Source: Candidatus Tenderia electrophaga (GTDB lineage: Bacteria; Pseudomonadota; Gammaproteobacteria; Tenderiales; Tenderiaceae). Taken from it: DNA of 64,000 nucleotides. How positions within the stretch are numbered: the stretch's first letter is position 1; each line of letters starts with the position of its first letter. Positions 1-64,000 of the stretch are shown piece by piece. The notes under the pieces are model-generated. The model had not been told where the DNA came from. It did no database searches and worked only from the letters and a program-made list of their open reading frames with translations. The position numbers and the translations under genes are program-made. The stretch is from positions 124,001 to 188,000 of the forward strand of contig CP013099.1 in assembly GCA_001447805.1 (NCBI GenBank). The letters run 5' to 3'.

Positions 1-219
1 GGTGGTGTCGGGCTCTTCCAACTCGTGCTCGATACGGCTGATGATGGCCTGGGTGGTGGCCAGATTGCCCGCGGTCAGGATGACGAACATGCGGTCCGCC
101 GCCGGGTTGTAGACATGCATCTTGCTGTAGGTCGAGATCATGTCCGGCCCGGCATTGGTGCGCGAGTCAGAACAAAACACCAGCCCGTCGTTGACCGAAA
201 TGGCAACACAATAGGTCAT
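1..219 (-). CDS. Anbu-type proteasome-like peptidase, N-terminal part (partial)
   Basis: The reverse strand opens at 219 with MTYCVAISVNDGLVFCSDSR and stays open to the window edge, giving 73 visible residues. The Thr directly after Met, followed by a V-A-I-S strand, a G-L-V-F-x-S-D-S-R-T-N turn and a later S/T-x-G-N-L-A-T-T-Q segment, is the signature of the Anbu (ancestral beta subunit) branch of HslV/20S-proteasome Ntn-hydrolases. In that family Thr becomes the N-terminal nucleophile after Met removal. Anbu usually sits beside alpha-E, transglutaminase-like and ATP-grasp genes. None of these lies to the right, so any partners must be to the left, outside the window. The 3' end is missing. 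Confidence 0.85.
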   Translation of the reverse strand, partial: MTYCVAISVNDGLVFCSDSRTNAGPDMISTYSKMHVYNPAADRMFVILTAGNLATTQAIISRIEHELEEPDTT

Positions 220-503
220 CGCAACATCCCTAAATTCGTATGTCGGGCTAGTTTAGCCGACTTCGGCAGGCCATGCCGCAGGTTTTTGCATAGCCACATG
301 CCTGGCCGGGGATCCGGGGAATTTTCTAATGCGCTGAATGAATTGGATAAATTTGACTGATTTGGGCGGATATCGGCATGCAAATTTTTTCCATGCTGCG
401 TCGCAATTGAGCTGTTATGATTTGCCCCAGGCCATGGGAGTCATGTGGATGGCAAGGCTATAGAGTCTTGCGCTTTGTTCAACCAAAAACAGGATCATTT
501 GCC

Positions 504-713
504 ATGAGTGACACGCCTAAATCCGATGCCGGGAGAGATGTGCATGACAGCGTCATTGAATCGCTGGCCATGCAATACCAGTTGGACGAACACCATATCC
601 GGCGCCTGTACGAACAAGAACTGAGCAAGCTCATGTCAGATAGTCGCGTCACGTCGTTTCTGCCGGTGCTTTGCAGTCGGCACGTGAAAGAGAGATTGAC
701 CACGGATAGTTAG
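504..713 (+). CDS. small DUF3562-like protein
   Basis: This is a 69-residue protein starting at ATG 504, nine bases after an AGGA at 491-494. A longer frame from 417 exists, but its extra residues look non-coding. The core reads L-A-x-Q-Y-x-x-x-x-x-x-I-x-x-L-Y-x-x-E near the middle and x-x-R-V-x-x-F-L-P-V-L-x-x-R-x-V near the C-terminus. That pattern matches small DUF3562 proteins, which are short helical proteins of unknown function. There is no signal peptide or membrane segment. It stands alone, upstream of an EamA permease. The family assignment is from memory of the pattern. Confidence 0.65.
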   Translation: MSDTPKSDAGRDVHDSVIESLAMQYQLDEHHIRRLYEQELSKLMSDSRVTSFLPVLCSRHVKERLTTDS

Positions 714-809
714 AGTGGCTTCGGTGTGCGCAGTAACGCCGAGACATACACATGAGGCGCGCTTAGCCCGCGCCCTGTTATTGTGAGAAAATGCGCCGTT
801 CGCCCATGA

Positions 810-1706
810 ATGTCACCGCGATTTTCTTACATGACCGACAACACGCACAGTGCCGCCAAGGGAATAGTTTTATCGCTGCTGGGCTTTAGCCTGCTCTCCT
901 TCGGCGATACCACCATCAAGTACCTGAGCAGTTATTATTCGACGTATTCCATCGTCTTCTACAATTCATTGTTCGGCTTGATCGTTCTGCTGTTGCTGTC
1001 GCCGTGGTTGGGCGGGATCAAGAACACGCTCAAGGACGGACGTCGCGGTTTGCATGTATTGCGCGGCGTGTTGGTATTCGCGCAGCTGTCTCTGATCGTC
1101 TATGCCTTCACGCAACTGTCCCTGGCCACGGCCTACGCCATGGCCTTTATGGCGCCCATTTTCTCCGCCCTCTTGGGCATACCCTTATTGAAAGATCGGG
1201 TCAGCCTGCGTCATGTGTTGGCCATCGTGCTGGGTTTTGCCGGGGTGTTGATCATTTTGCGTCCCGGCCTGATCCCCTTGGAGCCGGCCTCGCTGGCGGC
1301 GCTGGCCTCGGCGCTGTTCTTTTCCCTGGTCAATATCACCGCGCGCTACATGCGCGACAGCAATCACACCCTGCTCTCCTGGGCCTTTTATCCGCACCTG
1401 GTCATCATCGCCATCCTGATGCTGGTCTTTTTCGACAAGCTGCAGGGGCCTCGTTTGCAGGACCTGGGCTATCTGGCCTTCATGGGCGGGGTCTCCGCCT
1501 TCGGCGCCATCGCCATCGCGCGCGCCTTTGCCCATGCCCGCACCGCCACGGCGGCCTCGTTCCATTATGTGCAGATGGTTTGGGGGGTGGTGCTGGGTTA
1601 TTTCTTCTTTGGCGACCGCATCGATCTGTGGACCGCCGTGGGGGCGCTGGTGATCATTGCCAGCGGCCTGTGGTTGATGCGGGTGGAGCGCAGTGTGGTG
1701 GTTTAG
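810..1706 (+). CDS. EamA/DMT-family inner-membrane transporter
   Basis: This is a 298-residue, highly hydrophobic protein with about ten predicted membrane segments arranged as two five-helix halves, as in the drug/metabolite transporter superfamily. EamA features include a Y-A-x-x-x-L-S-L-A-T-A-Y-A stretch ending the first half, a V-L-I-I-L-R-P-G turn around residues 150-160, and a second-half end with G-D-R-I-D-L-W-T-x-x-G-A. Members export metabolites or S-adenosylmethionine-like compounds; the substrate cannot be read from sequence. A second start at 831 (MTDN) is equally plausible. Its stop overlaps by 4 bp the stop of the convergent bioD gene. Confidence 0.85.
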   Translation: MSPRFSYMTDNTHSAAKGIVLSLLGFSLLSFGDTTIKYLSSYYSTYSIVFYNSLFGLIVLLLLSPWLGGIKNTLKDGRRGLHVLRGVLVFAQLSLIVYAFTQLSLATAYAMAFMAPIFSALLGIPLLKDRVSLRHVLAIVLGFAGVLIILRPGLIPLEPASLAALASALFFSLVNITARYMRDSNHTLLSWAFYPHLVIIAILMLVFFDKLQGPRLQDLGYLAFMGGVSAFGAIAIARAFAHARTATAASFHYVQMVWGVVLGYFFFGDRIDLWTAVGALVIIASGLWLMRVERSVVV

Positions 1707-2407
1707 ATGGCCCAGTCCGGTCTGAGCGTATTGCGCGCCGGCGGCAAGCTCAGCCGGTCGGCGATGGCATTTACATCCAAGTGTTCGAGATAGGGGATCC
1801 GACCCAACAGCGGGGCTTCGATCATGCGCTCCAGGGTGGCTATATTCTCATCCAGACGAGCCATTTCCGGCGTGAGTTGATTGGCCACCCAGCCGGCCAG
1901 CGGCAGGCCGCTGGCGCGGATCGATGCCACCGTAAGTAGGGCGTGATTGAGGCAGCCCAGACGCAGGCCGACGACCAGGCACACCGGTAACGCCAATCGT
2001 TTGGCCAGCTCGGCCATGGTCTGGAAATCATTCAAGGGCACCTGCCAGCCACCGGCGCCTTCCACCACCACGCAGTCGCTTTGGGCGGCGATGGCTTGAA
2101 ACTGTGCGTGCAGGGTTTCGATATCCATGCGCATCGCCGCTTCGGCGGCGGCGATGTGGGGGGCGATGGCCGGTGCGAAGGCGTAGGGATTGATCTGGTC
2201 GTAGGCCAGTTCCACGTTGCTGTGCCGTTGCAGCAGCAGGGCGTCTTCGTTGCGCAGGCCGGCGCCGGTTTGCGCACAACCGGCGGAGACGGGTTTCATG
2301 ACGCCGACCGTGTGGCCGCGGCGTTTCAAGGCCTCGACGATTCCCAGACTGGTCCAGGTCTTGCCGATGTCGGTGTCGGTGCCGGTGATAAAATAACCGT
2401 CCATCAT
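1703..2407 (-). CDS. bioD: ATP-dependent dethiobiotin synthetase
   Basis: BioD closes the ureido ring of 7,8-diaminopelargonate with CO2 and ATP, the penultimate step of biotin synthesis in the cytoplasm. The 234-residue product has the P-loop G-T-D-T-D-I-G-K-T at residues 9-17, the M-K-P-V-S-A-G segment and V-V-V-E-G-A-G-G-W (substrate/Mg loop), at the expected family length. The first of two adjacent ATGs directly follows the bioC stop with no spacer, indicating translational coupling. It is the last gene of the leftward bioBFHCD operon and ends tail-to-tail with the EamA gene. Confidence 0.97.
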   Translation of the reverse strand: MMDGYFITGTDTDIGKTWTSLGIVEALKRRGHTVGVMKPVSAGCAQTGAGLRNEDALLLQRHSNVELAYDQINPYAFAPAIAPHIAAAEAAMRMDIETLHAQFQAIAAQSDCVVVEGAGGWQVPLNDFQTMAELAKRLALPVCLVVGLRLGCLNHALLTVASIRASGLPLAGWVANQLTPEMARLDENIATLERMIEAPLLGRIPYLEHLDVNAIADRLSLPPARNTLRPDWAI

Positions 2408-3295
2408 CTATCCCCGTTTAAGTTGGGATAAGGGCACATGCACCGTACCGTCCTCGTGCACTTGTCCCGCCCCCACATCACTGCCCCAGGCGTGACCATA
2501 CACCACCTCATAGGTCGCCGGCAGCAGTCCCGCGCTGTTCCTGAATTGCTCGTAGGCGGCCAGCATGTGTTGCAATTTTCGCTTACCGGTAAGCCCGTGA
2601 TGGCGACCGGCCGAGACATTGTGCGCGCCCATGGCCTTGAGGTCGCGCATCACGCCCATGCCGTCGGCATAGGTCAGGGTGAGGCGCTCGGCGTCCATCA
2701 CCGGTTCGGCCAGCTTGGCGCGCATCAGGGCATCGCCGATGTCGTGCATGTCGATGAAGCTGTTGACGTGCACGGCGTCGTCCACCGCGCGCCAGGCCTG
2801 GCGCAGCTCGGTGAGGGTGTCGGGGCCGAAGCTGGTGAACAGTAGCAGGCCGTCGGGGCGCAGCACGCGCTGGAATTCGGCGAAGGCCCGGTCCAGGTCG
2901 CTGCACCACTGGATGGCGAAGTTGGAGAACACCATGTCGACGCTGTTGTCGGCCAGGGGCAGCTGTTCGGCGTCGCCGCAGACGAAGCGCTGTCGGCCCA
3001 GCCAACGCTCCACCAGACGCCGCCGTTGGCGCGCCCGTTTGAGCATGCGCGGGGCCAGGTCGAGGAGGATCACCTCGCTGCCCTTGTAGCGCTTGGCCAG
3101 GGCCGCGCCCAGCTCGCCGGTGCCGGCCCCGATGTCGACGATGGCGCGCGGCTGCAGCTTGATCAGATCGAGCCGTTCCAGCAGGCGGCGGCCGACCTCG
3201 CGCTGCAGGATGGCGACTTCGTCATACGCGGCCGCGGCGCGGTCGAAGGCGTCGCGCACCAGGCGTTTGTCGAGTTGATAAAGCGTATTGTCCAT
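2408..3295 (-). CDS. bioC: malonyl-ACP O-methyltransferase BioC
   Basis: BioC methylates the free carboxyl of malonyl-ACP with SAM, disguising it so the fatty-acid cycle can build pimeloyl-ACP methyl ester. The 295-residue protein shows SAM motif I (V-D-I-G-A-G-T-G-E-L-G, about residues 53-63), an acidic motif II (L-L-D-L-A-P) and a motif-IV region N-F-A-I-Q-W-C, all typical of BioC. It lies between bioH and bioD in the operon. A 133-bp inverted-repeat element occupies the spacer just upstream, between bioH and bioC. Confidence 0.95.
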   Translation of the reverse strand: MDNTLYQLDKRLVRDAFDRAAAAYDEVAILQREVGRRLLERLDLIKLQPRAIVDIGAGTGELGAALAKRYKGSEVILLDLAPRMLKRARQRRRLVERWLGRQRFVCGDAEQLPLADNSVDMVFSNFAIQWCSDLDRAFAEFQRVLRPDGLLLFTSFGPDTLTELRQAWRAVDDAVHVNSFIDMHDIGDALMRAKLAEPVMDAERLTLTYADGMGVMRDLKAMGAHNVSAGRHHGLTGKRKLQHMLAAYEQFRNSAGLLPATYEVVYGHAWGSDVGAGQVHEDGTVHVPLSQLKRG

Positions 3296-3314
3296 ATTTT
3301 TGTCTGCTAAAAAG

Positions 3315-3446
3315 TTTTACCGCAAAGGACGCGAAGGCGCGCTAAGCGTGTAGTCGGTCCGGTTCTCTGCGATGTGAATTCACGCTGCATGCTGTCCGCG
3401 CGGTTCGAAAATTCAACTTCGCGTTCCTTGGCGTCCTTTGCGGTTC
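3315..3446. repeat. 133-bp inverted-repeat element, copy 1 (bioH-bioC spacer)
   Basis: The left end reads ACCGCAAAGGACGC and the right end is its reverse complement, GCGTCCTTTGCGGT; the two arms enclose about 100 bp of unrelated sequence. The right end reaches the bioH stop codon. The second copy at 4234-4366 has the same architecture and near-identical ends. There is no coding capacity. The size and terminal inverted repeats resemble a miniature inverted-repeat element or an extragenic palindrome. In the operon transcript it would form a long hairpin. Confidence 0.75.
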
Positions 3447-4221
3447 AATAATTTTTCTCCATAAAGGCCCCGAGCGGTTTTAAAAATTCATCCGTATGCG
3501 AAAAAAACGGGATATGCCCGGCCTGGGGCAGGATGTCGATACGCGCCGTCGGGACCCGGGTCCCGATGGCCTTGGCCGCGGCCACCGGCACCAGCATGTC
3601 GCGCCCGCCGAGAATGAACTGCAGCGGGCGCTGTATCTGGTTAAGGCGCGGCCGCAGGTTGGTGCTGCGCAGGATCTCCAGCCCCAGCCGCAGTGCCTCG
3701 GCCTGCGGCGGGGGGCGGGCGTCGACCAGGGCGCGCATGGCGCGCAGTTGGTCCTTTTCGTCCGCCGTGCCGCGCACCTGCAGGGCGAGGAAACGTTTCA
3801 GGGTCTGGTCGGTGTGCTTGACCAGGTTCTCAGCGAACTGGGCCAGACTCTTTTCCGGTGTGGCATGGGGCCAGTCGTCGCTCTGGATGAACTGGGGCTG
3901 GGCGGCCACCAGGGTCACTTTGTCGATCTGTTGCGGCCAGCGCAGCATGGCATTGAGCGCGGCCATGCCGCCCAGGGACCAGCCGACCCAGGCGGCTTGG
4001 GGTGGCGCGCTGTCGAGCAGCAGTTGCGCCAGTCGGTCGAGATCGAAGCCGCCGGCGGGCAGCGGGCTGTGGCCGTGGCCGGGCAGATCGACGACGGTGA
4101 GGCGATAGCGATGTTGCAGCGCCTCGACGACCGACTGCCAGATGCCGCCATGCAGCCCCCAGCCGTGGATCAGGAAGAGGTCGGGGCCGTGGCCATGGGT
4201 TTCGGTGTGCAAAAATGCCAT
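3445..4221 (-). CDS. bioH: pimeloyl-ACP methyl ester carboxylesterase
   Basis: BioH removes the methyl group that BioC added, ending the pimelate moiety as pimeloyl-ACP. The 258-residue alpha/beta hydrolase has the oxyanion segment L-I-H-G-W-G at 17-22, the nucleophile elbow G-W-S-L-G-G with Ser82, Asp208 in G-G-R-D-M and His236 in A-G-H-I-P. These catalytic positions are nearly the same as in the E. coli enzyme (Ser82, Asp207, His235). It sits between bioF and bioC, with an inverted-repeat element in each flanking spacer. Confidence 0.96.
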   Translation of the reverse strand: MAFLHTETHGHGPDLFLIHGWGLHGGIWQSVVEALQHRYRLTVVDLPGHGHSPLPAGGFDLDRLAQLLLDSAPPQAAWVGWSLGGMAALNAMLRWPQQIDKVTLVAAQPQFIQSDDWPHATPEKSLAQFAENLVKHTDQTLKRFLALQVRGTADEKDQLRAMRALVDARPPPQAEALRLGLEILRSTNLRPRLNQIQRPLQFILGGRDMLVPVAAAKAIGTRVPTARIDILPQAGHIPFFSHTDEFLKPLGAFMEKNY

Positions 4222-4233
4222 GGTGGTATCAGC

Positions 4234-4366
4234 TTTTTACCGCACAGGACGCGCAGGAACGCGAAGTCGGACGAATTGCATTTGCAGCACATGCCGGCTG
4301 TTTAATATTGATAATGACCAGAGTTACGATTTTATCTTGGCGACCTTCGCGTCCTGTGCGGTAAAA
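4234..4366. repeat. 133-bp inverted-repeat element, copy 2 (bioF-bioH spacer)
   Basis: The ends are TTTTACCGCACAGGACGCG and its perfect 19-base reverse complement. The element fills nearly the whole spacer between the bioF stop (4372) and the bioH start (4221). It is homologous at its ends to the element at 3315-3446, differing at A/C within the CGCAAAGG/CGCACAGG core, while the interiors differ. Two copies in consecutive spacers of one operon suggest recent spread, or maintenance as transcript hairpins. Confidence 0.8.
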
Positions 4367-4371
4367 CAATC

Positions 4372-5520
4372 TCATGCCACCATCTCCAGCACGGTGAGCA
4401 GTTGATCCACGTCCACCTCGCGATGGGCGGCGGAGAGGGTGATGCGCAGCCGGGCGCCGCCCTCGGGCACGGTGGGCGGGCGGATGGCGCTGACGAGGAT
4501 GCCCTGTTTCAGCAGGGCCTGGCTCAGGGCCACGGCCTTGTCATTGTCGCCGATGAGCAGCGGCTGGATGGGCGTCTGGGATTGCATCAGGGTCAGCCCC
4601 AGTTCTTCCGCGCCGCGGCGAAAACGTTGGATCAGGCTCTGTAATTTTTCCCGCCGCCAGGTGTCGGTCTGCAGCAGCTTGAGACTGACCCGGGTGGCCT
4701 CGGCTACGGCCGGCGGCAGGGCGGTGGTGTAGATGTAAGGGCGCGCCTTCTGGATCAGGAATTCGATCAGCGCGTCGGACCCGGCAACGAAGGCGCCGAA
4801 GCTGCCGAAGGCCTTGCCCAGGGTCCCGACCAGGATGGGCAGCGCGTCCATGCCCAGGCCGAAGTGTTCGGCCGTGCCGCCACCGTTGGCCCCCAGCACG
4901 CCGAAGCCGTGGGCGTCGTCCACCATCAGCCAGGCGTCGTGCCGTTTGGCTGTGGCGGCGAGCTGGGGCAGGGGGGCGAGATCACCGTCCATGCTGAAGA
5001 CACCGTCGGTGACGACCAGTTTTTCACCTGTGGTGCGCTGCGCCAGTTTCCCGTCCAGGGCCGCGCCGTCGCCATGGGCGTAGCGCTGCAGCCGCGCCTG
5101 GGACAGCAGTCCGCCGTCCAGCAGCGAGGCGTGGTTGAGGCGGTCCTCGAAGACATGGTCGCCGCGGCCGCAAAGGGCGGCGATCACCCCCAGGTTGGTC
5201 ATGTAGCCGGTGGAGAAGAGCAGGGCGCGGGGGCGATTGGTAAAGGCGGCCAACTCCGCTTCGAGGGCGTGATGGGCCGTCGTGTGGCCGTTGACCAGGT
5301 GCGCGGCGCCGCTGCCCAGGCCCCAGCGTTCGGCCCCGGCCTGCAGGGCCTTGACCACCTCGGGGTGGTTGGCCAGGCCCAGGTAGTCGTTGCTGCAGAA
5401 GGCGAGCACCTCGCGGCCGTCGGCATGGCCGTAGACGCCGGCGGCGTTGGCCATGATGCGGCGTTGGCGGTAGAGGCCGGCCTGGTGGAGGCGGGTGAGT
5501 TCGGTGTTTAAGTCGCGCAC
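4372..5520 (-). CDS. bioF: 8-amino-7-oxononanoate synthase
   Basis: BioF is a PLP enzyme that condenses pimeloyl-ACP with alanine, releasing CO2, to give 8-amino-7-oxononanoate. The 382-residue protein shows the alpha-oxoamine synthase hallmarks: [11 protein letters not shown] near residue 45, H-A-S-L-L-D-G in the middle, [11 protein letters not shown] (Asp and His contacting PLP), and the Schiff-base lysine in G-T-L-G-K-A-F-G. The length is normal for the family. It is the second gene of the operon, separated from bioB by a palindromic-doublet repeat. Confidence 0.97.
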
Positions 5521-5542
5521 TGGGTTAACGTCTGAGGTCGGC

Positions 5543-5658
5543 TAAATCCCCCCTAGCCCCCCTTTTACAAAGGGGGGAATAGGGCTGTGGTGGACTCGAG
5601 ATGTGGCGATAGCAGCGTAGCCTCCCCCTTTTCTAAAGGGGGATTGAGGGGGATTTAA
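5543..5658. repeat. G/C-run palindromic doublet, bioF-bioB spacer
   Basis: Two hairpin modules face each other. The left one begins TAAATCCCCC and contains CCCCCCTTTTACAAAGGGGGG. The right one contains CCCCCTTTTCTAAAGGGGG and ends GGGGGATTTAA. The outer ends are inverted repeats, and each module also folds on itself. The same family recurs at 9.2, 10.3, 12.3-13.1, 36.5 and 39.7-40.0 kb, always between genes. The arrangement resembles REP/BIME clusters of other gammaproteobacteria. Confidence 0.85.
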
Positions 5659-5679
5659 CTGCTTTCCATGTCTCCTCAC

Positions 5680-6717
5680 TCAAACGGCCGCCGCAGCCTT
5701 GTTCTGCTGTGCCCGCCGTTGCTGGGTGTCGCCGCGCACCTCGAGCTTGAGGTCGCGGATCATCTTCAGGTCATCGTCCACGCTGCGCCCCTGGGTGGTG
5801 AGGTAGTTGCCGATCATCACCCCGGAGGCGCCGGCCATGAAGATCATGGACTGCATGTCGCCCAGGAACTGGCGTCCGCCGGCGATGCGGATCTCGGCGC
5901 GCGGCAGCATGTAGCGGTAGCTGGCGATGGCGCGCAGGATCTCGTGGGGCGTCATGGGGGTACGGTTGCCCATGGGGGTGCCCACGACGGGGGCGAGGAA
6001 GTTGAGCGGCACCGATTCCACATCCAATTGGCGCAGGGTTTCGGCCATTTCGATGCGCTGGTCGAGGGACTCGCCCATGCCCAGGATGCCGCCGGCGCAG
6101 ACGCGCAGACCGGCGGCGCGGGCGTTATTGATGGTGTCGATGTTGTCCTGATAGGTGTGGGTGGTGCAGACCTGGTCGAAGAAGCTTTCGGCGCACTCCA
6201 GATTGTGGTGGTAATTCTCCATGCCCAGGGCCTTGAGTTTTTGTGCGGATTCCTGGGTCAGGGCGCCCAGGCTGGCGCAGCGGCCGATGTCGCTGCCCGC
6301 GTCCATGGCGGCGAAGTACTCCTCCAGCTGGGCGCTCTCTTTGTCGGAGCGCACGCCCCAACCCTTGGAGACCACGCCGAAATCGCTGGCGCCCCATTCG
6401 CGCGCCTGTTGCGCCTGGGCGACGAGGTCGGTGGCGGGAATGTAGTCGTAGGCCGGGGCGGCCGTCTTGTGGTGGCCGGACTGGGCGCAGAACGAGCAGT
6501 TTTCGGAACAGTTGCCGGAGCGCACATTGGCGATGGCGCAGACCTCGATCTCGTTGCCGCGGAAGGTCTTGCGGATGCGGTCGGCGCCGGCCATGAGCCA
6601 GGGCAGATAGTCGTCGTCGAGGCGGATCATCCAGCGGCCTTCCTCGGCCGTCATCTCGCCGCCGCCCAGGATGCGTTGGGTAATCTGGTCAATCTTGCTG
6701 AAAATCGCGTTGTCCAT
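5680..6717 (-). CDS. bioB: biotin synthase (radical SAM)
   Basis: BioB inserts sulfur into dethiobiotin using SAM radicals, a [4Fe-4S] cluster and a sacrificial [2Fe-2S] cluster. The 345-residue protein carries the C-x-x-x-C-x-x-C motif as C70, C74 and C77 in a G-N-C-S-E-N-C-S-F-C-A-Q-S context, and later the conserved Y-N-H-N/H-N-L-E region, here Y-H-H-N-L-E. AAGGA sits 7 bases before the ATG. It is first in the biotin operon, with its promoter under a BirA operator, so biotin feedback repression is expected. Confidence 0.97.
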   Translation of the reverse strand: MDNAIFSKIDQITQRILGGGEMTAEEGRWMIRLDDDYLPWLMAGADRIRKTFRGNEIEVCAIANVRSGNCSENCSFCAQSGHHKTAAPAYDYIPATDLVAQAQQAREWGASDFGVVSKGWGVRSDKESAQLEEYFAAMDAGSDIGRCASLGALTQESAQKLKALGMENYHHNLECAESFFDQVCTTHTYQDNIDTINNARAAGLRVCAGGILGMGESLDQRIEMAETLRQLDVESVPLNFLAPVVGTPMGNRTPMTPHEILRAIASYRYMLPRAEIRIAGGRQFLGDMQSMIFMAGASGVMIGNYLTTQGRSVDDDLKMIRDLKLEVRGDTQQRRAQQNKAAAAV

Positions 6718-6760
6718 GCCGGTGTCCTTGTAATAGAGTGGCTAAAACGTCATGGGGGTG

Positions 6761-6788
6761 ATGTTAATGGCTCGGGGGCGGCTGTCAA
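6761..6788 (-). promoter_or_regulatory. bioB sigma-70-type promoter
   Basis: On the reverse strand a consensus -35 TTGACA (6783-6788) is followed after 16 bases by TAACAT (6761-6766). This puts the start of transcription about 40 bases before the bioB ATG. The -35 box is inside the right arm of the BirA operator, as expected for competition between RNA polymerase and repressor. Confidence 0.7.
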
Positions 6789-7504
6789 CCAAAATAACTC
6801 TGCAGGTTAACGGCTGGCTAAAACATGCTCACGACTGGCTGTTGCCGGCCCGTTGCATCCTCTGTGGTCGCGCGGGCCATAACGGTCGCGATGTGTGTCA
6901 GTGCTGCGCCATGGAATTGCCTTATCTGCGCAGCGCCTGCCGCCGCTGCGCCATCCCCCTGTCCGAACCCGGTATCTGCGGCCGTTGCCAGCAAAAGGCC
7001 CCCAGCTTTGACAGCGCCTACGCGGTTTTCGACTACGGCCCGCCCGTGGCCCAGTTAATTCAGGGGCTCAAGTTCAACGGCAAGCTCTACAACGCCCGCC
7101 TGTTGGGCGTACTCATGGCTGAGCGCTTGGCGCAAGTGACGGCGGATGCGCCGGATATGCTCATCCCGGTGCCCCTGCATCCCGTGCGCCTGCGCCAGCG
7201 CGGCTTCAACCAGGCGCTGGAGTTGGCCCGGCCCGTGGCCCAGGTCCTGGGCTTGCCGTTGCAGCCTGAATTCTGCCGCCGGCGACTGGCCACCACACCC
7301 CAGACCGGGCTGGACGCCAAGGCCCGGCGGCGCAATTTGAAGCATGCCTTTGCGGTGTGCGGCGCGCCGGTGGGCCACGTCGCGCTGCTGGATGATGTGA
7401 TGACCACCGGCACGACGGTGGAGATGCTGGCACGGACCCTGAAACGGGCCGGGGTGGAGCGCGTGGATGTGTGGTTGTGCGCCCGCGCCGCGCTGCAAAG
7501 CTGA
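6767..7504 (+). CDS. comF: ComF/GntX-family phosphoribosyltransferase-like protein
   Basis: The 245-residue protein has an N-terminal zinc-ribbon region with C-x-x-C pairs (C-I-L-C, C-Q-C-C, C-R-R-C, C-G-R-C within the first ~75 residues). A PRTase domain follows, with the PRPP loop L-L-D-D-V-M-T-T-G-T-T near residue 215 and Q-R-G-F-N-Q-A before it. Family members are needed for uptake and handling of transforming DNA (ComF), an attractive link given the pilus genes here, though biochemical activity is unclear. ATG 6767 is preferred because a GGGGGTGAT stretch precedes it. ATG 6752 is an alternative. It diverges from bioB, a common arrangement. Confidence 0.88.
   Translation: MARGRLSTKITLQVNGWLKHAHDWLLPARCILCGRAGHNGRDVCQCCAMELPYLRSACRRCAIPLSEPGICGRCQQKAPSFDSAYAVFDYGPPVAQLIQGLKFNGKLYNARLLGVLMAERLAQVTADAPDMLIPVPLHPVRLRQRGFNQALELARPVAQVLGLPLQPEFCRRRLATTPQTGLDAKARRRNLKHAFAVCGAPVGHVALLDDVMTTGTTVEMLARTLKRAGVERVDVWLCARAALQS
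6783..6812. promoter_or_regulatory. BirA operator of the biotin operon
   Basis: The arms TGTCAACC (6783-6790) and GGTTAACG (6805-6812) are inverted around a 14-base spacer. This matches the known gammaproteobacterial BirA site, arms of the form TTGTAAACC/GGTTTACAA about 14-16 bases apart. It overlaps the bioB -35 box and lies within the first codons of the divergent comF frame. BirA bound to biotinyl-AMP would shut off bioBFHCD and might also affect comF. birA itself is not in the window. Confidence 0.75.
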
Positions 7505-7684
7505 CCTGGAAAACCGGCGGGTGGTGGTCTAATGTAATACGGTTGTGGTTCGAAAAGGCTCAGGAACTTTTGCGCTCTGGGTCTCGTCTACACCGTGATA
7601 CTATTAGCCCGCTGCTAGGATGTGCGGCCCGGAATTGTTCCGCGGCCGATAGCAAAATACATTGAATTTTCAGGGAGTTTGGAA

Positions 7685-8251
7685 ATGAAATTGCGAGCGA
7701 GTGTTGCGGCATTGTTAATGCTTGCGGGCGCCGAGGCCGGCGCGCGGGAGCTGGACCTGAGTCTGAGTAATGATACGGCGCTGGTGCGTTACGCCACGCC
7801 GATCAGCTACAGCGGTTATGGTCAAACCGACGCCGAAGTCGGGTTTATGTACACCGAGTCCGACGATGTGATGATTGTCGGCGGCATCGAGATGATGGGC
7901 GAGGCTGGCAGCCATGCCCCCGGTCTGCACTTCGGTGTGGGGGTAAAGGGCTATGGCGTGTCCCTCGACAGCGGCGCCGATGTGGGCTCCATCACCCTGG
8001 GCGCCAAGGGTTGGTACGTGCCGCCGCAGTTCAACCGCATGGGCCTGGTGGCACAGCTCTATTTCGGGCCCGATGTAACCACCTTCGGTGACGCGGAAAG
8101 GTTTTGGGATTTCAGCGGTCGTGCCGAATACGAGGTGCTGCCCGAGGCGGCGGTTTACGTGGGCTACCGCAAGGTGCGCACGCGCCTGGAGAACAATGTC
8201 GATGTGGACCTGGATAAGGGCTGGCACATCGGCTTGAGGATGTCGTTCTAA
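7685..8251 (+). CDS. YfaZ-like outer-membrane beta-barrel protein
   Basis: This is a 188-residue protein with a signal peptide (MKLRASVAALLMLAGAEAGA, cleavage after about residue 20). Alternating amphipathic strands rich in G, Y and F follow, ending in an aromatic Phe (R-M-S-F) as outer-membrane barrels do. The start of the mature part (D-L-S-L-S-N-D-T-A), the central G-V-G-V-K-G-Y and the closing Y-V-G-Y-R-K-V-R segments fit the YfaZ family of unknown function. ATG 7685 follows AGGGAGTTTGG, a good ribosome site. It appears to be a single-gene unit. Confidence 0.7.
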   Translation: MKLRASVAALLMLAGAEAGARELDLSLSNDTALVRYATPISYSGYGQTDAEVGFMYTESDDVMIVGGIEMMGEAGSHAPGLHFGVGVKGYGVSLDSGADVGSITLGAKGWYVPPQFNRMGLVAQLYFGPDVTTFGDAERFWDFSGRAEYEVLPEAAVYVGYRKVRTRLENNVDVDLDKGWHIGLRMSF

Positions 8252-8298
8252 TCTAATCCCGCCTTGACGCGGGTGGTGTCGCAACAGACGGTAAGCAT

Positions 8299-8673
8299 AT
8301 GAGCGCAGCGGCGATCGCACACTATGTCGGTAACATGGTGAGGTATGATCCTCAGGCCGTGCAACGGCTGCGGGATGCCACCGCCCAGGCGCGCCAGCAG
8401 CAGCAACAGCCCAGGCTGGTCCAGCGCGAGGCGGGCGCTGCCGCCGAACACACCCTGGAAGGGGAACTGCTCAACAAGCAGGGGCGGCAACACGATCAGT
8501 CGCCGGCGCTGAGCGAAGAGGAATACCTGGCACGACATGAGCAACAGCATTCCCGTGCCTCAGAGGGCTATCAGGCGCCGGCCCAGCGCGCCATCGCCGC
8601 CTATGAGACCGCGGCGCAGCTAAGCCAGCCGGCCGATGTGGACCGGGTCGGCAGGTTGGATGTCTACGCCTGA
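8299..8673 (+). CDS. small hydrophilic protein of unknown function
   Basis: I do not recognise this 124-residue protein. It is rich in Gln, Ala, Arg and Glu, with a Q-Q-Q-Q-Q run near residue 35. It has no cysteine, signal peptide or membrane segment, and looks largely helical or disordered. An H-E-Q-Q-H-S segment near residue 80 superficially resembles a metal motif but lacks the H-E-x-x-H spacing. It is followed 7 bases later by the PNPOx-like gene, so the two are probably co-transcribed. Consistent reading-frame composition supports coding. Confidence 0.55.
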   Translation: MSAAAIAHYVGNMVRYDPQAVQRLRDATAQARQQQQQPRLVQREAGAAAEHTLEGELLNKQGRQHDQSPALSEEEYLARHEQQHSRASEGYQAPAQRAIAAYETAAQLSQPADVDRVGRLDVYA

Positions 8674-8680
8674 GGGCGGT

Positions 8681-9175
8681 ATGACGCAACAGAGCGCCGC
8701 CATGAAACCGATGGATCCCACCCGCTTGGCGCAGTTGCTGCGCGGCCAGCGTTGGGCCTGCCTGGGGACCCAGTCTGACGATGGACCCTATGTCTCCTGG
8801 GTGGCCTTCGTCGCCGTGGCGGATTTTTCTGCGCTGATCATGCATTTGAGTCGCCTTGCTCAACACACCCGCAATCTGGAGGCCGATGCGCGGGTTTCTC
8901 TGGCGTTGAGTGAGCCGGACGACGGACGGCGTGACCCACAGCAGCTGGCGCGCGTGAGCTTGCAAGGGACGGTTACAGCGGTCACGCCCGAGCACCCTGA
9001 TTACGAACACCTCAAGGCGCTCTATCTCGCCCGCTTGCCCGACGCCGAAGGGCTGTTCCAGTTCTCCGACTTTTCCCTGTATCGCTTTGAGCCGCGCGCC
9101 GGTCGCTATGTGGAAGGCTTTGCCAGTAGTCACGCCATCAATGCCGAAAAGTTGAAGGTGGCGGCGGCGTGTTGA
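8681..9175 (+). CDS. pyridoxamine-5'-phosphate-oxidase-fold (HugZ-like) protein
   Basis: The 164-residue product has the split-barrel FMN-binding pattern of the PNPOx/HugZ group. An early L-G-T-Q-S-D-D-G-P-Y-V-S-W-V-A-F segment is followed by L-S-R-L-A-Q-H-T-R-N-L (FMN phosphate contact), A-R-V-S-L-A-L, and R-V-S-L-Q-G-T. The A-D-F-S-L-Y-R-F-E-P stretch near the end is typical of heme-utilisation HugZ relatives. The substrate is unknown; the protein could reduce a flavin-linked substrate or bind heme. ATG 8681 follows GAGG. A longer frame from 8636 overlaps the preceding gene and is unlikely. Confidence 0.75.
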   Translation: MTQQSAAMKPMDPTRLAQLLRGQRWACLGTQSDDGPYVSWVAFVAVADFSALIMHLSRLAQHTRNLEADARVSLALSEPDDGRRDPQQLARVSLQGTVTAVTPEHPDYEHLKALYLARLPDAEGLFQFSDFSLYRFEPRAGRYVEGFASSHAINAEKLKVAAAC

Positions 9176-9210
9176 TACCCCATGCCCCGATGCCATCTCC
9201 ATGCCCATTC

Positions 9211-9305
9211 CCCCCCTTTGAAAAAGGGGGTAGGGGGGATTTAACCAGCGGTTGGATATAGCTCCATCGTCTAAATCCCCCTCGTTCCCCCTTTAATAAA
9301 GAGGG
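9211..9305. repeat. G/C-run palindromic doublet before mutT/thiE
   Basis: Two modules of the same family are present, but in the opposite relative order to the bioF-bioB copy. First comes CCCCCCTTTGAAAAAGGGGG with a GGGGGGATTTAA tail, then, 30 bases on, a TAAATCCCCC head with CCCCCTTTAATAAAG. The modules therefore join tail-to-tail rather than head-to-head, showing that single modules move or recombine separately. Confidence 0.8.
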
Positions 9306-9360
9306 AGGTCGATAGCCAGGCCTGTCTTTAGGTATAGAATCAATATAAGTTTTTAAACGT

Positions 9361-10302
9361 ATGGATTATATTCACGTCGCCGCCGCCCTCATCTGTAATG
9401 ATCAAGGCCAGGTCTTGATCGCCAAACGTCCGGCGCACAAGCACCAGGGCGGCCTGTGGGAGTTCCCCGGCGGCAAGGTGGAGGCGGGCGAGGATGTGCT
9501 GGCCGCACTGACGCGCGAATTGGATGAAGAGGTCGGCATCCAGGTCGGGCGGGCCCGCCCCTTGATCCGGGTCAAGCATGCGTATCCCGACAGGTCGGTA
9601 TTGCTGGATGTCTGGCGCGTGGACGGCTTTCGCGGCACGCCGCACGGGCGTGAAGGTCAGCCGCTGGCGTGGTGCCATGTGGATGAACTTTCCCGATGGG
9701 ATTTTCCCGCCGCCAACCGGCCCATCATCGCCGCGGCGCAACTGCCCGACTGTTACCTGATCACCCCTGAGCCTGACGCGGTGGATGCGTTTCTTGCCCA
9801 GTTGCAGCAGGCCTTGGCGCAGGGCATTCGCTTGCTGCAGTTGCGTGCCAAGGGGTTGGCCGCTGAGGCATACAAGGCGCTGGCCCAGCAGGTGGTGCCA
9901 CTCTGTCATGCCCACGGCGCGCGCGTGTTATTGAACGGCGAGCCGGACTGGGTGGCCGAAGTGGGGGCCGACGGGATTCAGCTCAGCAGCGGGCGGTTAC
10001 ACTCTTTGAGCCAACGCCCGTTGGATAAAAGTCTGCTAGTGGCGGCCTCCTGTCATAGCCGTGAAGAGCTGCACAAGGCGCTGCAGCTGGAGGCCGATTT
10101 CGCCCTGTTGTCGCCGATCAAGTGGACTCAAAGTCATCCCGATACCGAGCCCCTGGGCTGGGATGAGATGCGCCGCCTGGTGGATGAAATGCCCATCCCG
10201 GTGTACGCCCTGGGCGGGGTGAGTCGCGATGATCTGGCGCAGGCCTTCGCCGCCGGTGGGCAGGGGATTGCGGCGATTCGCAGTCTTTGGCCGGCGGGGT
10301 GA
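9361..10302 (+). CDS. Nudix (MutT) hydrolase fused to a ThiE/TenI-like domain
   Basis: The 313-residue protein has two domains. Residues 1-130 are MutT-like, with the Nudix box G-G-K-V-E-A-G-E-D... R-E-L-D-E-E-V-G-I (about 35-58). This fits hydrolysis of 8-oxo-dGTP, which protects DNA from oxidative mutation. Residues 135-313 follow the ThiE/TenI barrel: L-L-Q-L-R-A-K, L-L-N-G-E-P-D-W-V, G-A-D-G-I-Q-L, L-S-P-I-K-W-T-Q-S-H-P, and A-L-G-G-V near the end. The acidic residue that normally follows G-V-H-L-G-Q in thiamine-phosphate synthase appears absent, so the second domain may not make thiamine phosphate. The fusion is known in gammaproteobacteria downstream of the pilD-coaE-zapD-yacG set, here on the opposite strand. 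Confidence 0.9.
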   Translation: MDYIHVAAALICNDQGQVLIAKRPAHKHQGGLWEFPGGKVEAGEDVLAALTRELDEEVGIQVGRARPLIRVKHAYPDRSVLLDVWRVDGFRGTPHGREGQPLAWCHVDELSRWDFPAANRPIIAAAQLPDCYLITPEPDAVDAFLAQLQQALAQGIRLLQLRAKGLAAEAYKALAQQVVPLCHAHGARVLLNGEPDWVAEVGADGIQLSSGRLHSLSQRPLDKSLLVAASCHSREELHKALQLEADFALLSPIKWTQSHPDTEPLGWDEMRRLVDEMPIPVYALGGVSRDDLAQAFAAGGQGIAAIRSLWPAG

Positions 10303-10310
10303 GGCGAGGA

Positions 10311-10465
10311 TTAAATCCCCCCCGCCCCCCTTTAAAAAAGGGGGGAACAAAAAATCAGACCGAGTCGGGATTGGAGGATATTCAACAGCCGATCGATTAT
10401 CTTAGTCCCTGACGGCGACCCCCTGCCTGCCTGCCCCCTTTGTAAAGGGGGCTGGGGGGATTTAA
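10311..10465. repeat. G/C-run palindromic doublet, mutT/thiE-yacG spacer
   Basis: A head module (TAAATCCCCC followed by CCCCCCTTTAAAAAAGGGGGG) and an inverted tail module (CCCCCTTTGTAAAGGGGG, ending GGGGGGATTTAA) are separated by about 85 bases of unrelated sequence. The element lies between the convergent ends of the Nudix-ThiE gene and yacG, so it could also act as a bidirectional transcript-end hairpin. Confidence 0.85.
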
Positions 10466-10498
10466 GGCCACCAAGCCCCGCGAAGTCTAAACACGCGT

Positions 10499-10696
10499 CT
10501 ATTTGTTGCGCAAGAAGTCCTCGTTTTCTTCCGTCGCTGGCAGCTCTTCGCCGGGAATACGGTGAGATTCGCTGGCCCATTCCCCCAAATCAATCAATTT
10601 GCAGCGCTCGCTACAGAAAGGGCGCCATTTCGATGTCTCCTCCCATACCACTTGCTTGCCGCAGCTCGGGCAATTGACGACGGGCGCTTCGCTCAT
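10499..10696 (-). CDS. yacG: DNA gyrase inhibitor / zinc protein YacG
   Basis: The 65-residue protein has the four zinc cysteines of YacG, C-P-S-C near residue 9 and C-S-E-R-C near residue 28, followed by I-D-L-G-E-W-A and an acidic tail. YacG binds zinc and, in E. coli, inhibits gyrase. The start ATG 10696 overlaps the zapD stop as ATGA. A longer reverse frame to 10990 is a zapD shadow. Gene order pilD-coaE-zapD-yacG is the usual one in gammaproteobacteria. Confidence 0.95.
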
Positions 10697-11535
10697 AGCA
10701 TGCAGCAGGTGAGCTTGAAGGGGGTGTCCTGGTCGACTTGGGTGGGCCGGTCGCTGAAGCCGGTCTGCATGAAGCGGATGGTGAAGCGGTGTTTGCCGCC
10801 GCTGATCTCGGCGAAGTGGGGTGTCTCGCCGTCCAGGGTCACGCGGATCATCTGGCAGGCGCTGCTGGGGTCGAGGGATTTTTGGAAGAAGCCCGCCTCG
10901 GCGATTTCGCGGCTGGTCTGGGCGCTGTCGCGGATCAGGCGCAGGATCAGGTTTACGGATTGCTGGATCGGGTCGAAGGGTTTTAACCACTGCTGCATGT
11001 CGAGGATGCGTTGTTCCTGCGGACGCGACAGCCAGAAATGATAGGCCGGCAGGTCGAAGTCGCAGGCGCCGCCGGCGATGTGGTAGCGCTGCTTGATGCT
11101 GCCGAGGAAATCGTTGTTGCGGATGTCCATGTCCTGGGCCTTGAGGCCGTGCAACTGGTCGATGAGGATGTCCATCTCGTCGAGCACACTTTCCAGCCGG
11201 GCCTTATCGACCTGGGGGTTCTCGGCCAGCTTCTCCAGAAACAGGGCCTGGCGTTCCAGCTCTTTCATGATCTCGGTCTTGAGATCGGTACGGCCGAAGA
11301 CATTGATGATGTCGAACAGGGCGTTGACGGCGGCGCGGTTGTCCCAGTTGCTGTGGCGATAGAGATGGGCGTTGGCCTGGGCGAACAGGAATTCGAGCCG
11401 CAGCAGGGTGCGGATGCGTTCATTCAGCGGTTGTTCATAGGTCACTTGTTCAGGCACGGTCTGCTGTCGCCCATAAGGTTCCACGGTTTGAGTTTGATGC
11501 TTCGGCTGCATGGCGGTCGCGGAATGCTTGCTCAC
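10693..11535 (-). CDS. zapD: cell division protein ZapD
   Basis: ZapD cross-links FtsZ filaments at the division ring. The 280-residue product contains the family opening [19 protein letters not shown] and H-R-D/N-N-W-D/N-x-R motifs, and ends with the beta-rich V-x-F-M-x-x-x-x-x-R-P-x-Q-x-x-x-D-x-x-F-K-L-x-C-C region. About 30 residues precede the usual start. GTG codons at the Val of V-P-E-Q and V-T-Y-E-Q (GTG at 11445) could be the real initiation site. It overlaps yacG by ATGA. Confidence 0.95.
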
Positions 11536-11634
11536 GTTGGTGTTTAATCAAGTCAGGCTGTGCCTAATCTTGAGTAGTTTACGCGAACATCTCTGCCTGT
11601 AAACACGCTGCCACGCGCCATGCGGCGAAGTCGG

Positions 11635-12249
11635 TCATTTTCCTTGAAATTTTTCCAGTTGCGCCAGTTTTAAATAGCAGTCGTGTAAATCAAGCACTTG
11701 AGCGCGCAGATGCGCCAGGTCGGCCGCGTTGTGGATGATATCGTCGGCCTGGGCCAGGCGCGCTATCCGCTCGAGTTGGGCGGCGAAGATGGCGTCGATT
11801 TGGGCATCGTCCAGGCCGTCACGTTGTTTGAGACGCTGGCGGCGCAGCGCATCCGGGGCATCGACCACCAGGACGCGGTCCACCATGTCGGTTTGCCCCA
11901 CCTCGATCAGCAGGGGGATGGCGAACACACAGTATGGCGCTTGAACCTGGGCCGCCTGTATGAGCATCTCGCGGCGGATGGCGGGATGGAGGATGGCCTC
12001 CAGCTGTTTGCGTTTGGCCGGGTTGGCGAAGATCAGAGCGCGCAGCCGGGCGCGATCCAGTAGGCCGTCCGGGGTCAATATCTCATCGCCGAAGGTGGCG
12101 CGGATCTGTTCCAGGGCAGGTTGGCCGGGTTCGACCACCAGACGCGCAATCACATCGGCGTCGATGACGGGGACGTCGAGTTCCGAGAACAGGGCGCAGA
12201 CCGCGGACTTGCCGCTGCCGATGCCGCCGGTGAGGCCGATGATCAGCAT
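11635..12249 (-). CDS. coaE: dephospho-CoA kinase
   Basis: CoaE phosphorylates dephospho-CoA at the 3' hydroxyl, the last step of CoA synthesis. The 204-residue protein has the P-loop G-L-T-G-G-I-G-S-G-K-S at 6-16, D-A-D-x-I-A at about 32-37, and a lid with R-R-Q-R-L-K-Q-R-D. The length is normal. In related genomes coaE follows pilD directly; here a 0.9-kb repeat array intervenes upstream, so coaE-zapD-yacG may need its own promoter. Confidence 0.96.
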   Translation of the reverse strand: MLIIGLTGGIGSGKSAVCALFSELDVPVIDADVIARLVVEPGQPALEQIRATFGDEILTPDGLLDRARLRALIFANPAKRKQLEAILHPAIRREMLIQAAQVQAPYCVFAIPLLIEVGQTDMVDRVLVVDAPDALRRQRLKQRDGLDDAQIDAIFAAQLERIARLAQADDIIHNAADLAHLRAQVLDLHDCYLKLAQLEKFQGK

Positions 12250-12289
12250 AGTCGGGTATCTAGGTTTATTCTTGAATCGACCACTATAA

Positions 12290-12496
12290 CCTCCCTCTTT
12301 GGAAAAGGGGGGTAGCGGGGGTGAAATCCGTCGCGGGTCCCCGACAATTTAATGTAGCCTGAGAGACTAAATCTCCCCTAGCCCCTCTTTGAGAAAGAGG
12401 GGAACATAAACGCTTAAGGTTGATGTGTTGGCGCTGACATCTGGAGTAGCTCCGTAACACATCCCCCTTAGTAAAGGGGGACTGAGGGGGATTTAA
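12290..12496. repeat. run of three G/C-run palindromic modules downstream of pilD
   Basis: This begins the coaE-pilD intergenic array. The modules lie at about 12290-12329 (a degraded tail type), 12367-12404 (CTAAATCTCCCC head with CCCCTCTTTGAGAAAGAGGGG) and 12460-12496 (tail type ending GGGGGATTTAAG). The phrase GCCTGAGAGACTAAATCTCC that opens the second module recurs in both tandem units at 12589-13168. No ORF of substance is present. Confidence 0.8.
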
Positions 12497-12588
12497 GGCC
12501 TTGCTGGCTCCCAGATCCTAGTAAAGTTATCACCCCTCTCGCATCGGTAGAGGCACCCAGGAAACCAATCAAGCCATCCCGCTAAACC

Positions 12589-13168
12589 GCAAACAGGCCC
12601 CGGTAATGTCATCAGCCCAATATAAAGACAATCAATCCGGTTAACGTGGCCTGAGAGACTAAATCTCCCCTAGCCCCTCTTTGAGAAAGAGGGGAACAAA
12701 ACACCTCAGCCCAGGTGTTGGTACGGTCAAACCTCCCCCTTTGAAAAAGGGGGATGGAGGGGGATTTAAGCTCACGCCGGTGTCTCGTTGTTGTGAAATC
12801 CTTGCCCCATTTAAATGCTGATGCAGCCCGCTCAACGACCGCGAGACAGGCATCCGGTCAGGTCAAACCACTAAAGCGCAAACAGGCCCCGGTAATGTCA
12901 TCAGCCCAATATAAAGACAATCAATCCGGTTAACGTGGCCTGAGAGACTAAATCTCCCCTAGCCCCTCTTTGAGAAAGAGGGGAACAAAACACCTCAGCC
13001 CAGGTGTTGGTACGGTCAAACCTCCCCCTTTGAAAAAGGGGGATGGAGGGGGATTTAAGCTCATGCCGGTGTCTCGTTGGTGTGAAACCCTTGCCCCATT
13101 TTGAGTGCTGACGCAGCCCCGCTCAACGACCGCGAGACAGGCATCCGGTCAGGTCAAACCACTAAAGC
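12589..13168. repeat. tandem duplication (units 289 and 291 bp) carrying pilD 3'-end copies
   Basis: Unit 1 is 12589-12877 and unit 2 is 12878-13168; they are nearly identical. A third partial copy starts at 13169 and is the real 3' end of pilD. Each unit opens with about 50 bases derived from the last pilD codons (GCAAACAGGCCCCGGTAATG and onward). It then has a palindromic doublet and about 100 bases ending in GACCGCGAGACAGGCATCCG. The duplicated pilD tails contain small changes that break the frame, so they are not translated extensions. This looks like repeated unequal recombination or slippage at the pilD end. Confidence 0.85.
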
Positions 13169-14024
13169 GCAAATAGGCCCCGGTAATGTCATCACCCCAA
13201 TAAAAGACAATCAATCCGGCGATGGCGAGATAGGGCCCAAAGGGGATCGGGATGGTATGATCACGGCCGCGCATCAGCACCATGCCGATTCCAATCGCGG
13301 CGCCCACCACTGACGAGAGCAGGATGATGGCCGGCAATTGCTGCCAGCCCATCCACGCCCCCAGCAGGGCCAGCAGCTTGAAATCGCCGTAACCCATGCC
13401 CTCCTTGCCGGTGAGCAGCTTAAAGCCCCAGTAGACACTCCAGAGACTGAGATAACCGGCGATGGCGCCGATAACCGCCGCGCTGAGATCGGTGTAGAGC
13501 CCGAACAGGTTCAAGCCCAGGCCGAGCCAAAGAAAGGGCAGGGTGATACTGTCGGGCAGGAGCTGATGATCGATGTCGATCATGGTCAGCGGGATCAGGC
13601 CCCAGGTCAGCAACAGGGCGCCGGCCGTCTCCCAGGCCAGGCCGAAGTGCCAGGCGGCAAGGCCGGAGAGCAGGGCGGTGACGGTTTCGATAATGGGGTA
13701 GCGCGGGGAGATCTTGGCACCGCAGCCGGCGCAGCGGGCCTTCAAAAACAGGTAACTGAGGACGGGGATGTTTTCCCAGGCGCGAATCTTGTGGCCGCAA
13801 TGGGGGCAGCGCGAATCAGGCTTGGCCAGGTTGAACGGTTCCTGGATCTGTTCGGGTGCCTCCGCATGCTCCAGCTCGGCGCACTGCTGGCGCCACTGCC
13901 GTTCCATCATGATGGGCAGGCGGTGGACGACCACATTCAGAAAACTGCCGACGGTCGCCCCCAGGAGGGCGACGGCCGTGATGAAAAAGGCGGGATTACC
14001 GGCCAGGTATTCGAGAATCGTCAT
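13149..14024 (-). CDS. pilD: prepilin peptidase / N-methyltransferase
   Basis: PilD cleaves the leader of prepilins and methylates the new N-terminal Phe at the inner membrane. It serves all pilins and pseudopilins in this window. The 291-residue polytopic protein has the four-cysteine zinc loop (C-P-H-C and C-A-G-C, residues ~75-105). It has the catalytic aspartates in M-I-D-I-D-H-Q-L-L-P-D and G-Y-G-D-F-K-L-L-A. It follows pilC by 15 bases. Its 3' terminal ~50 bases are the source of the tandem array just downstream. Confidence 0.97.
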   Translation of the reverse strand: MTILEYLAGNPAFFITAVALLGATVGSFLNVVVHRLPIMMERQWRQQCAELEHAEAPEQIQEPFNLAKPDSRCPHCGHKIRAWENIPVLSYLFLKARCAGCGAKISPRYPIIETVTALLSGLAAWHFGLAWETAGALLLTWGLIPLTMIDIDHQLLPDSITLPFLWLGLGLNLFGLYTDLSAAVIGAIAGYLSLWSVYWGFKLLTGKEGMGYGDFKLLALLGAWMGWQQLPAIILLSSVVGAAIGIGMVLMRGRDHTIPIPFGPYLAIAGLIVFYWGDDITGAYLRFSGLT

Positions 14025-14039
14025 CCCTGACGGCGTCGT

Positions 14040-15266
14040 TTAAACGACCTCGCCCATCTTGAAGATCGGCAGGTACATGGCGACGACCAGACCGCCGATA
14101 ATGACGCCGAGAAAGGCCATGATCAGGGGTTCCATGAGACTGCTGAGGCCGTCTACGGCATTGTCGACCTCTTCTTCATAGAAATCGGCGATCTTGGCCA
14201 GCATGGCGTCGATCGATCCGGCCTCTTCACCGATGGCCACCAGCTGCACCACCATGTTGGGAAACAACTGGCTCTGGCGCATGGACTGCTGCAGGGAGAT
14301 GCCGGTGGAGATTTCGTCACGCATACGCAGGATGGCGTTGGAGTAGACCACGTTGCCGGCAGCGCCGGCGACGGTGGTCATGGCCTCCACCAAGGGCACG
14401 CCGGCGGCGAACATGGTGGAGAGGGTGCGGGCAAAGCGGGCGATGGTGGCCTTGCGGATGATTTCACCGAAGATGGGGGCCTTAAGGGCAAAGCGATCGA
14501 GAAAATCTCGAAATTTTTGAGATTTCTTTTTTGCCTGGGTAAATGCGTAGACGATTGCTGCAATGCCCCCGACCACGATATACCAGGATTCGACCATGAA
14601 GTTAGACATATCAATGACGATCTGGGTCATGGCAGGGAGGTCGGCGCCAAATCCTTTGAATAATGCAGCGAATTGGGGCACGACAAAATACAGCAAAATA
14701 CCGGTTACGATGATGGCCGCGACGATAACCGCTGCGGGGTAAAAAAGGGCCTTTTTGATTTTGCCCTTAATGGCCTCGATTTTTTCTTTATAAATAGCAA
14801 TCTTGTGCAGCAGGCTTTCCAGTATACCCGCCTGTTCACCGGCATTGACCAAGTTACAGTACAGACCGTCGAATTGATTGGGATACTTGGCAAGTGCTTC
14901 TGCCAGGGAAGCACCGCCCTCGATATCGGTTTTAATCCGCATCAACATTTCCTGCATGGCAGGATTTTCGTGGCCACGGCCGACGATTTCGAAGGCCTGT
15001 ACCAACGGCACCCCTGAACTCATCATGGTGGCCATTTGGCGACTGAAGACAGCGATGTCCTTGGCGGTGATCTTTTTCTTTTTGGCGGCCCCCCCGAATA
15101 GCGGTTTAGGCTTCTTTTTGACTTTTAGCGGATTGACGCCCTGACGACGCAGTTCCGCCTTCACTAGGGTGGGTGAATTGCCTCGGATTTCACCCTTGGC
15201 GCGATTGCCGCGCTTATCTGTGCCTTCCCAGATAAAGGTGTCGAGTGAAGCCGTTTTTTCAGCCAT
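14040..15266 (-). CDS. pilC: type IV pilus inner-membrane platform protein
   Basis: PilC is the platform on which the PilB motor drives pilin assembly. The 408-residue protein has a basic N-terminal segment and two T2SSF (GspF) domains. F-S-R-Q-M-A-T-M-M-S-S-G-V-P-L precedes the first and F-A-R-T-L-S-T-M-F-A-A-G-V-P-L the second, with three long hydrophobic segments. The length matches PilC. A GGAG at the pilB terminus serves as its ribosome site, and only 3 bases separate the genes. Confidence 0.97.
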   Translation of the reverse strand: MAEKTASLDTFIWEGTDKRGNRAKGEIRGNSPTLVKAELRRQGVNPLKVKKKPKPLFGGAAKKKKITAKDIAVFSRQMATMMSSGVPLVQAFEIVGRGHENPAMQEMLMRIKTDIEGGASLAEALAKYPNQFDGLYCNLVNAGEQAGILESLLHKIAIYKEKIEAIKGKIKKALFYPAAVIVAAIIVTGILLYFVVPQFAALFKGFGADLPAMTQIVIDMSNFMVESWYIVVGGIAAIVYAFTQAKKKSQKFRDFLDRFALKAPIFGEIIRKATIARFARTLSTMFAAGVPLVEAMTTVAGAAGNVVYSNAILRMRDEISTGISLQQSMRQSQLFPNMVVQLVAIGEEAGSIDAMLAKIADFYEEEVDNAVDGLSSLMEPLIMAFLGVIIGGLVVAMYLPIFKMGEVV

Positions 15267-15269
15267 ACA

Positions 15270-16961
15270 TTACTCCGTGATGACCCGGTTGATCTCTTCC
15301 AAGCTGGTGACGCCTTGGCGTACTTTTTCCAGGGCAGAATCATGCAGATCCGGGATGTCTTCCTTTTTGGCCTGGTCAGCGATGTCGATGGCATTGCCGC
15401 CGGCCATAATGATTCTACCCATCTCTTCCGAGATTGGCATCACCTGGTAGATACCGACCCGGCCTTTGTAACCCTCGGTACACTGATCGCAGCCCACCGC
15501 CTTGTAGGTTTTCAGTGTGTCGACCTCGTCCTCGCGGAAGCCTTCCGCAATCAAGGTCTCTCTGGGTATATCGGCCGGTTGCTTGCAATGTGAACAGAGG
15601 CGCCGGCCCAGGCGCTGGGCGATGATCAGGGAGACGGCCGAGGCGATATTGAAGGGTGCTACCCCCATGTTCATCATGCGGGACAGGGTCTGGGGGGCGT
15701 CGTTGGTATGGAGCGTGGATAGCACCATATGGCCGGTCTGTGCCGCCTTGATGGCGATTTCGGCCGTTTCCAGGTCACGAATCTCCCCCACCATGATAAT
15801 GTCCGGGTCCTGGCGCAGGAATGCCTTCAGGGCGGCGGCGAAGGTCAGTCCCACCTTGGGATTGACGTTGACCTGATTCACGCCGGGCAGATTGATTTCG
15901 GCCGGGTCTTCCGCGGTGGAGATATTGCGTTCCGGCGTGTTGAGAATGTTCAAGCCGGTGTAAAGCGAAACCGTTTTACCGCTGCCGGTGGGGCCGGTGA
16001 CCAGGATCATGCCGTAGGGTTTGTGCAGGGCCTCCATGTACAGTTGTTTCTGTTCCGGGTCGTAGCCCAGGGCGTCGATGCCCAGCTGCGCACTGGTAGG
16101 GTCCAGGATACGCATAACGATCTTTTCGCCGTAAAGCGTCGGGCAGGTGCTGACACGGAAGTCGATGGCCCGGTTCCTGGACAGCTTCATCTTCATGCGG
16201 CCGTCCTGGGGGACTCGCTTTTCGGAAATATCCAGACGGGACATGACCTTGATACGGGCGGCCAGCTTGCCGGCCAGATTGATGGGGGGGGCGGCCACTT
16301 CGTGCAGCATGCCATCCTGGCGGAATCTGACCCGGTAAGTTTTTTCGTAGGGTTCGAAATGGAGGTCGGATGCGCCCTTGTTGATGGCATCCAACAGCAC
16401 CTTGTTCACAAATCGAACAATTGGCGCGTCTTCGGTGTCTTTTTCGCTGACATCCTCGCCGGAAGATTCTTCTTCACCGCCGGAGATGTCAAGGTCATCC
16501 AGATCCTCGTCATCCAGGCCTTCCATGGAGGTGTCCATGGCCTCGAGGATCTTCTCGATGAGCTTGGCAAGCTTGTCATCTTCGACGATGACGGCCTCGG
16601 TGCTAACGCCGGTGGCGAATTTGATTTCGTCCAGGGCCTGGAGGTTGGTGGGGTCGGATACGGCTATATAGAGGCGATTGCCGCGCTTGGTAAGAGGCAA
16701 CGCGTTGTGTTTTCTGATTAATTTCTCATCAATTAGTGAGGCGGCGGCCATTTCCATGTCCATGACGTCCAGGTCGAAGACTGGGGTGCCGAATTCGTTG
16801 GCGGCGGAGACGGCTATATCACGGGCATTAAGGGTCTTGTTTTCGACTAAATGACGTACGAGAGGGATTTTTTGTTCAGATGCCTCCTGAAACGCCTTCT
16901 GGGCGTCTGTCTCGGTCAATAGTTCATCTTGAACAAGTCTTAGCGCTAGGCCGGTCAGCAT
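15270..16961 (-). CDS. pilB: type IVa pilus extension ATPase
   Basis: PilB is the hexameric cytoplasmic ATPase that powers pilus extension. The 563-residue protein has an N-terminal MshEN/GspE-N domain, an acidic linker (E-D-L-D-D-L-D-I-S-G-G-E-E near 160), and Walker A G-P-T-G-S-G-K-T near 325. Walker B and the His box follow (I-I-M-V-G-E-I-R-D-x-E-T-A-E, L-S-T-L-H-T-N-D-A). The PilB tetracysteine is split as C-S-H-C and C-D-Q-C. It is the first gene of pilBCD. The retraction ATPase pilT is not in the window. Confidence 0.97.
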   Translation of the reverse strand: MLTGLALRLVQDELLTETDAQKAFQEASEQKIPLVRHLVENKTLNARDIAVSAANEFGTPVFDLDVMDMEMAAASLIDEKLIRKHNALPLTKRGNRLYIAVSDPTNLQALDEIKFATGVSTEAVIVEDDKLAKLIEKILEAMDTSMEGLDDEDLDDLDISGGEEESSGEDVSEKDTEDAPIVRFVNKVLLDAINKGASDLHFEPYEKTYRVRFRQDGMLHEVAAPPINLAGKLAARIKVMSRLDISEKRVPQDGRMKMKLSRNRAIDFRVSTCPTLYGEKIVMRILDPTSAQLGIDALGYDPEQKQLYMEALHKPYGMILVTGPTGSGKTVSLYTGLNILNTPERNISTAEDPAEINLPGVNQVNVNPKVGLTFAAALKAFLRQDPDIIMVGEIRDLETAEIAIKAAQTGHMVLSTLHTNDAPQTLSRMMNMGVAPFNIASAVSLIIAQRLGRRLCSHCKQPADIPRETLIAEGFREDEVDTLKTYKAVGCDQCTEGYKGRVGIYQVMPISEEMGRIIMAGGNAIDIADQAKKEDIPDLHDSALEKVRQGVTSLEEINRVITE

Positions 16962-17623
16962 CGTTAATATTCACCAGTGGAAAAATGACTGTCTAAGGAG
17001 CATTCTGCTCTCGATGTATAGTCGACCATGAGCGATGTTTTCTTTAGGGCAAGATGAAGTGATATGTATCTAAGTTTTCAAAGAAAAATGACGTAAACAT
17101 AAAGTGGGTCACGGGTTTGGCGGATAGCGTGGTGAATGAATAAAAACTTGCGAAGGCCATCACAATTGGAGCGAAGATATTCGCAAAGGGGCGGGTAGAC
17201 ATTGAAAATTTAATTCCAGTCCGGTCCACTACAGGTGGCATAGACTAAACTCGGTTAAGTTGCCACGAAGGTGATATTAGCCAGCTACAGCCGGCTCGCG
17301 CTAAAGCTAAAGAAATGTAGTCATGAGGTTCTGATGACGAGTGCGTTCCTTGCGTTGCTGCATGGCTAGTATTTGTTCTGGTGTATATTTATTAATGGGG
17401 TTGTTAGGGCAGTCTCCGATTTCTATCCAGTGCTTATAGAGTAATCCACCACTAGAGTAAACTCCAAGAACGCTTCCGCGAGTAACGCGGGGCGATTCAT
17501 CATAAACATTTTTGCTATTTTTATTGGCATGGCGTGCCTGTGACTAGGCTGATCAAGCATGAGGGGTAAAGGCCCTGTGAGTGGGCTAAGCAGTCCTGAT
17601 CGATCGTTCTAACCGGTCGAAAA
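16962..17623. other. 662-bp intergenic region upstream of pilB, with a startless open frame
   Basis: No confident gene is present. The interval must carry the pilB promoter, but no consensus sigma-70 or sigma-54 site stands out. On the reverse strand 17307-17543 is open for 78 codons and has well-balanced, protein-like composition, including V-T-R-G-S-V-L-G-V-Y-S-S-G and Y-T-P-E-Q-I-L-A-M. It has no ATG, GTG or TTG near its beginning and an in-frame TAG just before it. It is probably the 3' end of a decayed gene I do not recognise. A 65-codon frame at 17044-17241 looks spurious. Confidence 0.45.
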
Positions 17624-18577
17624 TCAAGGCTGCGTGGATGGCCGTGCTTGATTCGGCCGCCTGTCTAGCATGTTAGCGATCACATAAAAGAGCACATCAA
17701 TCAGGGAGGACCAGAGGCGACTATAGACGACCAGTATCAGTGAGATTTCCTTCGGGAACACGGCGCTCAGGAGGACCAGTTGTACGCCATCCCTGACACC
17801 CAGACCACTGGGCAGTAGTGGTACCGCCATGCCAAGCGCACCGGCCAGGCTGTATGCTCCGACAATGTAAAAAAACAACTCCCAAGACGTACCTTCCACC
17901 AGAGACAGGGTCAGGAAAAAGTAGGAGGCGCCGGAGACGAATGCTCCGATGCTGTAAAGAATGAATGATGAATAAACGGCCTTTTTGTTGCTTTGCAATT
18001 CTGGGTGGGCCGCTTTGCGAGCCAGAGTTCGGTAAGTGAATTGCAGTATCCCGTTAAAAATGCGTGGATGCAGCAAGACAATCATTATGCCTGCAAGCAG
18101 AACCAGGAGTATCTTTACCTCGGGCAAAACCACCCTGGTACGAACATCGAGTCCCACCAGCAGCAAAGAGACAGTGGTTATAGCGACAATCTGCACCACT
18201 GCCTCGAGGGTGGATGCTACCGCCAGCCTGCTTTTTGAAATGCCCAGTGAGCTCGCTAGGTAGATCTTTGCAGCAATCCAGGTAATCTTTCCGGGGACAT
18301 ATCTCCCCATCCAGGCTTTGGCGTATATAGAGGAAAGGGTTCGAAATCTGGGCATTTCCTTTGCCCCCAGGTCGAGCAAGATCCGGCGCCAGACGAAGAC
18401 ACCCATGTATCTGAACGCCAGGGCAATGAGCGAGGCCGCGGTCAGCCAGGGCCATGACGGCTCAATCCCCTTGATTCGGGAATAGTCAATATCACTCAGA
18501 TAAAGTGCAAAGGAGGCAACAATCAGCGCAATGAGCAGGAAATTCAAGAGTGTCCGGTGAAATCCAGTCATTTTCAC
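17624..18577 (-). CDS. lysylphosphatidylglycerol-synthase-TM / flippase-like membrane protein
   Basis: The 317-residue protein has about eight membrane helices and the UPF0104/LPG-synthase transmembrane-domain pattern: R-Y-M-G-V-F-V-W-R early, then W-M-G-R-Y-V-P-G-K-I-T-W, L-E-A-V-V-Q-I, and P-L-L-P-S-G-L-G-V-R-D-G near residue 255. Members such as AglD occur in glycan and lipid export or modification clusters. A GTG at 18577 directly abuts the stop of the upstream gene; ATG 18571 is an alternative. It is the last gene of the GT4-kinase-flippase unit. A role in moving a lipid-linked glycan is inferred from context only. Confidence 0.75.
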   Translation of the reverse strand: MKMTGFHRTLLNFLLIALIVASFALYLSDIDYSRIKGIEPSWPWLTAASLIALAFRYMGVFVWRRILLDLGAKEMPRFRTLSSIYAKAWMGRYVPGKITWIAAKIYLASSLGISKSRLAVASTLEAVVQIVAITTVSLLLVGLDVRTRVVLPEVKILLVLLAGIMIVLLHPRIFNGILQFTYRTLARKAAHPELQSNKKAVYSSFILYSIGAFVSGASYFFLTLSLVEGTSWELFFYIVGAYSLAGALGMAVPLLPSGLGVRDGVQLVLLSAVFPKEISLILVVYSRLWSSLIDVLFYVIANMLDRRPNQARPSTQP

Positions 18578-19606
18578 TTAGAGATGGTTGTGGATAAAAG
18601 AACCTAGATTGTTCAGATCGAGTTTGCGCGGATTGACATAAGTAAGCACACCGACCTGGGATAGCAATTGCCCCACGACTGCGCGTTCCTGCTCCCTGAT
18701 AGAATCTATTTCATTCGGGTCGTTAATAATTTTGTACAGGCTGTCATTCAAATCCGCTGACTGGATAATTTCTTCCGCTAGGCTCGCGCGATTCTCGTTT
18801 GTAATCGGTTGAGGCTCGACAGCATCGCCGGTTTTTCGCAGGAAAAATATCTTTTTATAGGGTACCGGAGTGCCAAAAGGTGGGGTGCTAAATACTTCAT
18901 CGGCGTGAATACGTGTTGAGATTAGAAATTCTGTTTTAAGCACCCTTTCCAATATAAATCGAATTACGTTCTTCAGGTATATTCTCGCCCTATAGGGCAA
19001 CGAAATTTTGGCCCCGGCCAGATTGTTCACATTGTAGGTGAATATGTGCATGGGACGAGGATAGGGATACACAATGCCCTCATTGAGAGCCACGAACAAT
19101 AGGTCATCCCCCAACAATTTAAATCCATTGTTCAGCAGGACTATGCTGAAAGTCGTTTTCCCGGTTCCGCCATGAGCCGGGAACAGAAATCCTTCAGAAT
19201 TTCTGGATACTCCGGCAGCGTGCATAAAAAAAACATTATTGTTGAGCAGCTTCAGGTACATCACGGGCTCCAGGACCTGAGCTTGCAGGAATACGGCAAT
19301 AGCATTCATGTAGAGGCTATCAAGCCAATGGCGTTTGAAATAGATATCGACTTCTTCGCTATTAATACCTCTAATGAGATAATGGAATGTAAAGAGTTTT
19401 TTTACATTAACGGTGCGGTGTAAGTCATTTGAGCTTGGTTCTGGCAGCTCTTTGACTATGTGAATATTAATGGAAACGGCATCTGGGTTGATTGATTCTT
19501 GTGAGGATATTCTTGCATACTCGTTGCTGAAATATTTCTCATAACCGGCGTGGTGGCCGGAATACAATCTCAGTGTCAGATAGCCGAAAAAATTAAATTC
19601 CATCAT
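18578..19606 (-). CDS. HprK-like P-loop kinase domain protein
   Basis: The 342-residue soluble protein has a Walker A loop A-H-G-G-T-G-K-T-T at about residues 139-147 and an L-L-G-D-D-L-L-F Walker-B-like strand about 20 residues later. H-A-A-G-V precedes the loop. This layout is that of HPr-kinase/phosphorylase-related proteins, which occur in exosortase, lasso-peptide and polysaccharide loci. The true substrate is unknown; no HPr or exosortase gene is seen here. It overlaps the upstream GT4 gene by 14 bases and ends against the flippase-like start, so the three are one operon. Confidence 0.65.
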   Translation of the reverse strand: MMEFNFFGYLTLRLYSGHHAGYEKYFSNEYARISSQESINPDAVSINIHIVKELPEPSSNDLHRTVNVKKLFTFHYLIRGINSEEVDIYFKRHWLDSLYMNAIAVFLQAQVLEPVMYLKLLNNNVFFMHAAGVSRNSEGFLFPAHGGTGKTTFSIVLLNNGFKLLGDDLLFVALNEGIVYPYPRPMHIFTYNVNNLAGAKISLPYRARIYLKNVIRFILERVLKTEFLISTRIHADEVFSTPPFGTPVPYKKIFFLRKTGDAVEPQPITNENRASLAEEIIQSADLNDSLYKIINDPNEIDSIREQERAVVGQLLSQVGVLTYVNPRKLDLNNLGSFIHNHL

Positions 19607-20861
19607 TACAGCACTTCAGGAATATAGAGTAATGTTGCTGAGATATCGTTCTCCAGTCATAGTTCAGTGCCAGCCTTTTTGCATTTGTCTGTAACTTATT
19701 TTTGCGAGACTGGTCTAGGGTTAGCACGTTTTCCAGCAGGCTGGCCAGTGAAGCTGCTGACTTTTCTGGAAATACGAATCCCGCATTGTACTCGTTGATA
19801 ACTTTTTCAGCTCCAGTGACATTGCTGGAAAGGACAATTTTGCCTGCCGCCAAACACTCCATGATGGCAACAGGAAAGCCTTCCGCATCACCACTACTAT
19901 CTATAATCGAGGGAAAACAGGCGTAATCCACGGTGTCGATCAGCGCCCATTTGTCCTGGCCGGTAACGTAGCCTGTAAAGGTAACATTGGTGAGGCCCAG
20001 GCGATGTGAGCGATCCTCCAGTTCACCTCTTAGCTGACCATCCCCGGCGATTATCAGATGCAGTCGACGAGCCGACGTCGATGGCAGTTGTGCAACGGCT
20101 TCCAGCAAGCATGACACGCCTTTTTTTTCAGCAAGTCTTCCTAAAAACAGCATACACTGCCTGTCCTTCGGTAATCTGAAGCGAGATAATACTTTCGTGC
20201 GTTCAGACTCTGAAATTCGGTGGACATCAGTTGAAACTCCCATCGGAATAATGGATAGCTTGTCGGTCAAGGCGCGCTCGTCTGACGCTCCGGCGAAAAA
20301 GTGTGTCAGCTTTTTAGCGGTGCTCTCTGATACCGCGATGTAAGAACACGCTCGACGGCATACCCAGTTCACCAGGGATTTACTGAATGGAAACCTGTTC
20401 AGCACTGAGACATCCGATGCATGTGTTGTAAAGACAAAAGGGATTTTTGTGATCCTTGAAACCAGCGCTGTTGTCATTGCTTGAGGTGTAAACCAGTGAG
20501 CGTATAGTAGTTCTGGTTTTTCTCTCAGCGTCACGGCCAGAAGTGAAATAAAATGGAAGAATATTAAAAAGGGAATCTGGAAATACAGCAGTGGGTTTTT
20601 CTTCAGTGCTGGCATGATTCCTCTCCCCGCCAGAAGCTCCCATTTGAAAGGCCAAAAATAGTGATAGCGATGCACCCGATAACTGCTGTTTTTCTCAGCG
20701 ATTTTGACTGTGTTGCTGTAAGTGTTGTGTGGCGCGTGCATCACAATGTTCAGGGACGGAAAAAGTTTTTTCAGTTCGATGGCCTGGTCCATGACAAAGG
20801 CGGGCACCTCATCGGTTTCCGATGCGGGAAGCGTTGATGTGGTTATTAAAATGTTTTTCAT
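19593..20861 (-). CDS. family-4 glycosyltransferase
   Basis: The 422-residue protein has a GT-B fold. The acceptor half contains A-H-W-F-T-P-Q-A near residue 120. The donor half contains L-F-L-G-R-L-A-E-K-K-G-V, I-A-G-D-G-Q-L and the GT4 E-x7-E region, here D-S-S-G-D-A-E-G-F-P-V-A-I-M-E-C-L-A-A-G-K. Such enzymes add sugars from nucleotide donors to growing glycans. The sugar is not predictable. It is first in an operon with the HprK-like and flippase-like genes. Codon use is visibly more A/T-rich than the flanking pil genes. Confidence 0.88.
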   Translation of the reverse strand: MKNILITTSTLPASETDEVPAFVMDQAIELKKLFPSLNIVMHAPHNTYSNTVKIAEKNSSYRVHRYHYFWPFKWELLAGRGIMPALKKNPLLYFQIPFLIFFHFISLLAVTLREKPELLYAHWFTPQAMTTALVSRITKIPFVFTTHASDVSVLNRFPFSKSLVNWVCRRACSYIAVSESTAKKLTHFFAGASDERALTDKLSIIPMGVSTDVHRISESERTKVLSRFRLPKDRQCMLFLGRLAEKKGVSCLLEAVAQLPSTSARRLHLIIAGDGQLRGELEDRSHRLGLTNVTFTGYVTGQDKWALIDTVDYACFPSIIDSSGDAEGFPVAIMECLAAGKIVLSSNVTGAEKVINEYNAGFVFPEKSAASLASLLENVLTLDQSRKNKLQTNAKRLALNYDWRTISQQHYSIFLKCCNDGI

Positions 20862-21230
20862 GATTTATCAACCGCCACTTTATTGAGTCCAAGCGCTTGT
20901 TCGTTTCCCTAGTATCTTCTGAAGTTTTATAACGGCCCGAAGACGCGTTTTGATTAAGGTTCCTTGTGGTCTCAGGCTTCTGCCGGTCCACGGGTATCGG
21001 CCTGATAAATCGGTCATTTGGGTCAACGTCTTGGGCTTCGTCGCGGCAGTCCGGTCATTTTTGGTCTGGCTTTGGGTTCAATTTCCCAGTAATTCAGGCT
21101 GAAGGATGGTCCGCTCACACGGATAGTCAAGTCCGGAAAGATTACCCGTGCCGAGAGCCAGGAGCCGCCACGCCCGCTGGTGTTGAATCCGTGTTTCCAT
21201 GAGCATAGAGGAATAGATGCCATCGTAGAT
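20862..21230. other. 369-bp intergenic region, no gene recognised
   Basis: The region lies between the GT4 start and the IS30 remnant. Short frames occur on both strands (reverse 21023-21223, forward 20966-21202), but neither has a convincing ribosome site or a family I can name. The promoter of the GT4 operon should be here. The sequence may be partly derived from the insertion events that left the neighbouring fragments. Confidence 0.4.
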
Positions 21231-21371
21231 TCAAGTTTCTAGTGAAACATCAGATTTAATTCCGAAAAATACCTGATTCGGTGCTTTGATACCAAGACAG
21301 TTTCGGGGACGGTTATTGAGTTTCTCCATCCCCTGTTCAATGTGCTGCTAGGTAATGGTCGTGAAATCATG
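21231..21371 (-). mobile_element. IS30-family transposase, C-terminal remnant
   Basis: Read on the reverse strand, the frame gives H-D-F-T-T-I-T, a TAG, then Q-H-I-E-Q-G-M-E-K-L-N-N-R-P-R-N-C-L-G and A-P-N-Q-V-F-F-G, ending L-E-T before TGA at 21231. K-L-N-x-R-P-R-x-C-L-G-x-x-x-P-x-x-V-F is the conserved end of IS30-family DDE transposases. The catalytic region is absent and the fragment has an internal stop, so it is dead. It is fused in frame to the truncated methyltransferase-like gene. Confidence 0.75.
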
Positions 21372-21674
21372 CTTCCAGCATTTAATCGCCCTTTCGGATA
21401 AATCTGTACCATGAACGCGAGCACCCCTATGAGCGAAAGCATGAATCCTTTCACCGCCGCCCCGCACACGATATAAAAGACTTGGTCGCTGCCTTTGGTA
21501 TTCAAGAAATGCTGCTAGCCTCTTTGGGTGGAATGAGCCTTGCGGGAGTTTGTTGGCGTCCCGGTAGAATACCTTCATCTCTTCGAATTGGCTGTGCTGG
21601 TCTGGCAACGCAGGTATCTTAGGATTGTTTTGAGACGGTGCTTTATCGCTTGGTGCGTCTTTGCTCATCTTCAA
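21348..21674 (-). pseudogene. truncated SAM-methyltransferase-like gene fused to IS30 remnant
   Basis: The 108-codon frame starts at ATG 21674, inside the 3' end of the GT2 gene (32-base overlap). Residues ~45-100 resemble the N-terminal third of a class I SAM methyltransferase: a G-S-F-H-P-K-R-L segment, then R-G-G-G-E with H-A-F-A-H-R-G-A-R-V-H-G-T-D-L-S-E-R-A-I-K, i.e. motif I plus the acidic end of beta 2. The rest is replaced by IS30-derived sequence and the frame stops at 21348. I infer a disrupted third member of the GT2 operon. Assignment to a methyltransferase is moderate because motif I is imperfect. Confidence 0.45.
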
Positions 21675-22530
21675 TGCCCTTGTAATGAAGGGATGATATT
21701 TGTTCCGAGATTACGCCGATCAGGAACGTAAGTAATGACGATATAAATAACAAGGCGCTCATATTGGTAAATCGATTGAAGTTGATATATGTATATCCAT
21801 AGTACGCTAGCCCAATACAAAATAGTCCGGCGCTTATGGGCAGGAAAAATCTCATTGGAGAGAATAGCGCTCCAATTTTTAAAATAATGATAAAGAACCG
21901 TGTTCCGTCGTGGAGTATGCGTATGTGGCTTTTGCCTTTTCGCTTCTCCGCTCTGACTGGAATGTAGCCCACCGGTAGGCCGGAACGGAAAAAGGCCATT
22001 GTACTTGTTGTGGGGTAAGAGAAGCCATTCGGTAATAGGTATAAAAACTTTTTGAAATGGCGAGTTCTAGCGGCTCTAAAGCCTGATGTTAGGTCTTCTA
22101 TCTTATGTCCAGTCATTAAGCTGGCAAGCTTATTGTATAGGATATTTGCGTAGCGTCTAAATACAGATGAGTGGGTGTCCAGCATGCGCGCACCTACCAC
22201 CATATCGTAACCATCATTTACTTTATGAACTAGCCTCTCTATGTCTTCAGGTTTATGCTGACCATCGCCATCCATGAATATTATGATTTCACCACTCGCA
22301 GAGCGAGCTCCAGTTTTAATGGCTGCGCCATTACCCATGCTGTAGGGATGAGTAATAACGGTCGCACCAGCATCTTCTGCGACCGTTTTCGTGGCATCGG
22401 ATGATCCATCGTTTACTATAATAACTTCGGCGTCTGGATAAAGCGTTTTAATGCTGGGTATTAATTGCCTTAGGTTTTCAGCTTCATTTTTCGCTGGAAT
22501 TACGATAGACATGTCTTTTTTTGAATGCAT
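21643..22530 (-). CDS. family-2 glycosyltransferase, dolichol-phosphate-sugar-synthase type
   Basis: The 295-residue protein opens with the GT-A pattern S-I-V-I-P-A-K-N-E-A-E-N, then V-N-D-G-S-S-D-A-T and the metal-binding D-G-D-G-Q-H-K-P-E-D-I near residue 98. T-S-G-F-R and two C-terminal membrane helices (about 225-280) complete the picture of a DPM1/polyprenyl-phosphate sugar transferase. It would load a sugar onto a lipid carrier, the usual donor for GT-C enzymes such as the one encoded at 23294-25288. A decayed N-terminal paralogue lies just upstream. Confidence 0.88.
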   Translation of the reverse strand: MHSKKDMSIVIPAKNEAENLRQLIPSIKTLYPDAEVIIVNDGSSDATKTVAEDAGATVITHPYSMGNGAAIKTGARSASGEIIIFMDGDGQHKPEDIERLVHKVNDGYDMVVGARMLDTHSSVFRRYANILYNKLASLMTGHKIEDLTSGFRAARTRHFKKFLYLLPNGFSYPTTSTMAFFRSGLPVGYIPVRAEKRKGKSHIRILHDGTRFFIIILKIGALFSPMRFFLPISAGLFCIGLAYYGYTYINFNRFTNMSALLFISSLLTFLIGVISEQISSLHYKGIEDEQRRTKR

Positions 22531-22654
22531 TATTATAAACCTACGTAAATATTAATTTAGGTTTGTATCTCAGTAATTATGAATGGTTCGAGTTACTGAA
22601 GCAATATGTGAGTCATCTTAATAATCCTCTATTTGATTGATGTGAGTGTGATCA

Positions 22655-22903
22655 TCATTCTTTAAATAGTATATTCTCTAGCGGTTCTATTTTTTTACTA
22701 ATATCAATCAAAGAGTGTTTATTCATCTCTTTTAGCTTGTTAATTGATGCTCGGGCACCGGTAATATCGACGGAGTAAAATTGAGCTTGAGCTAAAAGAT
22801 ACAGGCCTTCATGTTGGTACATAATAGGGGCGCTTTTATTGTAAGGTAGAATCGTTTTGAGATGGATAATGGCGGCCCCGTTTCCCCATGCTATATGCGT
22901 GAT
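22655..22903 (-). pseudogene. C-terminal fragment of a probable TPR/glycan-polymerase-like protein
   Basis: The reverse strand is open for 82 codons with no start, preceded by two TAA codons at 22904-22909. It reads G-N-G-A-A-I-I-H-L-K, then A-P-I-M-Y-Q-H-E-G-L-Y-L-L-A-Q-A-Q-F-Y and A-R-A-S-I-N-K-L, ending at TGA 22655. The alternation of small and aromatic residues suggests a tetratricopeptide-like tail, as in Wzy-type or GT-C proteins of this neighbourhood. It appears to be the stump of a deleted gene joined to the truncated GT2 fragment. The function is a guess. Confidence 0.4.
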
Positions 22904-23178
22904 TTATTACTCTTGTGTCGAACTTTTTCGAGAGACATTTTTGTTTTGTCTGTAGATCCATCATTTACTACAATGATTTCAGCGTTAGGGTACGATTTCT
23001 TAAGTATAGGTAATGGTCTTTCGAGGTTTTCCGCCTCGTTCTTTGCGGGAATGACTATACTAAGCCATTGGTCTAACCTGCCTGGGCCGGTATGTTGTGG
23101 GTGGGTCGTTCTGGGTTTAATTAAAGCTCGATATGCTTTTGTTTTTTTGTTACTACTATCATAAGTTGATTGGTTCAT
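22891..23178 (-). pseudogene. truncated N-terminal copy of a family-2 glycosyltransferase
   Basis: Residues ~39-80 of this 95-codon frame repeat the start of the intact GT2 at 21643-22530: L-S-I-V-I-P-A-K-N-E-A-E-N-L, Y-P-N-A-E-I-I-V-V-N-D-G-S-T-D-K-T-K. Homology ends after that, where the DxD region should begin. The downstream sequence is another gene fragment in a different frame. This is a partial duplication with a deletion, left by recombination in the glycan island. The protein would not be active. Confidence 0.65.
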
Positions 23179-23293
23179 TCTAAAATCCCAATGACGTTAT
23201 GTGTTTGATGCAAATATTTTTGTGTCTCGACATGTTTTCGCCATAATGCGTGGAGTCAATCGCTAGGCAGCAGAGCCGGGTTTGACCCCATGG

Positions 23294-25288
23294 TTATCCG
23301 TTCATTGCCATTGTGATTTCGTTGATGATGTCCAGGAGGCGTTTCGATTCGCTGCTATAGATACCGTATGCGTCGTCTAGGGTGGCTTGTTCTAGTTCCA
23401 TCTTAGCATCATTTATTCTGTTCATAATGATTAGTAGGTTTACCAGGTTAAGCCGATAGCGTGGGTCTCTGGGTTGCGTGTTTACGGCCTCAGCGGCGAG
23501 ATAGAGGGCGCTCTGGAAGTCTCTTGTGTGTACGTAGTGGTTACTGGCGGCAGTCAGTAGCTCTGCTTTTCTTCGGCCCTTGAGAAGTTCATTGCCCACA
23601 ACTGCTTGTATTATTCTGTTTATTTTTTCATCATCTGCTTCGCAGGTAGGATTTGCGTTGCATTTAGCAAAATAGTCTATCCACGCTACTGTGTTGCTAG
23701 GGATGGGCTGATTGTTTAATCGCCTGATGAGTTCTTCGAACACGTCGTCGGGAAAGGGTTGGCTTGTTTGTGCGGCCATGGCCAGCTGTGCAAATAGTCC
23801 GCTGATAAAATAGGGGCGTAGGTCGACGGAACGTTTAAAGTGAGATGCGGCGGCGGAAAGAAGTATGGCGCTGTTTGCTTCGTCTTTTATGCCTAGATCC
23901 ATATAGATCTGCCCGATTTCCAGATTTGCCCGTGGTGACTCGGGGTGGTTGTCCACTTCCATGGTGATGTGAGTGAGTGGGTCAGACCATATTTCAGCGC
24001 GGGCTGCGGTCACAAGTGCAAAGCTTGCGACCAACAGGATGGATGCAATTTGTCTAAGACGCAGTGTGTCAAGATACTTTAAAGAATGGGTTAGATAAAA
24101 CACTAGTGCAAATAGTAGTCCAAATGAGGGCAAATAGTTGCGATGCTCATGAATAAGCTCCAGCGGCAGTATGGTGGATTCAAGGCTGTGTCCCACGATA
24201 AAGAACAGGATGCCGAATCCAAGTATGGGTAGGCGGTATGTGGAGTAAATTGCGAACGCAACTAGCAATAAAAACGAAATCACGGCTACGGAGGTCGTGG
24301 CCGGGTCAGTCATGGAGCGTGAGATAGGAAAGTCATCGTGATAGATGCCGAGCTGGGTATTCATAGGTGCAATGATCTGCGAGATATAAAACCAGAATGC
24401 ACGGGCCTCGGTTAGGAGACGTTCCGGCAAAGTAAAGTCCCTCACATGGTAACCGCGCAGCATGGTTTCCATAGTGCCCGATATGAGCATTGAGGCAACT
24501 ATAAGTATGGGTATGGCGACAATGGCGGCGTGCAGTGCGATTAAGGGATTTCTGTGCCGCCCTTGAGCGCTTTTGAAACGGAATATGGTGATTTCAATAA
24601 CAGTTAGCAATGCGGGTAGCAAAATTCCGTTTTCTTTGCTGAATACGGCGAGCGGTGTGGCCAGCATAAGGCTGGCAAGTATCCATAGGGCTCCCGACTT
24701 GTCATTGATCTGACGAATTCTGCCGACACAATAGAAAATCAGCCCCGCTAGGCTGAACAATGCCGCTAGCGCGTTCATCCGTTGCACTACGTACAATACT
24801 GAGGTCAGGTTGATGGGGTGCAGGAGCCAGGCAGCCATGACGACCGCGCTGACAAATACGATTTGTCGGGATGAGATGCGCCCATCCTGGGTTTGCCGAT
24901 AAGCATTTAGCAGTAGCTGGGTGAGTAAAAACACTAAAACGCCATTGATGCAATGAATCAGTAAATTAATGCTTTTAAATCCGCGGCTATCCAGCCCGGT
25001 CAGATAGTGGTTTAGGGCGAATGAGAGCATGGGGATCGGGCGCTTTAGCGGCCCCGCGGTCCCTGAAAATGTGGCTTGCTTTAGCTCGCCAGCCTCCAGT
25101 GAAGCGATCTGAATTGCTTCATTGTTAATAATGTTAGGGTAGTCGTCGAAGATAAATGCACCGGAGAGTCCGGGCTGGTATATCAGGTAGGTGAGCAGCA
25201 GGGTGCATGCTATTAGCAGCGCCTTCCCTGTGTTGGCTGTGATCTTCACTGCCTTCTCGATTATGTCGCGTTTAAAAACAAGCCCCAT
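23294..25288 (-). CDS. GT-C-type membrane glycosyltransferase with TPR tail, next to pilA
   Basis: The 664-residue protein has about 11-13 membrane helices (residues ~20-440), then a soluble helical, TPR-like tail (~450-660). An early periplasmic-loop acidic pair F-D-D-Y-P-N-I near residue 48 and the loop motif H-E-H-R-N-Y-L-P-S near residue 380 are characteristic of the TMTC/PMT-like GT-C proteins that move sugars from lipid carriers to proteins or glycans. Its position directly downstream of pilA suggests pilin O-glycosylation, as with TfpO/PglL-type neighbours of pilA elsewhere; that is inference. The ATG at 25288 lies in the right arm of a perfect hairpin. A GTG 12 codons later is an alternative start. 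Confidence 0.75.
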   Translation of the reverse strand: MGLVFKRDIIEKAVKITANTGKALLIACTLLLTYLIYQPGLSGAFIFDDYPNIINNEAIQIASLEAGELKQATFSGTAGPLKRPIPMLSFALNHYLTGLDSRGFKSINLLIHCINGVLVFLLTQLLLNAYRQTQDGRISSRQIVFVSAVVMAAWLLHPINLTSVLYVVQRMNALAALFSLAGLIFYCVGRIRQINDKSGALWILASLMLATPLAVFSKENGILLPALLTVIEITIFRFKSAQGRHRNPLIALHAAIVAIPILIVASMLISGTMETMLRGYHVRDFTLPERLLTEARAFWFYISQIIAPMNTQLGIYHDDFPISRSMTDPATTSVAVISFLLLVAFAIYSTYRLPILGFGILFFIVGHSLESTILPLELIHEHRNYLPSFGLLFALVFYLTHSLKYLDTLRLRQIASILLVASFALVTAARAEIWSDPLTHITMEVDNHPESPRANLEIGQIYMDLGIKDEANSAILLSAAASHFKRSVDLRPYFISGLFAQLAMAAQTSQPFPDDVFEELIRRLNNQPIPSNTVAWIDYFAKCNANPTCEADDEKINRIIQAVVGNELLKGRRKAELLTAASNHYVHTRDFQSALYLAAEAVNTQPRDPRYRLNLVNLLIIMNRINDAKMELEQATLDDAYGIYSSESKRLLDIINEITMAMNG

Positions 25289-25303
25289 GTCACCATGGGG
25301 CTT
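25274..25303 (-). terminator. pilA terminator/attenuator hairpin over the GT-C start codon
   Basis: Arms AAGCCCCATG (25280-25289) and CATGGGGCTT (25294-25303) form a perfect 10-bp stem with a 4-base loop. Reading leftward from pilA, the stem is followed by a T-rich TGTTTTTAAA, as in an intrinsic terminator. The ATG at 25288-25286 of the GT-C gene sits in the second arm, so most transcripts should end here and read-through messages would have the start codon paired. Confidence 0.75.
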
Positions 25304-25331
25304 GATAAGGTCTAACTAGGATGGTTGCTTA

Positions 25332-25763
25332 TTAGCGGCAGTTGGATGGACGATATTTTGAATCCAGAGAGCCGGTGGCGCAGGTCCATTGAACGCCATT
25401 TGGACCGCCGGTGCCGGTGAAGACAATCGTTTCGCCAGCAGCGGCGTCACCGCCAAGCGCTCTGAATGCAACAGTAATCGTTCCAGTGGTTGAGCCGGTA
25501 CGGGCTACGGTTACGCCTTGGACTACGTCGGTGGTGGAAGCATTAGCCACACCCGCTTGTGCTTGGGTGGGAAAGTCATTTTCGGACAAGTAGTACTCTG
25601 AGATGGCCGTGCGCGCAGCGTTGGCATAGCCAATCCCTTCAGTAACCTTGGCGCGAATGGTGTAATCCTGATATGCCGGAATCGCCACCGCCGCCAAAAT
25701 CCCAATGATCGCCACAACGATCATGAGTTCGATAAGTGTAAAACCTTGTTGTACCTTTTTCAT
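25332..25763 (-). CDS. pilA: major type IVa pilin
   Basis: The 143-residue prepilin has a short basic leader, M-K-K-V-Q-Q-G, cut by PilD before the N-methylated Phe. [20 protein letters not shown] follows with Glu5, the assembly helix. The C-terminus has two cysteines (W-T-C ... S-N-C-R) for the D-region disulfide. The Ala-, Thr- and Ser-rich middle ([10 protein letters not shown]) offers possible O-glycosylation sites. It has a strong AAAGGAGAAAGG ribosome site, a sigma-54 promoter about 130 bases upstream, and pilR/pilS next to it. It is the filament subunit assembled by PilB/PilC. Confidence 0.95.
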
Positions 25764-25894
25764 TTGCCTTTCTCCTCGTGCCAGAGTGTTGTGTATCGTT
25801 TAAGAACCAAGCATAAACCGTTCTTCGGTATCCATATCGGTCCGGGTGTTCCAGACTTTAATACGTTGAGAACTTTTTGCCTCGGTAGTTACAG

Positions 25895-25911
25895 AGCACT
25901 TCCCGTGCCAA
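25895..25911 (-). promoter_or_regulatory. sigma-54 promoter of pilA
   Basis: The reverse strand reads TTGGCACGGGAAGTGCT, with GG and GC ten bases apart, an almost ideal -24/-12 element (consensus TGGCAC-N5-TTGC). Transcription would begin near 25884, leaving a leader of about 120 bases before pilA. PilR, the enhancer-binding activator, is encoded immediately upstream at 26126-27466. PilR sites are expected in the A/T-rich stretch 25920-26100. Confidence 0.88.
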
Positions 25912-26125
25912 GTTTTCGGTGAGGAGGGTGTGTGGAGTTGTTGTTACCCTTCCGTCCCTGGATTCGGATTTATTATGTCATATTTTTCTAGTTTGAATAG
26001 GGGGTTAGGGGTGTTCTTGTAGTTTGTTTTTCGGGCAAGCGGTGGGCGGATATTGGCGTGAGGGAAACGTTTATTCGACTGACAATGTGACAGATTTTGT
26101 CACTTTTTGACAATGCCGGTCGTAA

Positions 26126-27466
26126 TTAATCGATACCGAGCTTTTTCAGCCGATAGCGCAGTTGTCTGAAGGAGATGCCAAGCAGTTTGGCGGCGGCGGT
26201 TTTGTTGTATTTGCTCTGTTCCAGGGCCTTTTGGATGGCCTCTTTTTCTTGGTCGCCGAGAAAGGAGTCCAGCGGTTGGTCGTCCATGGGTATGTCGTGG
26301 TTATGGTTATGCGTATCCGCCGGCAGCTGCAGGTCTTCTTTATTAATAGTGTCGTCCTCGCACAGTGTGAAGGCGCGCTCGAGTATGTTTTCCAGCTCCC
26401 TGACATTGCCAGGAAATGAATAGTTGAGCAGGGCCTCCCGGGCCTCGTTCGATAGCCGCGGCTTTTCCAGGCCGGCCTGCTGCGCGATCTTGGTGAGAAA
26501 GTGATCGGCCAGTTGGGGGATGTCGTCTTTGCGTTCCTGCAGCCCCGGCACCCGCAGTTCGATGACATTGATACGGTAGAACAGGTCCTGGCGGAACTCG
26601 CCCGCCTCTACCAGCTGGCTTAGATTCTTGTGGGTGGCGCTGAGGATGCGCACGTCCACCGGTACCTCGGTCTGGGCACCGACGGGGCGAATGGATTTTT
26701 CCTGGATGGCGCGCAGCAGTTTGACCTGCATGTGCAAAGGCAGGTCGGCCACTTCGTCCAGAAACAGGGTGCCGCCGTCGGCGGCCTGGAACAGACCGGC
26801 CTTGTCTGTGTTGGCGCCGGTGAAGCTGCCCTTTTTATGGCCGAAGAATTCGCTCTCCATCAGTTCTTGGGGGACGGCGCCGCAGTTCACCGGGACGAAG
26901 GGGGTATCGGCCCGCGGGCCCTTGTCGTGGATCAGACGGGCCACCAGTTCCTTACCACTGCCGGAGGCGCCGCTGATATAAACCGGTGCCTGGCTGCGCG
27001 CCAGCTTGACGATCTTGTTGCGGATCTTGCGCATCTGTTCCGACTCGCCCAGCAGGGTGTCGCGGCTGCGGCGTTCGACCTGGCTGGTCTCGCCGTGTTT
27101 GAGTTTGAGTGCGGTGGTGACAAGGTTGCGCAGCATCTGCAGGTCGACGGGTTTGGAGACGAAATCATAGGCGCCGGTCTTGAGGGCGGCGATGGCGGCC
27201 TCCATGTTGCCGTGGGCGGTGATCATGGCCACCGGGGTGTTGGGGTAGTGCAGCTGGATATGCTTGATCAGGTTGAGGCCGTCGCCGTCCGGCAGTTTCA
27301 TATCGGTAAAACAGAGATCATATTCATTGCAGGCCAACTGTTTCTTGGCCGCGTCCATGTCGGCGGCGGTATGGACGATGATGTCCATGCGCTCGAGGGT
27401 CATCTCGAGCAGTTCCAGGATGTCGGGCTCGTCGTCCACCACCAGGGCAATGGCTTTGGGGCTCAC
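26126..27466 (-). CDS. pilR: sigma-54-dependent response regulator PilR
   Basis: PilR activates pilA through RNA polymerase-sigma-54. The 446-residue protein has a receiver domain (V-V-D-D-E-P-D at 8-14, phospho-Asp in F-T-D-M-K-L-P-D-G-D-G), then an AAA+ domain with Walker A G-A-S-G-S-G-K-E. The sigma-54 contact loop G-S-F-T-G-A is a Ser variant of GAFTGA. The Fis-type helix-turn-helix at the end is T-A-A-A-K-L-L-G-I-S-F-R-Q-L-R-Y-R. The GTG start at 27466 overlaps the pilS stop as GTGA. A longer frame to 27790 is a pilS shadow. Confidence 0.96.
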   Translation of the reverse strand: MSPKAIALVVDDEPDILELLEMTLERMDIIVHTAADMDAAKKQLACNEYDLCFTDMKLPDGDGLNLIKHIQLHYPNTPVAMITAHGNMEAAIAALKTGAYDFVSKPVDLQMLRNLVTTALKLKHGETSQVERRSRDTLLGESEQMRKIRNKIVKLARSQAPVYISGASGSGKELVARLIHDKGPRADTPFVPVNCGAVPQELMESEFFGHKKGSFTGANTDKAGLFQAADGGTLFLDEVADLPLHMQVKLLRAIQEKSIRPVGAQTEVPVDVRILSATHKNLSQLVEAGEFRQDLFYRINVIELRVPGLQERKDDIPQLADHFLTKIAQQAGLEKPRLSNEAREALLNYSFPGNVRELENILERAFTLCEDDTINKEDLQLPADTHNHNHDIPMDDQPLDSFLGDQEKEAIQKALEQSKYNKTAAAKLLGISFRQLRYRLKKLGID

Positions 27467-29088
27467 TGGGCCGTTCTCCGTCGTCTCGGGTCCGCGAAGG
27501 TGATGCGGAAACAGCTGCCGCCGGTATTGGCGGGGAAATAACTCAAGTGTGCATAATTGCATTCGGCCAGCTCTTTCGCAATATATAGCCCCAGGCCGGT
27601 GCCTTTGTTGTCGGTGGTGAAAAACGGTTCGAACAGCTGATCGACGACCTCCGCGGCCACCCCGGGGCCGTAATCGATCACGTCCAGATAGGGCGTTGGA
27701 TTGTCCGCCCTGGTCGTGGCTCGAATGGCCAGTCTTGGGCTGCCGCTGTGGGCCAGGCTGTGGCGCACACCGTTGTGGCACAGGTTCCACAAGACCTGGT
27801 GCAGCTGGCTGGGATCGAATTCGCAGCTCAATTGCTCCGGGATGACGTCCAGCTCGATCAGCCCGCGATCGATGTTCTGGCCGCGGCAGAATTCGTCGAT
27901 AAATTCCTCCAGCCAGGGCTTGAGTGCGATGACCTCGGGTTGAGCCTGGTTGCGGCGCCCCAACTGCAGCACATTTTCGATAATGCTGTTCATGCGTCGT
28001 GTATTGCCGCGGATGATCTCGGTGAGGCGCTGCTCACGCTGATCGAGATGGTCGGACTCCGCGAGCAGCTGACCGGCGTGGCCGATGGCGCCTAAGGGGT
28101 TGCGGATTTCATGGGCGATACTGCCGGCCAGTCGGCCCAGGGAGGCCAGTTTGAGCTGCTGCGCCTGCTGACTCATGGCGGCCGTATCTTCGAGAAAGAT
28201 CAGGGTGCCGGTGTATTCGCCCAGTTTGGCGAAGTGGGGCAGCACCTCGGTGGCGCCGGTTGCCGGCTTAAAGCGTTGCGGGGGGGCGCTTGGGTCAGCC
28301 AGCCAGCGGGCTTGCTCGGCGGCAAGCTCGGGACACACCTTTTCCAGCCGCGGTCGCCCGTTTGGTGGCTTGATATCCAACAGACGGCGCGCCGATTCAT
28401 TGATCTGCCACAGGCAGGTTTCGTTGTCGATGACGGCCACACCGGTCTGCATCTGCTGAATGATGTACTGGGTCAGTAGCTCCATGTTGGCCAGGTCGAT
28501 GCCGCGTTTTTCCGCCAGCGCCTCGCTTTCGCGAACGCGCCTCGACAATACATGGGCTAGCAGGGCGGTGGCGAAGAAGGCGGCGCCCAGTAGGCCGGCA
28601 TGGGTGTAGGCCGTGGGCATGGTCGGATTGCTGAGCTGGATATAGATGTGTTCGCCCAGTATCAGTAGAGAGGCGATGGCGGCGAACCCCAGGGCGCTAC
28701 GCCCGGGCAGCAGAATGCTGCCGCCCGCCACGGCGACGATGATCAGCATGCCCAGACCGCTTTGTACGCCACCGGAGGCGTGGAGCAGCAGCGTAATGGC
28801 AACGCAATCGACGACAACTTGAAAGTAGACCTGGATAGGAAATTCAGGCCGGCGCCAATAAATGGTGAAGACATTGGCGACGGAGACTATGAAATAGGCA
28901 ATCGCCGTCAGCTGGAAGATCGTCGGGTCGTGTTGGCCGATGGATTGGATGCTGAAATCCATCATGGCGTTGATCAAGAAGGCGCCCGAGATCAACAGAC
29001 GATAGAGATTGAACAGCCGCAGCGGCCGCCAGGTTTGCTGTGCCGGTGTGCCGTCGCTTGCCTTGAACTGGTTTGTCGCGCTCTGCAT
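27463..29088 (-). CDS. pilS: sensor histidine kinase PilS
   Basis: PilS phosphorylates PilR in response to pilin levels in the inner membrane. The 541-residue protein has six N-terminal membrane helices (~25-190), a PAS-like domain (V-A-V-I-D-N-E-T-C near 220), and the phospho-acceptor box S-I-A-H-E-I-R-N-P-L-G-A near 325. The ATPase domain shows N-L-C-H-N-G-V-R-H-S, D-Y-G-P-G-V and G-T-G-L-G-L-Y-I-A-K-E-L. It is translationally coupled to pilR by the GTGA overlap. Confidence 0.95.
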   Translation of the reverse strand: MQSATNQFKASDGTPAQQTWRPLRLFNLYRLLISGAFLINAMMDFSIQSIGQHDPTIFQLTAIAYFIVSVANVFTIYWRRPEFPIQVYFQVVVDCVAITLLLHASGGVQSGLGMLIIVAVAGGSILLPGRSALGFAAIASLLILGEHIYIQLSNPTMPTAYTHAGLLGAAFFATALLAHVLSRRVRESEALAEKRGIDLANMELLTQYIIQQMQTGVAVIDNETCLWQINESARRLLDIKPPNGRPRLEKVCPELAAEQARWLADPSAPPQRFKPATGATEVLPHFAKLGEYTGTLIFLEDTAAMSQQAQQLKLASLGRLAGSIAHEIRNPLGAIGHAGQLLAESDHLDQREQRLTEIIRGNTRRMNSIIENVLQLGRRNQAQPEVIALKPWLEEFIDEFCRGQNIDRGLIELDVIPEQLSCEFDPSQLHQVLWNLCHNGVRHSLAHSGSPRLAIRATTRADNPTPYLDVIDYGPGVAAEVVDQLFEPFFTTDNKGTGLGLYIAKELAECNYAHLSYFPANTGGSCFRITFADPRRRRTAQ

Positions 29089-29151
29089 CAGGTCGATTCG
29101 CGTAAAGATAAGCCCAATTTTACTATCGGAACAGCCGGACGGAGTTGTAGT

Positions 29152-29364
29152 CTATTCTTGGCTGTGTTCTTCCGAGCAGTACAACCGGCCGTCCTTTTCC
29201 ACGGCCTCGTCTTTGGGGACCAGGATGCCGCATTTGTGGCAGGCGACGGTTTCCGCGTAGGCGTTCGGGAGTTGGTCTTTGGTGCGCTTGCCGCGGCGCA
29301 GGCGTCGTATCAAAAAGAAGGCTAAGGCGACAAATAGGGTGGCGATGAGTAATCTGAATAACAT
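29152..29364 (-). CDS. PP0621-like small membrane-anchored zinc-finger protein
   Basis: The 70-residue protein has an N-terminal membrane helix (L-L-I-A-T-L-F-V-A-L-A-F-F-L-I), a basic stretch (R-R-L-R-R-G-K-R) and a metal-binding C-terminus with C-H-K-C and Y-C-S-E-E-H. That is a treble-clef-like C-x-x-C ... C-x-x-x-H pattern of the PP0621 family, of unknown function. It lies 63 bases upstream of pilS and is probably co-transcribed with pilS-pilR, hinting at a link to pilus control. Confidence 0.75.
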   Translation of the reverse strand: MLFRLLIATLFVALAFFLIRRLRRGKRTKDQLPNAYAETVACHKCGILVPKDEAVEKDGRLYCSEEHSQE

Positions 29365-29395
29365 ACTGTGTGTGCCTGATCGAATTTTGTAGAGT

Positions 29396-29416
29396 CCCGA
29401 GACGAAGCGTCTCGGG
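29396..29416. repeat. perfect hairpin in the leader of the PP0621-like gene
   Basis: CCCGAGACG (29396-29404) and CGTCTCGGG (29408-29416) form a 9-bp stem with a 3-base loop, 32 bases before the small gene's ATG on the reverse strand. There is no run of T on either side, so a terminator is doubtful. It could be a leader hairpin or a protein-binding palindrome. Confidence 0.5.
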
Positions 29417-29533
29417 GTGATTATTATATCCCATCATCGGGGAGACAGGGTTTATCATCGCCGCGGTGTCCCGGCACTCGTCCCACGGGAGATGTAGTAT
29501 GGGGGTTTGTGAATTTTGCTGTAAGGAGTACCC

Positions 29534-30379
29534 GTGAATCGCTGGAATAATGGATTGCTGAGGCTGGGCATGGCGTGGCTGTTAATGGCGGTGGCCGCCG
29601 TGGGATATGCTGAGCCGCAAGTCTCATCGGCGCCTCGGGTATTGACGGTGGGCGTGGTGCCCCAGTTTGATGTACGCCAGATTCATGCGGTGTGGCGCCC
29701 CATCCTCGATGAGTTGGAGCGGCGCACCGGTTTCGCGTTCGTGCTACGCGGGGCGTCCACGATTCCATCCTTTGAGCGCGATCTCGCCGTTGGCGAATTC
29801 GATCTCGCCTATATCAACCCCTATCATGCAGTCACGGTGAGCGGTCGACATTACACCCCGCTGGTGCGGGATGTGGGCACCGATTTGCATGGTATTTTGG
29901 TGGTGCCGCGGCAGAGTCCGATCCAGTCGGTTCAGGAATTAGAGGGGCGGACGGTTGCGTTTCCCGCCCCGATGGCATTGGGGGCCACCTTGCTGATGCG
30001 CGCCGAATTGCTTGATCGTTATGGCGTTGAGGTCGTACCCCGCTATGTGCAGAGCCATAGCTCGGTCTATCTCAATGTGGCCTTGGGCGAAACCGTCGCC
30101 GGGGGCGGCGTACAAAAGACATTGGCGCAACAACCGCATGAACTGCAGTCGTCCCTGCGGGTGGTGTATCGAACCCAGACCGTGCCCTCCCATCCCGTTG
30201 TGGTCCACAATCGTATTCCGCCTGAGATTCGCGATCGGCTGCTGCAGGCATTGCTGGCGTTGGGGCGGGAACCCGGCGGGCGCGAACTATTGTCCGGCGT
30301 GCCGATCGCGGCGCTCGGGCCGGCGTCCGTAGAGGAGTACCGGTTCCTGCGCGAGTTGGGCCTGAAGCGCTTTCAATAG
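29534..30379 (+). CDS. periplasmic PhnD-like binding protein
   Basis: The 281-residue protein starts with GTG after AAGGAG. A signal peptide ends near residue 26 (V-G-Y-A-E-P). The PhnD/phosphonate-binding pattern includes V-G-V-V-P-Q-F-D, a D-L-A-Y-I-N-P-Y segment around residue 97, V-P-R-Q-S-P-I-Q-S-V-Q-E-L-E-G-R-T-V-A-F-P near 130, and a Y-V-Q-S-H-S-S-V-Y motif near 175. There are no ABC permease or ATPase genes here. Instead a hybrid histidine kinase begins 4 bases later, so this is more likely a ligand sensor feeding the kinase than a transport component. Confidence 0.85.
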   Translation: MNRWNNGLLRLGMAWLLMAVAAVGYAEPQVSSAPRVLTVGVVPQFDVRQIHAVWRPILDELERRTGFAFVLRGASTIPSFERDLAVGEFDLAYINPYHAVTVSGRHYTPLVRDVGTDLHGILVVPRQSPIQSVQELEGRTVAFPAPMALGATLLMRAELLDRYGVEVVPRYVQSHSSVYLNVALGETVAGGGVQKTLAQQPHELQSSLRVVYRTQTVPSHPVVVHNRIPPEIRDRLLQALLALGREPGGRELLSGVPIAALGPASVEEYRFLRELGLKRFQ

Positions 30380-30383
30380 TGCC

Positions 30384-32237
30384 GTGACTATGGGGATACG
30401 CGCAAAACTACTCTGGCCTATGGTGTTGGCCTTCATGTTGTTAATGGGGGTGATCCACTTCTATTTCGTGCCCAGCCTGTTGGAGAGCGAGCGGGCCTCC
30501 GCCCTGCGCTATGAGCATGAGATATTGACTGCCCTGGAGATGGGCATGGTTCAGGATCTGTTGCGCGGCGATCTGGCGGCCATCTATGCCACCCTGGACG
30601 GTCAAATCGAAAACCGCAATGGGGTGTGGGTATGGTTGGAATTGCGTAATGCCGATGGCAAACGGCTGTATCCCCTGACTCCTCGTCCGCGCCCCAGCGG
30701 TGAATATCTGAATGCAATCGAGCATGTCATGGTATGGGACGGCGCCCAAGTGGCTCAACTCAGCCTGGTGGCCGATTTGGAGGAAAAATACATGGCTGCG
30801 CTTACCCAGGTGCGCGGCCTGGAACAGATGGTGCTGCTGGTGTTGGTGCTGCTGCTGGGGATGGGCTTATGGTTGCAGGAACGGTGGGTGCGGCGGCCAT
30901 TGGCGCGGCTGGAGCACGCCGCAGCGCGCATCTCCGGTGGGGATTTCGATGTCGCTCTGCCGGCGGCTTCGCGTGATGAGATCGGCCGTCTCACCTCGGA
31001 ATTTGATGTCATGCGCAGCAATCTGCGCTCTGCCCAACAGGTGTTGATCGACGCCAAACGGGAGGCGGAGCAGGCCAGCCAGGCAAAATCCGAGTTTTTA
31101 TCCCGCATGAGTCATGAATTGCGTACGCCCCTGAATGCCATTCTCGGTTTTGCCCAATTGATGGAGCTGGATGCGCGCGACCCCCAGAGTCGGGAATATA
31201 TCGGCGAGATCTTGCGGGCCGGCGATCATCTGCTGGACCTCATCGAAGAGGTGCTGGACTTGGCCCGGGTCGAAGCGGGCAAAGTGAATCTGCTCCTGGT
31301 CGAGGCCGATGCGCAGAAACTTTGCCGCGCATGCGTCACCCTGATGCAGCCCGAGGCAAAACAGATGGGGGTACAGCTGAACGCGCGCCTCGACGCAATA
31401 GACGGGGCTCGGGCGTATGTGGACGAAACCCGCTTCAAACAAGTGCTGATCAATCTTTTGTCCAACGCCATTAAATACAACCGCGAAGGGGGTCATGTGA
31501 CGCTTTCTTGCGCACCCTATCCTTCCGGGCGGCTCAGGTTCTCAGTCACCGACACCGGCAAGGGCTTGGACCAAACGCAGCAGCAACGCTTGTTTAATCC
31601 CTTTGATCGGCTTGGCGCCGAAGGCGGGGCGGTGTCCGGTACCGGTATCGGCTTGGTGATCTCGAAACGTTTGATCGAGGCGATGGGGGGAGAGATCGGT
31701 TTTTACAGTCGAGTCGGCGAAGGGAGTACCTTCTGGGTCGAAGTCGACGCGGTCGATCTCAGCCACATCTCGAACGATGCGCAATCCGGTGCTAATGTTG
31801 CGCCAACTCCAGCGTTGGCCGAGCTTCCGATGGCGCCCAAGACCCTGCTCTATATCGAAGATAACCGCGCCAATCTGCATCTGGTGCAACGCATCATTGA
31901 GCAGCATACCCCCTACCGGCTGTTGTGGGCCGCGGATGCTAGCCAGGGCGTGGCACTGGCGCGCGAGCATATGCCCGATTTAATCTTGCTGGATATCAAT
32001 CTGCCGGACAGGGATGGTTTCGCGGTCCTGGACGAACTGCGGGCCTTGGAAAAGGCCCAATCGGTTCCAGTGGTTGCCGTCAGCGCCAACGCCACGCTCA
32101 AGGACGTGGAGCGCGGCCAAGCGGTCGGGTTCGCGGCCTATTTGACCAAGCCGATAGGCGTAAAGGCCTTGTTGAAAACGATCGCTAACGTGTTGAGTGA
32201 CTCCGAACGGCAGCGCAACAACGAGACGATGCAGTGA
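30384..32237 (+). CDS. hybrid sensor histidine kinase with C-terminal receiver
   Basis: The 617-residue protein has a membrane helix at ~8-28, a periplasmic domain of about 115 residues, and a second helix at ~145-165. A HAMP domain, a short coiled coil and the HisKA box F-L-S-R-M-S-H-E-L-R-T-P-L-N-A follow. HATPase motifs are N-L-L-S-N-A-I-K-Y-N, D-T-G-K-G-L and G-T-G-I-G-L-V-I-S-K. The C-terminal receiver shows Y-I-E-D-N and the phospho-Asp in L-L-D-I-N-L-P-D-R-D-G. It is coupled to the PhnD-like gene, which may bind the periplasmic domain in the manner of TorT-TorS. No separate output regulator is adjacent. Confidence 0.93.
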   Translation: MTMGIRAKLLWPMVLAFMLLMGVIHFYFVPSLLESERASALRYEHEILTALEMGMVQDLLRGDLAAIYATLDGQIENRNGVWVWLELRNADGKRLYPLTPRPRPSGEYLNAIEHVMVWDGAQVAQLSLVADLEEKYMAALTQVRGLEQMVLLVLVLLLGMGLWLQERWVRRPLARLEHAAARISGGDFDVALPAASRDEIGRLTSEFDVMRSNLRSAQQVLIDAKREAEQASQAKSEFLSRMSHELRTPLNAILGFAQLMELDARDPQSREYIGEILRAGDHLLDLIEEVLDLARVEAGKVNLLLVEADAQKLCRACVTLMQPEAKQMGVQLNARLDAIDGARAYVDETRFKQVLINLLSNAIKYNREGGHVTLSCAPYPSGRLRFSVTDTGKGLDQTQQQRLFNPFDRLGAEGGAVSGTGIGLVISKRLIEAMGGEIGFYSRVGEGSTFWVEVDAVDLSHISNDAQSGANVAPTPALAELPMAPKTLLYIEDNRANLHLVQRIIEQHTPYRLLWAADASQGVALAREHMPDLILLDINLPDRDGFAVLDELRALEKAQSVPVVAVSANATLKDVERGQAVGFAAYLTKPIGVKALLKTIANVLSDSERQRNNETMQ

Positions 32238-32248
32238 CGCGGAGAAAT

Positions 32249-32325
32249 TGGTCGGAGTGAGAGGATTCGAACCTCCGGCCCCTGCCTCCCGAAGGCAGTG
32301 CTCTACCAGGCTGAGCTACACTCCG
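32249..32325 (-). tRNA. proK: tRNA-Pro (anticodon CGG)
   Basis: The 77-nt reverse-strand gene has acceptor arms CGGAGTG/CACTCCG and a D-arm containing AGCCTGGTAG. The anticodon stem is CTGCC/GGCAG with loop TTCGGGA (anticodon at 32291-32289), the T-arm GGTTCGAATCC, and an encoded CCA at 32251-32249. It reads CCG proline codons. It lies 7 bases beyond the ispB stop on the same strand and converges on the hybrid-kinase gene. Confidence 0.97.
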
Positions 32326-32332
32326 AATTATA

Positions 32333-33361
32333 TTAGTACGTCCGGTTGACCGAGAACTCGGCCAGCGCGTACAGGGCGTCTTTATATACGCTTGGGGCGA
32401 GATTGGCAATGGCTGCGGCGGCCATTTGTGCCTCTTCGCGGGCCAAATCGGCAGTGTAGGTGATGGCGCCGGTGTCTTGAACGGCGTCGATGACGGCGGC
32501 GATTTCATCCCGGCCGCCGTTTTCGATGGCGTGACGAATGACCGCCGCCTGTACGCTGCTGCCGCTGCGCATGGCGTAGATCAAGGGCAGGGTGGGTTTG
32601 CCCTCGGCCAGGTCGTCACCGATATTCTTGCCCATCTGGTCGGCATTGGCGCTGTAGTCGAGCACGTCGTCGATGAGTTGAAACGCCGTGCCCAGGTGCA
32701 TGCCGTAGGCGGCCAGGGCGCGTTCTTCATCGTCCGGCCGTTTGCTCAACACGGCGCCCAATTGGGTGGCGGCCTCGAACAGCTTGGCGGTCTTGGAGTG
32801 AATCACCTCCAGATAACGCGCCTCGGTGGTATCGGCATCGCGGCAGTTGAGCAGCTGCAGCACCTCGCCCTCGGCGATGGTGTTGGTGGCATGGGCCAGG
32901 ATCTCCATGACGCGCATGTTTTTCACGTCCACCATCATTTCGAAGGCGCGTGAGTAGAGAAAATCCCCCACCAGCACGCTGGCCTCGTTGCCCCAGATAT
33001 TGTTGGCCGTCTCCTGGCCGCGGCGCATGTCCGAGCCGTCGACGACATCGTCGTGGAGCAGGGTGGCGGTGTGGATGAATTCTATTATGGCTGCAATATC
33101 AATATGTTGCGATCCGGTGTAGCCGAAGGCGCGCGCCGTCAGCAGCACCAGCAGGGGACGCAGGCGCTTGCCGCCGCTATTGATGATGTAGTGGCCCAGC
33201 TGGTTGATGAGCGCCACGTCGGATTGCAGCCGGTCCTGAATCACCCGATTCACTGCAGTCATATCGCCCTGGGTCAGGTCGATGATGGTCTGTATGTCAA
33301 ACGGGGGCGCGGCCGCAGCTTGCGGGGCTTTATTTTGAGTGATAAGCATAGGTAAGCACAT
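32333..33361 (-). CDS. ispB: all-trans polyprenyl (octaprenyl) diphosphate synthase
   Basis: IspB makes the long isoprenoid side chain of ubiquinone from FPP and IPP. The 342-residue protein has the first aspartate-rich motif L-L-H-D-D-V-V-D near residue 97 with the following R-R-G, the second L-I-D-D-V-L-D near 225, and G-G-K-R-L-R-P early on. ATG 33349 (M-L-I-T-Q-N) is an alternative start. It is divergent from rplU-rpmA, the usual gammaproteobacterial arrangement. Chain length cannot be proved from sequence. Confidence 0.95.
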   Translation of the reverse strand: MCLPMLITQNKAPQAAAAPPFDIQTIIDLTQGDMTAVNRVIQDRLQSDVALINQLGHYIINSGGKRLRPLLVLLTARAFGYTGSQHIDIAAIIEFIHTATLLHDDVVDGSDMRRGQETANNIWGNEASVLVGDFLYSRAFEMMVDVKNMRVMEILAHATNTIAEGEVLQLLNCRDADTTEARYLEVIHSKTAKLFEAATQLGAVLSKRPDDEERALAAYGMHLGTAFQLIDDVLDYSANADQMGKNIGDDLAEGKPTLPLIYAMRSGSSVQAAVIRHAIENGGRDEIAAVIDAVQDTGAITYTADLAREEAQMAAAAIANLAPSVYKDALYALAEFSVNRTY

Positions 33362-33412
33362 TTTAGTGGCGAAGAAGACGCACTTACAAGCGCTTATTTT
33401 GCGCCGCCGGGT

Positions 33413-33441
33413 TTGACCTTGGCCGCAACAGGGGTTAGAAT
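33413..33441 (+). promoter_or_regulatory. sigma-70 promoter of rplU-rpmA
   Basis: TTGACC (33413-33418), a 17-base spacer and TAGAAT (33436-33441) form a near-consensus promoter. The expected start near 33448 leaves a leader of about 85 bases before rplU. Confidence 0.7.
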
Positions 33442-33531
33442 TCGGCCTCTTTTGTATTTGTCTGAATTTATTGGGCCTTCGCCGCGCTCGTCGGGGGCGG
33501 CACTAGCTATAGAAATTTTGGAGAAAACGGC

Positions 33532-33843
33532 ATGTATGCTGTCATAGTAACCGGTGGCAAACAGTATCGCGTGGCTGAAGGCGATGTGGTGCGTGTTGAG
33601 AGTTTGCCCGTTGAAGAGGGCGGTAGTGTGGAGATCGACAAGGTCCTGATGATCACCAACGGCGATGACGTCAAGGTCGGCGCGCCCTATGTCGACGGCG
33701 GCAAGGTCACCGCCACCGTGGCCGGGCACGGCCGCGGCGAAAAGATCAAGATCGTCAAGTTCCGTCGCCGCAAGCATTCGCGCAAGCAGATGGGACATCG
33801 TCAGAATTACACTGAGCTGAAGATCACCGGCATCGCCGGCTGA
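33532..33843 (+). CDS. rplU: ribosomal protein bL21
   Basis: The 103-residue protein begins [14 protein letters not shown] and has [16 protein letters not shown] near the C-terminus, diagnostic of bL21, which binds 23S rRNA near bL20. GGAG lies 9 bases before the ATG. It is first in rplU-rpmA. Confidence 0.98.
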
Positions 33844-33869
33844 GCAGCGCGCTAAAGAGGTATTCAGAA

Positions 33870-34127
33870 ATGGCACATAAGAAAGCGGGTGGTAGTAGTC
33901 GCAACGGTCGCGATTCAGAGAGTAAACGCCTGGGCGTCAAGGTCTTCGGCGGTCAACGCATCAATGCCGGCAGCATTATCGTGCGCCAGCGCGGTACGCG
34001 TTTTCATCCCGGCGTGAATGTGGGCTGTGGTCGCGACCACACCCTGTATTCCACCGTGGACGGTGAGGTGGTGTTTGAAGTCAAAGGCCCCCAAAACCGC
34101 AAGACCGTCAGCGTCGTTCCCGCCTAG
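33870..34127 (+). CDS. rpmA: ribosomal protein bL27
   Basis: The 85-residue protein begins [16 protein letters not shown] and contains [12 protein letters not shown]. bL27 reaches the peptidyl-transferase centre through its N-terminal tail, which has no cleavable extension here. AGAGG precedes the ATG. It ends at an intrinsic terminator. Confidence 0.98.
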
Positions 34128-34154
34128 ATTTCCCGCTAAAGCGGATACGCGACT

Positions 34155-34182
34155 AAGGCCCCGTCAGCGACGGGGCTTTTTT
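34155..34182 (+). terminator. rpmA intrinsic terminator
   Basis: A GGCCCCGTC/GACGGGGC stem with a 3-base loop (34157-34176) is followed by TTTTTT. It ends the rplU-rpmA transcript; obg begins 100 bases later and may have its own promoter. Confidence 0.92.
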
Positions 34183-34221
34183 AGTTATGCAGCAGCGAAC
34201 AGAGAAAAGGGTACAGAATAG

Positions 34222-35310
<1,089 letters not shown>

Positions 35311-35349
35311 AGCGCGACAATAGCGCATCGATATTTTTGTAGATTCCTC

Positions 35350-36477
35350 ATGACAACGCGCCAAGAACTGGGTCAAGCAAAGTGCTGGGTGGTCAAGGTC
35401 GGCAGCTCGCTGGTGACCGACAACGGCCAGGGCCTGAACCATGATCTGATTGCCGCCTGGGTGGCGCAGATCGCCGCCCTGCGCACGCGTGGCATCGACC
35501 TGGTCCTGGTCTCCTCCGGCGCTGTTGCGGAGGGCATGAAGCGGCTGGGCTGGACCAAACGTCCCCATGCCCTGTATCAATTGCAGGCCGCCGCCGCCAC
35601 CGGCCAGATGGGTCTGGTGCAGGCCTATGAATCCCGCTTTCAAAAATTCGGCATCCATACCGCCCAGGTGCTGCTCACTCACGAGGACCTAAGTCACCGA
35701 CACCGCTATCTCAACGCCCGCAGCACCCTGCGTACCCTGCTCGACCTGGGGGTGGTGCCGGTGGTCAACGAGAACGATACCGTGGCGGTGGACGAAATCC
35801 GCTTCGGCGATAACGACACCCTGGCCGCCCTGGTCGGCAATCTGGTGGAGGCGGAGCTGGTGGTATTGCTCACCGATCAAGCGGGTATGTATGAGACCGA
35901 TCCGCGCCAGAACCCCGATACGCCGTTGATCCGCCAGCGCCAGGCCGGTGATCCCGAGCTGGAAAAGATGGCCGGCGCGGGCGGCATCGGCAGCCTCGGC
36001 CGCGGCGGTATGCTCACCAAGGTACGCGCCGCCGAGCGCGCCGCCCGTTCCGGCGCCGCCACCCTGATCGCCGGCGGGCGCGAGCCTGAGGTGCTGCTCA
36101 AGATCGCCGCTGGTGAAGAGATCGGCACCTTGTTGACGCCCGGCAAGCCGCCGCTGGTGGCACGCAAGCAATGGCTGGCCGGACATCTGCAGACCCGCGG
36201 CCGCCTGGTGCTGGATGCGGGCGCGGTGCGGGTGCTGCGCGAATCGGGCCGCAGCCTGCTGGCCGTCGGGGTGACGGCGGTGGAGGGCGGTTTCGGCCGC
36301 GGCGAAGTAGTGGCCTGTGTCGACCCCGACGGTCGCGAAGTGGCCCGCGGCCTGGTCAACTACAGTGCCGATGAGGCGCGCAAGATCAAAGGCCACGCCA
36401 GCGAGCGCATCGAATCACTGCTGGGTTATGTGGACGAGCCGGAGCTGATTCATCGCGATAATTTGGTGGTTGTTTGA
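35350..36477 (+). CDS. proB: glutamate 5-kinase
   Basis: ProB phosphorylates glutamate, the first and proline-feedback-inhibited step of proline synthesis. The 375-residue protein has an amino-acid-kinase domain ([37 protein letters not shown]) and a C-terminal PUA domain (~275-365). It follows obg by 39 bases, the usual order. proA is not in the window. Confidence 0.97.
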
Positions 36478-36522
36478 ATCCGCCAGCGAACGCGCATGGA
36501 TGCACATAAATAACGCCTTTAG

Positions 36523-36618
36523 CCTCCCCCTTTCTTAAAGGGGGATTGAGGGGGATTTAAAAGTTTGGAGCGCTTAGCTTTAAATCTCCCCCAGCCCCTC
36601 TTTAGAAAAGAGGGGAGC
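36523..36618. repeat. G/C-run palindromic doublet, proB-rpsT spacer
   Basis: A tail-type module (CCCCCTTTCTTAAAGGGGG, ending GGGGGATTTAA) is followed 23 bases later by a head-type module (TAAATCTCCC, CCCCTCTTTAGAAAAGAGGGG). A fragment of the last arm (GAAAAGAGGGGAG) is repeated at 36642-36654. The position is between the convergent proB and rpsT genes. Confidence 0.82.
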
Positions 36619-36665
36619 CTTCAAAAACAAAACAGCCGGAGAAAAGAGGGGAGTCTCTCAGAAAC

Positions 36666-36690
36666 AAAAAAGCCGGCTTGATAGCCGGCT
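36666..36690 (-). terminator. rpsT intrinsic terminator
   Basis: On the reverse strand AGCCGGCT and AGCCGGCT (self-complementary arms, 36683-36690 and 36671-36678) form a stem with a 4-base loop, followed by TTTTT. It lies 24 bases after the rpsT stop. Confidence 0.9.
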
Positions 36691-36714
36691 TCTTCAATCC
36701 ATCGCGCTTAACGC

Positions 36715-36978
36715 TTATGCCATAGATTTGATATGCGCATTCAGGCGGCTCTTGTGACGGGCGGCCTTGTTGCCGTGGATGATACCCTTGCGCGCCATCT
36801 TGTCGATCATGGGCACGGCGGCGCTGTAGGCGGCCTGGGCGTCTTCCTTGTTGCCGTTTTGGATCGCCTTGACGGCGTTCTTGACATGGGTGCGCATCTT
36901 GGAGCGCAGGGCGGCATTGTGTTGACGGCTCTTTTCAGCCTGACGGGCACGCTTTCTCGCTTGTGCAGAGTTAGCCAA
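36715..36978 (-). CDS. rpsT: ribosomal protein bS20, TTG start
   Basis: The 87-residue protein reads (M)A-N-S-A-Q-A-R-K-R-A-R-Q, with a helical basic body and K-A-A-R-H-K-S-R-L near the end; bS20 binds 16S rRNA helices 9 and 44. The start is a TTG at 36978, with GAGGAG seven bases upstream. An in-frame ATG 15 bases earlier (36993) is too far into the leader. E. coli rpsT also uses UUG, tied to its translational autoregulation. The length equals E. coli S20. Confidence 0.95.
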   Translation of the reverse strand: MANSAQARKRARQAEKSRQHNAALRSKMRTHVKNAVKAIQNGNKEDAQAAYSAAVPMIDKMARKGIIHGNKAARHKSRLNAHIKSMA

Positions 36979-37042
36979 GGTAAGACTCCTCAAATTCTGT
37001 GGTTGATCCGGCCACCTAAAGGCGGGGCCTCAAAGGCGCGTA

Positions 37043-37071
37043 AATATGCCTGATTCCGGCGCCGATGTCAA
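37043..37071 (-). promoter_or_regulatory. sigma-70 promoter of rpsT
   Basis: The reverse strand has TTGACA (37071-37066), 17 bases, then CATATT (37048-37043). Initiation near 37036 gives a leader of about 58 bases. Confidence 0.65.
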
Positions 37072-37161
37072 ACAAGGGCGCGCAGTGTGTTTTGGCGCCG
37101 GAACGGTTAGAATCCGGAAGTCGCTGAGAACGCAATAAAAATAGACAGTTATGGGCAGAAA

Positions 37162-38703
37162 ATGAGCAAAAAGCTGGTCAAATCGACGGCCACCGTGGGG
37201 GGCATGACCCTGCTGTCGCGGGTGTTCGGCTTCATCCGCGACATGGTGGTGGCGCGCATCTTCGGCGCCGGGCTGGGCACCGACGCCTTTTTCGTCGCCT
37301 TTAAGATTCCCAATTTCATGCGCCGGCTGTTCGCCGAAGGGGCCTTTTCCCAGTCCTTCGTGCCGGTGCTGTCCGAATACAAGACCCAACGCGAGCACGA
37401 CGAGGTCAAGCGCCTGGTGGACGATGTGGCCGGTACCTTCGGCGCGGTGCTGTTGCTGATCACCATCATCGGTATCCTGGCCGCACCGCTGTTGATCGCC
37501 GTTTTTGCGCCGGGCTTTCTCGACGAAACTGAAAAATACGACCTGGCCACCGACATGCTCAGGTTTACCTTTCCGTATATCTTGTTTATCTCGCTCACCG
37601 CCTTTGCCGGCGGCATTCTCAACAGTTACGGTCGCTTCAGCGTGCCCGCCTTCACGCCGGTGCTGCTGAATCTGATATTGATCAGCTGCGCCCTGTGGCT
37701 GGCGCCGCAGATGGAGCAGCCCATCATGGCGCTGGCCTGGGGGGTGTTCGCCGCCGGACTGGTGCAACTGCTGTTCCAGCTGCCGTTCCTGGCGCGGCTG
37801 AGACTGCTGCCGCGGCCGCGCTTCGATCGCAACAATGCCGGGGTACAGAAGATCAAGACGCTGATGATTCCGGCCATCTTCGGGTCTTCCGTGGCGCAAA
37901 TCAATCTACTGCTGGACACCCTGATCGCCTCGTTTCTGGTGACCGGCAGCGTCTCCTGGCTCTATTTCTCCGACCGTTTGGTGGAGTTTCCGCTGGGGGT
38001 ATTCGGCATCGCTTTGGCCACCGTCATCCTGCCCAACCTGTCGCAGCAACATGCCGCCGCCTCGGCCGAGGCCTTTTCCCGCACCCTGGATTGGGCCTTG
38101 CGCTGGGTGCTGCTCATCGGTACCCCGGCCACCGTGGGCCTGTTCGTGCTGGCCGGACCCATGCTGACGACGCTGTTTCAATATGGTGAATTCAGTCAGC
38201 ACGACGCCGAAATGGCCACCCGCAGCCTGATGGCCTACGCCCTCGGTCTGCAGGGCTTCATTCTGGTCAAGGTCTTGGCGCCCGGCTTCTTCGCCCGTCA
38301 GGACACCAAGACCCCCGTCAAGATCGGCATCATCGCCATGGTTTCCAATATGGTGATGAACGTGATTCTGGTATTTCCCCTGGCCCATGCGGGGCTGGCG
38401 CTGGCGACCTCGTTGTCGGCCTTTATCAATGCCGGGTTGTTGTACCGCATCCTGCGCCGCGAAGGCGTTTACATGCCGGAGGCCGGTTGGCTGAAATTAT
38501 TCCTCCAGGTGCTGCTGGCCAATATCGTCATGGCGGCGCTGTTATGGTGGGGCGCGGGCGAGCTGGCGCAATGGTTCGCCTGGGACGGCCTGACGCGGAC
38601 ATGGCAGTTACTGCTGTGGATAGCGGCGGGGGCCGCGGTCTATTTTCTGGTGTTATTGCTGGTGGGGGTGCGCTTTGGCACGCTCTGGCGGCAGAAAGTC
38701 TAG
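37162..38703 (+). CDS. murJ: lipid II flippase MurJ
   Basis: MurJ flips lipid II across the inner membrane for peptidoglycan synthesis. The 513-residue protein has 14 membrane helices and the family opening S-T-A-T-V-G-G-M-T-L-L-S-R-V-F-G-F-I-R-D. F-R-R-L-F-A-E-G-A-F-S-Q-S-F-V-P-V (here with M-R-R-L) and later the P-x-F-F-A-R-Q-D-T-K-T-P segment also fit. It is divergent from rpsT and followed by ribF, as in many gammaproteobacteria. Confidence 0.97.
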   Translation: MSKKLVKSTATVGGMTLLSRVFGFIRDMVVARIFGAGLGTDAFFVAFKIPNFMRRLFAEGAFSQSFVPVLSEYKTQREHDEVKRLVDDVAGTFGAVLLLITIIGILAAPLLIAVFAPGFLDETEKYDLATDMLRFTFPYILFISLTAFAGGILNSYGRFSVPAFTPVLLNLILISCALWLAPQMEQPIMALAWGVFAAGLVQLLFQLPFLARLRLLPRPRFDRNNAGVQKIKTLMIPAIFGSSVAQINLLLDTLIASFLVTGSVSWLYFSDRLVEFPLGVFGIALATVILPNLSQQHAAASAEAFSRTLDWALRWVLLIGTPATVGLFVLAGPMLTTLFQYGEFSQHDAEMATRSLMAYALGLQGFILVKVLAPGFFARQDTKTPVKIGIIAMVSNMVMNVILVFPLAHAGLALATSLSAFINAGLLYRILRREGVYMPEAGWLKLFLQVLLANIVMAALLWWGAGELAQWFAWDGLTRTWQLLLWIAAGAAVYFLVLLLVGVRFGTLWRQKV

Positions 38704-38752
38704 CCAAGGTGCTTTATAATAAGTCCCCTTTGCGCGTTGAATCTGGTCAGGG

Positions 38753-39682
38753 ATGGAATTAATCCGCGGTATTCACAATTTGCAGCCCCGCCAGCGCGGC
38801 TGTGTCGCCACCATCGGCAACTTCGACGGCGTCCATCTCGGTCATCAGGCGGTGCTGGGCCAGTTGGCCGAGGCGGCCGGGCGGCTCGATCTGCCCACGG
38901 TGGTGATCACCTTCGAGCCCCAGCCGCAGGAGTATTTCGGCGCCGCGGCACAGACGCCGCGACTGACCCGGTTGCGGGAGAAGTTGCAGGCGCTGCGGCG
39001 GTATTCGGTGGACCGGGTGTTGTGCCTGCCCTTCAATCGGCGCCTCGCCGCGTGGTCGGCGCAGGAATTCATCCACACCCTGCTGGTCCAAGGCCTGGGG
39101 GTGAAGTATCTGGTGGTGGGCGATGATTTTCGTTTCGGACATCAGCGCCGCGGCGATTTCGCCTCGCTCAAGCAGGCCGGTGAGAGCTATGGGTTTCAAG
39201 TGGTGAGCATGCACAGTTTTCACGTCGACGGCGAGCGGGTCAGCAGCACGCGCGTGCGCGAGGCCCTGGCCCAGGGCGATATGCGCACGGCGGAGAAGCT
39301 GCTGGGACGCACCTATCGCATGAGCGGGCGCGTGGCGCGTGGGGATCAGCGCGGTCGTGAGCTGGGCTTTCCCACCGCCAACATCCACCTGCACCGCCAG
39401 GCCACCCCGGTGCGCGGTGTGTTTGCGGTGGAGATGTTCGGCGTCAGCGGTGAGCCTGTGGCGGGGGTGGCCAATGTCGGTACGCGACCGACGGTGGACG
39501 GCACCCGCACCCTGCTGGAGGTGAATCTGTTTGATTTTGACGCCGACATTTATGGCGCCTATGTGGAAGTGGTATTTTTACACAAGCTGCGCGACGAGGT
39601 GCGCTTCGCTTCGTTGGAGGCCCTGAAGCAGCAGATCGCCCTGGATGTGGAGGCGGCGCAATGGTTTTTTGCCCGGCGTTAG
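38753..39682 (+). CDS. ribF: bifunctional riboflavin kinase / FMN adenylyltransferase
   Basis: RibF makes FMN then FAD. The 309-residue protein has the N-terminal nucleotidyl-transferase T-I-G-N-F-D-G-V-H-L-G-H-Q at about 21-33, V-V-G-D-D-F-R-F-G-H, and S-S-T-R-V-R. The C-terminal kinase domain contains G-R-E-L-G-F-P-T-A-N (about 200) and V-A-N-V-G-T-R-P-T. It lies between murJ and ileS, separated from ileS by a tandem repeat. Confidence 0.97.
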   Translation: MELIRGIHNLQPRQRGCVATIGNFDGVHLGHQAVLGQLAEAAGRLDLPTVVITFEPQPQEYFGAAAQTPRLTRLREKLQALRRYSVDRVLCLPFNRRLAAWSAQEFIHTLLVQGLGVKYLVVGDDFRFGHQRRGDFASLKQAGESYGFQVVSMHSFHVDGERVSSTRVREALAQGDMRTAEKLLGRTYRMSGRVARGDQRGRELGFPTANIHLHRQATPVRGVFAVEMFGVSGEPVAGVANVGTRPTVDGTRTLLEVNLFDFDADIYGAYVEVVFLHKLRDEVRFASLEALKQQIALDVEAAQWFFARR

Positions 39683-39693
39683 GTGTAACGGTG

Positions 39694-40074
39694 ATGTTGC
39701 CGGCTAACGCAATGTGACAACGAAGCCACTACCTACTTCCCCCTTTCCTAAAGGGGGACTGAGGGGGATTTAAATCTCCCCTGTCCCCTCTTTTGCAAAG
39801 AGGGGGACCTAATGGCAAGTGGTGAAGCCAGCTTGCTGGATATGATGAATTTAAACTGGCTATCGCAAGAATGACGGATATATGTTGGCGGCTAATGCGG
39901 TGTGACAACGAAGCCACTACCCGCTTCCCCCTTTCTTGAAGGGCACCCGCAGGGCATAAAGGACTGAGGGGGATTTAAATCCCCCTCTGTCCCCTCTTTT
40001 GCGAAGAGGGGGACCGAATAGCAAGTGGTGAAGCCAATTTGCTGGATATGACGAATTTAAACGACGATTGAAAG
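39694..40074. repeat. tandem 188-bp duplication with palindromic doublets, ribF-ileS spacer
   Basis: Copy 1 is 39694-39881 and copy 2 is 39882-40074. Both open ATGTTG-CGGCTAA and GTGACAACGAAGCCACTACC. They then carry a tail-plus-head pair of palindromic modules, then GCAAGTGGTGAAGCCA and GCTGGATATGA. Copy 2 has about 19 extra bases (GGCACCCGCAGGGCATAAA) inside its first module, replacing the right half of the hairpin. The region is the whole leader upstream of ileS; no ORF is present. Confidence 0.85.
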
Positions 40075-40087
40075 AACAACGGACGAC

Positions 40088-42919
40088 ATGGCTGATTACA
40101 AACACACCCTGAACCTGCCCAAGACGGCCTTCCCTATGAAGGCCAACCTGGCCAATCGCGAACCGGACATGGTCAAGCAGTGGCAGGCCATGGACCTGTA
40201 TGGCAAGCTGCGCGCCCGCGCTGAAGGGCGCGACAGATTCATCCTCCACGACGGCCCGCCCTACGCCAACGGCCAGATCCACATCGGCCATGCGGTGAAC
40301 AAGGTGTTGAAGGACATCATCGTCAAGTCCAAGGCCATGAGCGGCTATGACGCCCCCTACGTGCCGGGCTGGGACTGCCACGGCCTGCCCATCGAACTGC
40401 AAGTGGAGAAGAAAGTGGGCAAGGCCGGTCACAAGGTGGACGCCAAGACCTTCCGCGAGGCCTGCCGTGAGTACGCCGCCAAACAGGTGGATCAGCAGCG
40501 TGAGGATTTCAAACGTCTGGGCGTGATCGGCGACTGGGACCATCCCTATCTCACCATGGATTTCAAATTCGAGGCCGACATCGTGCGCAGCCTGGGCCGC
40601 ATTATCGAGCAGGGCCATTTGCACAAGGGCTACAAGCCGGTGCACTGGTGCGTGGACTGCGGCTCCGCCTTGGCCGAGGCCGAGGTGGAATACGAGGACA
40701 AGACCTCGCCCGCCATCGACGTGCGCTTTACCGTGTTGGATGACGAGGCCTTCATGCAGCGCTGTCACCATGTCGAGGATCATGAAGGCGAAGGACCGAT
40801 CTCGGTGGTGATCTGGACCACCACCCCTTGGACCTTGCCGGCCAACCAGGCGGTCGCGTTGAATCCCGAGCTGGATTACGCGGTCATCCAATGCGACGCG
40901 GAGCACGGCGCCGAGCGCCTGGTGATCGCCGAGCCCATGGTGAAGGACACCCTGGCCCGCTACGAGATCAACGACTACCGCGTGGTGGCCTATTGCAAAG
41001 GCGCGGAACTGGAAGGCCTGGCGCTGGCCCATCCGTTTTATGACCGGGAGGTGCCGATCATTCTCGGCGACCACGTCACCACCGAGGCCGGTACCGGCGC
41101 GGTGCACACCGCCCCCGGTCACGGCCAGGACGACTACGTGGTCGGTTCGCGCTACAAACTCAAGGTGGATAATCCGGTGGGCGGCGACGGCAAGTTCCTG
41201 CCCAGTACCGAGCTGTTCGCCGGCGAGCATGTGTTCAAGGCCAACGATCATGTCATCGAGGTGCTGGAGCGCCAAGGCAAACTGGTGCGCGCCGCGGCGC
41301 TGCGTCATAGCTATCCCCACTGCTGGCGCCACAAGACGCCCATCATCTTCCGCGCCACGCCGCAGTGGTTTGTCAGTATGGAGCAAGAGGGACTGCGCCG
41401 GCAGGCCCTGCAGGCCATCAAGGGCGCCCAATGGCTGCCCGACTGGGGTCAGGCGCGCATCGAGGGCATGGTGGAAAAACGCCCCGACTGGTGCATCTCG
41501 CGCCAGCGCACCTGGGGGGTGCCCATCGCCCTGTTCGTGCACAAGGAGAGCGGCGCATTGCACCCACGCACCCAGGCGTTGATCGAGCAGGTGGCCGCAC
41601 GCATTGAAGCAGGCGGCATCGACGCCTGGTTCGAGCTCGATCCCGCCGCGTTGCTGGGCGACGAGGCTGAGCAGTACGATAAGGTCGGCGACACCCTCGA
41701 CGTCTGGTTCGATTCCGGCGTCAGCCATGCCGCGGTGCTGGCGCGGCGTAACGAACTCGATTTGCCGGCGGATCTTTATCTGGAAGGCTCGGATCAGCAC
41801 CGCGGCTGGTTCCAGTCCTCATTACTGACCGGCGTGGCCATGCGCGGGGCGGCGCCCTACAAATCCGTGTTGACCCACGGCTTCACCGTTGACGCCAAGG
41901 GCCAGAAGATGTCCAAGTCCAAGGGCAATATCGTGGCGCCGCAGAAGGTGGCCAACTCCCTGGGCGCCGACATCCTGCGCCTGTGGGTGGCGGCCACCGA
42001 TTACCGCGGCGAGATGACGGTCTCGGATGAAATCCTGAAACGCACCGCCGACGCCTATCGGCGTCTGCGCAACACGGCGCGTTTTTTGCTGGCCAATCTC
42101 AACGGTTTCGATCCCGCCCGGCACGCCCTGCCGGCCGATCAGATGCTGGCCCTGGATCGCTGGGCGGTGGAGCGGGCCAGCGCCCTGCAGGCGCAGGTTA
42201 AGGCCGCCTACGACACATACGAGTTTCACCAGATCTATCAAAAGGTGCACAACTTCTGCGCCGTGGACCTGGGCGGTTTCTACCTCGACGTGATCAAGGA
42301 CCGCCAGTACACCACCCGGGAAAACAGTATTGCGCGGCGCTCCTGCCAGACCGCCATGTACCACATCATCGAGGCCATGACGCGTTGGTTGGCGCCCATC
42401 CTGTCGTTCACCAGTGAAGAAATCTGGAGCAACATCCCGGGTGAGCGCGGCGCCTCGGTATTTCTCGAAACCTGGTACCCGCTGCCGCAGATCAGTGACG
42501 AGGAATTCGGCGGCGCTTTCTGGAGACAAGTGCTGCAGGTGCGTGAGCACGTCAAGAAAGAACTGGAACAATTACGCATCGCCGGCGGCATCGGCGGCTC
42601 GCTGGATGCCGAGGTGGAGCTCTACTGCGGCAGCGAACTGAAGGCGCAGTTGGAACAGTTGGGCGACGAGCTGCGCTTTGCCTTGATCACGTCCGAGGCG
42701 CGCGTTCACGGCACCACCGTGGTGCCGGACGAGGCGGCGCATTACCGCCTGGATTCCAACGACGAACTCTGGATCGCGGTGGCGCCCTCGCCGCACGGTA
42801 AATGCGTGCGCTGTTGGCATCACCGCGCGGATGTGGGCCGTCATGCCGAGCATGCGGAGCTGTGCGGCCGCTGTGTTGAGAATGTGGTGGGTGATGGAGA
42901 GCAGCGCCGTTTTGCCTGA
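40088..42919 (+). CDS. ileS: isoleucyl-tRNA synthetase
   Basis: IleRS charges tRNA-Ile. The 943-residue protein has the class I HIGH motif (H-I-G-H-A-V-N-K near 70), the CP1 editing domain with T-T-P-W-T-L-P-A-N and [12 protein letters not shown], and K-M-S-K-S-K-G-N near 608. The C-terminal zinc knuckle is C-V-R-C-W-H-H ... C-G-R-C, typical of the bacterial eubacterial-type enzyme. It overlaps lspA by 26 bases. Its leader is made of repeats. Confidence 0.98.
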
Positions 42920-43454
42920 ACAACGCCGTTCCATGCTGCGCTGGACCTGGTTGGCCTTGCTGGTGATCGTGCTCGACCAGGTCACCAAGCTGTGGGCCAA
43001 TGCCGCGCTGCAACTGCACATGCCGCAGCAGGTGTTTACCGGCTTCAACCTGACCCTGTCCTACAACAGCGGCGCCGCCTTCAGTTTTCTCGCCGGGGCC
43101 GGCGGTTGGCAGCGTTGGTTTTTCATCGTCCTGGCCCTGCTGGTGTCGGGATACATCGTCTACTGGCTGCGTCGTCTCGGGCCCCAAGACAGGCCCCTGG
43201 CGGTGGCGTTGGCGCTGATTCTGGGCGGTGCACTGGGGAATGTCATCGACCGCATCTGGCTCGGTCATGTGGTGGACTTTATCGATGTCTATTATCTGAG
43301 CAAGGATTGCCTGCCGTTTTTCGGCCAGGCGATCGGCAACCGCGGCGGCAGCTGTCACTGGCCGGCCTTTAACATCGCCGATTCAGCCATTACCCTGGGG
43401 GCGCTGTTGTTGGTCATCGACAGCTTCAGCAGCCGTCACAAGGCAACCAATTAA
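42894..43454 (+). CDS. lspA: lipoprotein signal peptidase (signal peptidase II)
   Basis: LspA cleaves lipoprotein signal peptides after lipidation. The 186-residue protein has four membrane helices, D-Q-V-T-K-L-W-A near the start, and S-G-A-A-F-S-F-L. The catalytic aspartates are in G-N-V-I-D-R-I and F-N-I-A-D-S-A-I. About 18 residues containing [10 protein letters not shown] are inserted before the H-W-P-A-F-N segment compared with the usual protein. ATG 42894, with GGTGGGTG upstream, is preferred; ATG 42933 would give 173 residues. It is translationally coupled to ileS. Confidence 0.95.
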
Positions 43455-43464
43455 GGAACTCGTT

Positions 43465-44391
43465 ATGTCGGTTTTACTCGCCAATCCACGTGGCTTCTGT
43501 GCCGGGGTCGATCGCGCCATCGGCATCGTCGAGCGCGCCCTGGAGTTGTTCGGCGCGCCCATCTATGTGCGCCATGAGGTGGTGCACAACAAATTCGTGG
43601 TCGGTGGTCTGCGCCAGCGCGGTGCCGTCTTCGTCGAAGAACTGGACGAGGTGCCGGACCAGGCCACGGTGATTTTCAGCGCCCACGGCGTCTCCAAGGC
43701 GGTGTGGGACGAGGCCAAGCGCCGCGGCCTGAAGGTGTTCGACGCCACCTGCCCGCTGGTGACCAAGGTGCACCTGCAGGTGGAACGCTTCGCCCGCGAT
43801 GGTTATGGCGTGGTGCTGATCGGTCATGCCGGTCACCCGGAGGTGGAAGGCACCCTGGGCCAGTACCAGGGCGAGGCCGGCATGTATCTGGTCGAGACCC
43901 CCGCCGATGTGGCGACGCTGGAGGTGAAGGATCCGCAACGTCTCGGCTTCGTCACCCAGACCACCCTGTCGGTGGACGACACCCGTGCGGTGATCGAGGC
44001 CCTGAGACAGCGCTTCCCCGCCATTGTCGGGCCGCGCCAGGACGATATCTGCTATGCCACCCAGAACCGTCAAGATGCGGTCAAGGAACTGGCCGAGCAA
44101 AGCGATGTAATCCTGGTGGTGGGTTCGCCCAACAGCTCCAATTCCAACCGCCTGCGCGAAATCGCCGAAAAATTCGGCGCCCGCGCCTATCTCATCGACA
44201 ACGCCGGTGAGATTCAGCGCGATTGGTTGGCGGATGCCGATAAGATCGGGATTACCGCCGGGGCCTCGGCTCCGGAAGTACTGGTGAACGAGGTGATGGA
44301 ACGCCTCGAGGCCTGGGGCATGGGCGCGGCGGCACAGCTGGCCGGCAAGGAAGAAAACGTCGTCTTCACCATGCCCAAGGGGCTGCGATAA
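43465..44391 (+). CDS. ispH: HMBPP reductase (4-hydroxy-3-methylbut-2-enyl diphosphate reductase)
   Basis: IspH makes IPP and DMAPP in the last step of the non-mevalonate pathway, using a [4Fe-4S] cluster. The 308-residue protein has the three cluster cysteines in [17 protein letters not shown] and D-D-I-C-Y-A-T-Q, with E-V-V-H-N and the N-S-S-N-S-N-R-L loop. It follows lspA by 10 bases; the fkpB gene often found between them is absent. Confidence 0.98.
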
Positions 44392-44411
44392 GCCGCCGCC
44401 CGCCGCGCGCT

Positions 44412-47400
44412 TTATTCCTGGCGCAATTCGCGCCAGGACAGGCGTCTGCCCAGCATGGCCGCGCCCAGATCGGTGGCGAGATTCTCGATGCCCGTCTGGG
44501 TATGAATCAGGGTGGCGCCGATGCCGCTGTTGCCGGCGCCCAAGCTCAATGACGGGCTGCTCAGCGCGCCTTCTAACAACAGGCCTGACGGTGGGCTGTC
44601 GCCACTGCCCAAGTCCACCAGGTCCATCACGGTGTCGTTGTTAATGCTGATGACCGGTGCGCGCGGCGTGCCGCCGGAGGCCGCGTCGACGAACATGAAC
44701 CAGCTGCTGCCGCCGCTGTCGCAAGGCACGATGCTGGGGATGTAGGTGTTGAAAAAGACGGTGTCGTTAAGCACGACCGCATTGCTGATAACGCGCTCGC
44801 CCGCCGAATCGGCGTCCGGGCCGAGATCGAAATACCAGCCGAATTGCCCCTCTTCGTAATTCACCGCCGTGCCGCTGGTGGTGCGCACATCCTCACCCAG
44901 GGCCTGGCCGCTCATAATGCTCTGCTGATGCAAGACGGCACGGCTCAAGGGTGTGTCGCCGCTGCCGATCCGGCCGCTGTCCCACACACCGTAGAAGCTT
45001 TGGGTGGCGGTATCGCCCAGGTCGTCCGTGGTCAGATACTGACCGGTGCCGAAATACACCATCAGATTGGGGCCGTTGGCGCTGACCCTGGGTTGGAAGG
45101 GATGACGGATGACGCTCGGCTTGGCGGTGATGGGTTGGGGCGTGTCGTCAGCCGCGGCGGCCTTGAACAGCGGCACGGGTGTGCCATCGCTTTCTTGGTA
45201 GGCGACGTCCCAGTTGGCGTCGTCGGCATCCGTGAGATCAAAGGCCCACAGATTGCCGTGCAGGTCGCCGGCATAGACGCGGTCGACATAACCGTCGGCG
45301 TCGGTGTCCACGGCGGTGGGTGAGGACAGGCCGTTCTCGGCCGCGTCGACGCCGCCGACACCGGTGTCGATCTTGCGATAGTCGGTACCCGGGTCCCACT
45401 CACCGGCATCGCTGAGGTCCGCGTCCAGGTAAAGAATAAACAAGGATGCGGTGCCGTTGTCATCGGCCGCATCGGAGGAGTTAGAGCCGTTGCCGACGAT
45501 GGCCGCCCAGCCTTGCTTGGTCAGGGCGATGACGGGGCGGCTGAAGCTGTAGCCCAGGTCCTCGTCGTCGCCGTGGTTGAATTCCCACAGTACCCGTTGC
45601 GCGGCGTAGGCCTCGACGGGCGTGGCTGACTGATTGATTGAGCGGGTCGGTAATATCCAAGGCATACACGCCGCGCCCGCCGGCCCCCAGGCCGCCCACC
45701 AGCACGGTGCGCCAGGCGTCGTTGGTGTAGACATCGCTGACGCTGGGGGTGTTGTCGACATAGAAACGGTGGTTGTAGGCCGGATCGGTCAGCAGCGGCA
45801 GGTCCGCGAACAGGGTTTCCGGCACATAGGCGAATACCTCTTCCCCTGTGTTGGCGTTGAGTGCGTGCAGCATGCCGTCGTTGGCGCCGACGTAGAGCAG
45901 GGGCGTGCGCCCTTTATTGGCGTCCCAGAAATCGAAAAAGCGGTTTTCTTCGACGCCGAAGGGGTCGCTGTTGGGATAGAAGCTGGCGGGGGCACCTACA
46001 TACACCGCGCTGCTGTTGACAATGTCGCCCAGCAGCGCAGCGCGTGGTCGGAAGGCAACGTCGGCAAATTCATCGCTGGGCTTGCCGCGCAGGTAGTCCA
46101 GCCGCGCCTGGCCCAGGTCGGGGTCCAACGTGCCGTCCGAGGTGAGGGACAGGGCCTCGTTCATGGCGCTGCTGATGCAGTTGCTGCAGGAACCGTCATT
46201 CCAGTTAAATGCCACTCCGTCAGCGCCGTCGAAGGTGATGATTTCGCGGGTGCTATGGTCCTCGTTCGCTAGGGTCGAGTCGGTGCTCCAGGTCAATGTC
46301 AGGTTGCCGCTGCTGTCCATCGAGTAGGCCAACAACTCGCCCGTCCAGTCCGCGGCATTGAAGCGGCTCACATAGATCAAGGAATCGTCGTCCAGTCGGA
46401 ACGACGAGCCGGTGACGGAGGTGGCGCTTTCGATCTGCTGGTCAATATCGTTCAGCGCCGAACGCAGGGATTCCACCAGCTCATCGGAGTTGTCGCCGCT
46501 CAGAAACAGGCCGTTGCCGTTGACGGCGGCATGCCACAGGTCGTCGATCTTGGCGGCATCCGAGATGGTAGGGTCCGGCCAGGTGAAATCGTCGGCATAA
46601 ACGTCGGTATCGTGGTCCAATGTTCCCTGTACACCGAAGGCTACAGTATAGGTGTGCATGCGCTGTTCACCTTCTAAACTGCGCAAGTCTTGGTAGTAGA
46701 ATTCCGCAGCGTCGGCCAGGGTTGCAAACTCTGGTGTATCAAACTCATCTCCATCGTAATAGCCGTCGGTCATGAGGATAGTATTATTGATCTGACACTG
46801 ACCGGCCGGATCCGGCAAGATAGGATCGTGTGCGGTACCGAAGAAATCACCGTTCTTATAATATTTGCCGGCATTTTCCAGGGCGCTGCGTAAAGGCGTT
46901 CTGGCGGTAACGTCAGTTTTGAATACAGCATCTAGTAGAGTTTCCTTGTCACTATCGGCCGGCTGAATCGGAACCCTCCCTGAGGGGCCTTCCGGGGGAA
47001 GATTAATCGTCGCGGTGCCCATCCGCATGCCGTTAGTCTCGCTGATCACCTTGGCGATGGCGTATTTGGCCACGTATTCGCGTTTGCGATGGTAGGTGAA
47101 CCAGTTGGCAAAATTCTGTTTGGTTGCGTCATCCTGGTCCTTGATCCAGTGAATCGAAAGTTCACCTTCGTCGATATCGTCTTCGCTGTCACTGTCAATC
47201 CAGGTGTAGTAGCGCCAACCCTTGCAGGTGCCCGCCGTCGATTGGTTGCTGGCGCACCAGTTTGTCCATTCTGAGGTTGCGTAATAGCCGCTGCGATTGC
47301 CATTTACTAGTAGCGCAGAGTCGCTGGTCAGATTCACGTAGCTTCCGGCAGTGGGCGATTCCGAGTCCCAATCGAATGTCGTCGGATCAATCGGCGCCTG

Positions 47401-47931
47401 GGTAATGCTGGAATTATTATAGCCGGGCCACGGTTCATACTGACGTTGGGGATCGAAGTAGAGGCGATTATAGGCACGGGTACGTGCGCGCCACTCCTCT
47501 TCGGCGACAGTTTGAGTGCACTCGTTACTTGAGATCTGGAGGATGCGTCCGTATTGCCTGGCGCGGTAATGCTCCGCAATCTTTTCTTCGGTGTCAATCT
47601 CGGAATTCAGCGTACAGGTCGTGTTGTGAATCAGTGGCGGCGTGAGATTGTCGCTATTTTCCGACAGCCGTCCGTCGGCACCCAGCTCTCCGCCGGGGAA
47701 AAGGATCTCCCAACTCATGCTGAAGGAGTTGTCGTTAACAAAAAGAACATTGGGCGGGACGTTGTTGGTGAGAAATAAAGGTTGTTGCGCCAGGGTGCCG
47801 GGCGCGGCCTGGGCGGTGGGCAGGCCGAGCGTCAGCAAGGTGAAAGCGTAGGCAAAGGTGGCGCTGGTAACGTGTTGTTTTTTTCTGCTCACGATATTAT
47901 CCGAATTCTTATGGGGTGATGTTCTTTTCAT
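44412..47931 (-). pseudogene. pilY1: pilY1 paralogue 1, broken by a 4-base duplication
   Basis: Two overlapping frames (45481-47931 and 44412-45761) together encode one PilY1-like protein. The N-part has a signal peptide, a vWA-like MIDAS (V-N-D-N-S-F-S-M-S) and long repeats up to Y-A-L-D-I-T-D-P-L-N-Q. The C-part resumes S-A-T-P-V-E-A-Y and holds the beta-propeller with the calcium loop D-T-D-A-D-G-Y-V-D-R-V-Y-A-G-D-L. Removing one GATT unit at 45632-45639 restores an uninterrupted frame of about 1171 residues, close to the 1174 of paralogue 2. PilY1 is the pilus-tip adhesin and assembly factor. Sequencing error, pseudogene or phase variation are all possible. Confidence 0.85.
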
Positions 47932-48442
47932 AGGTGCTTTGCACCATGACGCGCGCGCCGCCGCTGGCGTCCCGGCCCTGGGCGGTGATTCTGAGCTTGG
48001 CCGCGGGCATGTTGGACTGGCTCAGTTGGCCGTAGCCGCCGCCCTGTTCCAGGGGCGGCGGCACGTCCATTACCTGGACGATGCGGCAGGCCTTGTTGTC
48101 GGCGAGATTGTTTTCAACGGTTTCACACAGATCCGCTTCCGGGGTCCAGGTGGCCGGCTCGTAATAATTCGGGGATGTGCCCTCACCGTAGAGTCCGGGA
48201 TGGGCGGCCTCGGCATCGAGCACGCCGCTGACGTCCACATTCCAATCGTAATCGCGTACTTCGGATTCGCTTTGGGCCAGTTTGAGTTCGGCGTTCTGAA
48301 AGGCAAGTTTTTGATTGCGGTCATTGGCGGCCATCTTTTCCTCCAGTGTGGAGGTGCTCATGGCGGTGATGCCCAGCATGGTCATCACCAACAGGATCAG
48401 CAGGGCAAGGATGAGGGCCGAGCCGCGTTGTCTATTCATCAT
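47909..48442 (-). CDS. pilX: minor pilin PilX-like (set 1)
   Basis: The 177-residue protein has a basic leader ending in R-G-S-A-L-I-L-A-L-L-I-L-L-V-M-T, the PilX-type class III N-terminus without the usual F-T-L-I-E, then L-E-E-K-M-A-A-N-D-R-N near 35. PilX and its partners prime pilus assembly and present PilY1. The start overlaps the pilW stop as ATGA; its end overlaps the pilY1 start by 23 bases. Confidence 0.88.
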   Translation of the reverse strand: MMNRQRGSALILALLILLVMTMLGITAMSTSTLEEKMAANDRNQKLAFQNAELKLAQSESEVRDYDWNVDVSGVLDAEAAHPGLYGEGTSPNYYEPATWTPEADLCETVENNLADNKACRIVQVMDVPPPLEQGGGYGQLSQSNMPAAKLRITAQGRDASGGARVMVQSTYEKNITP

Positions 48443-49458
48443 GTGCCGATGCCTTGGTTGCGGAGTTGAATGGTGGTGGTGAAGCTGCGGAACAGGCGCC
48501 GGTCACCGGCCGCGGCCGTTTGCAGGTCATCCATGAACCAGTATTGCTGCGGCTGGGGCTGTTGCGGTGCCAGGTTGTCTTCCGTGGTGGCGAGCAGCAG
48601 ATGGATGCGTACGCTGATGATATCGCTCATGTCAGCCACAGGATTGGTGGGATCAACATTGTCGGCGTCTACGTAGCGGATATTGCTGCCGTCACCGTTG
48701 ATATCCTGGCCGTATAGGATTTGGAAATCCTCCACCCCGGCCAGCAAGGCCTCGGTTCTGATGCCGGGGTTGTTATTCAGGTTGTTGACGTAGGAACGAT
48801 AGAGATTGCGTACCCCGTCGGCGTCCGCGCGCAGGTAATACGCGGTGTAGTCGAGTTTGGCGATTTCCGCATTGTCGGAGTAGGTCTTGCTCAAGGTCGC
48901 GCCCTTGACGGGGAGGATGTTGCTGTTTGGCTCACGCGCGCCGGCAATGAACAGGTCGGCGGTCTCACAATCGCTGACGATGGCCGGATCGCCCTCATCA
49001 ATGTCGGCGATGGGCGCGATGCTGCCGGCAGTGACCGCCGCCGTCGTGCTGGTGGCCGAAACGGCGTTGGCGCCGGCGGCGATCACCATTATGACGTCAG
49101 TGCCGTCGATCACATTGTTGAGGCTGCCATCGGCGGTCAGCTTGATGTCGTCGGTGCCCGCATAGTCATACCCGCGGATGCCGTGGCTGAAAGGGCCAAG
49201 GCTGCCGTTGCTGCTGTCGTTGACATGCACATTGCTGTTGCATCCCAACTGGCCGGCCATACGGATGTCGCTGCTGAGCAGGTCCAAGGCGAAACGGGCG
49301 TTCTCCTGCAGCCGCGCCAGTTCATTCTGCACCCGGCTGGTCTGTTTGCTGGAACTGAAGATCTGGATGATGCCCAGGCTGAGAATCAGGCTGAGGGTGA
49401 TGGCGATCATCAGTTCCACCAGCGACATGCCGGATTGCGTACGCGGCAGCTTCATCAT
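48439..49458 (-). CDS. pilW: minor pilin PilW-like (set 1)
   Basis: The 339-residue protein starts M-M-K-L-P-R-T-Q-S-G with M-S-L-V-E-L-M-I-A-I after the leader, where Met replaces the usual Phe at +1. It contains the PilW segments A-R-L-Q-E-N-A-R-F-A-L-D-L-L-S-S-D-I-R-M-A-G and Y-G-Q-D near the end. The ATG at 49458 overlaps the pilV stop (ATGA); a longer frame to 49512 reads into pilV and is unlikely. Confidence 0.92.
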   Translation of the reverse strand: MMKLPRTQSGMSLVELMIAITLSLILSLGIIQIFSSSKQTSRVQNELARLQENARFALDLLSSDIRMAGQLGCNSNVHVNDSSNGSLGPFSHGIRGYDYAGTDDIKLTADGSLNNVIDGTDVIMVIAAGANAVSATSTTAAVTAGSIAPIADIDEGDPAIVSDCETADLFIAGAREPNSNILPVKGATLSKTYSDNAEIAKLDYTAYYLRADADGVRNLYRSYVNNLNNNPGIRTEALLAGVEDFQILYGQDINGDGSNIRYVDADNVDPTNPVADMSDIISVRIHLLLATTEDNLAPQQPQPQQYWFMDDLQTAAAGDRRLFRSFTTTIQLRNQGIGT

Positions 49459-49985
49459 GGCAGGAACCTCATCTGAAAGCAGGCGAATTCGGGGTCCTGG
49501 TCGGCGATGCATTGGGTACGGGTCATGTCCGCGTCAAAGGCCGGTTCACGCCAGAGCAGGGTGACGACGTACCGGCCGTTGTCTGTTCCGATCATGCCGC
49601 GGCCGTCGGGCAGGGCGGGTTTGGTGGTTTCGGTGACGGTGGTACCGTTGGTGCCGAGGATGGGGATGCTCCACTGACGCATGTCGAAGTCGGCCAGCTG
49701 CTCGGCCGTGCAACCGGTGCCGATACAGCCGGGATCTGCCGGGACGTTGGTGCCCGTGTCGAAGCCGACGTATTCGGCCCGGGCACCGGGATTGGCGCGA
49801 ATACGATCGGCCATATCCATGGCCAGATTGGCGGCCTGGGTCTTGGTATAGGCGGCGTGGTTGTTGCGCAGGCTGGAGGCCTGCATGCCGGCGATGCCGA
49901 GCAAGCCGATCGACAGAATGACGATCGTGACCAATATTTCGATCAATGTGAAACCCGCCTGGCGGGTCGAGACAGCCCCAATCAT
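49455..49985 (-). CDS. pilV: minor pilin PilV-like (set 1)
   Basis: The 176-residue prepilin has leader ...R-Q-A-G then F-T-L-I-E-I-L-V-T-I-V-I-L-S-I-G-L-L-G-I-A-G-M-Q, and the PilV segment L-A-M-D-M-A-D-R-I-R-A-N. The C-terminal Cys residues may form a disulfide. It lies 176 bases after pilE and opens the second pilVWX-Y1 set. Confidence 0.92.
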   Translation of the reverse strand: MIGAVSTRQAGFTLIEILVTIVILSIGLLGIAGMQASSLRNNHAAYTKTQAANLAMDMADRIRANPGARAEYVGFDTGTNVPADPGCIGTGCTAEQLADFDMRQWSIPILGTNGTTVTETTKPALPDGRGMIGTDNGRYVVTLLWREPAFDADMTRTQCIADQDPEFACFQMRFLP

Positions 49986-50161
49986 TGTCCGCGCATCCCT
50001 TCTCGCTTTTTTTGCACGCTAGCACAAAGGGCGGCGGAAATGATTGGGTTTTGGACGGCGGCGTGCCGAAAGGCGGCGGGTGGCCGATGAGCGGTTTATT
50101 AGGATTTTCTAATTTATTTCGGCCGTTTACGTCATCGGGATCGGCCTGGCGTCATGGCGAT

Positions 50162-50578
50162 TTACCAGCAGTTGTCCACGGTGCCGCTGCCGGTTATACC
50201 TTTGGTCGCCAGCGAATTGTACGTCAGGTTTTCGCATAGCGCGTCGTCGAATTGCGGGTCGGCGGTGATAATCACGCAGGATGAAATGGAGCCGTTACAC
50301 TCCGCCGCGGACAGTTTGTAGTGGTCTTCGGGCGAATCAACATTGGCATCGGCCTCAAAGCCGAGATCGGTGAGGGCCGTGGTGTAGCTGTTATTGTCGG
50401 TGTAAAAACGCTCCTGTTTCGCCATCATGTCCAATAAGGCGGCCTGGCCTTCGGCGCGCTTGCCTTTGCGTACTTGGTCCTGATACGCCGGGTAGGCGAT
50501 GGCGGCGAGGATGCCGATGATGGCGACGACAATCATCAATTCAATCAGTGTGAAGCCGGTGGCTTGTCTATGTCTCAT
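50162..50578 (-). CDS. pilE: minor pilin PilE
   Basis: The 138-residue prepilin has leader ...A-T-G then [26 protein letters not shown], which is PilE-type (Y-P after the helix). A globular domain follows with S-S-C and a terminal D-N-C-W disulfide. It ends the complete minor-pilin operon in the usual Pseudomonas-like order. A small spacer separates it from pilY2 and from pilV set 1. Confidence 0.92.
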
Positions 50579-50678
50579 GATTCAGTTCTCTTGATTCAGT
50601 TCTGTGTGGCCAATGCGCTGGGTTTCGCTGAGCGGGCGGGTTGGGCGGATCGCTTATACGAAGTCTACACGTTCCGCT

Positions 50679-51020
50679 CTATTCGTCACCGCCCAGGGGG
50701 TAGTTGCCGGGCAGGATCCAGATATCGGTAAGGTTCTTGCTGCGGTTTTCCCGCCGATAACTATAGCCGACCTTCATGCCCTTGCGCAGCTCGCTGACCA
50801 GTCCGACTTGACGGCTTGGGCTGTGCACCGCTACGCCTGCGGGGAGTCGCATCAGGGTGTCGTATATCACGATTCTACTTTGGCGCGCGTCGATATCGTC
50901 GATGATGCCGACGTTATCGAAGTGGTCCGGGTAATGGCTTGGTAATTGAGCCGCCAACAAGCCGACTGGCAAGATGAGCGGCAAAAACAAGGCTGCTAAA
51001 CTGAGACTGCGTTTCTTCAT
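50679..51020 (-). CDS. pilY2: PilY2-position small exported protein
   Basis: The 113-residue protein has a signal peptide (S-L-A-A-L-F-L-P-L-I-L-P-V-G-L-L-A-A) and then a small beta-rich domain with I-V-I-Y-D-T-L-M-R-L-P and G-M-K-V-G-Y-S-Y. It sits exactly where pilY2 lies in P. aeruginosa, between pilY1 and pilE, and has the same size. Direct sequence similarity to PilY2 is not claimed from this reading. It is probably periplasmic. Confidence 0.6.
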   Translation of the reverse strand: MKKRSLSLAALFLPLILPVGLLAAQLPSHYPDHFDNVGIIDDIDARQSRIVIYDTLMRLPAGVAVHSPSRQVGLVSELRKGMKVGYSYRRENRSKNLTDIWILPGNYPLGGDE

Positions 51021-51061
51021 AATTGAATTCCGTCATTAAGAGTGTCAGATTAAAGTCGGTC

Positions 51062-54000
51062 CTATTGGGCGAAAAGTTCCTGCCAGGAAAGCCGCCCCGA
51101 ATCGCCGCTGATACCGACGTCGACCCGGCGGGCGTCAATGTTGCCTTCGTCGTCGGGGGTATACATCATATCGCCGAGGAAGTTCGAGCCGGCCGGAATA
51201 TCGGTCAGTTGGACGCCGGCGGCCTGGGCGTCGTCGCCGTCGACGTCGCCGTCGCCATCGGTGTCAAACAGGGCGGTGTCCGACATGGTGCCGTCGACCT
51301 GTTTGACCGCCATCAGCCAGCCGTAGCCATCCGGTTGACAGAGTTGGGTGCCTGGAATCAAGGTGTTGTAGAAGACGAATTCGCCGCGGATTTTTGGATT
51401 GACCACCACCCGTTCGCCGCTGGTAGGTAGATCATGGAACCAGCCGTGGTTGCTGTTGCTGTACGCCACTACGTTATCCGACGTGGTGCGCACGGACCCT
51501 GATGCAGTCAGGGTTTGCTGCGTCAGGTCTGAGCGGGTCAGCTCTTTCGTGCCGCTGTCCCATACGCCGTAGAAGCTCTGGGTGTCGCTGGTGGTTTTGT
51601 CGCCGTCGACGATAAATTGTCCGGTACCGAAGAATACCATCAGGCTAGGGTCCGGATTGCCGCTGACGGACGCCGTTTGCGTGGCGACAATGGGCTTGGT
51701 TGTGATTGCTTGCGCAGTGCCACCGCTGTTCGCCGCGATAAATAGAGGTTTTGGTGTATTGCCCTGTTTATAGGCAACCCCCCATTGACTGGGATTGCTG
51801 CCGCTGATATCGAAGGCCCATAGATTACCTTCCAAGTCACCGGCATAGACACGGTCGGCGCGACCATCGCCGTCGGCGTCGACCACGGCGGATGACGAGA
51901 GTCCGTTCTTGTCGGCCAGCGTGCCAACCCCGGTCTTGATCTCGATGTAATCGCCATTGGACCACTCGCCATCCATGCCGTCCTCCAGATACAAGATAAA
52001 CAGGCTGGCCTGGCCGTCCCCGGTGCTGTTATAGCCGTTGCCGAAGATGGCTGCCCATTTGCCGTTTTCGAGCAGGGTGATGGTGGGTTGACTAAAGGTA
52101 TAGCCGAGATCCGCATCATCACTGCTATCGAACTCCCACATCACGATGTCGCCGGCATTGGCATCCGCGAATGAGCTGGGGTCGGTAATGTCTAACGCGA
52201 AGATGCCGCGGCCGCCGGCGCGCAGGCCCCCGACCAGCACGGTTTTCCAGGCACCGTCGATGTACACGTCCTGAACGGTCGGGCTCAGGTCGACATAGTA
52301 TCTATGCGAATAGGAAGGGTCAGTGAGGTAATGCAACCCTTCGCCTGCGGATGATGAAAACAAGGCGTTGGGGATGAAGGCCATGGCCTCGCTGCCGTCG
52401 TCTTCGTTGAAGCCGTGCAACATGCCGTCATTGGCGCCGACATAAATAATTCCTCCGCGGTCTTCGTTGGCGGCCACGAAATCTGAGTAAACGCCGTCGC
52501 CGAAGGTGGCGGTATTGGGATAGCCGGACTGGGGTTTGCCCACATACACGGGATTCGAATGGACGATGTCGCCCAGTACATTTGTCCTGTCACGGAAAAA
52601 CAGGTCCTGGGATTCGTCGGAGGTGTCGCCACGCAGATAATCGATACGCGCCTGTCCTTCTCCGTCCGCGCCGGACGGTCCCATATTGAGGTCGTCCTGT
52701 TGGCTTGAGGCCAGGTTGGCAAGCGTCTTGAAGGCAATGCCGGTGGAATTGCCGGGCGTCCCGGTATCTCTCTTGTAGGTCAATATAACCCGGGATGCGT
52801 GTGATTGGGTGTTTAGCACATTGCCGGCATTCCAAGTGGGTGACTCGGCAATGCTGCCGTCGCCGGCAAGATCGCTAGAGATAAGCTCACCCTTCCAGTT
52901 TTCGGACGGGTTGAATTTGGCTTGATAAACCACCGAGCCGGTATCTAGGGTGGTGGTATTGAAGGCCACCGCCGCCGCCGTGCTGGTGCCCTTGGAGGCG
53001 GTGTTGACGGCGGCTTGGATGGCGGTGACCAGCGAATCGGGATTTTGGGCGCTGAAGAAATCGCCGCGGCCGTTATAGGCGGCGTGCCAAAGGTCGTCGA
53101 TCTTTTCGTCATTGCCGTCGTCGGGATCGGGCCAACTAAAACCGCCTGCTGTCGGATCATCCGTTGCCGGATTCAGTGTACCGCTGACGCCGAATGCGAC
53201 CGTGATTGTGTTCATGTGCTGATGGGATGCGCTATCGCTCGCGGACGTGGGGACCTCGTTGGAAAGCGCGGACAGATCATTTTCATAGTAGTGCATGGCG
53301 ACGTCGGCGAGGGTGTTGGAATACGTATCGCTATAGGCGCCGCCATCAAATGCCGTGTCGCCGTCGCCGTCGGCATTGCCTATACTGGGGCTGGAGCCGG
53401 TATAGAAACCATCGGTCATCAATATGCTGACGTTCTTCTGGCACATACCGTATTCACCGGCCGGAAGAATGGGATTGGTGTAGTCGCCGGTGTCGCCAAA
53501 AAAGCTGTTGTTGACATAGTCGAAATATCTCCCCACATTTCTCAGGTTCTGTCGTAACGGCGTCCCGCCCGATGAGTTCGTGGAGTAGAGCTTGTCGAAC
53601 AGCGCCTTTTTATTCCCGACGTCGGGCTCCAAGTTCAATGACGCGACCTCGATCTTGACGTTGTTATTGTTATTGATGCTGCCGTAGCCGACGCGTGCGC
53701 CGGTAAGGTCCACAATGGCCTTACTGAGGGCGTACTTGGCGACAAATTCGCGTTTGCGGTGATAGCCGAACCAGTTGGCGAAATTCTGTTTTACATCGGC
53801 GGCGGTTTTGCCTTCTCCCAGCCAGGTAACCGCTTGGGCGTCGGTAATGTCGCGGATCTTGTATTCAGTCTCTTCGCCGTTTTCAAAGATTCCGTCACCA
53901 TCATCAGTCCAGGTATAGAAATAGAATCCATCCGGGTTGCCGTCGCCATCGCGATCGCTCGTAAGTCGGGCAAGCCCGGCACCCGCCCAGTTAGAGTTGT

Positions 54001-54586
54001 CTGTCAGGAGGTTAATGGTTTCCTGGGGATTGTAGGGATCGTCGGGGGCATTGGTAATATCAATATTGTCGAAGGGATTTCCATTGATGTCTTTGCCGTC
54101 CCAGGGTTCATAGGTCTTGGTTGGGTCGAAATAGAGCGGATTGAAGTCGCTGTTGCGGATGCGCCAGGCCTGGTCGTCCGCGGTATAGCAGTCGTTACCG
54201 TTATCACTGTAGGCGTTGCTGCCCCACTCCACGATATAGATATAGCCGTCAGAAGAGTAGCTGTCGGAGAAACTGCAATTGGCTGACCCATCGTCATTGC
54301 TGTCGCGGTGCTTGACGTCACCTGCGCCGACCGGATTGCTGCCGTCAGGCTGGCTGCCGGTAAAGCGGCCGCCATTGTCAGTGTCTGTAGTCATAACCTC
54401 CCAGTCCATACTGCCCGAGTCGTCGCTAAGCATGAAAATGTTAGACTCAACGGCGGGGCCTACATACAAGGGCTGATCGGATAGTGAGCCCGGCGCACCA
54501 AGCGCCCGGGATTGAAATAAGGTGGCGGAAATCACGCAAACTGTCACGGCCAAAACGTGTTGGTACGAGTGCTTACGATGTTTCAT
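51062..54586 (-). CDS. pilY1: pilus-tip adhesin and assembly factor PilY1 (paralogue 2, intact)
   Basis: The 1174-residue secreted protein has a signal peptide ending near residue 30 (A-L-G-A-P) and a vWA-like N-terminal part with MIDAS S-D-D-S-G-S-M-D-W. The long middle region contains W-F-G-Y-H-R-K-R-E-F-V-A-K-Y-A-L-S. The C-terminal beta-propeller (~700-1100) carries a calcium loop D-A-D-G-D-G-R-A-D-R-V-Y-A-G-D-L-E-G-N-L-W. PilY1 promotes extension against PilT and adheres or senses surfaces. Asp- and Asn-rich stretches suggest further calcium binding. Confidence 0.95.
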   Translation of the reverse strand: MKHRKHSYQHVLAVTVCVISATLFQSRALGAPGSLSDQPLYVGPAVESNIFMLSDDSGSMDWEVMTTDTDNGGRFTGSQPDGSNPVGAGDVKHRDSNDDGSANCSFSDSYSSDGYIYIVEWGSNAYSDNGNDCYTADDQAWRIRNSDFNPLYFDPTKTYEPWDGKDINGNPFDNIDITNAPDDPYNPQETINLLTDNSNWAGAGLARLTSDRDGDGNPDGFYFYTWTDDGDGIFENGEETEYKIRDITDAQAVTWLGEGKTAADVKQNFANWFGYHRKREFVAKYALSKAIVDLTGARVGYGSINNNNNVKIEVASLNLEPDVGNKKALFDKLYSTNSSGGTPLRQNLRNVGRYFDYVNNSFFGDTGDYTNPILPAGEYGMCQKNVSILMTDGFYTGSSPSIGNADGDGDTAFDGGAYSDTYSNTLADVAMHYYENDLSALSNEVPTSASDSASHQHMNTITVAFGVSGTLNPATDDPTAGGFSWPDPDDGNDEKIDDLWHAAYNGRGDFFSAQNPDSLVTAIQAAVNTASKGTSTAAAVAFNTTTLDTGSVVYQAKFNPSENWKGELISSDLAGDGSIAESPTWNAGNVLNTQSHASRVILTYKRDTGTPGNSTGIAFKTLANLASSQQDDLNMGPSGADGEGQARIDYLRGDTSDESQDLFFRDRTNVLGDIVHSNPVYVGKPQSGYPNTATFGDGVYSDFVAANEDRGGIIYVGANDGMLHGFNEDDGSEAMAFIPNALFSSSAGEGLHYLTDPSYSHRYYVDLSPTVQDVYIDGAWKTVLVGGLRAGGRGIFALDITDPSSFADANAGDIVMWEFDSSDDADLGYTFSQPTITLLENGKWAAIFGNGYNSTGDGQASLFILYLEDGMDGEWSNGDYIEIKTGVGTLADKNGLSSSAVVDADGDGRADRVYAGDLEGNLWAFDISGSNPSQWGVAYKQGNTPKPLFIAANSGGTAQAITTKPIVATQTASVSGNPDPSLMVFFGTGQFIVDGDKTTSDTQSFYGVWDSGTKELTRSDLTQQTLTASGSVRTTSDNVVAYSNSNHGWFHDLPTSGERVVVNPKIRGEFVFYNTLIPGTQLCQPDGYGWLMAVKQVDGTMSDTALFDTDGDGDVDGDDAQAAGVQLTDIPAGSNFLGDMMYTPDDEGNIDARRVDVGISGDSGRLSWQELFAQ

Positions 54587-54619
54587 GATGTTTCTCCCGT
54601 CATCGGCCTGTGATGCTGA

Positions 54620-55171
54620 TTAAAAACGTTTGGCGTAATAGCTTTGTAGTAAGGTGACCGTCGTGTCTGAACCGCCGGTTCCTCGCGCTGTGATAAGAAA
54701 GCTGTTGAGCGTGCCCTGGCCGGATGTCTCGCCATAGCCACCGATATTAACGTCGCTGGTGCCGGTGCCTATTTCTCCGACAAACTCGATAATGTACCGG
54801 GGTCTGGTTCCGATATTCTCGATGTCCGCCCCGTATTCCAAGGAGTTGTCCGCCGTCCAGGTGGCATCCGAGAATACGTTGACATCACTGCCTTCCGGGT
54901 AATGCCCGCCTGTCTCACCGTTAAATGCGGCGGCCGGTGAGACGATTCCTTCAATGGTGGCTTCGCCGGCACGTAGCGCTGCTTCAGCCGCCTGTAAAGA
55001 CAGTGAAATATCGCGATCATTGCCGGCCATTTTCTCTTCTAGAATATTGGTTTGCATGGCGGTGACGCCGATGATTGTCATGACCAGCAGGAGCAGAAGA
55101 CTGACAATGAGGGCGGCGCCGCCTTGACCGTTTTGAAGTGATGTGTCTTGTTTTCTCATCGCTGTAACCAT
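54620..55171 (-). CDS. pilX: minor pilin PilX-like (set 2)
   Basis: The ~183-residue protein reads ...G-Q-G-G-A-A-L-I-V-S-L-L-L-L-L-V-M-T-I-I-G-V-T-A, then N-I-L-E-E-K-M-A-G-N-D-R-D, the PilX pattern. Starts at 55171 or 55159 are possible; neither has a strong ribosome site, so coupling to pilW (stop at 55177) is likely. A longer frame to 55648 is a pilW shadow. Confidence 0.88.
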   Translation of the reverse strand: MVTAMRKQDTSLQNGQGGAALIVSLLLLLVMTIIGVTAMQTNILEEKMAGNDRDISLSLQAAEAALRAGEATIEGIVSPAAAFNGETGGHYPEGSDVNVFSDATWTADNSLEYGADIENIGTRPRYIIEFVGEIGTGTSDVNIGGYGETSGQGTLNSFLITARGTGGSDTTVTLLQSYYAKRF

Positions 55172-55176
55172 AGGGA

Positions 55177-56184
55177 TTAAGAAACCCGGTTTCGAATAGT
55201 GATGGTGGAGCTGAAGGTGCGGCGGATGCGGTTGTCGCCGCCGCCGGCGGTCAGGGAGACATTGTCGTCGAGCGTGCGCAGGGTCAGCGTGAGACGCACG
55301 CTGACGACATCGACCATGTTCGTGACGCTGGCTGCGGAGATATAGGTGTCCGCCGTTTGGTCGCCATTCGTATCCTCGCCGTATAGTATTTCCATGTCTT
55401 CCACGCCTTCGATAAGCTCTTCTGTGACCACATTGACGTTGCTGAGTCTCTTGCGGTAGAGCGAAGGCCCGCCCGAGGCGTTGATGCCGATGTAATAGAC
55501 GAAGCTTTCCATCTTCATGACAGACGCGTCGGCGCCGTAGGCCTTTGACAGCTTGTTGTTTATGTTGACGGAATTGGAGTGGGCGATAGTGATCTTGCCG
55601 CTGCCTGATGAGACGTTGTTGGCGGCAAAGACGTCGGTGTCTTCGCAATCGGATATAACCAAAATGTCATCTGGCGCAAAGAGCCCGGCGGCGGTAACGG
55701 CGTCCAGCTGGATGTTGGCGTTATCCGCGGTCATGTTGCCGACCAGGCGTACGCCGGTGTCACTGCCTCGTTTTATAAGAATGACGTCGGTGCCGTCATA
55801 GACATCAGCTGCGGTGAGCTGGACTGTATCGGTGATGGCGACAGGCAGGCCGGCTTCTTCTCGCCCATCGATACCGGCAGTCGAAACGTCACCCGCTTGA
55901 TCAGGTACTCCGTCCCCATCGACATCGGCAATGTTGGTGGCTACACCGATATCACCACAGCCGGCGAACCCCGCCATGCGTATATCCTTGGTCAACAGGT
56001 TCACGGCGAAGCGCCCGTTCTCCTGTAACCGTGACAGTGCTTCCTGTACCCGATAGGTCTGCTTGTTATTGGCGAAGATCTGAATAGTGCCGGTCATTAA
56101 CAGGAGGCTGACGACGATTGCCACCATGAGTTCCACCATGGAGAAGCCGCGTTGCTGTGACACGTGATTTGTGCGGTCTGTCAT
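55177..56184 (-). CDS. pilW: minor pilin PilW-like (set 2)
   Basis: The 335-residue protein begins M-T-D-R-T-N-H-V-S-Q-Q-R-G then F-S-M-V-E-L-M-V-A-I-V-V-S-L-L-L-M-T-G, with S-R-L-Q-E-N-G-R-F-A-V-N-L-L-T-K-D-I-R-M-A-G as in set 1. ATG 56184 overlaps the pilV stop (ATGA). It shares architecture with set 1 but is clearly diverged. Confidence 0.93.
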   Translation of the reverse strand: MTDRTNHVSQQRGFSMVELMVAIVVSLLLMTGTIQIFANNKQTYRVQEALSRLQENGRFAVNLLTKDIRMAGFAGCGDIGVATNIADVDGDGVPDQAGDVSTAGIDGREEAGLPVAITDTVQLTAADVYDGTDVILIKRGSDTGVRLVGNMTADNANIQLDAVTAAGLFAPDDILVISDCEDTDVFAANNVSSGSGKITIAHSNSVNINNKLSKAYGADASVMKMESFVYYIGINASGGPSLYRKRLSNVNVVTEELIEGVEDMEILYGEDTNGDQTADTYISAASVTNMVDVVSVRLTLTLRTLDDNVSLTAGGGDNRIRRTFSSTITIRNRVS

Positions 56185-56663
56185 AACTCCAACTCCACCT
56201 GGAAGCATTTAAGGTCGTCGGCATCATCGGGGTCGCAGTCGGTGCCGCTGGCGCCGCTGCGCTCGTGATCCCACATCACCGAGAGGGTGGAGATGCCGCC
56301 TGACGTCGTTACCGTTCCCTGTCCGGAGGGGAGCTTGTCCGCCAGCGCGGTGTTCCATTGATAAGTGTCGAACACCGCCATTTGTGCCGGCGTGCACGCG
56401 TTGGACTCGCAATCGGTGTAGGACTGCGGAATGCCTGAAATATTGTTGTAATTACCGGCGCTGACACCGGCCATATTGGCGCGCATGCGATCGCTCATGT
56501 CATAGGCTAATAAAGTGGCCTGGCTGCGCATATAGGCTTCGTGGTTGCTCTTTAGCCCGGTGGCCTGCATGCCGGCCAAGCCCAGCAGTCCCAGCGATAG
56601 AATAATGAGCGTGATCAGCACTTCTATCATGGTAAAACCGGCGTTGTGTTTTTTTCGATACAT
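56181..56663 (-). CDS. pilV: minor pilin PilV-like (set 2)
   Basis: The 160-residue prepilin starts M-Y-R-K-K-H-N-A-G then F-T-M-I-E-V-L-I-T-L-I-I-L-S-L-G-L-L-G-L-A-G-M-Q, and has Y-D-M-S-D-R-M-R-A-N. A strong AGGAGG lies 10 bases before ATG 56663 and overlaps the fimT stop. A longer frame to 56768 is a fimT shadow. Confidence 0.93.
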   Translation of the reverse strand: MYRKKHNAGFTMIEVLITLIILSLGLLGLAGMQATGLKSNHEAYMRSQATLLAYDMSDRMRANMAGVSAGNYNNISGIPQSYTDCESNACTPAQMAVFDTYQWNTALADKLPSGQGTVTTSGGISTLSVMWDHERSGASGTDCDPDDADDLKCFQVELEL

Positions 56664-56677
56664 TCTTATTACGCCTC

Positions 56678-57202
56678 CTAGCTGTCGCAGGTATAGTTGC
56701 TGACGCTGGGTCGCCCGGTCAGAGAGATACTGATTGTCCGGCCGGTTTCGCCGCTGCGGTCGTCGCATAGTGTGAAGGTGATCGCGGAGCTGCCGCTCAA
56801 AAACCCGGTGCTCCTGTAGCTCAAGCTGCTGACGCTGGAGGCGGCAACGAGTGTGCTGCTGCCCTCGAAAGCCTGGTGGTTACGCAGGATATTGTTGCTG
56901 CTGTCTTTCACGACCCAGCCGTTGTGCCAGTTGGCTGAAGCATCGTTGCTGTCGACAGAGACATTGGCGCCGCGCCGAATGGCTTCGCTACGGGCATAAT
57001 TGAGCGTAGCGATGAGATCGTTGGCCTGTGTGGTAAGGCGGTTGTTTTTGATGGTGCTGGTGAAACTCGGGACGGCCAGGCTCATCAGGATAGCGGCGAC
57101 GGCCAAGGTGATCATCAGCTCCACCAAGGTAAAACCGCGTTGGGCGCTGTTGCTGTCGGCTTTTCGGGTTCCTGCTATCACGTAATTCACCATGGTTTTC
57201 AA
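56678..57202 (-). CDS. fimT: minor pseudopilin FimT/FimU (GspH-like)
   Basis: The 174-residue prepilin has leader ...S-A-Q-R-G then F-T-L-V-E-L-M-I-T-L-A-V-A-A-I-L-M-S-L-A-V-P-S-F, and the FimT/GspH signature A-R-S-E-A-I-R-R-G-A-N-V. The C-terminal domain includes C-D-D-R-S-G-E-T-G-R and ends Y-T-C-D-S. A TTG at 57202 follows AAGGAAG by 9 bases; ATG 57193 is the alternative. FimT-type proteins cap the minor-pilin complex, and some bind DNA for uptake. It is the first gene of the operon, divergent from thiO. Confidence 0.9.
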   Translation of the reverse strand: MKTMVNYVIAGTRKADSNSAQRGFTLVELMITLAVAAILMSLAVPSFTSTIKNNRLTTQANDLIATLNYARSEAIRRGANVSVDSNDASANWHNGWVVKDSSNNILRNHQAFEGSSTLVAASSVSSLSYRSTGFLSGSSAITFTLCDDRSGETGRTISISLTGRPSVSNYTCDS

Positions 57203-57341
57203 AGTATCTGCACTTCCTTATCGGGCCGGCTGGGGTAATGTTGAGTCAGTAGTGCTCGGCAAAGGATCGAGTGGTGCGACTGACGCGATGAACGGTTCCG
57301 GCGGCCGTCGCGGCGCGTGAAAATGTGAAATAATTCACACC

Positions 57342-58421
57342 ATGAAAAGCACTGTGATTATCGGCGCCGGGCTGACCGGCTTGTTGCTGGCGCGCGAGTT
57401 GGCATTGGCGGGCACCAAGGTCACCGTGGTGGAGCGCGGCAGGGCGGGCCGTGAGTCGTCCTGGGCCGGCGGCGGTATTCTCTCGCCCCTTTATCCCTGG
57501 CGTTATCCCGAGGCGGTGACGGCGTTGGCGGCGTGGAGTCAGCGTCATTACCCTGAGCTCGTGAGCCGGATTCAAGCCGAATCCGGACTGGATCCGGAAT
57601 ACCTGCAAAGCGGTTTATTGATTCTGGCGCCGGACGATCGCGGCGCGGCCTTGGCCTGGGGGCGGGAGCACCAGGTCGAACTGGAGGAAGTGTCTGCGGC
57701 GCAAGCCGCTGCGATCGAGCCGCGCCTGGGTGAGGCGAAGCCGGGGGTGTGGCTGCCGCATATCGCTCAACTGCGTAATCCGCGCATGATGCAGGCGCTG
57801 GCCAAGAGCTGTGCCGCACTGGGGGTGCACGTGCTCGAACAGTGTCCGGCCGAGCGGCTGTTGATCGAGCAGGGCCGGGTTCGGGGCGTCAGGACCGCCA
57901 CCCGGGACTGTCATGCCGAGGCGGTGGTGGTTGCCGGCGGCGCCTGGAGCCGGCCGCTGCTGGAGGGCCTGGGGGTCGAGTTGCAGGTCGAGCCGGTCAA
58001 GGGACAGATGCTGCTCTACCGCGCCGCGCCGGATCTGGTTCGGCGTATCGTGCTAGCCGGCGGCCATTACGTGATCCCGCGCCGCGATGGCCATATCCTG
58101 GCCGGCAGCACTCTGGAGCATGTCGGTTTCGACAAGACGCCGACCGCGGACGCGCGCCGCGAGTTGCAGGCGGCAGCCGAGGCCCTCATCCCGGCCCTGC
58201 GCGATTATCCCCTGGTGAACCATTGGGCGGGACTCAGGCCCGGTTCACCGCAGGGCATCCCCTATATCGGCCCCCACCCCAAGGTGGCGAATCTTTACCT
58301 CAGCGCCGGTCATTTCCGCAACGGGGTGGCCATCGGGCCCGCCTCGGCGCGCCTGTTGGCGGATTTGATGCTGGCGCGAACGCCGATCCTGGCGCCCTCG
58401 GCTTATGTGCCGGGGCCTTGA
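57342..58421 (+). CDS. thiO: FAD-dependent glycine oxidase ThiO
   Basis: ThiO oxidises glycine to the imine used for the thiazole of thiamine. The 359-residue DAO-family protein has the dinucleotide motif I-I-G-A-G-L-T-G-L-L-L-A-R-E at 6-19 and V-V-E-R-G-R. G-R-E-S-S-W-A-G-G-G-I-L-S-P is characteristic of ThiO, as are the late G-L-R-P-G-S-P-Q-G-I-P and G-H-F-R-N-G. No other thi gene is adjacent except the distant, probably unrelated ThiE-like domain. Confidence 0.92.
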   Translation: MKSTVIIGAGLTGLLLARELALAGTKVTVVERGRAGRESSWAGGGILSPLYPWRYPEAVTALAAWSQRHYPELVSRIQAESGLDPEYLQSGLLILAPDDRGAALAWGREHQVELEEVSAAQAAAIEPRLGEAKPGVWLPHIAQLRNPRMMQALAKSCAALGVHVLEQCPAERLLIEQGRVRGVRTATRDCHAEAVVVAGGAWSRPLLEGLGVELQVEPVKGQMLLYRAAPDLVRRIVLAGGHYVIPRRDGHILAGSTLEHVGFDKTPTADARRELQAAAEALIPALRDYPLVNHWAGLRPGSPQGIPYIGPHPKVANLYLSAGHFRNGVAIGPASARLLADLMLARTPILAPSAYVPGP

Positions 58422-58498
58422 TGCCGATACTGAAGTTGACATAATTGTTTGATGTCGTAAGCTAATTACCTACCGGTTTAGACTGAGTCAAAAGGCCT

Positions 58499-58930
58499 AT
58501 GATGGATAAATACCCGCGCTCACGCGCCGAAGTGATTGACCTGATGCGCCACAAGGGGGTCAATCCGACCCAGCAACGCGTTGAAATTGCACAGGTTTTG
58601 TTTGCCGAGCCGCAACATGTCTCGGCCGACCAGGTGCTTGTCATGGTGAATAAAAAGCGCTCCATCGTCTCCAAAGCGACTGTTTACAACACCCTGGGCC
58701 TATTCGCCAAGAAGGGGCTGGTGCGCGAGGTGATCGTCGATCCGAGCCGGGTGTTTTACGATCCCACCACCACGCCGCATCATCATTTCTACAATGTGGA
58801 TACCGGCGAGTTGATGGACATGGCGCCGGATTCGCTGTCCTTGGGTGAGCTGCCGCCACTGCCGTCCGGGACCGAGGCGGAGGGGGTCGATGTCGTGATC
58901 CGGGTCCGGAATAGTGCCGTAAGCTGTTGA
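58499..58930 (+). CDS. Fur-family transcriptional regulator (Irr/PerR-like)
   Basis: The 143-residue protein has a winged-helix half with N-P-T-Q-Q-R-V-E-I-A and S-K-A-T-V-Y-N-T-L-G-L-F, and a dimer half with T-P-H-H-H-F-Y-N-V-D-T-G-E-L. The H-H-H-F-Y cluster is the regulatory metal/heme region. The structural C-x-x-C zinc sites of classical Fur/PerR are missing; the only Cys is the last residue. That resembles Irr-type members. The target is unknown. An intrinsic terminator follows directly. Confidence 0.85.
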   Translation: MMDKYPRSRAEVIDLMRHKGVNPTQQRVEIAQVLFAEPQHVSADQVLVMVNKKRSIVSKATVYNTLGLFAKKGLVREVIVDPSRVFYDPTTTPHHHFYNVDTGELMDMAPDSLSLGELPPLPSGTEAEGVDVVIRVRNSAVSC

Positions 58931-58957
58931 GTCAGCTTAAAAATATGAATTAAGAAC

Positions 58958-58986
58958 AAAGCCCGCCGCGAGCGGGCTTTGTGTTT
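58958..58986 (+). terminator. intrinsic terminator after the Fur-family gene
   Basis: GCCCGC and GCGGGC arms (58961-58966, 58972-58977) with flanking AAA/TTT extend the stem. The hairpin is followed by GTGTTTT. It separates the regulator from ampD. Confidence 0.85.
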
Positions 58987-59084
58987 TACGCCGACCGTTC
59001 TGGGTGGGCGCGGCCGGGGCCTGCTTTGCAGCGGCGATTTTTCCGCTAGACTGGCATCTTTTACAGGTGCTACAAACAGTTACC

Positions 59085-59642
59085 ATGACCATGATAGAGC
59101 GGGGATGGTTGCGGCAGGCGCGGCGACTGACATCGCCCAACTGCGACGCGCGGCCGGCTGGGGAGGCTATTTCGTTGCTGGTGGTGCACGGCATCAGTCT
59201 GCCGCCGCGCCAGTACGGCGGGTGTTATATCGAGGACTTGTTCTGTAATCGGCTCGATCCCGCTGCCCATCCCTATTTCGCCGAGATCGCCGAATTGCGG
59301 GTCTCCGCCCATGTGTTGATCCGGCGTGACGGTGAGTTGCTGCAGTTCGTGCCGTTTGCTAAACGCGCCTGGCACGCCGGCGTCTCCTGTTTTCAGGGAC
59401 GTGAACGTTGCAATGATTTTTCCATCGGCGTCGAGTTGGAGGGCTGTGACGACGAGCCCTATGAGCCGATCCAGTACCGGCGCTTGGCGCAGGTAACGCG
59501 CGGATTGATGGCGGCCTATCCGGGTATCACGCCGGAGCGCATTGTGGGACATTGCGATATCGCGCCGGGGCGCAAGAGCGATCCCGGTGCCGCCTTTGAT
59601 TGGGGGGAATTTCGGCGTTTGTTAGCGGGAGATCAGTCATGA
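59085..59642 (+). CDS. ampD: 1,6-anhydro-N-acetylmuramyl-L-alanine amidase AmpD
   Basis: AmpD cleaves cytoplasmic anhydro-muropeptides during wall recycling and so limits AmpR-driven beta-lactamase induction. The 185-residue protein has the zinc ligands His in L-V-V-H-G-I-S-L-P, His and Asp in G-H-C-D-I-A-P-G-R-K-S-D-P-G, and W-H-A-G with F-S-I-G-V-E-L-E-G. ATG 59085 or 59091 fits the family start. Its stop overlaps the ROK-kinase start as ATGA. Confidence 0.95.
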   Translation: MTMIERGWLRQARRLTSPNCDARPAGEAISLLVVHGISLPPRQYGGCYIEDLFCNRLDPAAHPYFAEIAELRVSAHVLIRRDGELLQFVPFAKRAWHAGVSCFQGRERCNDFSIGVELEGCDDEPYEPIQYRRLAQVTRGLMAAYPGITPERIVGHCDIAPGRKSDPGAAFDWGEFRRLLAGDQS

Positions 59643-60553
59643 CTATGCGCATTGGTATTGACCTGGGGGGCACCAAGACGGAAGTGATCGCCTTGGCGGA
59701 AGACGACCGCGAGCTGTTCCGCCATCGCGTGCTCACGCCGCGCGGCAATTATCACGAGAGCATCGCCTTGATCACCTCCCTGGTGGAGGAGGCGGAACAA
59801 TACGCCGGCCGTAAGGGCACAGTGGGCATCGGTACCCCGGGGGCGATCTCGCCTGCCAACGGGCATATAAAAAACGCCAATTCCACCTGGCTCAACGGCA
59901 AGCCCCTGGAACAGGATCTGGTCGCGGCCTTGGAACGGCCGGTGCGCCTGGCTAACGATGCCGATTGCTTCACACTCTCAGAGGCGATCGATGGCGCGGC
60001 CGAAGGCGCGGGCACGGTGTTCGGCGTGATCATCGGCACCGGCACCGGTGGGGGCATCGTGGTCAACGGGCGGGTATTAAAAGGGCCTAACGCCATCGCC
60101 GGCGAGTGGGGCCACAATCCCCTCCCCTGGCCGCGCTGGGACGAACGCCGCGGTCCGCCCTGTTACTGCGGCAAACGCGGCTGCATCGAGACCTATCTGA
60201 GCGGCGCCGGCCTGAGTCGCGACCACTACGACCTGACCCGCCAACGCCTCAGCGCCAATGAGATCGCCCTGCGCTGTCAAAAGGGGGATCACCTGGCCGA
60301 GCAGACCATGGCGCGTTACGAAGACCGCCTGGCGCGCGCCCTCGCCGGGGTGATCAATATCCTCGACCCGGAGGTGATTGTGGTGGGTGGCGGTGTGTCC
60401 AACATCTGCAGTCTTTATCACCGCGTCCCCAAGTTATGGGCGCAGTGGGTATTCTCCGATACCGTGGCCACCCACTTACTGCCGGCCAAACACGGCGATT
60501 CCAGCGGGGTGCGCGGCGCGGCCAGGCTGTGGCCGGTGGATTACGGCGCGTAA
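59639..60553 (+). CDS. mak: ROK-family sugar kinase (fructokinase Mak-like)
   Basis: The 304-residue protein has the ROK ATP loop [11 protein letters not shown], catalytic Asp in A-N-D-A-D-C-F, and G-T-G-T-G-G-G-I-V. The zinc-binding ROK signature is G-E-W-G-H-N-P ... [17 protein letters not shown] in the signature is typical of Mak (YajF) fructokinase; specificity is inferred. It is translationally coupled to ampD and its stop overlaps the convergent gene by 13 bases. Confidence 0.88.
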
Positions 60554-63500
60554 GCCTTCCATTGTTTGACGTGGCGGCGGCGGTAGCCATAGCCCGTCAG
60601 CAACAGCAAAACGCCGGTGAACGCCCAACCGGGATACATTACGGTATACACCAGGGGCGCCAGTACCAGGCGCGCCAGCCAGCGTAGGGTCTCGTCCTCG
60701 GCGATGCGCGCGGCGATCGGTGGCGAGTGTTCATAATAAAAATCCACGAACCAACGTCCCAGGCGGTTGCTGAGCAGGTAATCATCACGAAAGGCGCGCA
60801 GCTCGGTGACATACGGATGCAGGAATGAGCCGTAGGCGGCGGTGGCGATGAAACACTCATCGATGGTGATGGTGCGGTTCTCGCCGACCGTGTTATTACT
60901 GAAGTCGGGATCGTGCTCGTTGGCCTTGACGCGGGCGATATTGCGTATCTGGAGTTCGGTCTGCTGCGGTTCCAGCGAGATGGAGACATTGACGCTGTCG
61001 CCTACGTCCATAACGCCGATGTTGCAACGCAATAGCGGCGGCTCGGCGCTTGTTGCGGCGCTGCAGACTCCCTGGCTGGCGGCCGAATGCCGGTACAGCA
61101 CGTTGGGCGGCAGCCAGTCAGTGAACTGCACGTCGTTGGCGGCGTCCGGGCCGTTGTTGGTGATGGTGATTTCGAAGGTCATGGGGATGTTGGCCTTGAG
61201 CGTCTCCGGGGTGCTGGTCATGGTGAGCGCCACATCGGCGCTGGCGGTGCCCAGCACCGGCGTGAGCAGGTAGCCGTGCGACGTGCCGTTGAGCAGCCCC
61301 GTGCCGACGATGCGGCCCATGTTGTCGATGGCGGTGGCGTCCTGCAGTTGCCATTCCGGCCGTTCGACTTGGGTGTCCAGCGCCACCATCTTGTTGGTCA
61401 GCGATTCCAGTCCATTGCTCATCAAGCTCCAGCTGGCGCCGTCATCGGTGGATTTATAGACCCCGTCGGTATCGACGCCGGCGAACAGCTCGGTGCTTGC
61501 GTCCGGATTGTAGGCCACTGAGTAGACGCTCAGGCCGTCGATACCGCTGTTGATGGCCGCCCAACTCCAGGCGCCGAAGGCGTCGCTGATGCGATGCACC
61601 CCGTTTTTGGCGGCGACCAAGAACGTGCCGGGCGTGCCGGGATGCTGCGCGATGTCAAAGATGTCGTTATCACTGACTGTGCTGTTAGTGTTCAGTGACG
61701 TCCAGCTCAGGCCCTGGTCGAGGCTGCGGTACAAACCTTCAGAGGCGCTGGCGGCGATGATCTGGTCATCGTTGTTCGGGTTGATGGCCAGGTCGACGAT
61801 GTCGACATCGTCAGGCAGGCCGATACTCACCGGCACCCAATTGCGTCCTTGGTCGCTGCTGCGGTAGACGCCGTCGGCGGTGCCGGCATAGAGGATTTTG
61901 GGGGTGGCGGCGATGTCCAGCGCCAGGCTGTAGACCGACAGATTGGTCAGGCCGTTGTTCAGCGCCGCCCAGTTGCTGCCGGCATCGGTGCTGACATAGA
62001 CCCCGCCCAGGGTGGCGGCGTAGACGATGGGGGGGAAGGTGGTGGTGTCCACCGCCAGGGCCTGGATATTGTAGTTGTCCAGGCCGGTGTTGCTCCTGAT
62101 CCAGTTCTGGCCGTCGTCCACCGAGACGTAGAGGCCCTGGTCGGTGGAGCCCGCCCACAGGCGCGGTGGATCGTAGTTGTCGCCGTCGACGGCGATGCTG
62201 GTGATCTTGAAGCCCGAGGTGCCGCTGTCGGCGATGGACCAGAGCGCATCGGCCACCGCGTCGTTGGCGCGGGTGGAATAAATGCCGTTGGCGGTGCCGG
62301 CGAAGATGCGGCTCTGGGTCGGCGTGACCAGGTCGCGGATCACCTGGAAGGTGTAGACGTCACTGGAGCTGATGCCCGGGGTCACCGAGGCCCAGCTGGC
62401 GCCGCCGTTTTCAGAGCGAAAGATGCTGCCGGGGGTGGTGATATAAAGCGTCTTGGTGGCGCCGCCCTCGTCGGCCAAAGCGCTGGAGAAGGTGGCGCCG
62501 TCGCGCAGTTTTTCCCAGTCGCTGACCAGGTCGGTGCTGCGGCGGTAAAAGCCGTCGTTGGTGGCGGTGTAGAGAATACTGGGGTTGCTGTCGGTGTCGA
62601 TGATCAAGTCGTTGATGACGACATTCAACAGGCCGTCGTTGATGGGTTCGAACTGAATATCCTGGGTGATCTGGGTGGCTTTGTAGATACCGCCGCCGCG
62701 TGTTCCCACATAGAGAACACCGGGCTCGTTTTCATCCAGCAACACCATGGTGAGAAAGCGGGTGAACAGGCGCGTTTCATCCTGTCCGTTGGCCTGGCTC
62801 CAGCTGGCACCACCGTTGATGGAGCGATACAGGCCGCTGGAGGTGGCGGCGTAAACCAGCTCGTTGTCCGGGTCGGGGTCGCTGGCAAATACGAAGGAGC
62901 CGAAGTTGGAGGTCTCCGGGGCCAGGTCCCAAGTATCGCCGTTGTCATGACTGTAGAAGATGCCGCGCGCCGTGCCCGCATACATGCGCCGTTCCTCGTC
63001 CTCGTCCTCGCGAACGGCGTTATCCACATGCAGTGCATAGGTGGTAAAGCCGCTGAGGTCTTGGTGCAGGCTGAACCAGTTGCTGCCACTGTTGTTGCTG
63101 ACAAAAATACCGCCGTTGGTGGCGGCATAGATGCGGGCGCTAGTGTCGGGGTCGATGGAGAGGCCGTTGATGGTGCGGTTGACCAGTCCCAAATTGACAT
63201 TGAGCCAGTCTTCACCGCTGTTGAAACTGCGCGCCACGCCGTTGCCGTTGCTGCTGCCGGTGTAGACCGTCCCGGTTCCTTGGGGGTCGGTGATGATCAA
63301 CAGCGTGTCATTGGCCGAGGTGTCAAAACTAAAGGCGCGTTTGTCGCCGTTGAAGCGCACGGACTGGCCGACAATGAAGCCGTCGTTGTTAATGCCTCGG
63401 GCAATGCTGTCCACATCGTGATTGAGGGCGCCGAGATTGAAAATACCGCTGTTCACCGGCGCGTAAAAGGCGCGGCGGCCGCCGAACAGGACATTGCGGT

Positions 63501-64000
63501 TGTAGGCCAAGCCGACAACGTCATGGTTTTCGTTGATATCCAGGCCTTCGCTTTGGCGATAGCCGTCAAAAGTATCCAGGTTGATCAGGGTTTCAGTGTC
63601 GTAACGGAAGGCCAGCATGTTGTCGTCGACATCGGCGGAAGCGCCGGTGATGTGACCGCGATCATTGATGGCGTTGGCATGGGCGTTGCCGCCGCCCAGG
63701 GTGCCCAGGGTGGTGAGGGTGCCGCTGTAGATGTCGTAACTGAAACCGCGCTCGAAGCCGTCGGTGATCTGCCGGACGCCGATCACTTCGTCGAAACTGC
63801 TGATGTCGCGCGCCTCCAGCAGACTGCTGAACGGACTCAGTTCCGACGCTAGCTGGGTATCGCTCCAGAGCAGGGCGGTATTGTCCGGGCTGTTGTCCTG
63901 GTAGCCCACCACCAGTTGGTTTTCGTTGGCGGCGAGGGCATAGCTCTGGTTTTGCAGCGGGATCAAAATGCCGTCGCGATACAGCACCGCCGTGGGGGTG
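60541..64000 (-). CDS. large exported HAF/BNR-repeat protein with DUF11 and CFI-box C-terminus (5' end outside)
   Basis: At least 1152 residues are visible; the start lies beyond 64000. From the visible N-side come HAF-type repeats ([20 protein letters not shown]), then about ten BNR/sortilin-like repeats (D-x-G-x-x-W, e.g. [15 protein letters not shown]) that form beta-propellers. A DUF11 domain follows ([12 protein letters not shown], residues ~960-1050), then [10 protein letters not shown]. The last ~100 residues hold a [14 protein letters not shown] segment, a membrane helix and a basic tail. CFI-box C-termini mark surface or sorted proteins. The function is unknown; adhesion or substrate binding is a guess. 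Confidence 0.8.

What the first reader, a model, noticed from the sequence alone, without database searches (positions are those of the whole stretch)
45632..45639. Tetranucleotide duplication (GATT twice) frameshifts one of two pilY1 genes
The first pilY1 copy is split into two overlapping frames exactly at GATTGATT. Deleting one unit restores D-P-L-N-Q-S-A-T-P-V and gives about 1171 residues against 1174 for the intact paralogue. Both halves otherwise look well preserved, so the break is recent, an assembly error, or a slippage switch controlling display of an alternative tip adhesin.
Basis: seen in the sequence. Interest (0 to 1): 0.65.

Follow-up and report, generated by a model that had tools for sequence, protein, structure and literature searches.

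The report
Slippage-type frameshift in spare pilus-tip gene
One of this bacterium's two neighbouring genes for the large pilus-tip protein PilY1 is put out of frame where a short four-letter repeat lies, most likely by a recent DNA-copying slip; relatives have the gene whole, and nothing shown here makes it an on/off switch.

Summary
GATTGATT is at 45632-45639, and the pilY1 gene at 44412-47931 (-) is open in two overlapping frames that meet there. Homology and codon usage independently place the break at about 45616-45652; the likeliest point is 45639. Two GATT units alone mean little (such 8-base doublets occur every 0.4 kb), but they sit in a 16-base imperfect period-4 tract (45626-45641) that is the only one of its grade in 464 kb sampled from this genome, so a slippage-type duplication is a good account of the break.

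The gene shows no other damage. In six relatives that keep it in the same place it is one open frame. No other gene in the 464 kb is clearly broken mid-frame, so poor assembly is unlikely, though a local error is not excluded without reads.

The product as read loses most of the beta-propeller and the calcium-loop motif. The paralogous tip set nearby is intact.

Best reading: a recent, lineage- or culture-specific loss of function by slippage. A reversible switch is possible in principle (S. aureus icaC switches rarely on a few tetranucleotide units) but unsupported: the array is short, imperfect and not conserved.

The parts
44412..47931 (-). second-cluster pilY1 (Y1b), frame-broken
   Evidence: Pfam PF05567 split between two frames; syntenic orthologues in six family members, each one open frame
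45481..47931 (-). frame A ORF: signal peptide, N-terminal part and first third of the propeller, then about 50 out-of-frame residues
   Evidence: codon score of the out-of-frame tail -0.35 against +0.22 for the conserved part
44412..45592 (-). frame B part: rest of the propeller, calcium-loop motif DTDADGYVD and C-terminus; its open frame begins upstream of the break and has no sensible start
   Evidence: aligns with P. aeruginosa PilY1 structure 3hx6, chain positions 175-505
45626..45641 (.). 16-nt imperfect period-4 tract CTGACTGATTGATTGA
   Evidence: only tract with at least 11/12 lag-4 matches in 464 kb of this genome; five simulations gave 0-2
45632..45639 (+). the reported GATTGATT, core of an 11-nt perfect period-4 run (45631-45641)
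47909..48442 (-). pilX of the same cluster, intact
   Evidence: PF14341
48439..49512 (-). pilW of the same cluster, intact
   Evidence: PF16074
49455..49985 (-). pilV of the same cluster, intact
   Evidence: TIGR02523 above cut-off
51062..54586 (-). first-cluster pilY1 (Y1a), intact paralogue
   Evidence: PF05567 1-399 of 411
50679..51020 (-). pilY2 following Y1a
   Evidence: PF14481
50162..50578 (-). pilE-type pilin between the two clusters
   Evidence: PF16732 and N_methyl

Best explanation
A real, recent loss-of-function frameshift in the second of two tandem minor-pilin/PilY1 tip sets. Replication slippage at an imperfect tetranucleotide tract, in a stretch coding for a turn between two strands of the beta-propeller, most likely changed the tract by one unit and put the remaining 390 or so codons out of frame (shown: two frames meeting at the tract; inferred: that slippage was the event). 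Translation yields a truncated product lacking most of the propeller and the calcium-loop motif (shown from sequence), so this tip protein should not support pilus assembly (inferred from characterised PilY1/PilC proteins). The intact Y1a set presumably carries pilus function. Reversion by the same slippage is conceivable but would be rare; the site shows no sign of being an evolved switch.
For: Frame A homologous to P763 (45643), frame B from VLWEF (about 45592); codon-usage optimum 45639. Tract 45626-45641 is the sole one of its grade in 464 kb; chance overlap with the break interval is about 0.0001, or about 0.01 if only a 12-nt precursor tract is required. No other stop or frame change in the gene; codon scores +0.22 and +0.33 for the two halves, against +0.23 in the intact paralogue. 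Orthologues are one open frame in G001, G004, G006, G007, G008 and G010. PilV/W/X of the same set intact. In the model of Y1a the matching stretch lies between strands 794-799 and 815-820. In Kingella the C-terminal propeller domain carries the biogenesis function (PMC9000118).
Against: No reads and no second isolate, so a consensus error at this one place is not excluded. The inserted unit cannot be seen directly: no close relative is held (best about 50% identity) and the stretch from DP to VLW is longer here (49 nt) than in five orthologues (21-39 nt), so the ancestral tract length is unknown. A single-base event elsewhere in the interval would look the same. Truncated products can retain N-terminal activity.
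Confidence: 0.6

Rival explanations
1. Consensus error: the organism has an intact gene and the assembly carries a wrong length at this spot.
For: Neither half shows other damage and relatives are intact, as an error would predict. Repeats are places where errors occur.
Against: Two-contig assembly, rated 100% complete. A codon-model scan of 464 kb (about 397 kb coding) found no other clear mid-gene break; the flagged cases checked are adjacent or overlapping genes. No homopolymer longer than three in the break interval; a 4-nt error at under three units would be unusual (own knowledge).
Confidence: 0.2
2. Slipped-strand phase variation: the tract toggles the second tip adhesin ON and OFF, as poly-G tracts do for gonococcal pilC.
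For: One of two paralogous tip adhesins is affected, as in Neisseria pilC1/pilC2 (PMC13190605). A tetranucleotide tract of a few units in S. aureus icaC is reversible at about 1 in 45,000 divisions (PMC4117637). The stretch is 10-28 nt longer than in five orthologues, and the tract lies in it.
Against: Only 2.75 perfect units. No tract in the orthologue loops inspected. The sampled 464 kb has no homopolymer of 9 or more and no tetranucleotide run over 14 nt, so this genome shows no sign of using simple-repeat switching. The tract lies in mid-gene, whereas the pilC tracts lie in the signal-peptide region.
Confidence: 0.14
3. Older pseudogene in decay.
For: A paralogue exists that could take over.
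Against: No second lesion in 3.5 kb; codon bias and similarity as in neighbouring intact genes.
Confidence: 0.04
4. Programmed frameshifting, or two separately made polypeptides.
For: Frame overlap is 280 nt and both halves are conserved.
Against: Relatives use one frame. No classical slippery heptamer or stop codon at the junction (sequence). The frame B part would lack a signal peptide.
Confidence: 0.02

Closest known systems
Gonococcal pilC1/pilC2 phase variation (Jonsson 1991, cited in PMC13190605)
   Same: Two PilY1/PilC paralogues, one out of frame at a simple repeat.
   Different: There a poly-G tract in the signal-peptide region with demonstrated switching; here a short imperfect tetranucleotide tract in the propeller, with no switching shown.
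S. aureus icaC tetranucleotide slippage (PMC4117637)
   Same: A tetranucleotide tract of only a few units; gain or loss of one unit shifts the frame of a surface-adhesion gene.
   Different: There reversion and variation among isolates are shown; here the tract is imperfect and known from a single genome.
Kingella kingae PilC1/PilC2 (PMC9000118)
   Same: Two divergent tip proteins in one genome; the C-terminal propeller is needed for biogenesis.
   Different: Both copies are working proteins; no frame break.
P. aeruginosa PilY1 propeller structure 3hx6
   Same: Frame B aligns over 328 residues, E 3.9e-36.
   Different: Single intact gene product.

Membership tests
PilY1/PilC tip adhesin gene | PF05567 propeller domain | tested here: met
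   Split over the two frames, profile 1-149 and 183-383
PilY1/PilC tip adhesin gene | Located with pilV, pilW, pilX | tested here: met
PilY1/PilC tip adhesin gene | Single uninterrupted reading frame (a working gene) | tested here: not met
Simple-repeat phase-variable locus | Repeat tract at the frame break | tested here: met
   16-nt imperfect period-4 tract
Simple-repeat phase-variable locus | Tract long enough for high-rate slippage | tested here: not met
   2.75 perfect units
Simple-repeat phase-variable locus | Length variation among cells or isolates, both directions | not testable with these tools
   No reads; no close isolate held
Simple-repeat phase-variable locus | Tract conserved in relatives | tested here: not met
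   Absent from the loop of five orthologues; G008's loop was not located by the pattern used
Sequencing or assembly error | Elevated frame breaks elsewhere in the assembly | tested here: not met
   None other clear in 464 kb

The most novel reading that the evidence does not exclude
A nascent contingency locus: rare tetranucleotide slippage in a tolerant propeller loop turns a second pilus-tip complex on and off in a gammaproteobacterium, while the first tip complex stays constant.
Probability: 0.12. Interest if true: 0.5.

Novelty: new member of a known kind. Interest (0 to 1): 0.27.

Why it matters
If the break is real, this strain probably displays only one of its two pilus-tip complexes, which matters when it is used as a reference for pilus-dependent attachment. 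If it toggles, it would extend pilC-type switching to a tandem tip-set architecture through a short tetranucleotide tract. As it stands it is an ordinary small-indel loss of function next to an intact paralogue.

Tried and rejected
Plasmid records (distant blastn) and a scan of genome contigs with the frame A half gave no near relative. A first coding-potential scan missed the known break because of its penalties; it was rebuilt with both strands. A family scan of three flagged candidates failed on wrong frames and was replaced by reading their ORFs. Two short switches in L054 (4657, 4857) lie in a stretch of weak coding signal and were not resolved. The structure model of the intact paralogue is of middling confidence (mean pLDDT 62.8), so only local statements about well-scored blocks are used and no fold search was run.

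Full report
What is there. The minus strand of the window carries two tandem minor-pilin sets. The first is fimT-pilV-pilW-pilX-pilY1a-pilY2-pilE (57202 down to 50162), the second pilV-pilW-pilX-pilY1b (49985 down to 44412), followed by convergent ispH, lspA and ileS. PilY1a (51062-54586) is 1174 residues and intact. PilY1b is open in frame A from 47931 to a stop at 45481 and in frame B down to 44412. The PilY1 propeller domain PF05567 is divided between the frames, positions 1-149 in A and 183-383 in B. Frame B aligns with the solved P. aeruginosa PilY1 propeller (3hx6).

Where the break is. Aligned with orthologues, frame A is conserved as far as GGRGVYALDITDP (P763, codon 45643-45645) and frame B from VLWEF (about 45592). 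A codon-usage model trained on this genome without the gene puts the switch at 45639, with about 45616-45652 within 2 log units. The reported GATTGATT (45632-45639) lies in the middle. The gene is 3520 nt long, one over a multiple of three, which a one-unit change of a 4-nt repeat would explain; a one-base change in the interval would explain it equally well by arithmetic. In an AlphaFold2 model of the intact paralogue the matching stretch (residues 800-814) is a turn with a short helix between strands 794-799 and 815-820, in blocks with pLDDT 73-89; the model as a whole is only moderate (mean 62.8).

Is the repeat more than chance? An exact doubled tetranucleotide is common: 182 runs in the window, 1262 in 464 kb. 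The wider tract CTGACTGATTGATTGA (45626-45641) matches itself at lag four in 11 of 12 positions and is the only such tract in 464 kb; five Markov simulations gave 0-2. The chance that a break interval of this size overlaps one is about 0.0001, or 0.01 for a 12-nt precursor. The choice of this tract grade was made after seeing it, so these figures flatter the case somewhat.

Is it specific to this genome? Yes as far as can be seen. Of the ten other genomes held for the family, six have a pilY1 after a set-2 pilVWX or beside ispH (G001, G004, G006, G007, G008, G010; G001 and G008 partial at contig ends), all in one open frame. They are 39-53% identical over the part aligned, too far to show the ancestral tract. 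The DP-to-VLW stretch is 49 nt here against 21, 33, 33, 33 and 39 nt in five orthologues, and none has a period-4 tract there. So the loop has tolerated length change, and the tract lies in the longer stretch seen here; whether it grew by repeated slippage is speculation.

Is it an assembly fault? The assembly has two contigs (3.66 Mb and 107 kb) and is rated 100% complete. In 464 kb, a seven-state codon-model scan gave five places where the upstream frame stays open 60 nt or more past the switch: pilY1b, the fimT/pilV overlap at 56740, an arsR/arsC-like overlap in L054 (named from the sequence, not searched), and two short switches in a stretch of L054 with weak coding signal. Two other flagged places without near start codons are separate genes. 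No other clear mid-gene break was found, so the background error rate is low; one local error cannot be ruled out.

What it does. As read, the product is 816 residues: signal peptide, N-terminal part, the first third of the propeller and about 50 out-of-frame residues. The calcium-loop motif DTDADGYVD is in frame B. In Kingella the propeller domain is sufficient for piliation and the N-terminal domain carries adhesion (PMC9000118), so a truncated PilY1b should not support pilus assembly. This is inference from relatives. The Y1a set is complete and presumably sufficient.

Switch or not. Gonococcal pilC copies switch through poly-G tracts (PMC13190605), and S. aureus icaC shows that a few tetranucleotide units can slip reversibly at about 1 in 45,000 divisions (PMC4117637). 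So reversibility at a low rate cannot be dismissed. But the present tract has 2.75 perfect units, is absent in the orthologue loops inspected, and the sampled genome has no long simple repeats. Phase variation needs measurable switching both ways (PMC11868660), which cannot be tested here. Verdict: recent slippage-type loss of function, 0.6; error, 0.2; switch, 0.14; others small.

Noticed in passing
window 50162-57202; L034, L036, L043: The first tip set comes in two kinds within the family: here and in G003, G005 and G006 PilY1a is 63-77% identical, while G004, G009 and G010 carry a set whose PilY1 is only about 25% identical; the set beside ispH is of one kind. This looks like replacement of one tip set as a cassette.
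   Followed up: partly
window 60541-63987 (-): Large 1148-residue protein with F510_1955-type propeller stretches, a HAF repeat and a CFI-box C-terminal domain.
   Followed up: no
window 14040-16961 (-): pilB and a pilC-type platform gene form part of a pilus motor cluster in the same window as the two tip sets.
   Followed up: no
window 34153-35682 (-): 509-residue ORF on GTG with no NCBIfam match; it overlaps open frames on the other strand and may not be a gene.
   Followed up: no
L054 4459-5200 (+): Weak coding signal with two apparent frame switches inside long open frames; probably unusual composition, not resolved.
   Followed up: no
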